Shown here piece by piece: positions 1-44,700 of a DNA stretch of 44,700 nucleotides. The stretch's first letter is position 1. The number at the start of each line of letters is the position of its first letter. The notes beneath the pieces were generated by a model. That model worked only from the letters and a program-made list of their open reading frames with translations. It did not search any database and was not told the origin of the DNA. The DNA comes from a virus, in the IMG/VR virus record IMGVR_UViG_3300032156_000023, positions 1-44,700 of that record. One strand, given 5' to 3'. A program made the translations under genes and the position numbers.

Positions 1-5
1 TGAAT

Positions 6-554
6 ATGGATAAGATTGACGAATTGTTAGAAATCAATTTGACTGATATTTCTTTTAGAATGTGGAAAGCCTTAAAAGAAAAAATTCCAGATGTCAGATA
101 CAGACCAGCTTCTTCAAGTGGAAAATATCATAGAAGAAATGGCAATGTGTTAAGTATATATGATCATACTTACGAAATGTTAGTCTGCTGCATCAAGCTC
201 TTTTCAATTTTTAACATCGAAATAAAAACTAAAAAAGCAGATATCTTACTATTTTCTATTTTATTCCACGATGCATTTAAATATGGAATTAATAATCCTT
301 TCAGTGCTCAACATACAGACAAAGCTCATGATAGACTAGCAGCTAATATAGTCAACGAAAATAAAGCAGTTTTTATGAGAGTGTTCAGTGAAGAAGAAGT
401 AAACTTATTAGAAACTTGTCTTCGTTATCATTCGGGTCGCTGGAGCAGTGATTGGAACGAAGATCTTAGTTTTGATAAACTTCCAAAAGAAGCCGTATTT
501 ATACATTTTTTAGACATGTTAAGCACTAATAATTTACTAAGGGAGTTTGACTAG
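6..554 (+). CDS. HD-domain phosphohydrolase-like protein
   Basis: This 182-residue protein carries the spaced metal-binding residues of the HD superfamily: H54, the H88-D89 doublet in a hydrophobic helix ending LFHDAFKYG, H142 in RYHSGRW and D170 near the C-terminus. HD proteins hydrolyse phosphate esters, often of nucleotides, but the substrate cannot be read here. The start is the first ATG, and a TGA at bases 1-3 may end the previous gene. The stop overlaps by one base the GTG of the homing endonuclease that follows. Its C-terminus lies directly against that mobile gene, so a shortened end is possible but not demonstrable. HD fold confident, substrate unknown. Confidence 0.7.
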   Translation: MDKIDELLEINLTDISFRMWKALKEKIPDVRYRPASSSGKYHRRNGNVLSIYDHTYEMLVCCIKLFSIFNIEIKTKKADILLFSILFHDAFKYGINNPFSAQHTDKAHDRLAANIVNENKAVFMRVFSEEEVNLLETCLRYHSGRWSSDWNEDLSFDKLPKEAVFIHFLDMLSTNNLLREFD

Positions 555-1243
555 TGATTGTTTATAAGATTACTAATTTAGAAAGTGGAAAAGTTTATGT
601 TGGTCAAGATTCACATAATGACCCAAATTATTTAGGATCTGGAATTCTAATAGCAAGAGCAATTAGAAAACATGGGAAAGAAAACTTTATAAAAGAAGTA
701 ATAGATACAGCATATACTAAAGAAGAGCTTAATAAAAAAGAAATATATTGGATTGAATTTTATAACTGTAAAGTTCCAAATGGCTATAATCTAACAGATG
801 GTGGTGGAGGAACTTTAAGTTTTAAAAAAGGAAAAACTCTAGAGGAAATTTATGGAGCAGATAAAGCAAAAGAATTACTAGAAGGTCTAAGTGAAAGAAT
901 AAAAGGAGATAAAAATCCAGCTAAGAGATTAGATGTTAAGAAGAAAATTAGTGAAAAAAATATTGGCAGGAAATTTCCAGACCAAGCTAAAAAAATGAAA
1001 GAAGATAACCCAGCTAAAAGACTAGAAGTCAGAGAAAAAATTAGAAAAGCTCTAATTGGAAGATCTTTATCTAAAGAACATAAAAAAAGAATAATAGAAA
1101 GTATGAAAAATGAAGAAACTAGAAAAAAGATAAGTGAAAAACTTAAAGGAAGATCTGTCTGGAATAAAGGATTACATGCATATAATTTACTAACAATAGG
1201 AGAACAAAGTAATGCTACCAGCAAGCACGAGGTTAGTGCCTGA
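554..1243 (+). CDS. GIY-YIG homing endonuclease with NUMOD3 repeats
   Basis: The N-terminus has the GIY-YIG nuclease core (VYKITN...GKVYVGQ, then the conserved GYNLTDGGGG at about residue 77). It is followed by several basic NUMOD3-type DNA-binding repeats (NPAKRLDVKKKISEKNIGR, NPAKRLEVREKIRKALIGR, EETRKKISEKLKGR). Such proteins are free-standing or intron-encoded homing endonucleases that cut an allele lacking the gene. It starts at GTG behind an AGGGAG site at 539-544, overlaps the HD gene by one base, and its last 32 bases overlap the next gene and carry that gene's Shine-Dalgarno site. No group I intron boundaries are evident, so it looks free-standing. Confidence 0.88.
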   Translation: MIVYKITNLESGKVYVGQDSHNDPNYLGSGILIARAIRKHGKENFIKEVIDTAYTKEELNKKEIYWIEFYNCKVPNGYNLTDGGGGTLSFKKGKTLEEIYGADKAKELLEGLSERIKGDKNPAKRLDVKKKISEKNIGRKFPDQAKKMKEDNPAKRLEVREKIRKALIGRSLSKEHKKRIIESMKNEETRKKISEKLKGRSVWNKGLHAYNLLTIGEQSNATSKHEVSA

Positions 1244-1811
1244 ACTGAATTACTATTTCTCAGTATTTGTAAGAACGAGTATTTTGAATAAATATAGGGT
1301 TACTTATCCTGCAGTGCTTACTTGTCCTTGCTTAGATGAAAATAAAAGCTTTATCAGATTACTATTTGATGACAACTGGCCAAAAACTTATACAACTTAT
1401 AGATATCTTTATAGAGAAGTGAACATGGCTGGATGGCCAGAACAAGTTAGAACTAGACTAGCAATCTATCCATCGAGCGCTAAATGTTATCTCTCTGATT
1501 GGGATTCGCCAGATGCAACTCTTAACCTCTTTAATTTAGAAGTTGATGATCTTCTATTACTGAATAGGCTCTTAGATTACAGAACTACCACTACCTATAT
1601 TTCTGATATCGATTATACTACATTAACAACACCTTTATCGAAAATGATTTTTCTATATCTAGATCTTATGATAAATGGCAGTTATGAAAACTATAATGAT
1701 GAAACTTTAATTTCCAGTGAGTCTTTGGTTTTAGAATCTTGTTACGAAATTTATGTTGGAGAGAAGATGTTCAATTTTAAAGCTATAGAGACATTTGGAA
1801 AGGAGGATTAA
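1212..1811 (+). CDS. putative virion/baseplate protein, unknown
   Basis: This 199-residue protein is not recognised as a named family. It begins MLPASTRLVPELNYYF, is rich in Tyr, Leu and Asp, and has no clear membrane segment. The start ATG is chosen for the AGGAGA site a few bases upstream, which lies inside the end of the GIY-YIG gene. It sits immediately upstream of a large baseplate-type protein whose Shine-Dalgarno site (1800-1806) overlaps this gene's end, so the two are translationally coupled. A structural role in the tail or baseplate is inferred from context only. Confidence 0.6.
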   Translation: MLPASTRLVPELNYYFSVFVRTSILNKYRVTYPAVLTCPCLDENKSFIRLLFDDNWPKTYTTYRYLYREVNMAGWPEQVRTRLAIYPSSAKCYLSDWDSPDATLNLFNLEVDDLLLLNRLLDYRTTTTYISDIDYTTLTTPLSKMIFLYLDLMINGSYENYNDETLISSESLVLESCYEIYVGEKMFNFKAIETFGKED

Positions 1812-1815
1812 ACAC

Positions 1816-4137
1816 TTGTTCACCCCTGAAGATTATTGGATGATTCTTCAGTACTTAGAACGCTTTAAATACTACAAAGATCTATATCAGTGCAGCGCTG
1901 ATGACTCTGTATGTATCGGTAAAGCTAAAGATGCTGCAAGTGCTGCTGTTCCAGAACTAGATAGTACGATTAAAAGTTTAGCAGACTCTGAGAGAACTAA
2001 AGCTTTATCTCTATTTGAGAATACAATAGATCAGTCATGTTTTGGAACTGAAGACTATAAAAGAATCCGAAGCTTTCTTATTGACTGGTATTCATCTCTC
2101 AAAACACAAGTAACTCTAGGAAGAGACTCACATGATGTTTTCGTACTACCACCTGATTACTTAAACGAATTGATTAGAAGTTTTGGATATTTGTATCCAG
2201 CAGACATTCCTTCTGTAAACATAAGAGTAAACTTCTTTTTAGATCTAGTTAACTTATACAAAATCAAAGGTACTCCACTATCATTAAAAAGAGCTCTTGA
2301 TTATTATGGAATGAAGAATGTAGACTTTGCAGAATACTGGCTACGAAAAAATGAACAAGGAGAATTAATATTTAGAGGAGTTTCTGTCTTCCCACCTCTA
2401 ATAAAGATTCCTTGGCCTGATGTCAAATTTGGAGCTACTTCAGGTGATCCTCACTGGTTTCAAACTGAGCAAGATGTAATTGAATTGCTTGAGAGAAATG
2501 CCATAAGATTACCATCTAAAACTCCTTACTTTGGTTTAAGACCATTCTTCAGTTTATCAGAGATTCAACAAACAATGGCAGTTCTAGTTAGAATGATGGG
2601 CGACCAATACCAAACATGGAAATCAACTGGAACTTTACAAAAAGATATAAAGCTAAACTTATTTAACATTACAGTATCAGCTTTAGAAAATTACTTAGCT
2701 TGTGTTTATGTTGTAAATACTTCTTTTCCTTATCATGAAACATCTTTATATGGACAAGATTCATATTTGTGTTACGATGGCACATCAGAAGTTGTCTCTG
2801 ATATTGTCAATACATATGAAAACTTGACATCTTATCCAGTCTGGAATGCTGATGATCCAGAGGGAGAAATAGCATTTAGACAAGCAAGAGTAGATGCATT
2901 CAACGATCTTTTTACCAGACCAAATTCACAAAACTACTTAAAGACTAAAATTGGAGTAGACTCAGCAGGTGATATACTAGAATCAATCAACCCAGATTTT
3001 AAAGCTGTTATAGATTCATATATAGCTAGTGGAAAATATTATCAAATTTTAGCTTCACTTCTTCAAGATTTGAGTGGATGGATCAGGATACGTATTAGTA
3101 CAAATGCAACAGATCTTATTTCAATAATTCTTGGAGTTTCAGCTTCTCCTATTGTTGCTAGAATAATTAACTTCTTTAAACCTTATAGAGCTAGACTTTT
3201 CGCAACTCAGTTTTGGTATATTATAGACAACCCAACAGTTGACTGTGTTAGAATTTATGATAGAAGATTCGAACTCAAAGTTATAGAAAAAATTTATGAC
3301 TATGCTACAGCAGATAGTCTAGCTTGCTGCGGAGATGACTCAACATCTTGTTCTGATTTTGACACTACTAGTATTGTAGAACCACTTCTATACTCAAGAG
3401 AATATTACGATTGTGGTTCATTTCATGATATAGGAATTGTGTGGGATCAACCATTAGTAGTACATTATACTTCTCTTATCAGAGACTCTTTAAATTGCCA
3501 TATTGAAGCTCCTTGTTACGATGGTACTAATGTTGATGGTTGGTATTGGTATGATGCTACTTCAGCGTGTGACTTCTGGGGAAACTGGATGGATTCTCCA
3601 ATCGATACAGACAGTACAAGCGATATAGAACTTATAGTAGCTGGAGGATTCAGAGATTTTGATACATGTGGAGTTTTCGACTGTTTAGCTGGAAACGATA
3701 TAGTAAAAATTCAACTACGAATACCAGTTCTTGAAGCTGATTTTACTGGAGATCCACTAGCAGGTTACGAGAGTAGTCCATTACCTGTTCAATTTACAGA
3801 CACTTCTCACGGACTATCTAGACACTGGGGATGGGATTTCGGAGATGGACAAAGTTCAGTACAACAAAATCCAATCAACCCATATTCAATTCCAGGACCT
3901 GGAGGTTTATTATCTTCTTTCACTTCAGCAGTAACAGGTCCATTAACACTTTCTTTTACCAACACATCAACTGGGACACCAACTTCATATCTATGGGATT
4001 TTGGGGATGGAGAAACATCTACAGACGAGAATCCTATACACGTTTTTCCAGAAGAGAATGCATACTTAGTTAGATTAACAATTTTTAACGCTAATGGAAA
4101 TAGCAGATCAGAACAATATATTGTTATGGAGATCTAA
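1816..4137 (+). CDS. tail/baseplate protein with C-terminal PKD domains
   Basis: This protein of about 773 residues starts at TTG 1816, chosen because AAGGAGG at 1800-1806 is correctly spaced; a TTG 21 bases upstream lies before that site. The N-terminal third has the signature of phage tail proteins of the P2 gpI-like or baseplate wedge type (FFLDLVNLYKIKGTPLSLKRALDYYG, about residues 135-160). The C-terminus holds two PKD domains, recognisable by WDFGDG at about residues 673 and 726, each followed by an NP turn. PKD domains are beta-sandwich modules common in surface and carbohydrate-binding proteins. The combination suggests a baseplate component that also shows adhesive domains on the virion. 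Confidence 0.7.
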   Translation: MFTPEDYWMILQYLERFKYYKDLYQCSADDSVCIGKAKDAASAAVPELDSTIKSLADSERTKALSLFENTIDQSCFGTEDYKRIRSFLIDWYSSLKTQVTLGRDSHDVFVLPPDYLNELIRSFGYLYPADIPSVNIRVNFFLDLVNLYKIKGTPLSLKRALDYYGMKNVDFAEYWLRKNEQGELIFRGVSVFPPLIKIPWPDVKFGATSGDPHWFQTEQDVIELLERNAIRLPSKTPYFGLRPFFSLSEIQQTMAVLVRMMGDQYQTWKSTGTLQKDIKLNLFNITVSALENYLACVYVVNTSFPYHETSLYGQDSYLCYDGTSEVVSDIVNTYENLTSYPVWNADDPEGEIAFRQARVDAFNDLFTRPNSQNYLKTKIGVDSAGDILESINPDFKAVIDSYIASGKYYQILASLLQDLSGWIRIRISTNATDLISIILGVSASPIVARIINFFKPYRARLFATQFWYIIDNPTVDCVRIYDRRFELKVIEKIYDYATADSLACCGDDSTSCSDFDTTSIVEPLLYSREYYDCGSFHDIGIVWDQPLVVHYTSLIRDSLNCHIEAPCYDGTNVDGWYWYDATSACDFWGNWMDSPIDTDSTSDIELIVAGGFRDFDTCGVFDCLAGNDIVKIQLRIPVLEADFTGDPLAGYESSPLPVQFTDTSHGLSRHWGWDFGDGQSSVQQNPINPYSIPGPGGLLSSFTSAVTGPLTLSFTNTSTGTPTSYLWDFGDGETSTDENPIHVFPEENAYLVRLTIFNANGNSRSEQYIVMEI

Positions 4138-4139
4138 AC

Positions 4140-4268
4140 ATGCCAACTTTAAAACCAGATGGGTTAATGTTTAACTTATTGTGGGAGCAAACAAATCCCA
4201 GCGAACACTTTTGGGAAGAAGTTAGAGATGTTGATGATACATCTTGTGTCTTCATAGATTTTGAATAA
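4140..4268 (+). CDS. small acidic protein (42 aa)
   Basis: A short gene between two tail genes, with GGAG at 4128-4131 ahead of its ATG and the stop 14 bases before the next start. The product begins MPTLKPDGLMFNLLWEQTNP and ends in an acidic stretch. Spacing, ribosome-binding site and same-strand context support it as a real gene, but the family is not recognised. Confidence 0.55.
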   Translation: MPTLKPDGLMFNLLWEQTNPSEHFWEEVRDVDDTSCVFIDFE

Positions 4269-4282
4269 CTGGAGGTTCTATA

Positions 4283-4831
4283 ATGTCAAGATTTAGAGAT
4301 AATATACTTGAAATTACTAGATATCTACTCTATGGAAAGAAACACGCTTTCTGGCTTGGAGAGTTTGAGTGGGAGCATAGAGATGTAGATGGAAGTACTA
4401 TAGATAAATGGACTACATATAATGCTCTAGCTAACGAGGGTGAAATAAATATTCTTGATAGTTATTTTAGAGGAGAAAACGTTCCAGTAACTTTTCACTT
4501 AATGTTAGTTAATGATACTCCAACAATAACTGATACATTAGCTACAATAAGTGGAGAACCATCGGGGAATGGGTACGCAAGACAAGAATTTACTAGAGAT
4601 ATTACTGGCTGGCCAACTCTAGGAGTTGATTCTGGTCATGGTATGATAACTTCAAAGTTAGTTGTTTTTGAAGCTATCGGAGGTTCGTGGGGTCCAGTTA
4701 TTTATGCTATTCTTACTACAGTACCTACTGGAACTTCAGGACCACTCATTACATTTGTAGGACTAAGTTATTCAAAAACTCTGACTATTGGACAAACTCT
4801 TGTTTGTAGAGTAAGAGTTAAATTGTTGTAA
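4283..4831 (+). CDS. virion structural protein, tail-fibre-associated type
   Basis: This 182-residue protein starts behind GGAGG. The pattern NALANEGEINILDSYFRG, then TDTLATISGEPSGNGYARQEFTRD and a Gly/Trp-rich SWGPVIYAILTT segment, matches a family of small phage tail-fibre or collar-type proteins that I recognise from pattern only. The protein is predicted mostly beta with no membrane segment. It lies directly upstream of the long adhesin, whose start follows its stop by 9 bases, so both are probably made together and may assemble together on the fibre. A role as an adaptor between baseplate and adhesin is inference. Confidence 0.6.
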   Translation: MSRFRDNILEITRYLLYGKKHAFWLGEFEWEHRDVDGSTIDKWTTYNALANEGEINILDSYFRGENVPVTFHLMLVNDTPTITDTLATISGEPSGNGYARQEFTRDITGWPTLGVDSGHGMITSKLVVFEAIGGSWGPVIYAILTTVPTGTSGPLITFVGLSYSKTLTIGQTLVCRVRVKLL

Positions 4832-4840
4832 GGAGATAAA

Positions 4841-7720
4841 GTGTCAACTACCAAAGATCTACTACTTTTTAATGGTAACTTCAACGATGTAGGACAATAT
4901 GGCACTGACTGGATACCTGTAGGAGGTGTAACGTTTGGCAGTGGGCACTCCGGTTCAGCTGTTATTTTTAATGGTACTAATACAACTGTTTATCGACCTA
5001 CTGGAACTGATCTTGATATTGGTTATGCTCCTTTCTGCGTTGATTTTTGGGTAAAAATAAATCAACTACCTCAATATCCTATAACGACTACTGGTTGGCA
5101 AAATGCTATCAGCAGTTCTCCTCTTCCAGTTCCTCCACCATATTTTCCTCCTTGCCCAGGGCCGATTTATGATGGTGATATAAATACGTATATGCCAGTA
5201 GCAGGGGGTATGGGTTTAAGTGGTATATTTGACCATACACCACCCTCCAATGATAAAGGATTTATTACCGCATCTTTCAGAATTTACAATTATTCTAATT
5301 CAGTTTTTTCTATAATCTGGAACGGCAGCACAATACCACTGAACGGAGGATTGCCTTGGTTGGGATGGCTTGAAACAGGTGGAATGGGACCAGGAGGAAG
5401 TTGGACTTCTGATTGCGATCTGGTAGCAGGACCATCTGGTGGTCAAATTTCTGAAGTGCAAAGAAACTGTTCTTACCACTATGATGATGGCACCCATAAT
5501 GTTTATGTTTTTAATTACGGAACAGGTTTTACAAATAGATTAAGTCTTTACTTATACATAGGTCCCACACAAGGTCGTTCTGATGCAACTTTAGGTTGGG
5601 GACTTATTAGATCAGGGACTTCGAGTTATGCTCTTTATGACGTAACTTGGGGAGGAAACCCTCCTATAGTTGAAGGACAATGGTATCATATAGTTATTTC
5701 AAGAAATCTGAATAACAGTTTAAGAGTCTATCAAGATGATATTCCTTTAGTAAATCAAAATGGAAGTACAGATTTTTCAGCAGGAAATTCGATAGCTCAT
5801 ATTACAAGTAACTTTAACATTGGTTCTTATGAAGCAACTTCATTATTCTTTGATGGAGCAATAGATGACTTCGAGATATCTGTAGGAGATTACGAGTATA
5901 TTCCTGGAGCTTTAGCTGATCCTACAATCGCGAGAAGTCCATCTACCCTGAACGTCTCTTGTGTTGAAGGAGAAAATGCTATTGATAGACCTTTCGAAAT
6001 TTGGAACAGCAATTCTGCAGCTGGAGATGGTGCAAGAAATTTATTTTACACTGGTGCAAAAGATCAAACATGGCTTAAGATTTTCGGTTTAGATGGTTTA
6101 ACTACTACCTATACTCCAGTTATTGGAACAGATGCTAACAAATATAGATGTATCAGATCTCATACTTCTAAAACAGAAAGACAACCTGTTTCTATTACTA
6201 AAGGTATAGAAGGATTAGCATCTTACACTGGAGGTAGAACTACAGTTACCTGGGCAAGTCATGGATTAACTTCAGGACCAACCTATAAAGTTACCTTTTC
6301 TGGCATAACTCAACCAGGATGGGATGCACTAAATGGAAATACCTATACAGTAACTAACTATGTAGATCCAAATACATTTAGAATCACTTTTGATAGTTCA
6401 TCTTTAGCTCCCTATGATCCTGGTACAGATCCTGGTACGTGTTCATCTTGGCCAACTTACTGGAGACTTACTAACTCTTCTTTCTCTGCAAATGCTTGGC
6501 AAAATAGTTATAGTTATGCTGCACTAACTGGCTCTGATAGTATCATAAACAATTCAGATGGAACTCATATTCATTATGCATTTGAATTCAATAGTTCTGG
6601 ATTATCAGCTGGAGCTTATACAGCTACACTCACTATAACTGGACCTCAAGCAGGCAATAGTCCACAAACTATTATAGTAAACTTAAATGTTTCGAACATG
6701 TTACCAGCAAGTGATCCTGTTCCTTCTAACAGTGAAAGTTGTGTTCTTATAGATCAAATTCTAAGTTGGACTGCTGGAGGTGAAGTTGACTCATATGATG
6801 TATATTTTGGAATATCTTACCCACCTTCACTTATTGGAAATCAGCTTGATACTAGTTATGATCCAGGACCATTAGATTATAACACTACCTACTACTGGAG
6901 AATAGATGAAGTAACTATTTCTGAAACTATAATAGGAGATGATTGGACTTTTGATACTAGAGGACTTCCCCCTGATCCTGCTACTGATCCTGATCCTGCT
7001 GATGGAGAAATCAATATTGGAAGAATACATCTTCTAACTTGGACTGCTGCTCCAACTGCCGATTCTCATGATATTTATTTTGGAACTTCATACCCACCAC
7101 CTTTTGTTGGAAATCAACTTGATACCACTTACGATCCAGGAGACATGTCTTATGGAGAGTATTATTGGCGTGTAGATGAAGTAGACGCTTGTGATTCAAC
7201 TACGGCAGGAGATGAATGGACATTCTTAGGAGGGCTTGAAGACCTACTGGTTGAATCTGGATCTAATGTAGAAATAGAAGAATACTATTCTGGAAAAGGG
7301 ATTGCTTTTAGTTTCGATGATAGTGCAGTTTTAGTTGATACATACTTTAACTTAACTATCAGGGGAAGGCAGTTATCAGGAACTCCTAACACTTTTGTTT
7401 TAGGTGGTGTAGTTAGAGTAAACCTACACTGGTATACGATAGAACCATTTACTATGACTTTTGGGTCGGATTGGGAAACTCTTTACTGGGAACACATATT
7501 AGGAAGGAAATTTACTGCTCATGAAGCTGATTATGTTAAAGTATGCCTCATACCAAGAGATGATATAGAAATAAATGGAGTAGCTATAACTGAAATCAAA
7601 TTAATTTCTATTGAAGACACAAACGAAGTATTTACTGTTTCTCTAGATGTTGCTAACTTAGAACAAACACGATTTAGCAGTAAAACTAAACCAGACTATA
7701 TTAAAGTTTACAAAGAATAA
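4841..7720 (+). CDS. large LamG/FN3-like tail adhesin
   Basis: This 959-residue protein starts at GTG behind AAGGAG. The N-terminal third is a LamG/concanavalin-like sandwich, with the typical start LLLFNGNFNDVG and the closing GAIDDFEISVGDYEYIPG at about residue 345. A middle region has Ig-like strands. Two related modules of about 85 residues follow (IDEVTISE/VDEVDACD, YDVYFG/HDIYFG, GNQLDT.YDPG in both), like fibronectin III-type modules of secreted proteins. The C-terminal 160 residues end DYIKVYKE. It is almost certainly an exposed tail-fibre or adhesin component that meets the host surface. Its stop touches the stop of the opposite-strand phosphoesterase with no spacer. Confidence 0.75.
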   Translation: MSTTKDLLLFNGNFNDVGQYGTDWIPVGGVTFGSGHSGSAVIFNGTNTTVYRPTGTDLDIGYAPFCVDFWVKINQLPQYPITTTGWQNAISSSPLPVPPPYFPPCPGPIYDGDINTYMPVAGGMGLSGIFDHTPPSNDKGFITASFRIYNYSNSVFSIIWNGSTIPLNGGLPWLGWLETGGMGPGGSWTSDCDLVAGPSGGQISEVQRNCSYHYDDGTHNVYVFNYGTGFTNRLSLYLYIGPTQGRSDATLGWGLIRSGTSSYALYDVTWGGNPPIVEGQWYHIVISRNLNNSLRVYQDDIPLVNQNGSTDFSAGNSIAHITSNFNIGSYEATSLFFDGAIDDFEISVGDYEYIPGALADPTIARSPSTLNVSCVEGENAIDRPFEIWNSNSAAGDGARNLFYTGAKDQTWLKIFGLDGLTTTYTPVIGTDANKYRCIRSHTSKTERQPVSITKGIEGLASYTGGRTTVTWASHGLTSGPTYKVTFSGITQPGWDALNGNTYTVTNYVDPNTFRITFDSSSLAPYDPGTDPGTCSSWPTYWRLTNSSFSANAWQNSYSYAALTGSDSIINNSDGTHIHYAFEFNSSGLSAGAYTATLTITGPQAGNSPQTIIVNLNVSNMLPASDPVPSNSESCVLIDQILSWTAGGEVDSYDVYFGISYPPSLIGNQLDTSYDPGPLDYNTTYYWRIDEVTISETIIGDDWTFDTRGLPPDPATDPDPADGEINIGRIHLLTWTAAPTADSHDIYFGTSYPPPFVGNQLDTTYDPGDMSYGEYYWRVDEVDACDSTTAGDEWTFLGGLEDLLVESGSNVEIEEYYSGKGIAFSFDDSAVLVDTYFNLTIRGRQLSGTPNTFVLGGVVRVNLHWYTIEPFTMTFGSDWETLYWEHILGRKFTAHEADYVKVCLIPRDDIEINGVAITEIKLISIEDTNEVFTVSLDVANLEQTRFSSKTKPDYIKVYKE
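6710..7228 (+). repeat. tandem duplication of an FN3-like module inside the adhesin
   Basis: Two units, about 6710-6960 and 6971-7228, are similar at protein level and in places at DNA level (for example TTGGAAATCA-CTTGATAC followed by ATCCAGGA in both). They look like an old internal duplication of a beta-sandwich module. Confidence 0.65.
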
Positions 7721-8938
7721 TTATTTAACTTTATCAAATATTGGTTTGTCGTTCCCATTAACCTTCGATAAATAATGTCTATAGTTTTTCCAATCATCTT
7801 CTATTTCTTCAAACATATAAAATTTTGCGTCAAAATTCCTTAGTAAATTATTCTTGCCTAATGTAGCCTTAATTATCCAACCACCAATAGATGGAACTAT
7901 CCCTAGTCTTTTTAATAAGTTATTTGTCCCTTCAAACGAACCACATTGGGCCCCAAAAATACTACCAAACATTGCTTGCATTTGTATATGAAGATGTCCA
8001 GCCAACACAAATCTAATAGTTGGTTTCTCTTTAATAGAACTTGAAACATTTTGGAGTTCATGAAAAGCTATTTGTGCAATACCTTTTTGTAATCTATAAG
8101 ACAAAGCATAAGGAACTCCACCGGAGGGATGCCACATCTTAAGATCAATACCTTTTAAGATTGGAACAACTGCTTCATCAAAACCACAATAATGGGTATC
8201 TTTTCTTGCACTAGTTAAGATATTGAACGCATTATGTCCAGGCCCAGATTTAATAAAAGAGTAATCATGATTTCCACCTAACATATACCATTCAAAACCT
8301 TGGGGTAAATTTACTATAACTGATTCTTCTTGCTCTCCAGATGAGATAGCATATAAATCAAAAAGTTGTCCCCTATAAACATTGAAGCCAGCAAATACAT
8401 CACCCGGAGTAAACATAAATTTAACACCCTGTTTCTTACATATTTCACAAAATTCATTTAACGCAGTTATCTGGCAAGCTTTTGAACCAAAATGTAGATC
8501 AGATGGGACTCCAAAAATTATTTCAGTTGAATCTTCAATTGGCTTTTGTATTGGTCTACCAATCGGAGCTGCTCCTACTCCAAGATAAATATTTCTTTCA
8601 TCGTGAGAAATTTCATATCCTTTTGATGCTAGTTGAGACACTACATTAAGTACATCATAAGGTGGGCTGGAGATAAAGTCTGCTGCATCTATAATAGACA
8701 TTACATGGTGTTTATTTAGCAACTGAAAAATCTTAGTTTGAAAGTGATCAAGCTCTTCTTTTCTATCTTTAATAGTTACTGTTTCTTCTTTTAGTTTTGA
8801 AGCATATGATTTGAAAGAAGTGAAACTAGTAGTGTAGCCATAAGATTGTTTTAAAATCTGATACATTTGTTCAAGAGTCAGATCATGAAGGTTCTTAAGA
8901 ACAAATTGTTTTATCCTATTAGTATCAATTTGTTGCAT
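7721..8938 (-). CDS. calcineurin-like metallophosphoesterase with N-terminal helical domain
   Basis: The start is ATG 8938; a GTG 18 bases upstream is part of the GGAGGA ribosome-binding region. The 405-residue product has an N-terminal region of about 130 residues with helix-turn-helix-like segments, then the metallophosphoesterase motifs SDLHFG (146-151), GDVFAG (about 179-184), GNHDY (about 225) and AGHLHIQ. These residues bind two metal ions in enzymes that cleave phosphodiesters, including nucleases of the SbcD/Mre11 type and cyclic nucleotide phosphodiesterases. The gene is alone on the minus strand among tail genes, with its own candidate promoter upstream. Substrate unknown. Confidence 0.85.
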   Translation of the reverse strand: MQQIDTNRIKQFVLKNLHDLTLEQMYQILKQSYGYTTSFTSFKSYASKLKEETVTIKDRKEELDHFQTKIFQLLNKHHVMSIIDAADFISSPPYDVLNVVSQLASKGYEISHDERNIYLGVGAAPIGRPIQKPIEDSTEIIFGVPSDLHFGSKACQITALNEFCEICKKQGVKFMFTPGDVFAGFNVYRGQLFDLYAISSGEQEESVIVNLPQGFEWYMLGGNHDYSFIKSGPGHNAFNILTSARKDTHYCGFDEAVVPILKGIDLKMWHPSGGVPYALSYRLQKGIAQIAFHELQNVSSSIKEKPTIRFVLAGHLHIQMQAMFGSIFGAQCGSFEGTNNLLKRLGIVPSIGGWIIKATLGKNNLLRNFDAKFYMFEEIEDDWKNYRHYLSKVNGNDKPIFDKVK

Positions 8939-8970
8939 AATAGTTGTTTCCTCCACGGAAAAGATCTTTT

Positions 8971-8985
8971 ATTTTTTATATGTTC
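8971..8985 (-). promoter_or_regulatory. candidate phage promoter motif
   Basis: On the minus strand this reads GAACATATAAAAAAT, 33-47 nt upstream of the phosphoesterase start. It resembles a motif seen in front of several other genes here. The divergent gap 8939-9139 also holds GAACATATACTATAT on the plus strand at 9075-9089 ahead of the gene at 9140. Nothing else is evident in this gap. Confidence 0.35.
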
Positions 8986-9139
8986 AGTTTCTTATAAAAA
9001 CTTCTAGTAGTTTCAGTTAGATTTCCAATACTTAGAATCAAACTAGTTTAGAAACCATTTTAGTTAGCTTGGAAGAACATATACTATATGGAGTAAGTGG
9101 TTTTCTAGTAGTGTTAGTTTAATTCTAAGAAGGGTGAAA

Positions 9140-9925
9140 ATGGTTATTTGTTTATTTTGTAAAAGAGAATTTAAACAACTTTCAAACACTCATCTAAAAA
9201 AGTGCGCTAATATTACACAGAAAGAGTATAAAACATTATTTCCTAGTTCAGATATTACTTCTATAGAGACAACTGAGAAGAACTCTAAAGCTAAAACAGG
9301 GATAAAGCAAGATCCTGAATGGGTTAGAAAGAGATTCAAAAATAATTCGGGACATAAAGGACATCATCACACTGTAGAGGCCAAAAAGAAAATAAGTAAG
9401 GCTTTACAAGGAAGAAATCCCTGGAATAGTATGGAGGATCCTGAAAAAGCTAAAAGGAATCTAAGTAAAGTAAAAAGAGAAAAACTACTATCTAGAGAAC
9501 ATAAAGAAAATCTAAAGAAGAGTTTTACTAAAGAAAGAAGAGAACTTCATAGCCTTATACAAAAGAAACACTTCCAAGATGAAAATTTTATAAAGAAGTT
9601 TGTTCAAGGATCTAAAGTATCTCCAAACAAAACTGAACTAATGTTAATTGAATTACTTAGTCAGTTAAATTTAAAGTATGAATATGTTGGAAACTACAAG
9701 ATATGGATTGAAGGAAGAAATCCAGATTTTATAGATAAAGATGCAAAAAAGATAATTGAATTCTTCGGTTATAGACATAGAGAAGAATTTACCAAAGAAC
9801 CAAACAGTGCACATGAAGACAAAAGAGTAAAACATTATCAAAAATATGGGTACAACTGTCTAGTTCTTTGGGATGAAGATCTAACAAATAAAGAAACTTT
9901 AAGTCAAAAAATTTTATCGTTCTGA
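9140..9925 (+). CDS. homing endonuclease, Vsr-like (EDxHD/DUF559-type) with NUMOD-like repeats
   Basis: The start is ATG 9140, behind AGAAGGG; a GTG two codons upstream is too close to that site. The N-terminus has a small Cys/His motif (CLFCKREF...THLKKC). A basic middle region has NUMOD3-like repeats (HTVEAKKKISKALQGRNPW). The C-terminus is a PD-(D/E)XK-like nuclease: NKTELMLIELLSQL, then NPDFIDKDAKKIIEFFG and a final KRVKHYQKYGYNCLVLWDEDL, as in Vsr-fold homing endonucleases such as I-Bth0305I. It lies alone between the phosphoesterase and a virion gene. It is probably free-standing and mobile, and could bias inheritance of this tail region. Confidence 0.8.
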   Translation: MVICLFCKREFKQLSNTHLKKCANITQKEYKTLFPSSDITSIETTEKNSKAKTGIKQDPEWVRKRFKNNSGHKGHHHTVEAKKKISKALQGRNPWNSMEDPEKAKRNLSKVKREKLLSREHKENLKKSFTKERRELHSLIQKKHFQDENFIKKFVQGSKVSPNKTELMLIELLSQLNLKYEYVGNYKIWIEGRNPDFIDKDAKKIIEFFGYRHREEFTKEPNSAHEDKRVKHYQKYGYNCLVLWDEDLTNKETLSQKILSF

Positions 9926-9930
9926 AACTA

Positions 9931-9975
9931 ACTGGCTTTAAAATCCAAAAAGACCTTTAGCCAGTGGGTCTAAAG
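9931..9975 (+). promoter_or_regulatory. overlapping hairpins upstream of the 9991 gene
   Basis: ACTGGCT (9931-9937) pairs with AGCCAGT (9959-9965). A second stem, CTTTAG (9955-9960) with CTAAAG (9970-9975), excludes the first and ends just before the AAAGGAG ribosome-binding site. It could end the endonuclease transcript or adjust translation of the next gene. No T-run follows, so a classical terminator is unlikely. Confidence 0.35.
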
Positions 9976-9990
9976 AAAGGAGAAAGAACG

Positions 9991-10794
9991 ATGGTGTATA
10001 ATCAGAAATTGGTTGCGGCAATTAAGTGTCAAGGTAGGATTCTTAGGGAAACTTTTGGAGATGGTGAGTCTATAGTAAAGCTCCCATTTGGTTCTGAGTA
10101 TGAAATATTAATCAAGAACTTAGAAACAAGAAAAGCTCTAATTAATATTTCGATCGATGGAGTAAATGTTTCTGATGGTTCAATTATAGTTGAACCTAAT
10201 TCAAGTAGTCATTTAGAAGGCTTTATTAAAGGTTACTCAGTTAGAAACAAGTTCAAATTTATTGAGAAGACAGAAGAAATTTCAAATCACAGAGGCGACA
10301 GAATTGATGATGGATTAATTCGAATTGAATATACATTTGAAGCTCCCCAACCCCAAATTATCTACGATTATCATTACTATCCTCATTACCATTGGCCTTG
10401 GTATAATCTAACTTACTGTAACAGTCCACATTACGAGAGTAAAAGTTCAGGTAGTGGTAAAGGTTCAAGTAGTGAAAGTCCAGGAGATTTTTCAGGCGCA
10501 GTTCAATGTAACAATGTACAAGTTCAAAACTTCTGTAGCCAAGTTCAAAACGTATCTAATGATCAAGGAATCACAGTTCTTGGTTCACATTCAGACCAAC
10601 ATTTCCAAAATGGTTACATAGGAACTCTAGAAACAAATTCTCATGTTATTATTATCAAGCTTGTTGGAGGAAAAGAAGACAAAAAAATAGAGAAGCCAAT
10701 TTTTATCAACACGAAACTAACTTGCCCAACTTGTGGAAGAAAATCTAAATCAGATGCAGCTTTCTGTAAGAACTGTGGAACTGCTTTATCTTAA
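9991..10794 (+). CDS. putative virion protein with C-terminal zinc ribbon
   Basis: The start is ATG 9991, eight bases after AAAGGAG; an upstream in-frame GTG has no good site. The 267-residue product has a beta-rich N-terminus (LPFGSEYEILIKN, then RGDRIDDGLIRIEYTFE), an aromatic YHYYPHYHWPWY stretch, a Ser/Gly linker and a C-terminal zinc ribbon CPTCGR...FCKNCG. The N-terminal pattern is one I associate with small phage proteins of unknown role. Zinc ribbons bind protein or nucleic acid. It sits upstream of a tail-fibre-type gene and the sheath, so a virion or virion-assembly role is inferred. Confidence 0.6.
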   Translation: MVYNQKLVAAIKCQGRILRETFGDGESIVKLPFGSEYEILIKNLETRKALINISIDGVNVSDGSIIVEPNSSSHLEGFIKGYSVRNKFKFIEKTEEISNHRGDRIDDGLIRIEYTFEAPQPQIIYDYHYYPHYHWPWYNLTYCNSPHYESKSSGSGKGSSSESPGDFSGAVQCNNVQVQNFCSQVQNVSNDQGITVLGSHSDQHFQNGYIGTLETNSHVIIIKLVGGKEDKKIEKPIFINTKLTCPTCGRKSKSDAAFCKNCGTALS

Positions 10795-10799
10795 AAACT

Positions 10800-10814
10800 G
10801 AACAAAATATAAAT
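10800..10814 (+). promoter_or_regulatory. candidate phage promoter motif
   Basis: GAACAAAATATAAAT starts 39 nt upstream of the ATG at 10839 and matches the motif repeated in front of other structural genes. The ATATAAAT core resembles T4-type late promoters. Confidence 0.4.
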
Positions 10815-10838
10815 TCTTTTCTCAGGAGAATTTTATAA

Positions 10839-11507
10839 ATGAAGCTTAAAGACAAAGATATCGTAATAGTTATTGAAGATCAAATAAGGTTTGGAGACTC
10901 TTTCAATTCTGAACTTGTTGAGAATAGAGAAGCTCCAATAAAAGGACATGTACAAATATACGAAATAGTTAATAAAGAAAAGAAACTGTTATATGAGAAA
11001 GATAACTTAGTAGTATACCTTGGTAGAGAGTATGTAGCTTCTAGAATTTTTAACAAAATAAATGTTAATATTACACCACAGCCAACTGAATTTATTGGCT
11101 GGCTTGGTCTAGGTAGTGGAGGAACAACGCTCGTAGATCCATTTGACCCTGCACCTCCATCAAGTACAAATATAGATTTAGTTACACCAATTCCATTTAA
11201 CACAATTGATGGGTACTCGCATTTAGGAGATCTTACAGGAGGCAGCTACTATAAACATAGGTTATATGATGTTATATTCGAACAAGATATTAATAATGCT
11301 AGTAGATATTTAATTGCCCAAGTACAAATCGAAGTTGGAGAAGAAGATGCAAATGGTTATTTAATTAGTGAAGCAGGTTTGTTTACAGCAACATCTTCAA
11401 CACCTGGTTACAGCGGAGATTTTCACCTATTTGCAAGGGTTACTTTTCCATCGATGTACAAAAGTGCAGACAGAATATTACTTTTCATTTGGTATCTCTA
11501 CTGTTAA
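10839..11507 (+). CDS. tail-fibre/collar-type virion protein
   Basis: This 222-residue protein starts behind AGGAG. It contains LLYEKDNLVVYLGREYVASRIF near the start, a pattern common at the head of small phage tail-fibre proteins. It also has WLGLGSGGTTL, then VEVGEEDANGYLISEAGLF-like strands and a terminal FARVTFPSMYKSADRILLFIWYLY, also typical of that class. It is mostly beta with no membrane segment. It precedes the sheath gene, 110 bases away, and follows a candidate promoter. I consider it a structural tail or baseplate appendage component; the exact location in the virion is not deducible. Confidence 0.6.
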   Translation: MKLKDKDIVIVIEDQIRFGDSFNSELVENREAPIKGHVQIYEIVNKEKKLLYEKDNLVVYLGREYVASRIFNKINVNITPQPTEFIGWLGLGSGGTTLVDPFDPAPPSSTNIDLVTPIPFNTIDGYSHLGDLTGGSYYKHRLYDVIFEQDINNASRYLIAQVQIEVGEEDANGYLISEAGLFTATSSTPGYSGDFHLFARVTFPSMYKSADRILLFIWYLYC

Positions 11508-11533
11508 TAAAAGGATGTCTATTTTATTTGAAG

Positions 11534-11608
11534 CCTGGAAAGAAAGAGTGTCACTGATTAGAGAAAATTTTTGCATAGAGTGTATCGAAAAAATAAAAAC
11601 TTTCCAGG
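11534..11608 (+). promoter_or_regulatory. inverted repeat overlapping the sheath ribosome-binding site
   Basis: CCTGGAAAG (11534-11542) and CTTTCCAGG (11600-11608) form a perfect 9-bp inverted repeat. The right arm shares its last bases with the GGAGG site at 11607-11611 used by the tail sheath gene. A promoter-like GAAAAAATAAAAAC lies between the arms at 11587-11600, so transcripts starting there would lack the left arm, while read-through transcripts could fold over the site. Confidence 0.4.
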
Positions 11609-11617
11609 AGGAAAACA

Positions 11618-13615
11618 ATGCCAAACATTAGCCCAGGAGTATATACCAAGATAATTGATTTATCAACTTATGTACAAGCTGTCCCGGGTACTATCGGTAT
11701 GATTTGTGCCCTAACAGAAAAAGGAGAAGATAACAAGCTCAAATTCATTGGTTCAAGAGCTGAATTAGTTAGTGAATTTGGACAGCCAAATATCAATACT
11801 TACGGAAAGAACTTTGGCCAAGGTTTATATTGTGCTTACAACTACCTTGGAGAATCTGGTTCTTTGTATTTTATGAGATGTCTATCAGATGATGCAACAT
11901 TCGCACATATGATAGTTGAGTCTGAAGTACTAAGTGGTGACTCTACTTCTGAAATCTCAATTGTTTACGCAGTTAGTGGTATTAATACGAAAACTGAGAT
12001 TAAAACTCTTCTAGCACCAGCAGGGGATAAGAAACCAGTTTGTATCCTTTATCCGATTGGTAGAGGAGAACACTACAATGGCATCTCAGTAAAACTTTCA
12101 GAACATTCTAATCCTACATTATTCGATGTATATGTGATGGATATATACGAAAAACAATCAGATGGTGATGAAGTCATTATAGAATCGTTTGAAGTTTCGT
12201 TTGATCCTCTAGCTCTAGATAATGCAGGTGATTCAATTTGGATTCAGTACGTATTAGCAACATATTCATCTGTACTTAGAGCTGAAATGGTTAGATCTGA
12301 ACCTGACGAAGAAGATGAATACTCTGCAGGATACTATGATATAGCAAAAATTTATGATCGAAATATTGGTACAGTTACAGTAAACGAAACTCCTACCACA
12401 GCTATAATAACTGATACAAAACAAGATTTTGGTCAGTGGCAGACAATCTCAGAAACCGGCCAAGCAAACTATATGATAGTAGCAATTGATGGTAGGGGAA
12501 ATAGAATCAAAGGTTGGTTGGGAGCAGCTAGCCCTGATAAAACACAAATTAATATTTGGAATGGAAAAGACTTAAGTATAGCTGTTAGAGGTTGGGATGG
12601 TGACTTAACATATTTTAGTGATACATATGGAGTGTCTTATTATATCAAAAAGAATTATGCTAACATGGCTCAACCATTCGAAGCTCAAACTGATCCAATT
12701 CCTTTAAAGAAAGGTTCTGATGGAGCTCTAAAAAATCCAGATGGTAGTTTAGATACTACAGAAGCAGCTCAACTATTATCTTTAGCTTATGCTGGATCAC
12801 TACCATCAGCAGAAAAAGTAGGCGAAATAGAAGATTCAGCGCTTGACACAGAAAACGTTTACTTTACTATGGTTTTTGATTGTGGTTACCCAACTGAAGT
12901 TAAGCAATCTATTTCAACATTGGTCCAAACTAGAAGAGATTGTGTTTCAATTCTAGACAATGGAGATAACACAAGTTTCACTAACTCTATGAACAAGAGG
13001 TTAAATGACCATACTTTTAACACTTACTTTGTAGCTCTTTACGAAGAGTATAATAAAGTTTACGATCAATTTATTGGTGCAGATGTGTGGTTCTCTCCAA
13101 TTTATCATATGGCTTATATTTTGCCAAGGAACGACTCTGTTGCTGAAATCTGGTATGCAGCTGCAGGTTTTAACAGAGCTGCAATCGATACAATTAAAGA
13201 ACTAAGATTTAACCCTAAACTTGGCCAGAGAGACCAAATGTATCTAAAACAACTTAACCCAATTGTTAAATTTAATGAGGGTTATGTTGTTTGGGGTCAG
13301 TTAACTAGCCAGGCAAAAGCAAGTGCATTACAAGATCTAAACATCGTAAGGTTGGTCCTGTATTGTAAAAGAGCACTAGAAAGATATTGTAGAAACTTCA
13401 TCTTTGAAATGAATGACGCAATTACTTGGAACACAGTATCAGGCAATATCGTGATGTTCTTAGAAGATGTCAAAAGAAAGAGAGGACTCTACTCTTACAA
13501 TATAGAAGTAGGCGCAACTGATTACGAAAAGAAAACGAAGACTTTTCATGTAAATGTTACACTCGAACCTACACGTGTAGTTGAGAAAATAGAATTGAAC
13601 TTTTTCATTAAGTAA
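11618..13615 (+). CDS. tail sheath protein (gp18-like)
   Basis: The 665-residue product has the classic sheath N-terminus (ISPGVYTKIIDLSTYVQAVPGT.GMICALTEKG...FIGSRAELVSEFG) and the conserved C-terminal domain (LGQRDQMYLKQLNPIVKF, GYVVWGQLTSQ, LNIVRLVLYCKRALERYCRNFIFEMND, then strands ending EKIELNFFIK). Sheath subunits polymerise around the tail tube and contract to drive it into the cell. The length is close to T4 gp18. It has a strong GGAGG site, possibly masked by an inverted repeat, and is followed directly by an intrinsic terminator, so it ends this transcription unit. The tube gene, usually next door, lies 5.3 kb away beyond a reversed cassette. Confidence 0.93.
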   Translation: MPNISPGVYTKIIDLSTYVQAVPGTIGMICALTEKGEDNKLKFIGSRAELVSEFGQPNINTYGKNFGQGLYCAYNYLGESGSLYFMRCLSDDATFAHMIVESEVLSGDSTSEISIVYAVSGINTKTEIKTLLAPAGDKKPVCILYPIGRGEHYNGISVKLSEHSNPTLFDVYVMDIYEKQSDGDEVIIESFEVSFDPLALDNAGDSIWIQYVLATYSSVLRAEMVRSEPDEEDEYSAGYYDIAKIYDRNIGTVTVNETPTTAIITDTKQDFGQWQTISETGQANYMIVAIDGRGNRIKGWLGAASPDKTQINIWNGKDLSIAVRGWDGDLTYFSDTYGVSYYIKKNYANMAQPFEAQTDPIPLKKGSDGALKNPDGSLDTTEAAQLLSLAYAGSLPSAEKVGEIEDSALDTENVYFTMVFDCGYPTEVKQSISTLVQTRRDCVSILDNGDNTSFTNSMNKRLNDHTFNTYFVALYEEYNKVYDQFIGADVWFSPIYHMAYILPRNDSVAEIWYAAAGFNRAAIDTIKELRFNPKLGQRDQMYLKQLNPIVKFNEGYVVWGQLTSQAKASALQDLNIVRLVLYCKRALERYCRNFIFEMNDAITWNTVSGNIVMFLEDVKRKRGLYSYNIEVGATDYEKKTKTFHVNVTLEPTRVVEKIELNFFIK

Positions 13616-13621
13616 TATTAC

Positions 13622-13656
13622 TGAGGGCTGAGACTTGGTCTTGGCCCTCATTTTTC
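13622..13656 (+). terminator. intrinsic terminator after the sheath gene
   Basis: TGAGGGC (13622-13628) pairs with GCCCTCA (13644-13650), with GAC/GTC pairing inside, and is followed by TTTTT. It lies 7 bases after the sheath stop. Confidence 0.88.
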
Positions 13657-13671
13657 CGTTGAGCTACAAAA

Positions 13672-13760
13672 AAAAGAAGCTATATGGGTCAACTTCTCCG
13701 CAGATAGTTATTAAGATATCATTAATAACTTTAAATCTGCTCTATCATATAGCTTCTTTT
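13672..13760. terminator. large nested inverted repeat, likely minus-strand terminator
   Basis: A perfect 15-bp repeat, AAAAGAAGCTATATG (13672-13686) with CATATAGCTTCTTTT (13746-13760), encloses GCAGAT/ATCTGC (13700-13705/13735-13740) and AGTTATTAA/TTAATAACT (13706-13714/13722-13730). On the minus strand the stem is followed by a run of T, as in a terminator. It is far larger than needed for one, so a stable small RNA is possible. It lies between the convergent sheath and zinc-finger genes. Confidence 0.6.
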
Positions 13761-13780
13761 ACTGAGGAGAAAAAGATGGT

Positions 13781-13825
13781 GGGTGGGAAGCCGGAGGAGT
13801 TTGCGCAATAGGAAACCTCCCACCC
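13781..13825 (-). terminator. GC-rich hairpin ending the minus-strand cassette
   Basis: TCCCACCC (13818-13825) and GGGTGGGA (13781-13788) form a strong stem 17 bases past the stop of the gene at 13842. On the minus strand it is followed by ACCATCTTTTTC. Probable first terminator of the 13842-17722 cassette, backed by the larger repeat beyond it. Confidence 0.65.
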
Positions 13826-13841
13826 AACTTCTAATCTATTC

Positions 13842-14282
13842 CTATCGCGCTAACTGGGGTTTAGAATCATATCTTTTTAAACACATTGGACAAACATTTC
13901 CAGTACTTTCACTTCCAGTAATATCAGGCCTCCACTTAGGAGGATGATCTTCGCTGCAAAAAATCTTTCTGCACTTTTGACAAATATAAGTATCAGCTCC
14001 ACACCAATTGCAAAAATGAGTCATCTTTTTCGAAAGCTCCTTGCAAACTAAAGTTTTCACGAACTCTTGTATTGCTTCTTTGATATACCACTTTGTAAAT
14101 CGTTCTGGTATTTCTCCAGAAAAGATCTGACCAATTTCTTGGTAAGTAAAATAAGGCACAAAATCAACATCGCTGATTGGAACAACCCATATTTTAGGTG
14201 TGTATGTTCTTATGAATTCTCTTAGCCTAATTTCAAACACTTCCTTTTCGTAATTGTTTTCCATTCTTTTTCTTTGATGCAT
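13842..14282 (-). CDS. zinc-finger protein, unknown
   Basis: This 146-residue protein has a helical N-terminal half and a Cys/His-rich C-terminus with paired metal-binding motifs: CNWCG, then CQKCRKIFCSEDH and finally CPMC. The spacing suggests two zinc sites, comparable to HIT/MYND-like treble clefs in outline only. It starts at ATG behind GAGGAG and is the last gene of the minus-strand cassette, directly after the RNA ligase. A protein- or nucleic-acid-binding role is plausible, but the family is not identified. Confidence 0.65.
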   Translation of the reverse strand: MHQRKRMENNYEKEVFEIRLREFIRTYTPKIWVVPISDVDFVPYFTYQEIGQIFSGEIPERFTKWYIKEAIQEFVKTLVCKELSKKMTHFCNWCGADTYICQKCRKIFCSEDHPPKWRPDITGSESTGNVCPMCLKRYDSKPQLAR

Positions 14283-14295
14283 ATTTTACTCCTCT

Positions 14296-14955
14296 CTATT
14301 TTTTAATAGAATTCAATCTAATTGCTCCTTGAGTCCAATGATCATTTTCATCCATTTGCTTTGAGAACTCTGGGCGAACGATTTTACCTCTCAGTTGATG
14401 TCGGTAATTCCATACAACAATACCTTCCGCTGTTTCAGACCCAAATGCACTCACCTTCGGTATTAAATTATAAAGATCAACTTTATTAAAGTAATCATCT
14501 GAAATGAATGGTACTGTTGATAACCCAACTTCACTACAAATTTCTACAACTTCTTTCCATGGTAAATACATTTGATTCTTATTTGACCAAACCCCATACA
14601 CACAAACCCAGTCTGGAAGCTTATCATAATAGATTGTATGAACACATCTCATAAGTTCCGCATAGACTATATGACCTTTAGGAATGGTCATAAGTTCACT
14701 ATACTTTTGCATAGACCAGGCTTTAAAAAAACTAAACTGAGCGTGTTCAGAAGTATCAACCAGAGAACCACGTTTTTGTAACTTAAAGATATCCTTATGT
14801 CTAATGATACCAACATTCGCACCATCAAGTTTTTCAAGTATAGTAACACTACCTCCTAGAAGTAGTTTGGTTTCTTTGTCAGAAAGAAATAATTTTCCCC
14901 GGACATTTATTTGTGGAATTACAATCCGTGCTGTTTTCTCAAACTTTCGAAACAT
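14296..14955 (-). CDS. RNA ligase (Rnl2-like nucleotidyltransferase)
   Basis: The start is ATG 14955, which gives MFRKFEKTARI; upstream in-frame sequence is the tRNA. The 219-residue product shows the ligase motifs: I with the AMP-accepting lysine, EKLDGAN (K42); a IIIa-like VYAELM; IV, EGIVV; and V, RGKIVRPEF. These enzymes join RNA ends with ATP through lysine-AMP and RNA-AMP intermediates. The protein is shorter than T4 Rnl2 (334 residues) and lacks an evident extra C-terminal domain. It lies 15 bases downstream of tRNA-His on the same strand, suggesting co-transcription and a role in repair of nicked tRNA during host defence, which is inference from T4. Confidence 0.8.
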   Translation of the reverse strand: MFRKFEKTARIVIPQINVRGKLFLSDKETKLLLGGSVTILEKLDGANVGIIRHKDIFKLQKRGSLVDTSEHAQFSFFKAWSMQKYSELMTIPKGHIVYAELMRCVHTIYYDKLPDWVCVYGVWSNKNQMYLPWKEVVEICSEVGLSTVPFISDDYFNKVDLYNLIPKVSAFGSETAEGIVVWNYRHQLRGKIVRPEFSKQMDENDHWTQGAIRLNSIKK

Positions 14956-14970
14956 GTTTACCTCCACAAT

Positions 14971-15046
14971 TGGGGAGAGCGACGGGATTTGAACCCGTAA
15001 CTGCTTGGGCCACAACCAAGTGGTCTACCATTGACCTACACTCTCC
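14971..15046 (-). tRNA. tRNA-His (GUG) with encoded G-1 and CCA
   Basis: On the minus strand, acceptor GAGAGUG pairs with CGCUCUC. The D-stem is GGUC/GACC, the anticodon stem is CUUGG/CCAAG with loop UUGUGGC (anticodon GUG), and the T-arm is ACGGG-UUCAAAU-CCCGU. An extra 5' G at 15046 faces C73, the tRNA-His identity element, and CCA is encoded at 14971-14973. All expected features are intact, so it should be functional. Confidence 0.93.
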
Positions 15047-15074
15047 ATTACACTCTCCGATATATTTTTAAAGA

Positions 15075-15176
15075 AGGGCAGATTGCTTTTAATTGACGTA
15101 GATCTCAAAGACTAAAGGCCGATTTAGTCTTCTACGGAAAGTACTTCGCCTTTCCATCCGCCATGCTTTCTGCCCT
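15075..15176 (-). ncRNA. candidate structured RNA, three-way junction
   Basis: GGGCAGA (15076-15082) pairs with TCTGCCC (15169-15175). Inside are AGACTAAA/TTTAGTCT (15109-15116/15123-15130), extended by GTAGA/TCTAC (15098-15102/15131-15135), and GGAAAG/CTTTCC (15136-15141/15150-15155). This non-coding stretch lies between the zinc-ribbon gene ending at 15181 and tRNA-His. It has no T-arm, so it is not a normal tRNA. The strand is assumed from neighbouring genes; TTTTT follows on the plus strand, so a terminator in that direction is also possible. T4 makes stable non-tRNA species from its tRNA cluster, which is the nearest analogy. Confidence 0.5.
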
Positions 15177-15180
15177 GTTT

Positions 15181-15393
15181 TTAGACTTTAGGAATATAAC
15201 CACATCCCTCAAATGTTGAAACATCCATTCCTTTAACTCTCATTTTCTTTTTGATTTGATCTTCTTTCTCAGAACATGGTATACATATTCTCTCTTCCGT
15301 AAACCAAGACATAGTGTGCATCATTTTTGCATTTTCTGAATTACACCTGTCACAAGGCTTTGGTCTGAAAAAATCATCTCCTCCGAATTGCAT
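15181..15393 (-). CDS. small zinc-ribbon protein (70 aa)
   Basis: The product has one zinc ribbon, CDRCNSEN...RICIPCSEK, followed by a short charged tail. ATG 15393 follows AAGGAGG by about 11 bases. Its first 73 bases overlap the end of the upstream zinc-ribbon gene in another frame, an unusually long overlap for this genome. The stop lies immediately before the structured RNA candidate. Function unknown; such ribbons often bind nucleic acid or partner proteins. Confidence 0.6.
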   Translation of the reverse strand: MQFGGDDFFRPKPCDRCNSENAKMMHTMSWFTEERICIPCSEKEDQIKKKMRVKGMDVSTFEGCGYIPKV

Positions 15394-15545
15394 AAGAATT
15401 TTTTCCTCCTTCCAAATATCCTATGTTCAAGAATTAGTTCATCAACAACATCTCCGCACATAATACATCTTAACCCATCAAATACTCCTTGGTCTAGATA
15501 CATCTTCTCTGGTATTAATTTTCCCCCGCATTTTGGACAACTCAT
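15321..15545 (-). CDS. small zinc-ribbon protein (74 aa)
   Basis: MSCPKCGGKLIPEK at the start and LRCIMCGDVVDEL about 25 residues later form a four-cysteine zinc ribbon of the type common in small phage proteins. The start ATG follows GGAGGAG. The C-terminal 25 residues overlap the next gene in a different frame. It starts 16 bases downstream of the tRNA-like gene on the same strand. Function unknown. Confidence 0.6.
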   Translation of the reverse strand: MSCPKCGGKLIPEKMYLDQGVFDGLRCIMCGDVVDELILEHRIFGRRKKFLCNSEEMIFSDQSLVTGVIQKMQK

Positions 15546-15560
15546 CTTCTCCTCCTATTT

Positions 15561-15657
15561 TGGTGACGTAGGGCAGGGATCGAACCTGCTCATCTCAATT
15601 TTTGGTTATCGATGTTTTCCGACCGCCGCGAGATCGTGCCTCCAAGGCTCCTACGTC
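15561..15657 (-). tRNA. unusual tRNA-like gene, 8+5 acceptor/T architecture, long variable arm
   Basis: On the minus strand an 8-bp acceptor GACGUAGG/CCUACGUC is followed by A73 and an encoded CCA. The T-arm GCAGG-UUCGAUC-CCUGC is canonical and joins the acceptor with no spacer, giving 8+5 bp as in bacterial tRNA-Sec. The D-arm is GCC-UUGGA-GGC with only one linker base, without the usual U8-A9. The apparent anticodon arm CGAUC-UCGCGGC-GGUCG would give anticodon GCG but has C at position 33. The variable region is about 30 nt with a CAUC/GAUG stem. Total 97 nt, near the length of tRNA-Sec. Isotype undetermined; it could be an atypical or decayed tRNA. Its 5' end overlaps the previous gene by 7 bases. 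Confidence 0.7.
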
Positions 15658-15872
15658 CTCTTTTTGAAACCAAGAATTTGTTTAACATGATCGACTATCT
15701 CTAAACTTACTCTCCAACACCAAGGTTTGATTGACTCAATAATAAAATCTCTTTTTGGATATAGTTCTAAAATAGAATGAATATCACTCCTACTAAAATA
15801 TGTTCCATCTACTTCCGCGTCTCCATTTGAATGAACAAGTATATGAACTTTAATTTTCTTACCTTTCCCCAT
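15651..15872 (-). CDS. hypothetical protein (73 aa)
   Basis: A small basic protein (MGKGKKIKVHILVHSNGDAEVDG, later KPWCWRVSLEIV) with no recognised domain. Its start overlaps the stop of the membrane protein upstream as TAATG, so translation is coupled, and GGAGGAAG precedes it. Its last two codons and stop lie within the 5' end of the tRNA-like gene, so RNA processing there would cut the message at the stop codon. Confidence 0.6.
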   Translation of the reverse strand: MGKGKKIKVHILVHSNGDAEVDGTYFSRSDIHSILELYPKRDFIIESIKPWCWRVSLEIVDHVKQILGFKKRT

Positions 15873-16009
15873 TAACTTCCTCCTCGATGTTTATTAATCT
15901 TTCTTTCCAGAAAAAACAGAACAATAAGTGCAACTACAACTATCCCTAACCCTACTAATGCAAAACCTAAATCATCCTTATCTAGATACTGCCAGAATGG
16001 TTTGATCAT
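15872..16009 (-). CDS. small single-pass membrane protein (45 aa)
   Basis: The product begins MIKPFWQYLDKDDLG and has one hydrophobic helix (FALVGLGIVVVALIVLFFL) followed by a basic tail (ERKINKHRGG). This suggests an inner-membrane protein with the C-terminus in the cytoplasm. ATG follows GGAGGAAATT. Very small membrane proteins in phage accessory regions may act on lysis, superinfection or host transporters; nothing here decides between them. Confidence 0.65.
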   Translation of the reverse strand: MIKPFWQYLDKDDLGFALVGLGIVVVALIVLFFLERKINKHRGGS

Positions 16010-16039
16010 AATTTCCTCCATTTCTGTTTTTCGGAAATA

Positions 16040-16420
16040 TTAATTTCCTAAATTTCTATCTTTATTATATATAGCCTCTTCAACAGATTTTCTTACATCT
16101 AATCCTTCAGGACAAGAAGTCTCTTTTACTGTTCTTTTTATATCCTCAATTTTCTCTTTCACGTCTTGTATATCATTTCCATCATCATACCATTCAACCC
16201 AATCAGCATGTCCTTCACCATCGAAATTTTCATCATAGACTATGAGTCCTTGGACATTGCAATAATCAGGTTTAATATGATGCTTAAATTGAAAGTCATC
16301 ATAACTCGCGAGTACATCTAGTATAAGAATTGCTTCTTCTATATTCTTCACTGGAACTTTAAACGGCTTTATAGGTACTTGTGGTATATGCCACACTTTA
16401 AGGTCTCCTTGTTTTGGCAT
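16040..16420 (-). CDS. conserved phage protein of the type annotated as superinfection exclusion
   Basis: This 126-residue acidic protein contains GDLKVWHIPQVPIKPFKVPVKNIEEAILILDVLASYDDFQF followed by IKPDYCNVQGLIVYDE. This pattern is familiar from small phage proteins often labelled superinfection exclusion proteins. That label comes from family naming rather than from anything seen here. No membrane segment is present. ATG 16420 lies inside the end of the preceding small gene, with AAGGAG just upstream, so they are coupled. Confidence 0.6.
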   Translation of the reverse strand: MPKQGDLKVWHIPQVPIKPFKVPVKNIEEAILILDVLASYDDFQFKHHIKPDYCNVQGLIVYDENFDGEGHADWVEWYDDGNDIQDVKEKIEDIKRTVKETSCPEGLDVRKSVEEAIYNKDRNLGN

Positions 16421-16571
16421 TTTTCTTCTCCTTTTTAGCTAGTTGATACTCCGGCCTTTTACCCTTACAGTGTACAGCTCCTTTATCATCTGTTGTATAC
16501 TGACGTCCTCGAATCGAATAACCCTCACCTAATACTTTGCGCCTTAACCTTTTTGCTATTGTTCCTCTCAT
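16398..16571 (-). CDS. small basic protein (57 aa)
   Basis: A short gene behind GGAGGAAAG encoding MRGTIAKRLRRKVLGEGYSIR and a Lys/Arg-rich remainder. The high positive charge suggests binding to RNA or DNA. It overlaps the next gene by 23 bases and supplies its ribosome-binding site. It starts 10 bases after the exonuclease stop. Family not recognised. Confidence 0.6.
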   Translation of the reverse strand: MRGTIAKRLRRKVLGEGYSIRGRQYTTDDKGAVHCKGKRPEYQLAKKEKKNAKTRRP

Positions 16572-16580
16572 CTTTCCTCC

Positions 16581-17141
16581 TTATATTAACGTAGCTAAAA
16601 TCCTCGCAACGTTCACTGCATCATCAATTCCTCTGTGGTGAATTCCAACTGGCTCCATTCCAAGTATATCAAGAGCTCTAGCCATACCAACCTCGGAAGT
16701 AAGTTTATGTTTAACTGCGAACATTGTTTTAACATTTAAATGTCTTTGAGAAAATGGTACATGTTTTATTCCTTTTTCATAACATTCTCTGTTGATATGA
16801 TCTTTATCGAAAAATCCATAACTAGACCAGACTCTTCTGGGAGTCATATAAATATCAATAATATTTAAGAGTGCGGATATTAATGATTGTCCTTTATCTA
16901 CGTCCTCTTGTTTTAAAGTTGTAAGATTTTCACAAAAGGAGCTGATAGTTGTGTTCTCAGGTTTAATAATGTATCCCCTACTCATTGAAGCTTCTTTAGT
17001 ATTAATGTCTAGTAAACATATCCCAACTTCTATAATCTCGCTCTTAACATCTCTTCCATCTTCTAGCTTTGGAATTTGTCCTTTACCCCAACACGTAGTT
17101 TCTATATCTACAACTACAATCTTATCAAGGATTGGCTTCAT
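16581..17141 (-). CDS. DEDDh 3'-5' exonuclease
   Basis: The start is ATG 17141, giving MKPILDKIVVVDIETTCW; upstream in-frame sequence is the overlapping zinc-protein gene. The 186-residue product has the exonuclease motifs: ExoI, VDIETT (D12, E14); ExoII in SSYGFFDKDHINREC; and ExoIII, HHRGIDDAVNVARI with the H-x4-D pattern of the DEDDh group. Relatives include RNase T, oligoribonuclease and the epsilon proofreading subunit. The conserved WGKGQIP and QRHLNVKTMFAV are typical of small RNase-T/KapD-like enzymes. RNA or single-stranded DNA is the likely substrate; near tRNAs and RNA ligase, RNA end trimming is a reasonable inference. Confidence 0.82.
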   Translation of the reverse strand: MKPILDKIVVVDIETTCWGKGQIPKLEDGRDVKSEIIEVGICLLDINTKEASMSRGYIIKPENTTISSFCENLTTLKQEDVDKGQSLISALLNIIDIYMTPRRVWSSYGFFDKDHINRECYEKGIKHVPFSQRHLNVKTMFAVKHKLTSEVGMARALDILGMEPVGIHHRGIDDAVNVARILATLI

Positions 17142-17322
17142 GTTTTTTTGCCTCTCTGAGAATTTGCATGACCTTTCTATCTTTGAATTCTCCACATCCT
17201 TCATCATAATTTTTCTGTTCTTTCCTTGGAAATCTACAACATGTTCCATTCCTTACTTCTGGCAAATCTGAGTGAATCCAAAAATAACACAAACCACATT
17301 TTTCGTCTAAAACATTATGCAT
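17125..17322 (-). CDS. small Cys-rich putative zinc protein (65 aa)
   Basis: The product has CGLC near the start, then CC and a final C in EGCGEF, the arrangement of small metal-binding phage proteins (C-x2-C...G-x-CC-x-FPR). ATG 17322 follows GGAGGGG by about 4 bases. It overlaps the preceding gene by 8 bases and the exonuclease by 17. The tight packing and a good ribosome-binding site support it being real. Function unknown. Confidence 0.55.
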   Translation of the reverse strand: MHNVLDEKCGLCYFWIHSDLPEVRNGTCCRFPRKEQKNYDEGCGEFKDRKVMQILREAKKHEANP

Positions 17323-17722
17323 TTCGCCCCTCCTTTTCTTCGTTTTCTATTTGCATTAGTTGCTTAACTTGATAGATAACAAAAGACAAGTTTTCTTTAT
17401 CACTATTATCAGCTATATATTCTCCTTCAGAATCCATCGCCACTGCATGAAATGGAAAGTTAGTAATTGGATGTTCTTTCAACCATTGAACTGTATCAAG
17501 CATATCTTTAAAATGCATAACTACCTGATCATATGCTTGAACTTCCAATAAACTAAGATCCATTTCTTTAGCTACTTTCTCTAGTACATAATCATCAATT
17601 AAAGACGACTCACCCAACATTACAAAAATTAGAGGGGTGCCTTCAGAAAACTGCTTTGCATAAGCTTTTCTAAAACCCAATGCAGTAACCGTCTTTGATG
17701 AGAACTTCTTTTGCTCCTCCAT
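17315..17722 (-). CDS. hypothetical protein (135 aa)
   Basis: A soluble acidic protein beginning MEEQKKFSSKTVTALGFRKAY, with IFVMLGESSLIDDYVLEKVAKEMDLSLLEV in the middle and a helical, Glu-rich C-terminus. No catalytic motif is evident. It has a strong AAGGAGG site and lies downstream of the hairpin at 17759-17832, so it may begin a separate segment of the minus-strand cassette. Family not recognised. Confidence 0.6.
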   Translation of the reverse strand: MEEQKKFSSKTVTALGFRKAYAKQFSEGTPLIFVMLGESSLIDDYVLEKVAKEMDLSLLEVQAYDQVVMHFKDMLDTVQWLKEHPITNFPFHAVAMDSEGEYIADNSDKENLSFVIYQVKQLMQIENEEKEGRNA

Positions 17723-17758
17723 TAGAAGTACCTCCTTTCAAATTTAGTAGAAAAAAAT

Positions 17759-17832
17759 AAGGGAAGTTCACCTTTAATCTCCACTAATATTGGCGCCTTA
17801 CTTGGAAGGTTATTTCGTGAACTCCCTTTTTT
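17759..17832. terminator. long hairpin, probable bidirectional terminator
   Basis: GGGAAGTTCAC (17761-17771) and GTGAACTCCC (17817-17826) pair with one bulged A. TTTTTT follows on the plus strand and TTATTTTTTT on the minus strand. The 45-nt interior holds CCTT/AAGG pairing. It lies between the small membrane gene and the rest of the cassette and resembles the large repeats at 13672-13760 and 42939-43017. Confidence 0.65.
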
Positions 17833-17840
17833 AATCAGTA

Positions 17841-17987
17841 CTACTCAGGTTTAGATCTGGAGTTAGCTATAGCAATAATAGTAACACCAGCTAATGCTAT
17901 TACTGCAGCAGCTATAACCTCAACAGCAACACCTTTTACAACATCCCGAACATCGTTTCTCAACTTACTTTTTGTTTCAGCTTCCAT
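17841..17987 (-). CDS. small single-pass membrane protein (48 aa)
   Basis: The gene has a very strong AAGGAGGAG site. The product has a charged N-terminus (MEAETKSKLRNDVRDVVKG), one hydrophobic helix rich in Val, Ala and Ile (VEVIAAAVIALAGVTIIAIA) and a short polar tail. It is followed at once by a bidirectional hairpin terminator, so it may be a short monocistronic message from the divergent region 17988-18149. Possible roles include host membrane modification or lysis control; none can be chosen. Confidence 0.65.
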   Translation of the reverse strand: MEAETKSKLRNDVRDVVKGVAVEVIAAAVIALAGVTIIAIANSRSKPE

Positions 17988-18149
17988 GTTTCTTATCTCC
18001 TCCTTTCAAAACAAAAAATATCAACACTTTTTCTATTCGTTAATTAATATATATAGTAGATACGTGAGAACAAATAATAAAGACTACAATGAACAGACAG
18101 ATTAACTAGTCTAATATTCCAGAACAAATAAAAAATTTAGGCGGTGGCC
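17988..18149. promoter_or_regulatory. divergent intergenic region with two candidate plus-strand promoters
   Basis: This gap separates the minus cassette from the plus-strand tail operon and should hold promoters for both. Two copies of the repeated motif lie on the plus strand: GAACAAATAATAAAG (18068-18082) and GAACAAATAAAAAAT (18122-18136), the second 28 nt before the ATG at 18150. The centre is very AT-rich (TTAATTAATATATATAG near 18040-18058). No clear minus-strand copy was found. Confidence 0.45.
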
Positions 18150-18662
18150 ATGAAAATATTAGATTCATATTTGCAGAAGCTCAGTTCAGAACAAGTTACT
18201 ACTTCTGCAGCTGCAGGGATAACACCGTATGAATCTCCTACTACTGGAAAACCTTTAATTAAAAGTCCAAAAGGTAAACCAGTAGTTGTAGAAGCAGATG
18301 TAGAAGGTCCTAAAAGAATAATGGTTGATTTTGACGTTCCTATTCACAGATACTCAAAAGGTTATTTTAACGCACAAATTTATGACTTACCTACAGAAGA
18401 TGCGAAAGAAGCTCTTCAATTCTTAAAGAACGAAGGGTTCGAAATAGTTATTTTTTCTTCAAGAGTTTCATGTTCTGAACACCCTGAAACTTGCAAAGTA
18501 AATGAACAAGCTATAAGAGACTGGTTAGATAAAAATAGTATACCATTTGATATGATTACGTCAGACAAATTACATGCTCTAGTATATATTGATGATAGAG
18601 CAATTAGATTTTCAAGCTGGGGAGATACTATAGAATTTCTTAAGAGTTTGAACTTCTTTTAG
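18150..18662 (+). CDS. HAD-superfamily phosphatase-like protein
   Basis: The start is ATG 18150 rather than the GTG six bases upstream. The 170-residue product has a disordered Ser/Lys/Pro-rich N-terminus of about 53 residues. A compact HAD fold follows: motif I IMVDFD (D60, D62), motif II VIFSSR, and motif IV YIDDRAI. HAD enzymes transfer phosphate through an aspartyl intermediate. Phage relatives include 5'-nucleotidases and the phosphatase half of polynucleotide kinase. Here the usual DxDGT is DFDVPI, so activity is not certain. It heads the tail operon behind a candidate promoter, an unusual place for a metabolic enzyme. Confidence 0.7.
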   Translation: MKILDSYLQKLSSEQVTTSAAAGITPYESPTTGKPLIKSPKGKPVVVEADVEGPKRIMVDFDVPIHRYSKGYFNAQIYDLPTEDAKEALQFLKNEGFEIVIFSSRVSCSEHPETCKVNEQAIRDWLDKNSIPFDMITSDKLHALVYIDDRAIRFSSWGDTIEFLKSLNFF

Positions 18663-18673
18663 GAGAAATTAAA

Positions 18674-18928
18674 ATGCCGGAAACAGAAATTAAAAAAAGA
18701 GGTGGAGCATTAAGATACAGAACCCTTATACTTAAAGGTAAAAAGGGCAAGAAAGGCACTAAATACGCTCACATTGCTGTTGTTCCAAAACCTGGTCCTA
18801 GAGGTGGACACACTATAGTAGGGCCAGAACACACAGTAGGCAAGACTGAAAGTTTAGAGTTACAAACAGAAAAATTCCGTTACAGGTTATTTGGTAAGAT
18901 AGAAGACTACTTATCTTTAAACGATTAG
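18674..18928 (+). CDS. small basic protein (84 aa), unknown
   Basis: The product is rich in Lys, Arg and Gly (LKGKKGKKGTKYAHIAVVPKPGPRGGH), with an acidic C-terminus. It starts behind AGGAG, 11 bases after the HAD gene. The basic Gly-rich centre suggests nucleic-acid binding or a role in the virion interior. The family is not recognised. A promoter-like motif overlaps its stop, so the tail tube gene can be transcribed separately. Confidence 0.6.
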   Translation: MPETEIKKRGGALRYRTLILKGKKGKKGTKYAHIAVVPKPGPRGGHTIVGPEHTVGKTESLELQTEKFRYRLFGKIEDYLSLND

Positions 18929-18942
18929 AACAAAATAAAAAG
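18928..18942 (+). promoter_or_regulatory. candidate phage promoter motif
   Basis: GAACAAAATAAAAAG, starting 43 nt upstream of the tail tube ATG, agrees with the motif found before several other structural genes. Confidence 0.4.
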
Positions 18943-18970
18943 TAGAACGTGATTCTAAGGAGGTTATAAA

Positions 18971-19684
18971 ATGAGATATTCATTTGCAGAATTAGGCAGC
19001 AACATTCTAACAAGAAAATTCGGTGGTACTACCACTGGTGTGGCAGAACCCTATGTATCAGGTTACTTCTTTGTTTGGTTTGAAACACTTCCTTTAGATT
19101 TACCTTATTATGCAAGTCGAGGTTCAGCAAGGATAGGAAGTAAAGCAGAAATTCAGAACATTTTAGCAGCTACTTGTACTGGTGTTACTCCTCCAGGAGG
19201 TACACTTGGTAAAATTGAATTCACAGGCTTGGGTGGAATTAAGTGGGCAGTTCCAGGAAACGTAGAATATGGTAACGAAGTTACTATAAAATTCATCGAG
19301 TTTAGCAAAACACCTATACTAGATATTCTTCACGGCTGGGTTAAGATGATTAGGGACTACAGAATTGGTATTACTGAGCTTGAATCCAACCCTGAAGGAA
19401 CTGGCTATAACAAAGGTGTTTACTCTGCTGTCATGTATTACTGGACAACTGCTCCAGATGCCAAAACAATAGAATACTATGCATGTTATGATGGTATGTT
19501 TCCTGCAAGAGATCCACAAGAACTCTTTACTGGAGATGTAGAAACTGTAGCAAGGCTAGACATAGAAATTGGATTCAACGTAGACTATACTTGGCATGAA
19601 CCATGGGTCAAATCAAAGTGCGAAGGATATGCTGATCTGTTTATGCAAGCTAAAGAAGTTGTCAAAAATTACAGACAAAGATAA
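18971..19684 (+). CDS. tail tube protein (gp19-like)
   Basis: This 237-residue protein starts behind AAGGAGG. It has the pattern of contractile-tail tube subunits: FTGLGGIKWAVPGNVEYGNEVTIKFIEFSKTPILDILHGWVKMIRDYRIGI in the middle and FTGDVETVARLDIEIGFNVDYTWHEPWV near the C-terminus. Tube subunits stack as hexameric rings inside the sheath. It is larger than T4 gp19 (163 residues) but close to that of other large phages. Its place at the start of the baseplate operon fits. The sheath gene is separated from it by the reversed accessory cassette, which is unusual. Confidence 0.75.
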   Translation: MRYSFAELGSNILTRKFGGTTTGVAEPYVSGYFFVWFETLPLDLPYYASRGSARIGSKAEIQNILAATCTGVTPPGGTLGKIEFTGLGGIKWAVPGNVEYGNEVTIKFIEFSKTPILDILHGWVKMIRDYRIGITELESNPEGTGYNKGVYSAVMYYWTTAPDAKTIEYYACYDGMFPARDPQELFTGDVETVARLDIEIGFNVDYTWHEPWVKSKCEGYADLFMQAKEVVKNYRQR

Positions 19685-19714
19685 TATAATTATCATATAA
19701 ATTAGGAGGAAGAA

Positions 19715-20545
19715 ATGTTTTCCATAACTAACTCTTTACTTTTCTTACTAAGTGTCAGAAGTACTTTATCTGAGTTCGTAGATACTAGTGAAGACATTAC
19801 TGAACGAGATAAAAGGAAACTCAAAACTTTCTTCATGGAACAAGGTACAGATTATGAAGTTATGCACTTCTTTGTCAGAGGATCTTTTCCCAAGAACAGA
19901 TTTGATTCAGTTGATGAAGTTAAAGTACATGAAGAACTTAAATCTCACATAAGAGAGAATTTTATTCCGCTGAAGAAGTTTGTTGATGAAGAAACAGTTA
20001 AGATAGTTTTGACAGAGCTTGCTCCAATCACTCCGAAAGGACTATCTTCATCTACAGTTATACTTGAGATGATAGCTGCTGGCAACGTTAACTTAACAGA
20101 ACGTTCCAGAGAAGAATGGAATAAGAAAGCTGAAAAAGTATATCAACGAATTAGAAAAGTTCCAGGAAAAGTACTTAGTGCTCTTGAAAAATCTGCTCAA
20201 CAAGGCAAGATCCATAGTATAACTGCTTATATTAGTAAGCATAAAAAAGGACTTACATACATGGCAGCCGGAGTTGTTGTTGCTCTAGCTACTTTAGCTG
20301 CTTATAAAATCTACAAAAATAAACTTACTCCAGCTGCAAAAGCTTGTAAACAATATACTGGGCCAGAGAAAGCTAACTGTATGGCAAAGTATAAACTCGA
20401 TGCACTAAAAGCTCAGCATGATGCTCTCAAAACTGCGCTTTCAGCTTGTAGTAATACAGCTGAACCAGAGAAGTGCAGAACTGTACTAGATAACAAGATC
20501 AAAAAAGTTGAAGGAAGAATCAGTAGACTTTCTAAACAAGTCTAG
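19715..20545 (+). CDS. hydrophobic-segment/Cys-rich tail-operon protein, family member 1
   Basis: This 276-residue protein starts behind AGGAGGA. The N-terminal half is helical. A basic region leads to one hydrophobic segment (GLTYMAAGVVVALATLAAYKIYK, about residues 180-202). A C-terminal helical, Cys-bearing module follows: C-x10-C (AKACKQYTGPEKANCMAKY), then SACSNTAEPEKCRTVLDNKI with C-x8-C. The same C-terminal module occurs in the proteins at 22520 and 23300, so these are paralogues. Function unknown; a virion protein that inserts into or crosses membrane is a reasonable inference from the layout and the baseplate context. Confidence 0.65.
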   Translation: MFSITNSLLFLLSVRSTLSEFVDTSEDITERDKRKLKTFFMEQGTDYEVMHFFVRGSFPKNRFDSVDEVKVHEELKSHIRENFIPLKKFVDEETVKIVLTELAPITPKGLSSSTVILEMIAAGNVNLTERSREEWNKKAEKVYQRIRKVPGKVLSALEKSAQQGKIHSITAYISKHKKGLTYMAAGVVVALATLAAYKIYKNKLTPAAKACKQYTGPEKANCMAKYKLDALKAQHDALKTALSACSNTAEPEKCRTVLDNKIKKVEGRISRLSKQV

Positions 20546-20578
20546 CTACAATCCGAATGAAAGGAGATAAAACAATCT

Positions 20579-21373
20579 ATGGTATTCACAGGATTTAACG
20601 ACATTAAGTATCCAGAATATGAGGTAATAACACCTCAAACTCACCTTTCTTTTACAGTGAGATCACTCAACGTTCAAGAAGAAGAAAACATGAAAGGGAG
20701 TCTAATGACTCCTGTAAAAGTTACTGAACACTTAAATAAGTGTATTTATGATGTATTAGTTAAGAAACCAGATAGTATAACTGACTTCAAAGATTTTCTA
20801 AAACAAATTACTCTAAAAGATAGAGATGCTCTTCTCTATGGTTTATATCATATTACTTACGAAGAGATCAGAAATTATGATGTTAGATGTGGAACATGTA
20901 AAAAAGAATATCCAATTACTATCAAAGCATCTGATATGTTTAGTTACACTTCTTATCCAGGAGATGACGTACTAACAAAAAGAGTTAAAGTGGACTTACC
21001 AGTTTCAAAAAGCATTACTACTTATATCAAGCAACCAACACTACAAGACGAGCTTGATGCTTTAAGAAATTTAGTCACTCTAAAGGGTACTAATTTAGAT
21101 GCAGTTACTCAAACTTTAATTGTAGACAAGTTCGAAGAAGAGGTCGAAGGGAAAACAAAAACGAATGTTTTCTCAGATAGGTACGAAATACTAGAAGCTT
21201 TTAAAACTTTACCAGCTAGAGATAGAAGACTAATTAACAAATCATATATTGAGCATTTTGGGAACTATGGAATTGAACTTAAAATGAAAAGTTTCTGTTC
21301 ATCTTGTGGAGCTGAAGAGATTATAACGGTGGACCTCGTAGAAAACTTTTTTCGTATGGTATACTCAGTTTGA
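20579..21373 (+). CDS. tail/baseplate assembly protein, T4 gp26/gp51-like
   Basis: This 264-residue protein begins MVFTGFNDIKYPEYEVITPQ and contains LNKCIYDVLVKKPDSITDFKDFLKQITLKDRDALLYGLYHITYEEIRNYDV, the pattern I associate with the T4-type baseplate hub assembly family. A zinc-binding pair follows: CGTC at about residue 108 and CSSC near the C-terminus. Such proteins assist assembly of the tail or hub. The frame ends at TGA 21371-21373. However, a long coding frame without a start continues in +1 directly after the TTTTTTC run at 21347-21353, so a 330-residue fusion product may also be made. Confidence 0.7.
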   Translation: MVFTGFNDIKYPEYEVITPQTHLSFTVRSLNVQEEENMKGSLMTPVKVTEHLNKCIYDVLVKKPDSITDFKDFLKQITLKDRDALLYGLYHITYEEIRNYDVRCGTCKKEYPITIKASDMFSYTSYPGDDVLTKRVKVDLPVSKSITTYIKQPTLQDELDALRNLVTLKGTNLDAVTQTLIVDKFEEEVEGKTKTNVFSDRYEILEAFKTLPARDRRLINKSYIEHFGNYGIELKMKSFCSSCGAEEIITVDLVENFFRMVYSV

Positions 21374-21572
21374 TGAAATAGAATCTTACAGAAAAACATT
21401 AGAAGAAAATATTTTCAATTGCATTGAGCTGACAAAACAGGGCTACTTAGAAACTATCATGATGCCAGTTAATAGATTCTACAATTTCTTAAAATGGAAA
21501 GCTGATCTTGAGAAAGAAAAACAAAAAATTATTGAGGAAAATCTGGCTAAGGCAAGAAGAGGAAAGAAATGA
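21342..21572 (+). CDS. +1-frame extension of the gp26/51-like protein (probable programmed frameshift product)
   Basis: This frame is open from 21342 to the TGA at 21570-21572 and has no ATG, GTG or TTG in its first 40 codons and no ribosome-binding site. After the T6C run it reads WYTQFDEIESYRKTLEEN, then MMPVNRFYNFLKWKADLEKEKQK, a helical sequence typical of the second part of phage tail assembly proteins. A +1 slip from TTT to TTC at 21350-21353, before the rare Arg codon CGT, would give a 258+72 residue fusion. An alternative is initiation at ATG-ATG about two-fifths of the way in, which loses the first helix. The stop overlaps the gp25-like start as ATGA. Confidence 0.6.
   Translation, partial: KTFFVWYTQFDEIESYRKTLEENIFNCIELTKQGYLETIMMPVNRFYNFLKWKADLEKEKQKIIEENLAKARRGKK
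21347..21353 (+). other. candidate +1 frameshift site TTTTTTC
   Basis: In the zero frame the codons are AAC TTT TTT CGT. Phe-tRNA can re-pair from TTT to TTC one base on, moving into the open +1 frame. CGT is rarely used among Arg codons in neighbouring genes, where AGA dominates, which could make the ribosome pause. Confidence 0.5.
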
Positions 21573-21994
21573 GGCCAAATAGCTTAGAAAAGTTTCAACA
21601 AACTTCAGTTGGATCCAAAGGGAGAGTAGTAGATTATATAGCTAAAATTACTCCATCTGGTGATTTACAAAAAGCTATTGATCTACAAGCTATCTTAACT
21701 TCATGGAACAATATACTTACAACTCCCTTGAGAACTTCTAGTTTCGACCCAGAGTTTGGTTCAGAACTATATAAGTTAATCTTTGACCCAGCTGATGATA
21801 TTACCCAGCAAAGAATAGATGACGAAGTTAGATATAGGTTAAATTCCTTTGACAATAGAGCATTAATTACTGATGTTCAAATTGAATTTCTTTCGAACAG
21901 AAAGGGATTTAACGTATCAGTTTTTGTTAAGTACAACAAACAACAAGGTCAATTTACATCAGTTATAACTGAATCTCTTTTATCTAACGACTAA
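21569..21994 (+). CDS. baseplate wedge protein (gp25-like)
   Basis: This 141-residue protein has the GPW/gp25 pattern: DLQKAIDLQAILTSWNNILTTPLRTSSFDPEFGSELYKLIFDPADDITQQRIDDEVRYRLNSFD. The conserved PLRTS...PEFGS..Y motif and the F-D-P-A-D turn are diagnostic. In T4, gp25 is part of the inner baseplate and primes sheath assembly. The start codon overlaps the end of the frameshift extension, so it is translationally coupled. Length is close to T4 gp25 (132 residues). Confidence 0.9.
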   Translation: MRPNSLEKFQQTSVGSKGRVVDYIAKITPSGDLQKAIDLQAILTSWNNILTTPLRTSSFDPEFGSELYKLIFDPADDITQQRIDDEVRYRLNSFDNRALITDVQIEFLSNRKGFNVSVFVKYNKQQGQFTSVITESLLSND

Positions 21995-22003
21995 GGCAAC
22001 TTA

Positions 22004-22504
22004 ATGGACAGACGAGTCTATTATTGTATTCTCAAAAAATATAAGGGTTTACTTAAGAAAAAATTTGTGGGTGTAACTCACTTGTTTATCTTGCCAAGAA
22101 CTGATTACGACTATTTATATTTGGCATTACTAGGCGAGAGGTCAGAAGTAACAGGTAGTTATGCTTGTATTTACATCACAAGAATTCCGAACGAAATATT
22201 AGATACTATTGTAACTGGAGAAAAAGAATACTTTGGTAACAGATTTGAAATAATAGAAGAAAAATTAGCAGAAGTTAAGACTCTTGATAAAGGAGCTTAC
22301 TTAATAAAACTTAAGGAAGATAGTGATGTCTTCTTGAAAAAAGAAATACTACTAACTTATCAAGCAGAAGAAAGTACTCCAAAGAAGAGGATATATAACA
22401 TAGTAACAAGGTTAGATTTAGAGACTAGAGAAGTTGGATTTGAAAGTCTGAGCAAATTTGCTCTAAAAAGTTTAATTTTATTACAACCATCAAGATTTAA
22501 GTAA
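22004..22504 (+). CDS. putative baseplate-operon protein, unknown
   Basis: A 166-residue basic protein (MDRRVYYCILKKYKGLLKKKF...) with alternating strands (YDYLYLALLGER, YACIYITRIPNEIL) and no clear motif. It is ten bases downstream of gp25, with only a weak ribosome-binding site, and followed by the first of three closely linked paralogues. A structural or assembly role is inferred from position alone. Confidence 0.6.
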   Translation: MDRRVYYCILKKYKGLLKKKFVGVTHLFILPRTDYDYLYLALLGERSEVTGSYACIYITRIPNEILDTIVTGEKEYFGNRFEIIEEKLAEVKTLDKGAYLIKLKEDSDVFLKKEILLTYQAEESTPKKRIYNIVTRLDLETREVGFESLSKFALKSLILLQPSRFK

Positions 22505-22519
22505 GGGAGGAACAAAAAA

Positions 22520-23131
22520 ATGGACTTCGATAAGAAAATATTTGAACAAGCTTGTAGAGATTACGTTCTAGGAGTAATTAACGAAAGCAAGTACTTAAGA
22601 AAAAGTCTTGTCCTAGTTGAACATGCAAAACTTTATGACTGGACAAAGAACAAAGCTAGTTACAACCAATTAGCAACAATTATCATCTCTGAAAGTGTAA
22701 GTACTAACAAACCAGTTACTGTACGTATGATTAAAGAACTTGAAGATACAGTAAGAGGTCTTGTCATTACACTTGAAGATGAAGAGAAGCCTGTAGCAAA
22801 AAAGTCTGTATTAGCAAAGAAGGTCATTGGAGTTCTAAAACACCCTATAAGAAAAGCTGCTGCAGTTGCAATAAAACACCCGATATATACAACAGCAGGT
22901 GTACTGTTAGGGCTATATCTATTTAGAAAATACATGACCTCTTGCGGAAAAAAGTGTAAGGGTGATCAAGCGTGCATAAAGCAATGTAAAGCAGACGCGA
23001 TAAAGACAACTATACGTAGTTTAGAATCTCAGATGAGCAACTGCAGAAATACTCCAAAACCAGAAAAATGCGAAGCGAAATTAAAGAAAGAAATTGCAAA
23101 ATGGAATCAGAAGTTAACTATGTTAGCTTAA
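22520..23131 (+). CDS. hydrophobic-segment/twin CX3C protein, family member 2
   Basis: This 203-residue protein starts behind GGGAGG. Its N-terminal module (IFEQACRDYVLGVINESKYLRKSLVLVEHAKLYDW) is shared with the proteins at 23158, 23300 and 24478. A basic stretch leads to a hydrophobic segment (IYTTAGVLLGLYLFRKYM, about residues 120-138). The C-terminus has a twin CX3C motif, CGKKC-x5-CIKQC, a helix, then C-x8-C (NCRNTPKPEKCEA). The even cysteine count and helical spacing suggest disulphide-locked helical hairpins, hence exposure outside the cytoplasm or in the virion. Function unknown. Confidence 0.68.
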   Translation: MDFDKKIFEQACRDYVLGVINESKYLRKSLVLVEHAKLYDWTKNKASYNQLATIIISESVSTNKPVTVRMIKELEDTVRGLVITLEDEEKPVAKKSVLAKKVIGVLKHPIRKAAAVAIKHPIYTTAGVLLGLYLFRKYMTSCGKKCKGDQACIKQCKADAIKTTIRSLESQMSNCRNTPKPEKCEAKLKKEIAKWNQKLTMLA

Positions 23132-23157
23132 CAAAAACTTTTGGTAAGCGTATTAAC

Positions 23158-23277
23158 ATGAATAAGATAGCAAAGCAATTATACATTGAATACTTAATCG
23201 AACAAGCAGACAACAATACATTCATCAAAGAGCATGCTACAGTTGGAGAATTCGAAAGGTTCAAAAATATGAGTTAA
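23158..23277 (+). CDS. mini-paralogue: N-terminal module only (39 aa)
   Basis: The product reads MNKIAKQLYIEYLIEQADNN followed by a TFIKEHATVGEFERF segment. It matches the N-terminal module of its neighbours (compare YLLSRIKESNYLRENITVAESERL in the 24478 protein) but lacks the hydrophobic and Cys-rich parts. It is either a working stand-alone module or the remnant of a shortened copy. Another frame starting upstream at 23068 overlaps the previous gene; ATG 23158 is chosen because the shared module begins there. Confidence 0.5.
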   Translation: MNKIAKQLYIEYLIEQADNNTFIKEHATVGEFERFKNMS

Positions 23278-23299
23278 GTGCAACACATGGAGAAAATTA

Positions 23300-23785
23300 A
23301 TGCAGGTCTTTGACAAAAAAATAATAACTGAAGCTTACAAAGATTATCTCATGGAATGTATAGCTAAAAGTAAGTATTTAAGAAAAAATTTAAGCTTCGA
23401 AGAACAACTAGAGTTCTACAACTGGGTTAAGGATAGTCAAAATAAAGTACTAGAGCAAAAGATAGAAAAAGACATAAAGAATATCAGACAACTACAAAGT
23501 ACTAGTAGAAAAGCACTTAGCTACGTTTTAATACCACCACTTGGAAGCTGGATACTTAATTTTCTCTATAGACAAAAAAAAGATCCATGTTTTAAAAAGT
23601 GTGGAGATGATAAAGAATGTCAACGTAAATGTGCTCTCGAAGCAGCTACCAATGTAATTGCTAAACTACGGGTAGCAAAATCCCAGTGTATTAAAACCAG
23701 AAATCCAGGTAAATGTATTGTGAAACTTGATAAGAAAATAAACGATTGGGAACAAAAAAAACTAGCAATAGAACGAAAAAGGTAG
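23300..23785 (+). CDS. hydrophobic-segment/twin CX3C protein, family member 3
   Basis: This 161-residue protein starts behind GGAGAAA. The N-terminal module is IITEAYKDYLMECIAKSKYLRKNLSFEEQLEFYNW. A short hydrophobic stretch (YVLIPPLGSWILNFLYRQ, about residues 77-94) precedes CFKKC-x5-CQRKC, a helix, and C-x8-C (QCIKTRNPGKCIV). The layout is the same as in the 22520 protein but the linker is shorter and the hydrophobic part weaker. It probably arose by tandem duplication within the baseplate operon. Function unknown. Confidence 0.68.
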   Translation: MQVFDKKIITEAYKDYLMECIAKSKYLRKNLSFEEQLEFYNWVKDSQNKVLEQKIEKDIKNIRQLQSTSRKALSYVLIPPLGSWILNFLYRQKKDPCFKKCGDDKECQRKCALEAATNVIAKLRVAKSQCIKTRNPGKCIVKLDKKINDWEQKKLAIERKR

Positions 23786-23793
23786 TCTACTAA

Positions 23794-24441
23794 ATGCAAC
23801 TATACACTAGGTTATATGATTATATTTACGATTATCAACAATTAATTTACGACTATTACAGTAAGACAGCTACTGCTTTTCTTACAACTTACTATCACTT
23901 AGATTTAGACGAAACAATCTGGGACTCTACAAAGCTAACAGGCGGTTACTATGAAAAAATAGGACAGCTATCTGGAGTTAAGTGGCTTAAGATTCTTTTA
24001 CTACCTGTTTTCTTCATAGATAACTTATCTGGTGTTCTAACTGGAGAAGATATTGGCATGGTCGCTGAAAAAGAAACATCTATAGTGATTCCATCATCTT
24101 ACAAATTCAGACCATATCCAAATGATATTATTAAACTTGATCAAAAATATCTTCAACCAGCAGAAAAAGATACATATGCTATCTATGTAGTAGCTGGAAT
24201 AGAAAGATCAACACCCTTAACAAAGACTTTTTATAAATTAACAGTAGTCACTGAACAAAGTAGAACCACAACAGACATAGAACAACAAGTTTCAAAAACT
24301 TACAGCTTTTTTGAGTACACTAAATTTGTTCATACAGTGCCAGACACAATATTTCTGGCAAGGATGATGTTAAAGAACGAAACACTGAGGCTAAGGCTTA
24401 AAGACATGTTTGACGAAAATTCAGGCTTCTATTTCATTTAG
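23794..24441 (+). CDS. putative baseplate structural protein
   Basis: This 215-residue protein begins with a Tyr-rich MQLYTRLYDYIYDYQQLIYDYY, then FLTTYYHLDLDETIWDSTKLTGGYYEKIGQLSGVKWLKILLLPVFFI. Next come IVIPSSYKFRPYPNDIIKLDQKYL and EQSRTTTDIEQQVSKTYSFFEYTKFVH. This pattern belongs to a family of structural proteins I recall from baseplate clusters of large myophages, though I cannot give a T4 gene number. It lies between two members of the Cys-rich family. It has a poorly placed ribosome-binding site (AAAGG 12 bases upstream), which suggests coupling to the gene before. Confidence 0.6.
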   Translation: MQLYTRLYDYIYDYQQLIYDYYSKTATAFLTTYYHLDLDETIWDSTKLTGGYYEKIGQLSGVKWLKILLLPVFFIDNLSGVLTGEDIGMVAEKETSIVIPSSYKFRPYPNDIIKLDQKYLQPAEKDTYAIYVVAGIERSTPLTKTFYKLTVVTEQSRTTTDIEQQVSKTYSFFEYTKFVHTVPDTIFLARMMLKNETLRLRLKDMFDENSGFYFI

Positions 24442-24477
24442 AAATAGACAGTAACAAACTTAAGGGAGGAAACTAAA

Positions 24478-25053
24478 ATGGGAAAGGGATTTATATTCGA
24501 GGATGTAGTACTTACTGAGGAAGACATTACAGACGAGATGATTAGACAAGAATGTGTTGCATACTTACTCAGCAGAATTAAAGAAAGCAATTATCTTAGA
24601 GAGAACATAACTGTCGCTGAAAGCGAAAGGTTAACTAGCTGGATCGAAAAGTTGGATGCAGATACAGCTGTGGCTGTTGTGTTTTCAGATGCCAAGGAAC
24701 CATGGAAGTTCAGCACAAAAGCACCAGAATGGGCTAAATCAAGAAAAGCTCAGCTGAGACAAGCTGCAAAATCAGCATGGCAAAAGACAAAGGGCGCAGC
24801 AGCAGCAGTTAAGGGTGCTCCAGGAGCCGCTGCTGGTAAAGTTGCAAAAACATGGAAAAGTGGTAAAGCAGGCAAGGCAGCTGTAATTGGCGGAGCAGCA
24901 CTAACAGCAGTTGCAGGTGGTTTAGCAGCTAGAGCTATCTACAAAAAGCTTACTGATCAGTGCGTAAAACAATGTAAAGGATCTGCTGATAAAGATTGTG
25001 TTGTTAAATGCAGACAAGCTGCAAAAGCTAAAGTCGCTCAGGCCACTGCTTAA
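24478..25053 (+). CDS. hydrophobic-segment/twin CX3C protein, family member 4
   Basis: This 191-residue protein starts behind GGGAGGA. The N-terminal module is MIRQECVAYLLSRIKESNYLRENITVAESERLTSWI. The middle is Ala/Lys-rich (AKSAWQKTKGAAAAVKGAPGAA) and leads to a hydrophobic Gly/Ala helix (KAAVIGGAALTAVAGGLAARAIYKKL). The C-terminus has CVKQC-x7-CVVKC and then stops, lacking the last C-x8-C part of its paralogues. The Ala/Gly/Lys make-up resembles membrane-active or DNA-associated internal proteins. A hairpin follows its stop. Function unknown. Confidence 0.68.
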   Translation: MGKGFIFEDVVLTEEDITDEMIRQECVAYLLSRIKESNYLRENITVAESERLTSWIEKLDADTAVAVVFSDAKEPWKFSTKAPEWAKSRKAQLRQAAKSAWQKTKGAAAAVKGAPGAAAGKVAKTWKSGKAGKAAVIGGAALTAVAGGLAARAIYKKLTDQCVKQCKGSADKDCVVKCRQAAKAKVAQATA

Positions 25054-25063
25054 TCATCTATAA

Positions 25064-25106
25064 TAGCTATTGTAGGTTAGGCAAAATACTTAGCCTACAA
25101 TAGCTA
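25064..25106. terminator. perfect 13-bp inverted repeat between tail genes
   Basis: TAGCTATTGTAGG (25064-25076) and CCTACAATAGCTA (25094-25106) form a strong stem 11 bases after the stop of the 24478 gene. No T-run follows on the plus strand. It may be a weak terminator, an RNA-processing site or an mRNA 3'-end protector ahead of the gp6-like gene. Confidence 0.5.
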
Positions 25107-25139
25107 CTTAATTAGAATAAAAAACAAAGGATGTCAAAC

Positions 25140-27713
25140 ATGGCAGATACGTCGATCTCAACTCAGATTTACGCATCTAGAGATCAAACAAGAAACCAGA
25201 TTATAGAATATTTCCAATCATACTTAGATTTAAAAAATGTTGATCTTTTAAAGTCATCCTTTATGTCGTTCATGATCAACATTCTATCAACTTTAACATC
25301 TAACTTAATGTTCTATAATATTTCTACTTACAGAGAATTCTTTTTAACTACTGCACAACTACCAGAATCAATTTTAAACTTATCAGCTTTCCTTGGCTAT
25401 AATGTGACAAGCGCTAAATATGCAGAAGTCGGAGTTCTTTTCACAGTTCCTTTTGGTTTTGATGTACCACCAGACACTACTACAATTACTATTAATCCTG
25501 GCTTCAAATTTTATGCGGGTACCACAGAATTTATAACAGACTATTTAACTACAATAACTGTTAAAAATAATTCAACCGCGTCTATTATAGTTCAAGATGG
25601 ACAAAAAATATACAATTTACCAGTTATCATAGAAGCATCAAGTTTCAGTTTCTTATTGATAGCAAAACAATATAAAGAAAGCCAACAAGAATTTCAAATC
25701 GACCAAGATCTAGAATCATATCAATTTGTAACAATCGACGTACCATTAACTGGACAAGTTTCTTCTCTTAGTGTAGAAATACAAGACCCTGGAAGTTCAT
25801 CATGGACTGTTTATACTGAGTCTCCTAGTCTATATCTAATGTCTGCAACTGATAAGATGTATGTATCAAGAAGAACCCAAAATGGAAGAAGGTTATATTT
25901 TGGTAACGGAGTAATTGGGGTTCAACCTGGACCAGGATCTACAGTCAGAGTTACAGTAAACGAAACTCTAGCAGAAAGAGGAAATGTAATAGCAGGTTCT
26001 ATTACTAGAGGTGATAGAATTTATACCACTAGTAGCGGGGTTACAAAAATCCTCAACTACACAGTAACTAATCCTAGTCCTGCATCACAGGGCCAAGATG
26101 AAGAATCTCTAGAAGAAACAAGGTCAAATTCAATAGCTAGCCTTACAGCTCTACACAGATTAGTTTCCGAATCAGATTATATAAATGCAAAAGTAGTACT
26201 TGAAAACTCACCTCTAGCTGAAAATTCTCTCCCTATTTTGAAAAGATCAGACTTAAAAGTTAATGATATACAGCTGTTTACAACATTATTGTTTGGCAAC
26301 GAATTAGTACCAACAAGAGATGCAAGTTATACTACATATATGCCAGTTAACGGAGAAGCGTATGTACCAAGAAACACTATAATTGAAGTAGATAGCATAG
26401 ATTATTACAATCTTTTTGATATCACGACTGATAAAATTAACAAGGCAGCTTACTACTACTACATTATGTATCAGTTACAGATAATCCCGATGTTAGTTAG
26501 AAGCTACGGTTCTACTTATGATCTATCAATTACTAACCTTTTAATTAAAAAAGATGGAAGTAATGCATCTTTTGATCTATCTTACTATACTACTGAAACA
26601 GACTCTACTTCTGCCGAGTGTATATTAGTATTTCTACAAGATGGAATAGAACATAATATGGTCAACGACTCAACTAACAAAAAGTTTACTTACTCATTTA
26701 ATCCCTATAATCTAATCCCAGAAGGAGAACTTGACGCATATTTTACAATTTTAAGAGGTAGTTCTAATATAGCTCAGTACTCAGCTAAGTTTACGTTTAG
26801 AACTTCTCTAAACTCTTTTATGTTATCACAAATAATATTAGGAGAAGATTCAACTTCTTATATAGAACTAGATATAGACTCAACTAGCTGTATGATTTTC
26901 GATATACCCGTTATTAAAAAAGATTACTATGATGCTTTAGATGAAGATGGAAAAAGAGCATTTGAATCCCAAATTTTACAAGCAATGATATCTGAAACAG
27001 ACTTTGAATCCAGAAGAATGTTAACTGACTTTACAAACTTAAAACTAGCTAATACAACAGGCTTGATGAAGAATATGCAGCTTAATAAAGTTACTAAACT
27101 GCCTGTTATAGATATGTATATAGAAGCCATACCAACAAATGCTAAGCTTGGAGATAGATATATTATAGAAGGAGATGAGGGTGGAGTTGGTTCAGCTTGG
27201 TATGGCCAACCAAATGGTACGATTGCAGAATGTATTGATGAGATTTTACAAACATGGGGTTTTACAGTACCAATTTTAGATGAGATGATATACGTAGAAC
27301 AAAAAAAGAAGAAGTACATTTTTTCTGAAGGGGAGTGGGCTCTACCTGTATACCAAATCCCTTTAGAGATAGAAATAGAAGTTATTAGAAGTAAAACTTA
27401 CACAAATACTGATATAGAGCTATCTAACGCAATCAAGTCAGCTTTGCTTTCTACTTTTCAAAGTAGGTTTGGTACAAATGTTGTTTTATATAGATCTGAG
27501 ATAATAGATGTAGTTCAAGAAATTAATGGAGTAGGTCATTGCAGAGTAGTCAAACCAGAATCAAGTATTTTCTATGATTTCGACATAGATAAACTAGATG
27601 ATTATATATTATCTTACTTTAAGTCTACAGATAATCCACAAATAAAACTACTACTCTACGGGCCAGACTACACATTTTTTAAAGAAGAGAGTATAACAAT
27701 AATGATTATATAA
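25140..27713 (+). CDS. baseplate wedge protein (gp6-like)
   Basis: The start is ATG 25140, nine bases after AAAGG; an ATG at 25131 touches that site. The protein of about 857 residues has the T4 gp6 / baseplate J layout. The N-terminus is helical (MADTSISTQIYASRDQTRNQIIEYFQSYLDLKNVDLLKSSFMSFMINILSTLTSNLMFYN). Strands with FTVPFGFDVPPDTTTITINPGFKF follow, then a middle with YFGNGVIGVQPGPGSTVRVT and SQGQDEESLEETRSNSIASLTALHRLVSESDY. The last quarter has the terminal fold (IPLEIEIEVIRSKTYTNTDIELSNAIKSALL). gp6 forms the inner ring of the baseplate that triggers contraction. Length exceeds T4 gp6 (660 residues). Confidence 0.85.
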   Translation: MADTSISTQIYASRDQTRNQIIEYFQSYLDLKNVDLLKSSFMSFMINILSTLTSNLMFYNISTYREFFLTTAQLPESILNLSAFLGYNVTSAKYAEVGVLFTVPFGFDVPPDTTTITINPGFKFYAGTTEFITDYLTTITVKNNSTASIIVQDGQKIYNLPVIIEASSFSFLLIAKQYKESQQEFQIDQDLESYQFVTIDVPLTGQVSSLSVEIQDPGSSSWTVYTESPSLYLMSATDKMYVSRRTQNGRRLYFGNGVIGVQPGPGSTVRVTVNETLAERGNVIAGSITRGDRIYTTSSGVTKILNYTVTNPSPASQGQDEESLEETRSNSIASLTALHRLVSESDYINAKVVLENSPLAENSLPILKRSDLKVNDIQLFTTLLFGNELVPTRDASYTTYMPVNGEAYVPRNTIIEVDSIDYYNLFDITTDKINKAAYYYYIMYQLQIIPMLVRSYGSTYDLSITNLLIKKDGSNASFDLSYYTTETDSTSAECILVFLQDGIEHNMVNDSTNKKFTYSFNPYNLIPEGELDAYFTILRGSSNIAQYSAKFTFRTSLNSFMLSQIILGEDSTSYIELDIDSTSCMIFDIPVIKKDYYDALDEDGKRAFESQILQAMISETDFESRRMLTDFTNLKLANTTGLMKNMQLNKVTKLPVIDMYIEAIPTNAKLGDRYIIEGDEGGVGSAWYGQPNGTIAECIDEILQTWGFTVPILDEMIYVEQKKKKYIFSEGEWALPVYQIPLEIEIEVIRSKTYTNTDIELSNAIKSALLSTFQSRFGTNVVLYRSEIIDVVQEINGVGHCRVVKPESSIFYDFDIDKLDDYILSYFKSTDNPQIKLLLYGPDYTFFKEESITIMII

Positions 27714-27817
27714 ACTATATTTAGACTAAAGGAATTACAAAAGAAATATATAATAATCTTAAGTAGTTACAAACTAAAAAATAACAGTTCAATATAATTT
27801 CATTGAAGAGGAATTTA

Positions 27818-28924
27818 ATGGATGATTTGCTTGTAAAAGCTACTATACAAGAAGATGAACTTAGATCGTATGCAGTTAGGATAGCAGCAGACGAACTATC
27901 AAAATTATCCGAACCATGTTACTATCCAGAAATTCCAAAACATTACTACGAATTTCTACATTTCACTGGGCTGACTGAAGCAGATATTAGGCAAAGTTTT
28001 AAAGAATTTTTTACAGGTGTCAAAGAAGCTCCCCTATCAATTCACAAAGACCCCAAATCACAAATCTTAATCTTCTTAATGCATTATTTCCAGAAAAAAA
28101 GAGACATACAATCTTACATATCAATTCTATTGTACTACATACTTAAAGCATACTCTAATTTGATGCATGGAAGAATTAAATTCTGTAATAAAGATGTCTT
28201 TAGATACACTCTAGAACACTTAAGTAAAACACACTTGTTCAACAGAGAAAAAACTATTGCTGGAGCTATACACTACATGATGCAACAAATGCAAAACAAA
28301 TATACAAATGCTTTTCTAACAAAAGATGCAAGGCTGATAGCTTTATTCATGAGTGAGTCTAGATCAAGAGTACGACAAAGTATAACAAGCTTCCAAAATG
28401 CGTACTACAAGTTTCATAAAGAAGGGTTAAAATTCAGGGAGCCATATGTAGGAGAACAAGGGGAAGAGTTTGAGTATCAGACACTTGAAAAAAGAACTCT
28501 AATAGTCGATACTATAACAAAAAGTATAACTGTTTATCGAGAAATTGATGAGAAAGCTTTGTTAGAAGCAAAAACTATAACAAAGATTAGGGAGTCTCTT
28601 GCAAGACAAATAGTAGAAGAACTATCAAATGTTGCATACCAAGAAAACGTCAGAATAGTTTTAGATCTATTTATTAGAGATCTTAAATCAGCTTCATCAT
28701 TATGTGGAAAAGATTTTTTCTCATATGTTAGATCTTTAATGGCTATAAAGAAAACTAACAAACCAGTGTACTTCAAACAACAAGTTTATACACTATTAGT
28801 TAAAATTCTTAAATCTATCAAAGCCATCGATACTTTCATGAAGTTAACTTCCCAAAGCAAAGCCCTCCATGGTTCTTTTCTAGCTCTCTATATAGCAATG
28901 TTTGTAAAGAATAAAACGTGCTAG
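27818..28924 (+). CDS. putative virion protein (368 aa), unknown
   Basis: The start is ATG 27818, behind AGAGG; an upstream TTG lies before that site. The product is helical and basic, with an MHGRIKFCNKDVFRYTLEHLSKTHLFNREKTIAGAIHYMMQQM segment and no recognised motif or membrane segment. It is the last gene of the plus-strand tail operon. Its stop is only three bases from the stop of the converging baseplate gene, with no terminator between. The region 27714-27817 holds only AT-rich sequence. Virion or assembly role inferred. Confidence 0.55.
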   Translation: MDDLLVKATIQEDELRSYAVRIAADELSKLSEPCYYPEIPKHYYEFLHFTGLTEADIRQSFKEFFTGVKEAPLSIHKDPKSQILIFLMHYFQKKRDIQSYISILLYYILKAYSNLMHGRIKFCNKDVFRYTLEHLSKTHLFNREKTIAGAIHYMMQQMQNKYTNAFLTKDARLIALFMSESRSRVRQSITSFQNAYYKFHKEGLKFREPYVGEQGEEFEYQTLEKRTLIVDTITKSITVYREIDEKALLEAKTITKIRESLARQIVEELSNVAYQENVRIVLDLFIRDLKSASSLCGKDFFSYVRSLMAIKKTNKPVYFKQQVYTLLVKILKSIKAIDTFMKLTSQSKALHGSFLALYIAMFVKNKTC

Positions 28925-28927
28925 AAC

Positions 28928-30190
28928 TTACCCATAAAAATCAGATTCGCTTGACAACTGTTCAGCTTTATCAAGATTCGATTGAGTAGCTCTCTTTTTT
29001 ATTATATCCAAATTCGGTTCAACTGACTGAGGAAGAGAAGTATTTCTACTAGTTTTTACTAGTTTTAGATTTTCCTCAATTTGAGAATTAATTCGAACTG
29101 ACGAACCTGTCTTTTCTGGAGGATCCAATTTCAAAGTTTGTGTCTTTCTTTTTACTGATAGACTCTCTTTAAGTTGTTTAACTGATGGCCTCTCAGTTGA
29201 TTCTGCTTCTGTACTATTCAACATTACTGAGTGAAGAACAGCAAACTCTATTCTAACATCAACAAGACTAGGTCTCTGAGAAAAAGAAATCTGATTCTCA
29301 GCTCCTCTAGTTATCGATATACTACTAATTGCTCCTGGATTTATATCGAAATAACCTGGGCACTTTATCTTATGGAAAAATGGCCAGTTATAAACATTTG
29401 TCATGTCTGAAATAGGAGTTGCTAAACAAAGTAAAGCCACTAAAGGACCAACTATTCGTTCTTGCTGCAGCTGGTCATGACCTGGTTGTGGATTATATAA
29501 TCTAACTGTAATTGATGTAGTTATAGAATAAGAACTATTCTTCCAAACAAATGGAAAATCTATTCTAGCTCCTGCTAGCAATTTAGTAGCTAGATCTCCT
29601 GAACCTGCTGATATAGCATTAGCAAATTTCCTAACACCTTCACCAACTGTTTCTCCTACTGCTCCAGCTCCTCTAAATCCTAGACCTGCCACCCCTCCCA
29701 TTTCCTTACCCAGTGTTTGCCATTTCTGAGCTGTTTCTATAATATTTTGCCCACCAAATATCTGGTTCATTTCATTAAATCCAGCGGTAACATCTGTTAT
29801 TTTATTCAAAAAACTTTCTCCATATTCATTCGTTATAGTTTCAGTTACTGGAGTATCTGGAATAAAAGCTACTTTTAAAGGTGGTCTCTCATAAGTATAT
29901 CCATGAGATTCTAGTATTCTAGCATACTGAGCAAATGCTTGCTCTGGTGAAAACAGATTCAATCCAACACTAGCTCTAGGCACACATGGGGTAATTAACA
30001 CTATAGGTATAGCGTTTGCTTGCAGATTCTTCATAATCCCACTATCAGCTTCTGGAGGAAATCCTATAATTTGAGGTAATCTAATCAGATCTGATCTCAC
30101 TGGATTACTATCTGCTTGAGGTAGTGCATCTGGATCGTTACCCATATGTGATCTATTAACTTGACTTGGTCGTCCTACTCCATTTGACAT
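28928..30190 (-). CDS. putative baseplate/tail tube-associated protein
   Basis: This 420-residue protein starts behind AAAGGAGA. It has a disordered N-terminus (MSNGVGRPSQVNRSHMGNDP), an alanine/glycine-rich middle, and a structural core: DFPFVWKNSSYSITTSITVRLYNPQPG, QQERIVGPLVALLCLATPIS, FFHKIKCPGYFDINPGAISSISITRGAENQISFSQRPSLVDVRIEFAVL. The core looks like the tube-initiator/hub proteins that link baseplate and tail tube in T4-type tails (gp48/gp54 class), but this is a judgement by pattern. The C-terminus is polar. It is downstream of the tape measure gene with an 11-base gap, which fits. Confidence 0.6.
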   Translation of the reverse strand: MSNGVGRPSQVNRSHMGNDPDALPQADSNPVRSDLIRLPQIIGFPPEADSGIMKNLQANAIPIVLITPCVPRASVGLNLFSPEQAFAQYARILESHGYTYERPPLKVAFIPDTPVTETITNEYGESFLNKITDVTAGFNEMNQIFGGQNIIETAQKWQTLGKEMGGVAGLGFRGAGAVGETVGEGVRKFANAISAGSGDLATKLLAGARIDFPFVWKNSSYSITTSITVRLYNPQPGHDQLQQERIVGPLVALLCLATPISDMTNVYNWPFFHKIKCPGYFDINPGAISSISITRGAENQISFSQRPSLVDVRIEFAVLHSVMLNSTEAESTERPSVKQLKESLSVKRKTQTLKLDPPEKTGSSVRINSQIEENLKLVKTSRNTSLPQSVEPNLDIIKKRATQSNLDKAEQLSSESDFYG

Positions 30191-30201
30191 TTCTATCTCC
30201 T

Positions 30202-33200
30202 TTAAGTAAGGTTTCCAGAGATGATTGCAGTTAAATCTGAATCTATCTCAGAACTTCTTGAATTCCTCCCTGCTCCAACGTTTTGATTATTTGAAACTAA
30301 AATATTGCTAATAGTACTCGTATTTGAAGCTACATTTTTTGAAACTCCATCTAAACCTGCTCCAAATGTCTTTCCAAGATCTGTATTCGAATCTAAAAAT
30401 GCTCTTGTAAATAGAGACTCTTTAGCTGCCATCATCGAAATAAGATCTTTTTTACTAATTGGTCTTCTTCTAAAAGTGGCGTCTCCAACTTCAGATTGTA
30501 AATGCCATGGTTCACCTGGTACTGGTCTGCTAAAACCATACTTGTCTAAAAGTCCCATACTATCTAATTGGCCTGCATTAAAACTCTGAATATCTATAGC
30601 TGTTCCGAGTTCGTGTTTAGAATGTCCAGGAGCAGCAGCATTTCGATTTGTTGCATAAAGTTGTGCTTGTTCAGCTCTAGTTCTGTAAGCGGAATTTACA
30701 ACAATACCTTCCCCACTTTTCTTTTGATACTCCTCTCCCATAGATAAAAATTTATTATAAACTCCAGGTTTAAGACCCTCTAAGTTAACACCAGACCTCA
30801 CATTAATACCAGGTACACCTTCAGCTCCCTGATCACTCATTCTTTTTCTTAGTTCTTTTAGTTGTTCTGGACTAGCATTTTCAACATTTGTCCAGCCTCT
30901 TTCATTCTTAGTATTAGCTCCTGCCCATGTTTCATCCCAATTTGTTGATCTTCTAACCTCCGATCCAGGAATGCCTCCTGTTTTTGCTGCTTCTCCTTGA
31001 CGTCTTTTATGCTCACGATACATCTCAGCGCCTGTTTTCGGCTCTTCTTCTTTAATTCCAAGTAGTCTTTTGATAAGAGAACCCATACTTGAAAAAAAGT
31101 TTTTGACTGGATCTATAATATAATCTTGAATCATACTAAAAATGTTAAAATGTTCAGCCAACCAATCACCAAGTTTAAATGCATATTTTCCAAGAGCATC
31201 TCCTAACATTTTTCCAAGTACAGTTCCAAGTGGTCCTAAAATTAATCCTCCAATAGTTGATAAACTTCCACTAATTGCTCCTTGAGCAATTCCTTCTGCC
31301 GTTCCTCTTTCTTTTCCAACTTCCATACCTGACATTATTCCAGCAATTGCTCCACCTCCTATACTTAATCCTCTCCCCATACCAAACTTAGTAGCAGCCC
31401 CTCCTTTAAGCCATCCTCCAACTTTGCCAACTTTACCAGCTGCACCTTTTGCAGCCCCTTTCGCACCAGCTACTATCCCAGTTATTCCAAGTGCTTGTCC
31501 TATTGCAGCAAAAATAGGGCCAAATATAGTTGATAATATACTACCAAAGAGGATCACAACTGTCTTTGCTACTTCCCAAATTTGCTTCATTACCCCCTTT
31601 TGCTTCAGTATTGCTTGTTTTCTCTCTTCTAGTTTATCTAAAAATTTCTGTTTCACAGCATCTTTGTTTTCTTTTACTTTCTGTATCTTATCTGCATACC
31701 TTTCTTTGAAGGACGTTTTCTGTTTTTTAGCTTCTTCTACTACTTTATCTTTAGCTTCGCGGGCTTCCTCAGAAGCTATTCCAAAAATTCCTTTTAAGTA
31801 TCCCTCTAACCTCTCTTGATAACCTTCAACTTTTTCTACAGCTCTTAACGCTCCTTCTCTTAATTTAAGTGGAACATATCCCCAAGCTTCTTCTATTCCA
31901 CCCATATCTAACCCTTCTCTCTGAGCCCATTCTTCAAAACGTCCTCTAATCTTCTGTGCAAGGGTCTTTTTCTCCTTCTCTCCTCCAGGTTTGAACCATT
32001 CTTTAATTTTCCCCCACATAGTATAAATACCTTTTTCTTCTGGTGTTTCCATTGGTCCAGCACCAGTAATTTTACGAAGACTCTCTCCCATCTGTAGAAG
32101 ATAACTAATCATAACATCAAGCTTATGCATACCTTTGGTATAGATCAAAGATAATACATCAAATATATTTCTAAAAACATTTCCACTCTTTGGAAGATCA
32201 GCTCTATAACCACCTCTAATTGAAAACAACCATTTAATTGGGCCTGTTGTAGCCTTTTCCATCAGTTTGTAAAATCTATAAATCTTGGCTAAAGTTTCAT
32301 GTTGTTCAAGAAAAGCATCAAGTAAACTAGCTCCTTGTTCCTCTTCTTCAACTAAAGCAGATCTCATTTTATAGATCTCTGAGTGTATCTTAAATAACAA
32401 ATTCTCTCCACCACCTGCTCCTTTAATCAGCTTAGTAAAATAGTTGAATTGTTTCCTTGATTGAGCTATCTGAATCTTTGTTGTCTCTTTAATTACTTCT
32501 GTAATCTGGGAGAAATCAACTGTACAGGATCCACCTCCTCCACCAACAATACCTCCAGCTATTGCTTTAGCTTTGGCTGTGATTCTAGTCTTTGCTCGTT
32601 TTGCTCTTCTAGCTACTCCGCCTCCGCCAGCACCTCCTATAACTGGTTGTCCTTCTTCAAAAAATACTTCTTCTTCATATTTCTCTTTAGATCTCTTGAA
32701 CCTATCTAACAAACCAGCATATAATTGAGCGGACTTACCTTTTATTTTTTCTAAAGCAGTTCTAAACATTTGTGTTTCAAACAATTTTCCTACAAAATAG
32801 CCAAAAACTGGACTAGCTTGAGATAGAGTCATTGCAACAAAATTCTGTTTATTAATTCTAATATCCTCACTAATAGCTCTCCCATAATCTTGAATAGCTT
32901 CTTTAGTAGCACTAGCAGTAGCAGCAGTCATCTGAATTATTCCCTTACTAAGAGCAGCTATAGTTAATCCAAGCTTGTCTAGTATTTTATTAACAGACTT
33001 CGTAACTTCTTTAACTTGACCTACTTCTCCAGTTCTCTTTATTTCTACTGCATTTCTTGCAGTATCAAACCTTAATCTATTAGCTGTACCACCAATCTTT
33101 CTGTTCAAATCATTCATATCTCTTCTATTTCTTGATTGCAAATCATCTAGTCTAGTTCCCATGGAACTAATGTTCTTTAGTTCTTCAGGTCCATACTTCT

Positions 33201-33225
33201 TCGGTGTCCGTTTTCTTGGTGCCAT
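30202..33225 (-). CDS. tape measure protein with M15-type peptidase domain
   Basis: This 1007-residue protein has a basic start (MAPRKRTPKKYG), long helical stretches, Gly-rich linkers (GGAGGGGVARRAKR, GGIVGGGGGS), and hydrophobic Ala/Gly segments near residue 600 (TVVILFGSILSTIFGPIFAAIGQALGITGIVAGAKGAAKG). All are typical of tape measures, which set tail length and enter the host envelope. At about residues 805-912 is a VanY/M15 peptidase: SAYRT (845), SKHELGTAID (869-878) and EPWHLQ. These hold the zinc ligands His, Asp and His of D-Ala-D-Ala carboxypeptidases and endolysins. It would cut peptidoglycan cross-links when the tail penetrates. It is flanked by baseplate and terminase genes. Confidence 0.85.
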   Translation of the reverse strand: MAPRKRTPKKYGPEELKNISSMGTRLDDLQSRNRRDMNDLNRKIGGTANRLRFDTARNAVEIKRTGEVGQVKEVTKSVNKILDKLGLTIAALSKGIIQMTAATASATKEAIQDYGRAISEDIRINKQNFVAMTLSQASPVFGYFVGKLFETQMFRTALEKIKGKSAQLYAGLLDRFKRSKEKYEEEVFFEEGQPVIGGAGGGGVARRAKRAKTRITAKAKAIAGGIVGGGGGSCTVDFSQITEVIKETTKIQIAQSRKQFNYFTKLIKGAGGGENLLFKIHSEIYKMRSALVEEEEQGASLLDAFLEQHETLAKIYRFYKLMEKATTGPIKWLFSIRGGYRADLPKSGNVFRNIFDVLSLIYTKGMHKLDVMISYLLQMGESLRKITGAGPMETPEEKGIYTMWGKIKEWFKPGGEKEKKTLAQKIRGRFEEWAQREGLDMGGIEEAWGYVPLKLREGALRAVEKVEGYQERLEGYLKGIFGIASEEAREAKDKVVEEAKKQKTSFKERYADKIQKVKENKDAVKQKFLDKLEERKQAILKQKGVMKQIWEVAKTVVILFGSILSTIFGPIFAAIGQALGITGIVAGAKGAAKGAAGKVGKVGGWLKGGAATKFGMGRGLSIGGGAIAGIMSGMEVGKERGTAEGIAQGAISGSLSTIGGLILGPLGTVLGKMLGDALGKYAFKLGDWLAEHFNIFSMIQDYIIDPVKNFFSSMGSLIKRLLGIKEEEPKTGAEMYREHKRRQGEAAKTGGIPGSEVRRSTNWDETWAGANTKNERGWTNVENASPEQLKELRKRMSDQGAEGVPGINVRSGVNLEGLKPGVYNKFLSMGEEYQKKSGEGIVVNSAYRTRAEQAQLYATNRNAAAPGHSKHELGTAIDIQSFNAGQLDSMGLLDKYGFSRPVPGEPWHLQSEVGDATFRRRPISKKDLISMMAAKESLFTRAFLDSNTDLGKTFGAGLDGVSKNVASNTSTISNILVSNNQNVGAGRNSRSSEIDSDLTAIISGNLT

Positions 33226-33233
33226 TTAATCTC

Positions 33234-34121
33234 CTACTTAATCAGAGAAAACATTGATGAAATTTTGTCACTTGGAGCTATCTGACTATAAACACATACA
33301 ACTTCAGAAGCAGTAACAACTTCTTGACAATGAAGTATATGTCTCGTCCGAAGCCCAAAAGCAGATTTGTAAGCTTTATAAAATGGAATAATAATCTCTC
33401 TGCTGTTCATTATATCTCTATACGCTTGAGCATCCCATGTTCCAAGTATAGCTTTACATACAAGAACATATCTATCTCTTAATTTATCAAACTCTTTACT
33501 CTTACCTTTGAAATCTTTCTTTAGAGAATTCAAAAATTTATCTACAATACCAAGAACTAAAGTTCTGCGATCTTTTTGAGTTTCAGATTTAATGAGATCG
33601 AAAGCAAAATCTCTTACATCTTTCTGTGAAATAGTATCTAGCTTAAACACACTTTTAAAATAGTTAGAATAAAAGCTAGTAAGTTCTTGTGAAAATAAGT
33701 TAAAGAAACTAGTAGAGTCACTATAGGATGCCATATGACAACATTCATGTATTGTCAAGCTTCCAACTAATGTATTAGAAATGTGTCCTAAATAACTAAT
33801 GTTATTATCAATAACTATATAAACTTTATTAGTTTTCGTAGAGAAAAATGCAAGTACTGATTTAAATGGATGAACAACCAGTACTTTCCACATTAGGACC
33901 CTAACTATCCCTTTATTCAAGTAGCACAAATTAATCTTACCACGATCTACTAAACTAGAAATTTGATCAGAAGCAAAACTAGCTGTCTCACTTTTTGCTA
34001 TAGACTTCTTATAGTTCTTATCTAGAGAAGCAGACCCATATAACTGAGCATCACCAACTTTAACTGTAGGTTTTAATCCGATTGGGATAGAAAAAAGTTC
34101 TGTTAATATTTCTTCTAACAT
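33234..34121 (-). CDS. putative zinc metallopeptidase (HExxH), unknown family
   Basis: The start is ATG 34121, behind AAGGAG. The 295-residue product has HECCH at residues 125-129 inside a helix (SNTLVGSLTIHECCHMASYSDS), the zinc-binding and catalytic pattern of gluzincin-type peptidases. Strands before it (SVLAFFSTKTNKVYIVIDNN) are arranged as in such folds. A downstream Glu (SQELTSFY, about 17 residues on) could be the third ligand. No secretion signal is seen, so the target is probably cytoplasmic or virion-internal. It lies between the terminase and the tape measure. Maturation of tail or capsid proteins is a possible role, but this is inference. Confidence 0.6.
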   Translation of the reverse strand: MLEEILTELFSIPIGLKPTVKVGDAQLYGSASLDKNYKKSIAKSETASFASDQISSLVDRGKINLCYLNKGIVRVLMWKVLVVHPFKSVLAFFSTKTNKVYIVIDNNISYLGHISNTLVGSLTIHECCHMASYSDSTSFFNLFSQELTSFYSNYFKSVFKLDTISQKDVRDFAFDLIKSETQKDRRTLVLGIVDKFLNSLKKDFKGKSKEFDKLRDRYVLVCKAILGTWDAQAYRDIMNSREIIIPFYKAYKSAFGLRTRHILHCQEVVTASEVVCVYSQIAPSDKISSMFSLIK

Positions 34122-34131
34122 ATTGCTCTCC

Positions 34132-35796
34132 TTAACCTTTATCAAATGTAGGGAAAGTATTTATAAAAACTCCTTGGCTTAGATCTATTCTGTTAGCTCT
34201 TTTCTTCTCTTCTAATTCATCTAATAGCTCTTTTAGATCATTATCGACATCTTCTTCCTCTAAAAAATTAGATGATAACTGACTTCCTCTGACCTGTGGA
34301 CTTAAATTCATATCCATAATATCAGAAAATTGGTCAGTAACTTCAGAAGCTCTACCAGTCAACATAAGAGGCGGATCATACTGTCTAACATAAAATGCTA
34401 CTGCAGTAGACAAACATAAATCATCGGTACATCCAACATCAGCTTCTACCCTTCCACTCTTGTTAACTAAACCAACAAGTTCCAAAGCTAACCTTTTTGA
34501 TTTAACTATTTCTGGGTTCTCAGTAATAGCTGAATATAATGAAGCAACCATTAATGGTCTTGTTTTCGTATTTGTACTCAAGCCAGGATATACTCTATTT
34601 TCAGTTCTCTTCTCTTTATAAACCATAGTTGAAAACTCACTTCTATCAAGAGCTTCTAGAACCTGGTTCCCATACGAGTTACTTTCAACAACAACTAAAC
34701 CAGGGTAAGTAGAGCAAGCAAATTTAACCATCTTAGTAAAATCAGTCACTGAGCATTTAACTTGATATTCCCAAACTTCCTCTAAAGTTTCATAGTCCCA
34801 AACAGTAATAGCTGATCTATCTATACCAAATTCTGGAGCAGTATCAACCCCTGCAATATAGAACTTATCTTTAATAGGTTTCCGAAACGTCCATGCTTCA
34901 CCGCCAAATATCTTAAGAATATCTATTGGTTTAACATCTATATTTTGAAGGAGCTCTGTTGTTTTCTCATCTAAGAAAGATCCAGATGTTGCTAAGAACT
35001 TAAGATCAAGTTCTTGCATAATCTGTCTGGGATCATTTCCTGCCAATCTACATTGTGTATTATACCATGAAGGATCACTGGATAGTTGAGGAATCATTTT
35101 CCAATGTATAACAAATGGTTTAAAAATATCACTTCCAGATATAGAAGATAAATATCTAGAATAAAACCACTTACCAACGCCAACTGTTTTATTTGGGGTA
35201 GAAACAATAATCGTACCAAAAGGAATGTTATTTCTTTTTGCATGCAGCTGATTAGTTGCTAAAGCTGGCATCATACCAACCCAAGCTTTATCAATATATC
35301 CAATAAAAGCAGCTTCATCAACTACTAAAAATGTTAAAGCTTTACCACGTAAAGTCTTCTCAGGAAGTTTTGGGTTTATAGTTGATGCATAACATTGCCC
35401 ACCATTCGCAAGAATATAAGTCTGTTCCGTTTGCTTCGTATATTTTGGAGCCATCCATGCTGGAAGCTTATCTATAATACCCATTATATGTCTTGCAAAA
35501 CTAGTAGCTTCTCCACCATCTTTTGAAAGAATTCCAACAACAACATTATCAAAAAATGTATGCAACCAAGAAATATAAGCTTCTATGATCGTAGAAATTC
35601 CAATCTGTCTAGTTTTAAGAACTAGAACATAATGCTCATTATACAACAACGTAATAAGCTCATCTTGTTTATCATATAAATCTAAAGAGATATCACCGCC
35701 AGGCATCTCTATCTTAACGTACGTTCTACAATAATATCTAAAACTCTGTTTACATCGAAGAAACTCTGATACACAAAGATCTCTTGTTGGTTCCAT
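34132..35796 (-). CDS. terminase large subunit (gp17-like)
   Basis: This 554-residue protein has an N-terminal ATPase: a Walker A-like LKTRQIGIST (61-69), Walker B FLVVDEAAF (157-163) and coupling motif IIVSTPN. The RNase H-like nuclease follows, with acidic residues in IAGVDTAPEFG (D318), VVVESNSYG (E371) and GCTDDL (458-459). It cuts concatemeric DNA and pumps it into the prohead. The Walker A has the lysine at its start (KTRQxGxST), the deviant form known from lambda gpA-type motors. The ribosome-binding site is weak (AGAGAGTG) and a promoter-like motif lies 23-37 nt upstream. No small terminase subunit is seen in the window. Confidence 0.93.
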   Translation of the reverse strand: MEPTRDLCVSEFLRCKQSFRYYCRTYVKIEMPGGDISLDLYDKQDELITLLYNEHYVLVLKTRQIGISTIIEAYISWLHTFFDNVVVGILSKDGGEATSFARHIMGIIDKLPAWMAPKYTKQTEQTYILANGGQCYASTINPKLPEKTLRGKALTFLVVDEAAFIGYIDKAWVGMMPALATNQLHAKRNNIPFGTIIVSTPNKTVGVGKWFYSRYLSSISGSDIFKPFVIHWKMIPQLSSDPSWYNTQCRLAGNDPRQIMQELDLKFLATSGSFLDEKTTELLQNIDVKPIDILKIFGGEAWTFRKPIKDKFYIAGVDTAPEFGIDRSAITVWDYETLEEVWEYQVKCSVTDFTKMVKFACSTYPGLVVVESNSYGNQVLEALDRSEFSTMVYKEKRTENRVYPGLSTNTKTRPLMVASLYSAITENPEIVKSKRLALELVGLVNKSGRVEADVGCTDDLCLSTAVAFYVRQYDPPLMLTGRASEVTDQFSDIMDMNLSPQVRGSQLSSNFLEEEDVDNDLKELLDELEEKKRANRIDLSQGVFINTFPTFDKG

Positions 35797-35818
35797 TCAC
35801 TCTCTTTGTACAGACTGT

Positions 35819-35833
35819 ATTTTTAGTTTGTTC
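35819..35833 (-). promoter_or_regulatory. candidate phage promoter motif
   Basis: On the minus strand GAACAAACTAAAAAT begins 37 nt upstream of the terminase ATG, in the 49-base gap after the hub gene. It matches the repeated motif in all but one or two positions. Confidence 0.4.
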
Positions 35834-35845
35834 TACACTTCACTA

Positions 35846-37078
35846 CTAAATTGTTTGGTTCGTACGAATCAAATCTACACGACAAATTGTTTGCCAATCT
35901 CTTTCTTTATGAAATTCAATATCAGTACCTTTAAGAACATACTTTCCAGAAAGATCAACAAACTCAATAATCTGGGAATCTAACTTTACAGCTTCTCCTA
36001 CGTTTAGTAAATTTAAAACAGGTAAATTTCGTTCTAGCATAATATTAATTGTTGAAAGGTTTGCAACATATTTAGAAATTTTTGCAATAGCAAATGTTTC
36101 ACTAGTTTCATAAGCACAAGGATCTTCAAAACATTTCTCCCTACTAGTTAGACTTTCATCAAAATCTACTTTCTTAGTCTGATAGACGATTCCATATTGG
36201 CTAGAAACATCTTTAACATCTTTTTCGAGCTTATAGTAAAGTTGATCTTTAGGAGTCATTATATACACTTCTTTATTAGCTTCCACAGAAAGTTTAGCAT
36301 TCCCTGAATAACTAGTATTTATAGTTGTGTATGTATAGAAATTTTTTCCATCATCACACTTCTTAATTATTTCTTCATTTTCTCTATCTGTAGCGAGTTG
36401 ATAAATAGTAAACACTTGGTTCATCTTTACTTTTGAAATTATGTTTTTAACATATAAGTTATTATCATAATTACAAAAATAAATAGAAGCTCCATTAAAA
36501 ATTCCAAATCGCTTATCAAGATAATCGATAGCTTTCTTTAAAGTAGTATGGGGTACAACAACTTGATCTATTACTTCAGTGTTAATATCTTCGGAATCCA
36601 ATTTTAAAGTAGCTCCACTTTTTCCAGCTAAGTCTTGAATAATCTGACCAACTGTAGTGTTAGAATACACTTCATTAACAGGGTAACTAATAGTTTTAAA
36701 TGCATTTCTACATACAGCTGTAATAGTTAGAGTACTTCGCTCTTTCTGAGAACCAGACTGATTAGAGAGAGTTTGTCGAGAAGCTATTTGGAACGTACCT
36801 TTAACATACATAAGATCAAAATCTACTTGTTCACGGACCACACCAGCGATATCTCCTATTAACCTAATATTCAACTTCATCGGATCTTTTCCAAACAACC
36901 TCTCTAAAATTATGTCATCTGGATCTACAAACAAATTCATTCTGAATATTTGGTATGGAGTGTTTACAGAAGAGATTAACCTAAGTTGGTACAAATCGTT
37001 TGTATAATCTTTATCTTTGATCTTCAATTGTAGGTCATATCTTCTACTTGGAACATACGTCCTTACTTGTTGAGGCAT
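35846..37078 (-). CDS. baseplate hub protein (gp27/gpD-like)
   Basis: This 410-residue beta-rich protein starts behind GGAGGA. It has the landmarks of hub proteins of the gp27 / late control D class: YDLQLKIKDKDYTNDLYQLRLISSVNTPYQIFRMNLFVDP at the start, SNTTVGQIIQDLAGKSGATL in the middle, then IDYLDKRFGIFNGASIYFCNYDNNLYVKNI and a terminal strand set (LNLLNVGEAVKLDSQIIEFVDLSGKYVLKGTDIEFH). Hub proteins form the centre of the baseplate below the tube and hold the spike. It has its own candidate promoter and lies just after the terminator at 37142-37179, so it begins the minus-strand tail/packaging operon. Confidence 0.72.
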   Translation of the reverse strand: MPQQVRTYVPSRRYDLQLKIKDKDYTNDLYQLRLISSVNTPYQIFRMNLFVDPDDIILERLFGKDPMKLNIRLIGDIAGVVREQVDFDLMYVKGTFQIASRQTLSNQSGSQKERSTLTITAVCRNAFKTISYPVNEVYSNTTVGQIIQDLAGKSGATLKLDSEDINTEVIDQVVVPHTTLKKAIDYLDKRFGIFNGASIYFCNYDNNLYVKNIISKVKMNQVFTIYQLATDRENEEIIKKCDDGKNFYTYTTINTSYSGNAKLSVEANKEVYIMTPKDQLYYKLEKDVKDVSSQYGIVYQTKKVDFDESLTSREKCFEDPCAYETSETFAIAKISKYVANLSTINIMLERNLPVLNLLNVGEAVKLDSQIIEFVDLSGKYVLKGTDIEFHKERDWQTICRVDLIRTNQTI

Positions 37079-37095
37079 CTATCCTCCAAACTATC

Positions 37096-37110
37096 CTTTT
37101 TAATTTGTTC
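37096..37110 (-). promoter_or_regulatory. candidate phage promoter motif
   Basis: On the minus strand GAACAAATTAAAAAG begins 32 nt upstream of the hub ATG, directly after a terminator, as expected for the first promoter of a new operon. Confidence 0.45.
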
Positions 37111-37141
37111 TTTCTAGTATACAGTTTTTGAAACAAAAAAA

Positions 37142-37208
37142 AGAGGCCTAACAATTCATACAGACAATGTTAGGCCTCTCCGGATCTGGACAAGGAGGAA
37201 CCAGATCC
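37142..37208 (-). terminator. two tandem hairpins, strong minus-strand terminator
   Basis: CCAGATCC (37201-37208) with GGATCTGG (37182-37189) forms a first stem reaching the stop codon of the gene at 37208. A second, perfect 12-bp stem, AGAGGCCTAACA (37142-37153) with TGTTAGGCCTCT (37168-37179), is followed on the minus strand by a run of about nine T. It separates the 37208-44700 genes from the hub/terminase operon. Confidence 0.88.
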
Positions 37209-37591
37209 TAACCAGGAGGTGTGGAGGCACTTTCCTGGGATGGAAAAACTATCATATCTGCTACTTGCGTTTTAATATACTGATCAAATGGTACTTTAAT
37301 TTGTAACGGTTTCTTTTCTATTATTACTTCTTGTTTGTTGCAATCTACAATCACTAACAGATCAATATCAGAATGTTGATGTGTACATATTCCAAAACCA
37401 TAAACTTTATCATTACTATCAGAGATCATTTGTTCAAAAATCATCCTAGCAATATAATCACCATCATCCCATCTATTTTTAAATGATAAACCAACATATA
37501 CATCATTTAGTATATTCTTAGCATCGAAGTGACGATAAAGGTATACATCACCATGTCTACCACGAACACAAACTTGTCCTCTTGTTCCCAT
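37208..37591 (-). CDS. hypothetical protein beginning MGTRG
   Basis: The start is ATG 37591, giving MGTRGQVCVRG; an in-frame TTG upstream overlaps the GGGAGG site. The 127-residue product belongs by its opening (MGTRG...V.V...G....LYRHFDA) to a small phage and plasmid family with a compact beta fold and no known role. It has GICTHQHSDIDLLVIVD in the middle. It overlaps or abuts the DUF932-like gene upstream. No catalytic motif is visible. Confidence 0.6.
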   Translation of the reverse strand: MGTRGQVCVRGRHGDVYLYRHFDAKNILNDVYVGLSFKNRWDDGDYIARMIFEQMISDSNDKVYGFGICTHQHSDIDLLVIVDCNKQEVIIEKKPLQIKVPFDQYIKTQVADMIVFPSQESASTPPG

Positions 37592-37592
37592 A

Positions 37593-38549
37593 TTATGTCC
37601 TCCCAGCAATCTTTTGCATCATCTGAGAAAACTCAACAGGTAGAATAAGAACTTTCTCTGCAATATTTTCTATAAGAACTCTAGTATTAATATGCTTCTC
37701 CATCGTGGAAAACTTACACAATACATTAAATAAGTTCCAAGAGTTGATTGAAGTCCCTACACTATCTGAGATATAAGATGAAATTGCTTCTCTCTTTTTC
37801 TTGCTAATCTCTTCAATCATATCAAGAATACCAAGAAAATCTTCTTCTGAAACTACGTTGTTAAAATTAGCTTCGATTGTTCCAATAATGTTATCATTAA
37901 ATATCTGGACAAATTGACTAACAGCAGACACCAACTTGCTCTTTGATGAAAGCAAATGAACTTGCCTTAGAGTTCCAAGTTTGTTTCTTAAAGCAATACC
38001 ATATCTTTGCCTCGCAGAAGACATCGAAAAACCAAACGAAACAGTTACTGCTTTATGTCCATTATAGCTATTTACTACAACTAACTGAGGAGAAATATCT
38101 CCCCAAGCTGGAATTGTCTTTGCATTCCTAATTATAATACTGTTCATCATTTCAGCTATATCAGGAGACATTTGAGTCTCTTCAGAAAAGATTGCAGTAG
38201 CAGCCTCTGAAACCATTTCTCTAATTTTTTCATTTACTACTTCGTGACCTACAAACTGATATAGTTCTGAAATTGTTCCAATAAAAATCGGAGTTTCAAA
38301 AGCATCAGAAGCTGGAAGAGTAAAAATTCCGAGGTAAGGAATAACTTCTCCATCAACAGTCTGCAGCTTTTTATACTGAACTTTACCAAATCTATCTTCG
38401 TAAGTATAAACACCTACTGGCCTTTGGTTAAGCCCCATGTCCACAAATCTATCTTCAAACTTATTTGGTTTCTTTTCCCCTACATTAGCGAAAGGTTCTA
38501 AACCAATATTGACACTAGCTAACTCACTTACGATTTGTCCATCCATCAT
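37593..38549 (-). CDS. DUF932-like phage protein
   Basis: This 318-residue protein starts behind AAGGAGA at a double ATG. It contains a beta-rich N-terminal half (VYTYEDRFGKVQYKKLQTVDGEVIPYLGIF) and LVVVNSYNGHKAVTVSFGFSMSSARQRYG. A C-terminal helix INSWNLFNVLCKFST is like the WN.xN..T/S helix of DUF932 proteins found on phages and plasmids. DUF932 function is not established, and the assignment is by pattern. It lies upstream of the MGTRG gene with its stop at that gene's ribosome-binding region. Confidence 0.5.
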   Translation of the reverse strand: MMDGQIVSELASVNIGLEPFANVGEKKPNKFEDRFVDMGLNQRPVGVYTYEDRFGKVQYKKLQTVDGEVIPYLGIFTLPASDAFETPIFIGTISELYQFVGHEVVNEKIREMVSEAATAIFSEETQMSPDIAEMMNSIIIRNAKTIPAWGDISPQLVVVNSYNGHKAVTVSFGFSMSSARQRYGIALRNKLGTLRQVHLLSSKSKLVSAVSQFVQIFNDNIIGTIEANFNNVVSEEDFLGILDMIEEISKKKREAISSYISDSVGTSINSWNLFNVLCKFSTMEKHINTRVLIENIAEKVLILPVEFSQMMQKIAGRT

Positions 38550-38559
38550 TGATCTCCTT

Positions 38560-39225
38560 TCAAATTCTCTCTACGATTGCTCTTAGATAGATATTTCTAC
38601 CATCAAAACTAAAAGCTGAATCTATTTTTACAACAAGAAATCTGTTCTCAAGTTCAAAAAACTTTATAATCCGATCAGGAGTCCATATACTACAGTGAGG
38701 ACTTTCTGGTTCATTAAGAAGTTCATATGTTGTAATAATATCTTCTGATTCGAAATCTTTACTAGATAAATCTTCGTTTAAAATTCTGTTAGCTAAAGCT
38801 CTATAGTTCGGAACTATGCAATCAACCATTCCTCCAGCTTTTAGAGAAGTAGCCATCAGATAAATAAAGTACAAAACGCTAGTTCTTTTGACATGCTCCA
38901 AAAATCTATATATAACAATCCTGTCAAACTTGAGCTGGTATTGTTCCATAAATCTAAAGATATCTTCTTTAACTGCAAACTCTATATGCTTAGGTGGCAT
39001 GAGATACTTTCCAGTGAAACTACTTATATAAGCAGAATCTTCTAAATAATTCTTATGAAAATCAAGAAGTTCACTAAATGATATAGTTCCGGCATAATAT
39101 CCAGAATCAATATTGACTAACATATATGGTTCACTTGGTAAATCTAGTGGTAACTCTTTTCCAGCTCCAATGTTCAAAATAGTTTGACCAGTCCTATTTG
39201 GAAGCGATTCTTTGATTTCTTTCAT
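38560..39225 (-). CDS. SAM-dependent methyltransferase-like protein
   Basis: The start is ATG 39225, eight bases after AGGAGA; an ATG 36 bases upstream overlaps the preceding gene and lacks a site. The 221-residue product has a Rossmann-type opening (QTILNIGAGKELPLDLPSEPYMLVNIDSG, motif I with GAG and an acidic strand end). Later come FDRIVIYRFLEHVKRT and LKAGGMVDCIVPN, as in type 11/12 methyltransferases that write '...D.v...vleHv....' and '...pgG.l...vP'. The target is unknown; it could be a small molecule or a nucleic acid. It is part of the unknown minus-strand block. Confidence 0.6.
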   Translation of the reverse strand: MKEIKESLPNRTGQTILNIGAGKELPLDLPSEPYMLVNIDSGYYAGTISFSELLDFHKNYLEDSAYISSFTGKYLMPPKHIEFAVKEDIFRFMEQYQLKFDRIVIYRFLEHVKRTSVLYFIYLMATSLKAGGMVDCIVPNYRALANRILNEDLSSKDFESEDIITTYELLNEPESPHCSIWTPDRIIKFFELENRFLVVKIDSAFSFDGRNIYLRAIVERI

Positions 39226-39235
39226 ATTGATTCTC

Positions 39236-39442
39236 CTAGAAACACTCACATGCTTCATCAAGCAGTTGTGGTTTGTTAATATAAATTGCTGAGATCCAGA
39301 ACTTAGAATTCTGATGTTGTAAATCTTTTAGCATTGCTTTTCTAGCTCGCTTATCAATTTCTAAGACTTCAAATTTTTCACCGACATTGTCCGTTACAAT
39401 ATCTCCTTTCTTCAACTTTGAAAAACATGGGTGCTTTCTCAT
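39236..39442 (-). CDS. hypothetical protein (68 aa)
   Basis: A small basic protein, MRKHPCFSKLKKGDIVTDNV and on, with an SH3-like or OB-like pattern of short strands (KKGDIVTDNVGEKFEVLEIDKRARKAMLKDL). It overlaps the previous gene by four bases and is itself followed by the methyltransferase-like gene. Function unknown. Confidence 0.55.
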   Translation of the reverse strand: MRKHPCFSKLKKGDIVTDNVGEKFEVLEIDKRARKAMLKDLQHQNSKFWISAIYINKPQLLDEACECF

Positions 39443-39699
39443 ACTATAGCTCCCTTCTGTTTCATCATTTCATTCCATATATCAAGCAATAATCTGATCC
39501 TAATATTTTGATCTGCTAGGTGTTCAAACCCAGTGTCTACTATTGTTCCATTTCTACCCCACCTATTCTTAATGACTTTATCACCACGTATTACTAGATC
39601 AGCTTGGTAGACCTCAGTTCTAGTGTAAAAAGCCATAACGTCACCATCTAGATCAAGCTCTTCGTTTTCATCTAGAATAAGAACAGTTCCCTTCGTCAT
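39439..39699 (-). CDS. hypothetical protein (86 aa)
   Basis: A small protein with a possible short beta fold (YQADLVIRGDKVIKNRWGRNGTIVDTG), starting behind AAGGAG with a four-base overlap at each end. No family is recognised. Its tight coupling to neighbours suggests joint expression with the 240-residue gene upstream. Confidence 0.55.
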   Translation of the reverse strand: MTKGTVLILDENEELDLDGDVMAFYTRTEVYQADLVIRGDKVIKNRWGRNGTIVDTGFEHLADQNIRIRLLLDIWNEMMKQKGAIV

Positions 39700-40418
39700 A
39701 AAAACTCCTTACAGATACTCATAGTAAATGGTTTGAGATAGAAGTCAAAATATTTTTGTCTATCGATTTCATTCATATCAAGTAACTTAGCTGTAGACTT
39801 CGAAACTTCTATCTCACCATATTGTTTTAACAGCACTGAATACTTCTCTTCCCCAGACTCAATACAAAACAACATGACATCATCTGTATTGAATATTAAC
39901 TTTTTAATTTCTTCTAGTCCCTTGAAGACTGATTCTTTACTATTATAATTTATCTTTGAAAGCCTTCTGTAGATTTCATCCATTCTTTGATACCTACTAG
40001 AAACTCCTTTGACAACTACAGAATCAGATGTAAATCCTAAATAACAAGATCTATCAATAGAGATGATAAAAATATCAAAAAATTTCTGCAAATCTAAAGG
40101 AATATGTCCTTTAGTAATTGTCAATCTTTTAGTCAATAACATTCCATCGTACTGTCTAAGTATTACATCATTTTCAGAAACATTATTTTCTTTCAGATAC
40201 TCATCAATTGTAGAAATAGTTATACTTCTTAACATGCTTCCCAGCCTTGGATTATCTCTTATGGCTACTCCTATTTGTGTATTTCTTTTCTCTTTATCAT
40301 CTTTATCAATTTTCGAAACATCAAACCCTAGCCTCTCTAGAATAACGTAATGACAAGAAGAAATATCATAAAGATAAACTCCTCTTAAAAACAACTTACA
40401 ATCTTTGTTAATATCCAT
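39696..40418 (-). CDS. polymerase-palm-like conserved phage protein, unknown
   Basis: This 240-residue protein starts behind AAGGTG. It has VYLYDISSCHYVILERLGFD (residues 14-33) and DVILRQYDGMLLTKRL (84-99). These recall motif A (D-x-x-S-x-Y) and motif C (Y-x-D) of family B-type DNA polymerase palms, with KEKRNTQIGVAIRDNPRL between them. The rest is shorter than any full polymerase and lacks an exonuclease or thumb. It may be a reduced polymerase-like protein or an unrelated fold with chance resemblance. It is flanked by small unknown genes rather than replication genes. Confidence 0.5.
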   Translation of the reverse strand: MDINKDCKLFLRGVYLYDISSCHYVILERLGFDVSKIDKDDKEKRNTQIGVAIRDNPRLGSMLRSITISTIDEYLKENNVSENDVILRQYDGMLLTKRLTITKGHIPLDLQKFFDIFIISIDRSCYLGFTSDSVVVKGVSSRYQRMDEIYRRLSKINYNSKESVFKGLEEIKKLIFNTDDVMLFCIESGEEKYSVLLKQYGEIEVSKSTAKLLDMNEIDRQKYFDFYLKPFTMSICKEFL

Positions 40419-40439
40419 TTGAATACACCTTAAGTCATT

Positions 40440-41204
40440 TTACACTCCGCTTATAATATAGATAATCGTATCATCGAGTTGCATTAAGTGGTTGATATCA
40501 ATGACTCCTTCTTGCCTAGAATTTAACCAAGTTATAGCTTCCATATTCGTTTTTATAGAATCCATTTGCTTTTCTACTTGTTTATAAAGCAAATGAATCT
40601 TTTGCATATCAGCAGGTTGTGATAACTTTTCTTCGATATATTCTGGATTAGGAAGAGGAACTGTTATAGTTTTAGCTCCTTTCTTTAACCTATCTCTTGT
40701 GTAAGGAACAATACATTCACCAACTTTCAAACAAAATACATTAGTTAAACCAGTCTTTAAACAATAAGATTTAATAAAGATACTGTCTGCACAATTGTAT
40801 ATGATTCTCATAACATCATGATCAAAGACATCTATTTGGACAGGAGGAACATTAATAACTTGCTTCTGCAAACACTTCTTTATCACCATCACCTCTCTAG
40901 TATCTGCATCAGAACTTGAATCTTTCTCACCTCTAGCTTCTGGAACAGCTACAATAATAGTCTTCTTAGAATTTACTCCAGCCATACTAACTTTAGCAAC
41001 TCTAATCGAATCTACTTTCTGAGAATTTTCTAGAAACCACTCTGAAAGAGAAACTAATGGAAGTTCAAGAGCTTTATCTATCATAAGTTTCTTTGGCACA
41101 GTTTCTACAACTTTCTCTTCAGTCACAAGTTCTTCTATATGTTTACTTCTAGACACAGGTTTAGTAACACCTTGCTTAATCATATCTAACAAATTCTCAT
41201 TCAT
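40440..41204 (-). CDS. hypothetical protein (254 aa)
   Basis: A soluble protein with a disordered acidic N-terminal third, then VDSIRVAKVSMAGVNSKKTIIVAVPEARGEKDSSSDADTREVMVIKK. A second half follows with FCLKVGECIVPYTRDRLKKGAKTITVPLPNPEYIEEKL and helices at the end. No family is recognised. It starts behind AAGGAGA inside the end of the previous gene (8-base overlap). Confidence 0.55.
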   Translation of the reverse strand: MNENLLDMIKQGVTKPVSRSKHIEELVTEEKVVETVPKKLMIDKALELPLVSLSEWFLENSQKVDSIRVAKVSMAGVNSKKTIIVAVPEARGEKDSSSDADTREVMVIKKCLQKQVINVPPVQIDVFDHDVMRIIYNCADSIFIKSYCLKTGLTNVFCLKVGECIVPYTRDRLKKGAKTITVPLPNPEYIEEKLSQPADMQKIHLLYKQVEKQMDSIKTNMEAITWLNSRQEGVIDINHLMQLDDTIIYIISGV

Positions 41205-41565
41205 CTTTCATCTCCTTTCCATCTAACCATTTCTTCTTAATACCATCTACTCTCCAACAGACTGGATCTATTTCTGTAAACGTTTCTAAAGCAGCTCCGG
41301 CTAAGACAAACACTTTAACTAAGTTTTCATAAGACAAAATTGGAGCTGTTCCTTGATTCTCTAGCTCAGAACAAAATAGCATCCAAGCAGGTTTTTCAGA
41401 TGTCCATTTATCAGAATAGAAGCTAATGCTCTTCTTCAAATAGCTCTCCAAAAATAGAAGAAAGCTAGCTAGGTTAAAAGATGGATTCTTTTTAAACTCC
41501 CCAAAAATCTTTGTTTGATACTCTCTTTCTTTAATATAAAGTTGAAATAATTCATCAGCTATCAT
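41197..41565 (-). CDS. conserved hypothetical phage protein (122 aa)
   Basis: A helical protein beginning MIADELFQLYIKEREYQTKIFGEFKKNPSFNLASFLLFLESYLKKS and ending ALETFTEIDPVCWRVDGIKKKWLDG. The opening ER.YQ and the closing part resemble small all-alpha phage proteins of unknown role, faintly like MazG-type helices, but without the EExxE metal-binding set. It starts behind GGGGGAA and overlaps the next gene by eight bases. Confidence 0.55.
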   Translation of the reverse strand: MIADELFQLYIKEREYQTKIFGEFKKNPSFNLASFLLFLESYLKKSISFYSDKWTSEKPAWMLFCSELENQGTAPILSYENLVKVFVLAGAALETFTEIDPVCWRVDGIKKKWLDGKEMKDE

Positions 41566-41566
41566 A

Positions 41567-41758
41567 TTATTCCCCCACTTCTATTAGTTTTATTTCTCCT
41601 ATATCACCGCAGTTATTCTTCACAACTCTATTTTTATACAGAATCATGTCTGCTTCACTACACCTCTTACGAACGTCACTTTTTAAATTCATTACCAAAC
41701 TTTTATAATCAACTTCAAAATCTTCTATGCCAATCCAGACTACCATCCCTGAATTCAT
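41567..41758 (-). CDS. hypothetical protein (63 aa)
   Basis: A short protein, MNSGMVVWIGIEDFEVDYKS and on, starting behind TAGGAGG eight bases after the FolE2 stop. It ends one base before the following gene's start. No family is recognised. The good ribosome-binding site and operon spacing support it as real. Confidence 0.55.
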   Translation of the reverse strand: MNSGMVVWIGIEDFEVDYKSLVMNLKSDVRKRCSEADMILYKNRVVKNNCGDIGEIKLIEVGE

Positions 41759-41766
41759 AAAACCTC

Positions 41767-42690
41767 CTACAAGTAGTATGTACCATCAAAACCACCCTGC
41801 AAACCTTTCCAGCAAATGGCTATAGCATCACTAGTGTGTATACTTTCTTCGTGTGTACACTTTACTAACCAGTCGAAAATATTCTCATCTTCATTTAAAC
41901 CGTTCATGATTTTTCTGATAGCATCTTCTACAAACATCGGATTATCTGCAGCTATCTTTGCTATTTCCTGTTCATCTAATCTTTGTATTATAGGATAAGG
42001 TAAAGTTTTAATATTCTTCTCTATTATATCAATGATATCCTCCAGCCAAACTATCTGTGGAGGAATAACTTCAACGAGAACTTCGGCAAAACATCTTTGA
42101 GCATGTGGAAATCCTTTACCTGCATTTTCACATAAACTTGCAGAACAAGGACAGTATGAAGCATACTGAACTTTCACTTTTTCAAAGAATTTAAAAACTT
42201 CTCCTATTAATTTACCTTCAAAAGAACATTCATAGAATTGCGGAAAAACGTGTGTCGTTTTTGGACTTTTCTTGTAAATTGGAAGTTCAAACTCAAACTT
42301 CAAATTACTCTCTGTAGAATCAGCTTCAACAGCAGTTTTAAATTCTTTCAGTATATCTCTAACTAAAGGATGTTTCAGAGGTTTATCTAGATAGTTTTTT
42401 AGAGTTCTCAACAACATTGACATACTAATCCCTTTCATATCTGCTCGAAGATCAGTAGTCATTGTAAGTTCAGCTACTAATTGTCTAAAACCACCATACC
42501 TTGATTCTAATGTAAAAGGAGCCTTTACTTTCTGAACTCCCACTTGATTAATTCTTAGAGGGAATTCAACCTTTCCTTCATGCTGCATATCCGGCAATTT
42601 TCTTTCCAAAGTTCGACCTCCACTCAAAGTTATAGTTTTGTTCTGACTATTCCAGTTAGTTTCTGGTTTGATCGTAGAGACTACTTTCAT
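41767..42690 (-). CDS. folE2: GTP cyclohydrolase IB (FolE2)
   Basis: The product of about 307 residues has the FolE2 pattern: EGKVEFPLRINQVGVQKVKAPF, ELTMTTDLRADMKGISMSMLLRTL, and the metal/catalytic region VQYASYCPCSASLCENAGKGFPHAQR, with the cysteine and histidine of GCYH-IB. This enzyme opens GTP to dihydroneopterin triphosphate, the first step to folate, queuosine and other 7-deazaguanines. In phages it usually feeds preQ0-type DNA base modification. The start is uncertain: ATG 42690 is preferred, and 42711 would add seven residues; both overlap the zinc-ribbon gene. QueD, QueE and QueC are not in the window. Confidence 0.88.
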   Translation of the reverse strand: MKVVSTIKPETNWNSQNKTITLSGGRTLERKLPDMQHEGKVEFPLRINQVGVQKVKAPFTLESRYGGFRQLVAELTMTTDLRADMKGISMSMLLRTLKNYLDKPLKHPLVRDILKEFKTAVEADSTESNLKFEFELPIYKKSPKTTHVFPQFYECSFEGKLIGEVFKFFEKVKVQYASYCPCSASLCENAGKGFPHAQRCFAEVLVEVIPPQIVWLEDIIDIIEKNIKTLPYPIIQRLDEQEIAKIAADNPMFVEDAIRKIMNGLNEDENIFDWLVKCTHEESIHTSDAIAICWKGLQGGFDGTYYL

Positions 42691-42922
42691 TAAAATCAGA
42701 TTCAACATCATCCATCCATATTATAAGCTCTTTACTATCTCCAATATCATGTTCTTTATCGTTTGAACAGTAAAAAATAATTTCTGGTCTGTCTGATATG
42801 TTATTATCAGATCTTTCAATTTTCCCATCTTCTGTAATAGAAAACCATCTCTCTGGAGTTACATAGCTAAAATCAATAGGTTCATTACACTCTTTACAGA
42901 ACATCTGTTTATGTTTAACCAT
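42656..42922 (-). CDS. small zinc-ribbon-like protein (88 aa)
   Basis: The start is ATG 42922, behind AGAGGTGG. The product starts MVKHKQMFCKECNEPIDFSY, with one CxxC pair and one more Cys (FYCSND) with a His nearby, a probable zinc site, and an acidic C-terminus. It overlaps FolE2 by 35 bases in another frame. It follows the large hairpin at 42939-43017. Function unknown. Confidence 0.55.
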   Translation of the reverse strand: MVKHKQMFCKECNEPIDFSYVTPERWFSITEDGKIERSDNNISDRPEIIFYCSNDKEHDIGDSKELIIWMDDVESDFNESSLYDQTRN

Positions 42923-42938
42923 TTTTACCACCTCTTCT

Positions 42939-43017
42939 AAAAGGGGAGTTTAGTTAGTTTCGCTTTTGAGACTGGTTTAACCAATCGCTTGAAACCCTCT
43001 TCCTAAACTCCCCTTTT
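42939..43017. terminator. perfect 15-bp inverted repeat around a 49-nt loop
   Basis: AAAAGGGGAGTTTAG (42939-42953) and CTAAACTCCCCTTTT (43003-43017) pair perfectly, with GTTTC/GAAAC and GGTTTAACC inside. It starts 6 bases past the SPFH stop and ends in TTTT on both strands. It is probably a terminator or processing site, similar in design to 13672-13760 and 17759-17832. Confidence 0.6.
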
Positions 43018-43022
43018 CTAAA

Positions 43023-44282
43023 CTACTTTTGTTCAGTCCGATCTTTAACTCTAGTTTTAATCGACATATCTAGATTAAGATCTTTTGCTGTTTTAGCAGT
43101 CAATAAATCAATCATAGCTTGAGCACCACTTCCTGCTTGAGATGAACCACCAAAAACAGTTTGAGGAACCCAACTACCTTGATATTTCGCAATATTTTCC
43201 CATCTGATTTGCTCTACTCTTATATAAGCATCTAACTTAGCTTGAAGAGCATTATCAGCTTCCATTACTAATCTGCGTCGTGCAGCTTCACCTTCACCTA
43301 AAAGAGTTTGCTGTTTCTTAGTCAATTCTGCAGCTTGAGCATCTAGTTCAGCAACCCTTTTTCTTTGTTCAGCTTCAGTCACTGCTTGGGCCTTAATAAC
43401 TTCTTGTTTCCATTTAGCCCCTGCTGCATCAGCTTCACCTCTCTTAGCTACGGTAATAGCATCCTGTTCAGCTTCTTTAGCACGAGCAACTGCAATTTGA
43501 ACCTGCATCAACGCTTTTTGCTGTTGCTGAATCTGAGCCTCAACACCTTTGTCATACTGAACTTCATTAATACTAAGGTTAAAAGTTTTGATCCCAAAAT
43601 CAGTCAGCGGAGAAGCTTCAACACGCTGGGGAACACCAGATTTATCCATAACAATTTTAGCAACTTTAAAAGTCTTCATTATTCCAGTAATTGGATCTGG
43701 TTTCTTTTCTTCTACCGTCTCAGTTTTATAAACACCTCGCTGAATCTGATCCTCAATAAGATTTAGTAACTCATTACGTCTTTCAGATGCAGACTCTGTT
43801 GAACTCATGGTTGGGCCTGTCATATAAACTGACTTCTCAATAACTGTCCTAACTAATTGTTGTTTAATAGCATCTTGAGAACCATACTTAACATGAAGAG
43901 CTGTAAGGTTCTTTTCATCAGTTGGTATTTCCCAAGCAACTGATCCAGAAATCGAAGCATGACTATTATCATTAAATCGAATCTTTATGGACTCATCAGC
44001 TTTAACCCCTTGATCTTTTCTAAGAGAAAACCAAAACTGATCTCGTTTAGTATACTTGGTAACTTTTCCAAACCCTTGCCATTTCACTCCCTGAGAAATA
44101 TGCCAAGCTAAGTTCCCCTTAATAGGAGATTGAATAACCATAATTTGACTAGCATCTAAATTTTCTAAAACTTGGAAACTTAAGATAAACAAAATAAATC
44201 CTACAACAATTCCAATTCCAAGAGCTAATACCTTTCTTGGCGGTCTGAAACTCATATCTTTCTTCTCATCGTCATACTTCAT
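43023..44282 (-). CDS. SPFH/prohibitin-family membrane protein
   Basis: The start is ATG 44282, behind AAGGAG; upstream in-frame codons belong to the overlapping gene. The 419-residue product has one N-terminal membrane segment (VLALGIGIVVGFILFILSF, about 18-38). A SPFH domain follows (ASISGSVAWEIPTDEKNLTALHVKYGSQDAIKQQLVRTVIEKSVY). After it is a long Ala/Glu/Lys/Gln coiled coil (VEAQIQQQQKALMQVQIAVARAKEAEQDAITVAKRGEADAAGAKW), typical of HflK/HflC, prohibitin and flotillin. SPFH proteins build ring or dome assemblies on membranes and often regulate proteases. The role in a phage is unknown; membrane remodelling or protease control is possible. Confidence 0.85.
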   Translation of the reverse strand: MKYDDEKKDMSFRPPRKVLALGIGIVVGFILFILSFQVLENLDASQIMVIQSPIKGNLAWHISQGVKWQGFGKVTKYTKRDQFWFSLRKDQGVKADESIKIRFNDNSHASISGSVAWEIPTDEKNLTALHVKYGSQDAIKQQLVRTVIEKSVYMTGPTMSSTESASERRNELLNLIEDQIQRGVYKTETVEEKKPDPITGIMKTFKVAKIVMDKSGVPQRVEASPLTDFGIKTFNLSINEVQYDKGVEAQIQQQQKALMQVQIAVARAKEAEQDAITVAKRGEADAAGAKWKQEVIKAQAVTEAEQRKRVAELDAQAAELTKKQQTLLGEGEAARRRLVMEADNALQAKLDAYIRVEQIRWENIAKYQGSWVPQTVFGGSSQAGSGAQAMIDLLTAKTAKDLNLDMSIKTRVKDRTEQK

Positions 44283-44547
44283 TACTTTTCTCCTTTTCTT
44301 TATTTTGAGGTTTAATAGTTTTACGAATCTTTTCAGCTTTTGCTTTTTCTTCAGCCAACATCGACTCAAGTTTCGCTTTTTCCACTTCTTCTTTAGCTTC
44401 TTCCAAGTCCTCTTCCAATTTTTCTGTTGATTTTCTAAAAGCAGGAAAGTATGGTAGACCTCTAGCTAAAGGAACCAGAATTTGAGTGATAACAAAAAGT
44501 AGAAACAAAGCTCCAAATATTACTTGCAACCATTCAAGAAATACCAC
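44272..44547 (-). CDS. small membrane protein with coiled-coil tail (91 aa)
   Basis: The start is GTG 44547, nine bases after AAGGAGG. The product has one membrane helix (VIFGALFLLFVITQILVPLA, about 9-28) followed by a Glu/Lys-rich coiled coil (STEKLEEDLEEAKEEVEKAKLE) to the end. It overlaps the SPFH gene by 11 bases, so both are coupled. The similar layout, helix plus coiled coil, suggests it partners with the SPFH protein at the membrane, which is inference. Confidence 0.7.
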   Translation of the reverse strand: MVFLEWLQVIFGALFLLFVITQILVPLARGLPYFPAFRKSTEKLEEDLEEAKEEVEKAKLESMLAEEKAKAEKIRKTIKPQNKEKEKSNEV

Positions 44548-44565
44548 TCTATACCACCTCCTTGT

Positions 44566-44700
44566 TTACTTCTTCTTTGGAACTGGTTTCGTTGACGCTT
44601 TAATCTTCAGCTTATCATATTTCGGCCAGCTTGATTTATTATCCGGTTTAACAAGCTCCCACTTTGGATGATTACCTGTAGTCTCTACTAGATCATCAAG
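44566..44700 (-). CDS. partial gene, C-terminal 44 residues
   Basis: An open frame enters from beyond the window and stops at 44566-44568. The visible part contains HPKWELVKPDNKSSWPKYDK and a Lys/Pro-rich end (STKPVPKKK). It is 18 bases upstream of the GTG of the small membrane gene, so it belongs to the same operon. Too little is present to name it. Confidence 0.6.
   Translation of the reverse strand, partial: LDDLVETTGNHPKWELVKPDNKSSWPKYDKLKIKASTKPVPKKK

Follow-up and report, generated by a model that had tools for sequence, protein, structure and literature searches.

A phage family of predicted cysteine-stapled hairpin proteins, encoded in and beyond the baseplate operon, probably helps the virus to meet the host membrane

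Introduction

The ejection (or pilot) proteins of short-tailed phages are helical, membrane-acting proteins with predicted transmembrane segments and poorly conserved sequences (PMC8954989). These proteins, T7 gp14, gp15 and gp16 among them, are carried inside the podophage head, and the same source does not mention disulphides or describe a cysteine-hairpin unit. In Agrobacterium phage Milano the contractile tail is locked by disulphides that must be undone for it to fire, the cross-linked parts being sheath and baseplate subunits (PMC10811340). The internal proteins of phage T4 are diverse accessory proteins with a common short N-terminal capsid targeting sequence (PMC3012670), while T4 gp26 and gp51 are counted among the chaperones of hub assembly, gp26 being perhaps a hub component as well (PMC3004832). 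The small Tim proteins (PF02953), which are eukaryotic import chaperones, carry CX3C-xN-CX3C on a helical hairpin.

The window studied here, a stretch of 44,700 nucleotides from IMG/VR virus record IMGVR_UViG_3300032156_000023, encodes in its baseplate operon four proteins, A, B, D and E, that have a C-terminal unit in common, a hydrophobic segment followed by cysteine-bearing helices. A hydrophobic segment (hydropathy of at least 1.0) is present in 102 of the 112 domains of the wider family, as it is in ejection proteins, and no sequence or fold match to the latter was obtained in PHROGs, Pfam, PDB or BFVD. With the T4 hub-assembly proteins gp26, gp28 and gp51 the family shares its operon neighbourhood, the first family slot bordering a gp26 homologue; it shows neither homology to this neighbour nor any baseplate-hub profile match, and its copy number is variable. 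In contrast to Milano, the pairing that we infer lies within small accessory proteins. Some members share a short N-terminal motif with their neighbours, which resembles the short N-terminal address of T4 internal proteins, but there is no sequence kinship and most members carry a helical N-terminal module of about 60 residues instead. The likeness to twin CX3C or CHCH proteins proposed in a sequence-only reading of the locus holds as an analogy of spacing, not as kinship. Two CX3C motifs on antiparallel helices are indeed seen in B, as judged from spacing and AF2 helices, but the family adds a further staple (C5-C6) and a hydrophobic helix, and PF02953 matched no window member and only one of 17 members tested, weakly (E=0.0085). 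Two CX9C motifs, the hallmark sought for CHCH proteins, were not found, the family spacings being x3, x5-26, x3, x18 and x8.

Results

Three family slots lie in one operon, with all features on the plus strand. The first, between a gene for a tube-like virion protein (18971..19684; a label inferred from synteny and a match to the virion structural protein family phrog_21400, E=6e-11) and the gp26-like baseplate hub gene (20579..21373), holds A (19715..20545, 276 aa), which is preceded by a strong AGGAGG and starts with a long helical N-region. Its hydrophobic segment (residues 179-197, 20249..20305; AF2 helix 182-210) leads into the cysteine hairpin C211-x10-C222-x22-C245-x8-C254 (20345..20539; AF2 helices 216-247 and 251-275). 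Note that phrog_150 and PF12322 (T4_baseplate) are matched by the gp26-like neighbour only and not by the family.

The second slot is bounded by the gp25 baseplate wedge gene (21569..21994; PF04965 over cut-off) and by a wedge-like gene (23794..24441) that is recognized by its conserved position and a relative in phage AR9; it matched no Pfam or PHROGs family, and gp53 serves as a working label only. Here B (22520..23131, 203 aa) consists of an N-terminal module with a putative docking role (22520..22696, by the N-module profile), a hydrophobic segment (residues 114-137, 22859..22930, by hydropathy; AF2 helix 122-146) and the cysteine unit C142x3C146-x5-C152x3C156-x18-C175-x8-C184 (22943..23125). 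D (23300..23785, 161 aa) has a hydrophobic segment with a central Pro-Pro (residues 72-90, 23513..23569, by hydropathy), followed by C97x3C101-x5-C107x3C111-x18-C130-x8-C139 and the next helix (23588..23782). Between them lies ORF C (23158..23277, 39 aa; an in-frame start also exists at 23068, giving 69 aa), described earlier as the N-terminal module alone. It is the window's best N-module profile match outside the family, at a borderline score (E=0.025 over 7053 ORFs), and may be a stand-alone or remnant module; clear stand-alone N-module genes do occur in related phages.

The third slot, between the wedge-like gene and the gp6-like baseplate wedge gene (25131..27713; phrog_219, E=4e-27), holds E (24478..25053, 191 aa), a short protein with a hydrophobic segment (residues 136-154, 24883..24939, by hydropathy) and the twin CX3C motif C162x3C166-x7-C174x3C178 (24961..25011), but without C5, C6 and the last helix. 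The motifs reported from the letters alone are thus in place: the N-terminal motif in B (DYVLGVINESKYLRKS), D (DYLMECIAKSKYLRKN) and E (AYLLSRIKESNYLREN), one hydrophobic segment after each, twin CX3C with x5 in B and D and x7 in E, and C-x8-C in A, B and D. The best 19-residue hydropathy is 1.25-1.62 in B, D and E and 1.68 in A.

The full unit has the spacing C1x3C2-xN-C3x3C4-x18-C5-x8-C6, where xN ranges from 5 to 26. A lacks the twin CX3C and retains C2, C3, C5 and C6 only (Cx10Cx22Cx8C), its C-x10-C aligning with the inner pair C2/C3; we call such A-like proteins type 1, and B, D and E type 2. By the family test of a hydrophobic segment followed by C2, C3, C5 and C6 at fixed spacing, A, B and D are full members, and E scores as a member (E=1.6e-5) in spite of its missing C5/C6. 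The unit was found in about 103 distinct proteins of related phages, and in some of these as a fused double unit. The earlier proposal of one paralogous family is borne out. All family members come from uncultured phages.

Across 109 distinct domains the columns of C2, C3, C5 and C6 are filled to 96-99%, those of C1 and C4 to 34-35%. C1 and C4 are present together in 33 cases and absent together in 68, with no exception, and the tree holds five joint C1/C4 changes, two of them on well-supported branches. This all-or-none behavior fits a helical hairpin paired C1-C4, C2-C3 and C5-C6, a pairing suggested by covariation and helix register only. In B, both C142/C156 and C146/C152 are centred on one point beside a predicted turn, and C175/C184 flank the following turn symmetrically. 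The pattern exceeds chance: a spacing regex run over some 7000 ORFs found, outside the family, only antisense or zinc-finger noise.

AF2 predicts confident helical hairpins for A (pLDDT 85.4, pTM 0.80) and B (pLDDT 82.7, pTM 0.75). Structure prediction had been proposed as a check on the paired-cysteine hairpins, and the two folds agree rather than being unrelated, which together with the joint loss of C1/C4 supports them. Profile and fold searches in PHROGs, Pfam, PDB and BFVD yielded no convincing family match; the best Foldseek hits in PDB and BFVD (E 0.18-1.2) are whole-helix noise, and no hmmsearch score against PDB chains fell below 0.1. A tblastn search of 50,697 phage records with A, B and one stand-alone N-module gave no match, nor did a scan of IMG/VR with B alone, and there was no holin, spanin or other lysis family among the 25 PHROG families listed for 41 type-1 members. 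As far as these searches reach, this is a previously unnamed, large phage protein family.

Relatives were collected from IMG/VR through the conserved gp26-like neighbour gene. The closest, L001, is a contig of 185.6 kb in which the same operon contains three genes of the A type, one of the B/D type and one in the position of E, and many related baseplate clusters likewise carry family genes, as had been anticipated. The family is not restricted to the baseplate operon: further copies lie between the portal and prohead protease genes of the head operon, near a hub-like gene and near a holin-like gene. The majority of mapped copies are found among late structural or lysis genes, most between baseplate genes, whereas outlying ones in L097, L103 and L105 have no clear structural neighbour. 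Copies per phage reach about nine (L082). Several phages show clear duplication of family genes, but those of this window do not resolve as sister copies, B, D and E being only 26-36% identical to one another. In 32 related contigs the family is missing from all three slots, which are mostly closed to 12-150 bp, and in AR9 (250 of 251 kb, all profiles) baseplate relatives are present and no family member is detectable. The baseplate machine itself thus does not need the family.

Between the window and L001, family members are 27-42% identical, their neighbours 48-80% and the core baseplate proteins 61-80%. Such faster evolution is expected of a host-facing part, although it may also reflect relaxed constraint alone. 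Among members without the N-module, a short N-terminal motif occurred in 5 of 24 versus 60 of 1438 in the background (p=0.003, with a loose regex picked after examples had been seen), and a virion-targeting role for it is a lead only.

Uncharged runs of at least 17 residues occur in 78 of the 112 domains, versus 13% of control windows; in a few members (L001:8680, L003:9063, L004:9616) no clear hydrophobic segment is present. The cysteine unit is rich in lysine (K+R 15 versus D+E 7 in A).

Matches in genome collections were three only, all in archaeal MAGs. Mis-binned phage contigs are the likelier explanation than an archaeal host, since the long tail protein of the window contains a VanY-type peptidoglycan peptidase domain and the cysteine unit is missing from 370 of 371 and 225 of 227 genomes in two of the phyla concerned.

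Discussion

The baseplate-operon slots, together with the copies beside head and lysis genes, indicate that the family probably helps the virus to meet the host membrane. The best explanation, to which we assign a probability of roughly 45%, is that these are virion proteins that dock on the particle through the N-terminal module and engage the host membrane at infection through the hydrophobic hairpin, which would be stapled by disulphides outside the cell. The carriers would be a clade of large contractile-tailed phages, and the proteins virion-associated and membrane-active. From the N-terminus, each would comprise a helical docking module, most likely particle-binding because it recurs alone or with different tails, a variable linker, a membrane-entering hydrophobic part in the form of a helix or of a hairpin broken by proline, and a basic helical hairpin in which as many as three cysteine pairs act as staples. 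Synthesized late, they would be incorporated into the baseplate or tail and in some phages also the head, their cysteines oxidizing once the particle leaves the reducing cytoplasm. Upon infection the hydrophobic part would insert into the host envelope and might anchor the tail tip or form a DNA passage, akin to the ejection proteins of short-tailed phages. Note that oxidizing conditions reach a cytoplasmic product only after lysis, which counts against this reading, as do the members devoid of a clear hydrophobic segment, the relatives that lack the family in the three slots, AR9, and the outlying copies in L097, L103 and L105.

A less probable alternative is that the proteins are membrane-linked morphogenesis factors absent from the finished virion, the N-terminal module binding the baseplate or prohead starter, the segment serving as a tether in the cytoplasmic membrane, with the cysteine unit in the periplasm. 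Family genes adjoin the gp26-like gene, and in T4 the prohead core genes occupy the position between portal and protease where other copies are found; a one-pass topology with a periplasmic cysteine unit would moreover account for the disulphides. However, of the 100 cases with unequal flanks, 87 have the basic one towards the cysteines and 13 on the other side of the hydrophobic segment, so that the positive-inside rule predicts a cytoplasmic cysteine unit and disfavours such a plain tether. In the fused double proteins the second unit would be flipped, a poor fit to one full membrane crossing per unit, and many phages have the same operon without any family gene.

We consider it unlikely that the family represents soluble or structural parts of the virion. 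In that reading the cysteine unit would be a metal site or a clamp that withstands shear or heat, and the hydrophobic helix would be packed inside the particle, in the hub lumen or a coiled coil. The members devoid of a clear hydrophobic segment and the lysine-rich cysteine unit are in line with it, and Milano is a precedent for a disulphide-locked contractile tail (PMC10811340), but a hydrophobic segment in all but ten of the 112 domains argues against it, and zinc or another metal is disfavoured by type 1, which retains isolated pairs, that is two separate staples, unlike a four-thiol site. Least probable of all is a late role in modifying the envelope, as in lysis or superinfection exclusion, for proteins that happen to be encoded among structural genes: one copy adjoins a PHROG holin in L107 and others lie near putative lipoprotein and amidase-like genes (labels by eye; L096, L101, L107, L109), but L107 already has that holin, the majority of copies lie between baseplate genes, and the nine or so of L082 exceed what a lysis cassette needs.

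Extending the preferred reading of membrane-engaging virion proteins, we tentatively raise a bolder and rather unlikely possibility, that of a general-purpose, disulphide-stapled membrane-insertion unit which, fused to different docking modules in one clade of giant phages, arms the tail base, the hub and the portal-side head and builds or holds the route of the DNA through the host envelope. If true, a contractile phage would deliver a whole set of stapled membrane proteins, eight or more in some phages. To our knowledge, it is poorly understood how the DNA of contractile-tailed phages crosses the inner membrane after tube puncture. Proteins that unite a docking module with a membrane segment and a staple sensitive to redox state, and that are encoded several times over in some phages but missing from comparable ones, would make this entry step testable. 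Annotators gain a name for about 100 proteins that matched no described family in our searches, and the family adds a phage case of paired-cysteine helical hairpins.

Gene content of the window and search for relatives

The window, a 44.7-kb piece of an uncultured phage (IMG/VR record), encodes a tail sheath (11618), a tube-like protein (18971), a gp26-like hub protein (20579), gp25 (21569), a gp6-like wedge (25131) and, on the minus strand, a terminase (34132). The sequence-only reading had described B (22520), D (23300) and E (24478) as sharing an N-terminal module, a hydrophobic segment and paired cysteines, with A (19715) as a relative, and this matches the sequence; the 39-aa ORF at 23158, taken there as the N-module alone, matches the N-module profile at borderline strength (E=0.025 over 7053 ORFs). 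Two further minus-strand genes of the window encode a GTP cyclohydrolase of the FolE2 type and a membrane protein of the SPFH/Band 7 kind (41767-42711 and 43023-44369); the cultured Bacillus jumbo phage AR9 likewise encodes an SPFH protein. A tRNA-His gene (14971-15045, minus strand) overlaps the start of an ORF.

As a direct query, B yielded no match by tblastn against 50,697 phage records or in a single-protein IMG/VR scan. A search with the gp6-like neighbour gene reached the 185.6-kb contig L001. It carries the same operon, in which three A-type genes stand in tandem and a single B/D-type gene and one gene at the position of E are also present. Queries with the gp26-like gene gave 71 loci and those with A-type genes 11, on contigs partly shared between the sets; first profile searches of these loci found 83 distinct family members, or 103 once outlying copies are included.

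Cysteine pattern and predicted fold

The type 2 unit of B and D follows C1x3C2-xN-C3x3C4-x18-C5-x8-C6 with N = 5 to 26, the type 1 unit of A reads Cx10Cx22Cx8C, and by alignment type 1 is type 2 minus C1 and C4. Among 109 distinct domains C2, C3, C5 and C6 are almost invariably present, while C1 and C4 occur together in 33 and are both missing in 68, without exception. Note that kinship among domains inflates this co-occurrence test; on a tree built without those columns the joint changes number five, two of them on well-supported branches. In E, C5 and C6 are gone along with the final helix. Pairwise loss of this kind is expected of cysteines that are partners in a disulphide or some other pairing. 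Confident AlphaFold models of A (pLDDT 85.4, pTM 0.80) and B (pLDDT 82.7, pTM 0.75) place a hydrophobic helix ahead of an antiparallel hairpin and a third helix. In B, C142/C156 and C146/C152 are both centred on residue 149, with a turn predicted at 147-149, and C175/C184 on 179.5, with a turn predicted at 178-180.

The C-terminal units of both types are clearly homologous (hhalign 98.9%, E=4e-17) and their N-modules distantly similar (65%, E=6e-5). The N-module is carried by 82 of 106 Cys-unit genes and also stands alone (L019:6296, L020:9723, L003:9473, L009:6612).

Ahead of the tube-like gene lies a HAD-like gene (18144-18662 in the window; about 43 related loci) with a conserved N-terminal extension, M.LEKYLE.IQ.DES-like, 28 of 43 matching a loose motif. 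The extension resembles a short targeting peptide, and a similar start is seen in the small members L003:9063 and L004:9616 and in L102:6278, a gene at the scaffold position. On the 201-kb contig G008, at least five proteins (L122:15493, L124:14433, L124:16609, L127:14327, L127:15117) share M.Y[IV]S[EQ].YI, which resembles the T4 capsid targeting sequence; among the carriers are one member of the Cys-hairpin family, a protein with two TM segments and a pair of multi-pass proteins (CPBP-type protease-like by eye).

Genomic placement, tempo and host

Within the baseplate operon, members are confined to three slots: between the tube-like and gp26-like genes, between gp25 (or the 22004 gene) and the wedge-like gene, and between the wedge-like and gp6-like genes. 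In 32 related contigs these slots hold no family member and mostly measure 12-150 bp each; in a few member-less contigs a homing-endonuclease-like ORF occupies a slot. As only three slots are used and 32 contigs lack members there, the members are accessory genes with fixed landing places. The homing-endonuclease-like ORFs in operon gaps that in other phages hold Cys-hairpin genes are L016:7999, L057:6053, L060:12331, L063:5382 and L069:4474.

Whole-contig searches found copies beyond the operon, some of them in phages without members in the baseplate slots (L097, L106, L107). In L099 and L102 copies separate the portal gene (phrog_213) from the gene for the head maturation protease (phrog_207), and one in L137 was assigned to this interval on the strength of the protease alone; in T4 the interval holds prohead core genes. 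Other copies adjoin a hub/tail-lysozyme-like gene (L096) or a holin-like gene (L107), and no clear structural gene neighbours those in L097, L103 and L105. Within the L099 portal gene (5725-8724, minus strand), a stretch in the same frame matches HNH endonucleases and may be an intein.

Between the window and L001, family proteins are 27-42% identical and other operon genes 48-80% (gp26-like 80, tube-like 75, wedge-like 68, gp6-like 66, gp25 61%). B, D and E share 26-36% identity and do not group as sister copies on the tree, so they must have duplicated long ago. The tree shows recent tandem pairs in L001, L005 and L082.

No family member was found in AR9, which has recognisable sheath, tube-like, gp25, gp26-like and wedge relatives. 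Among 84,980 species genomes of cellular organisms only three matches emerged, all contigs in archaeal MAGs, and two phylum-wide searches detected the unit in 1 of 371 genomes and in 2 of 227, a rarity expected of mis-binned phage contigs. Contigs of the phage group (L093, L094, L095, L137) lie within MAGs of Lokiarchaeota, Thermoplasmatales and Woesearchaeota, a placement that is probably mis-binning. The window's 1007-aa long tail protein, a possible tape measure (30202-33225, minus strand), carries a C-terminal VanY/M15 peptidase domain, which points to a peptidoglycan-bearing host.

Predicted membrane topology and interpretation

Hydropathy ahead of the first cysteine reaches at least 1.0 over 17 residues in 102 of 112 domains, and an uncharged run of at least 17 residues occurs in 78 of 112, against 13% of control windows. 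Type 2 segments often span some 26-30 residues with Pro-Pro or PxPxP in the centre, a pattern that would suit a hairpin dipping into the membrane better than a plain crossing.

The main alternative, that the members are membrane-linked assembly factors, we regard as less probable. A simple tether for a periplasmic domain is disfavoured by two features, neither of them proof. The cysteine side is the more charged flank in 87 of 100 unequal cases; if the protein entered the membrane from the cytoplasm, the positive-inside rule would leave its cysteines on the inner side, where they would remain reduced. Proteins with two fused units (347-397 aa) are also hard to reconcile with a single crossing for each unit. 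The two features would fit delivery from outside better. The best-supported reading, to which we assign a probability of roughly 0.45, is that the family consists of virion-associated proteins predicted to be membrane-active.
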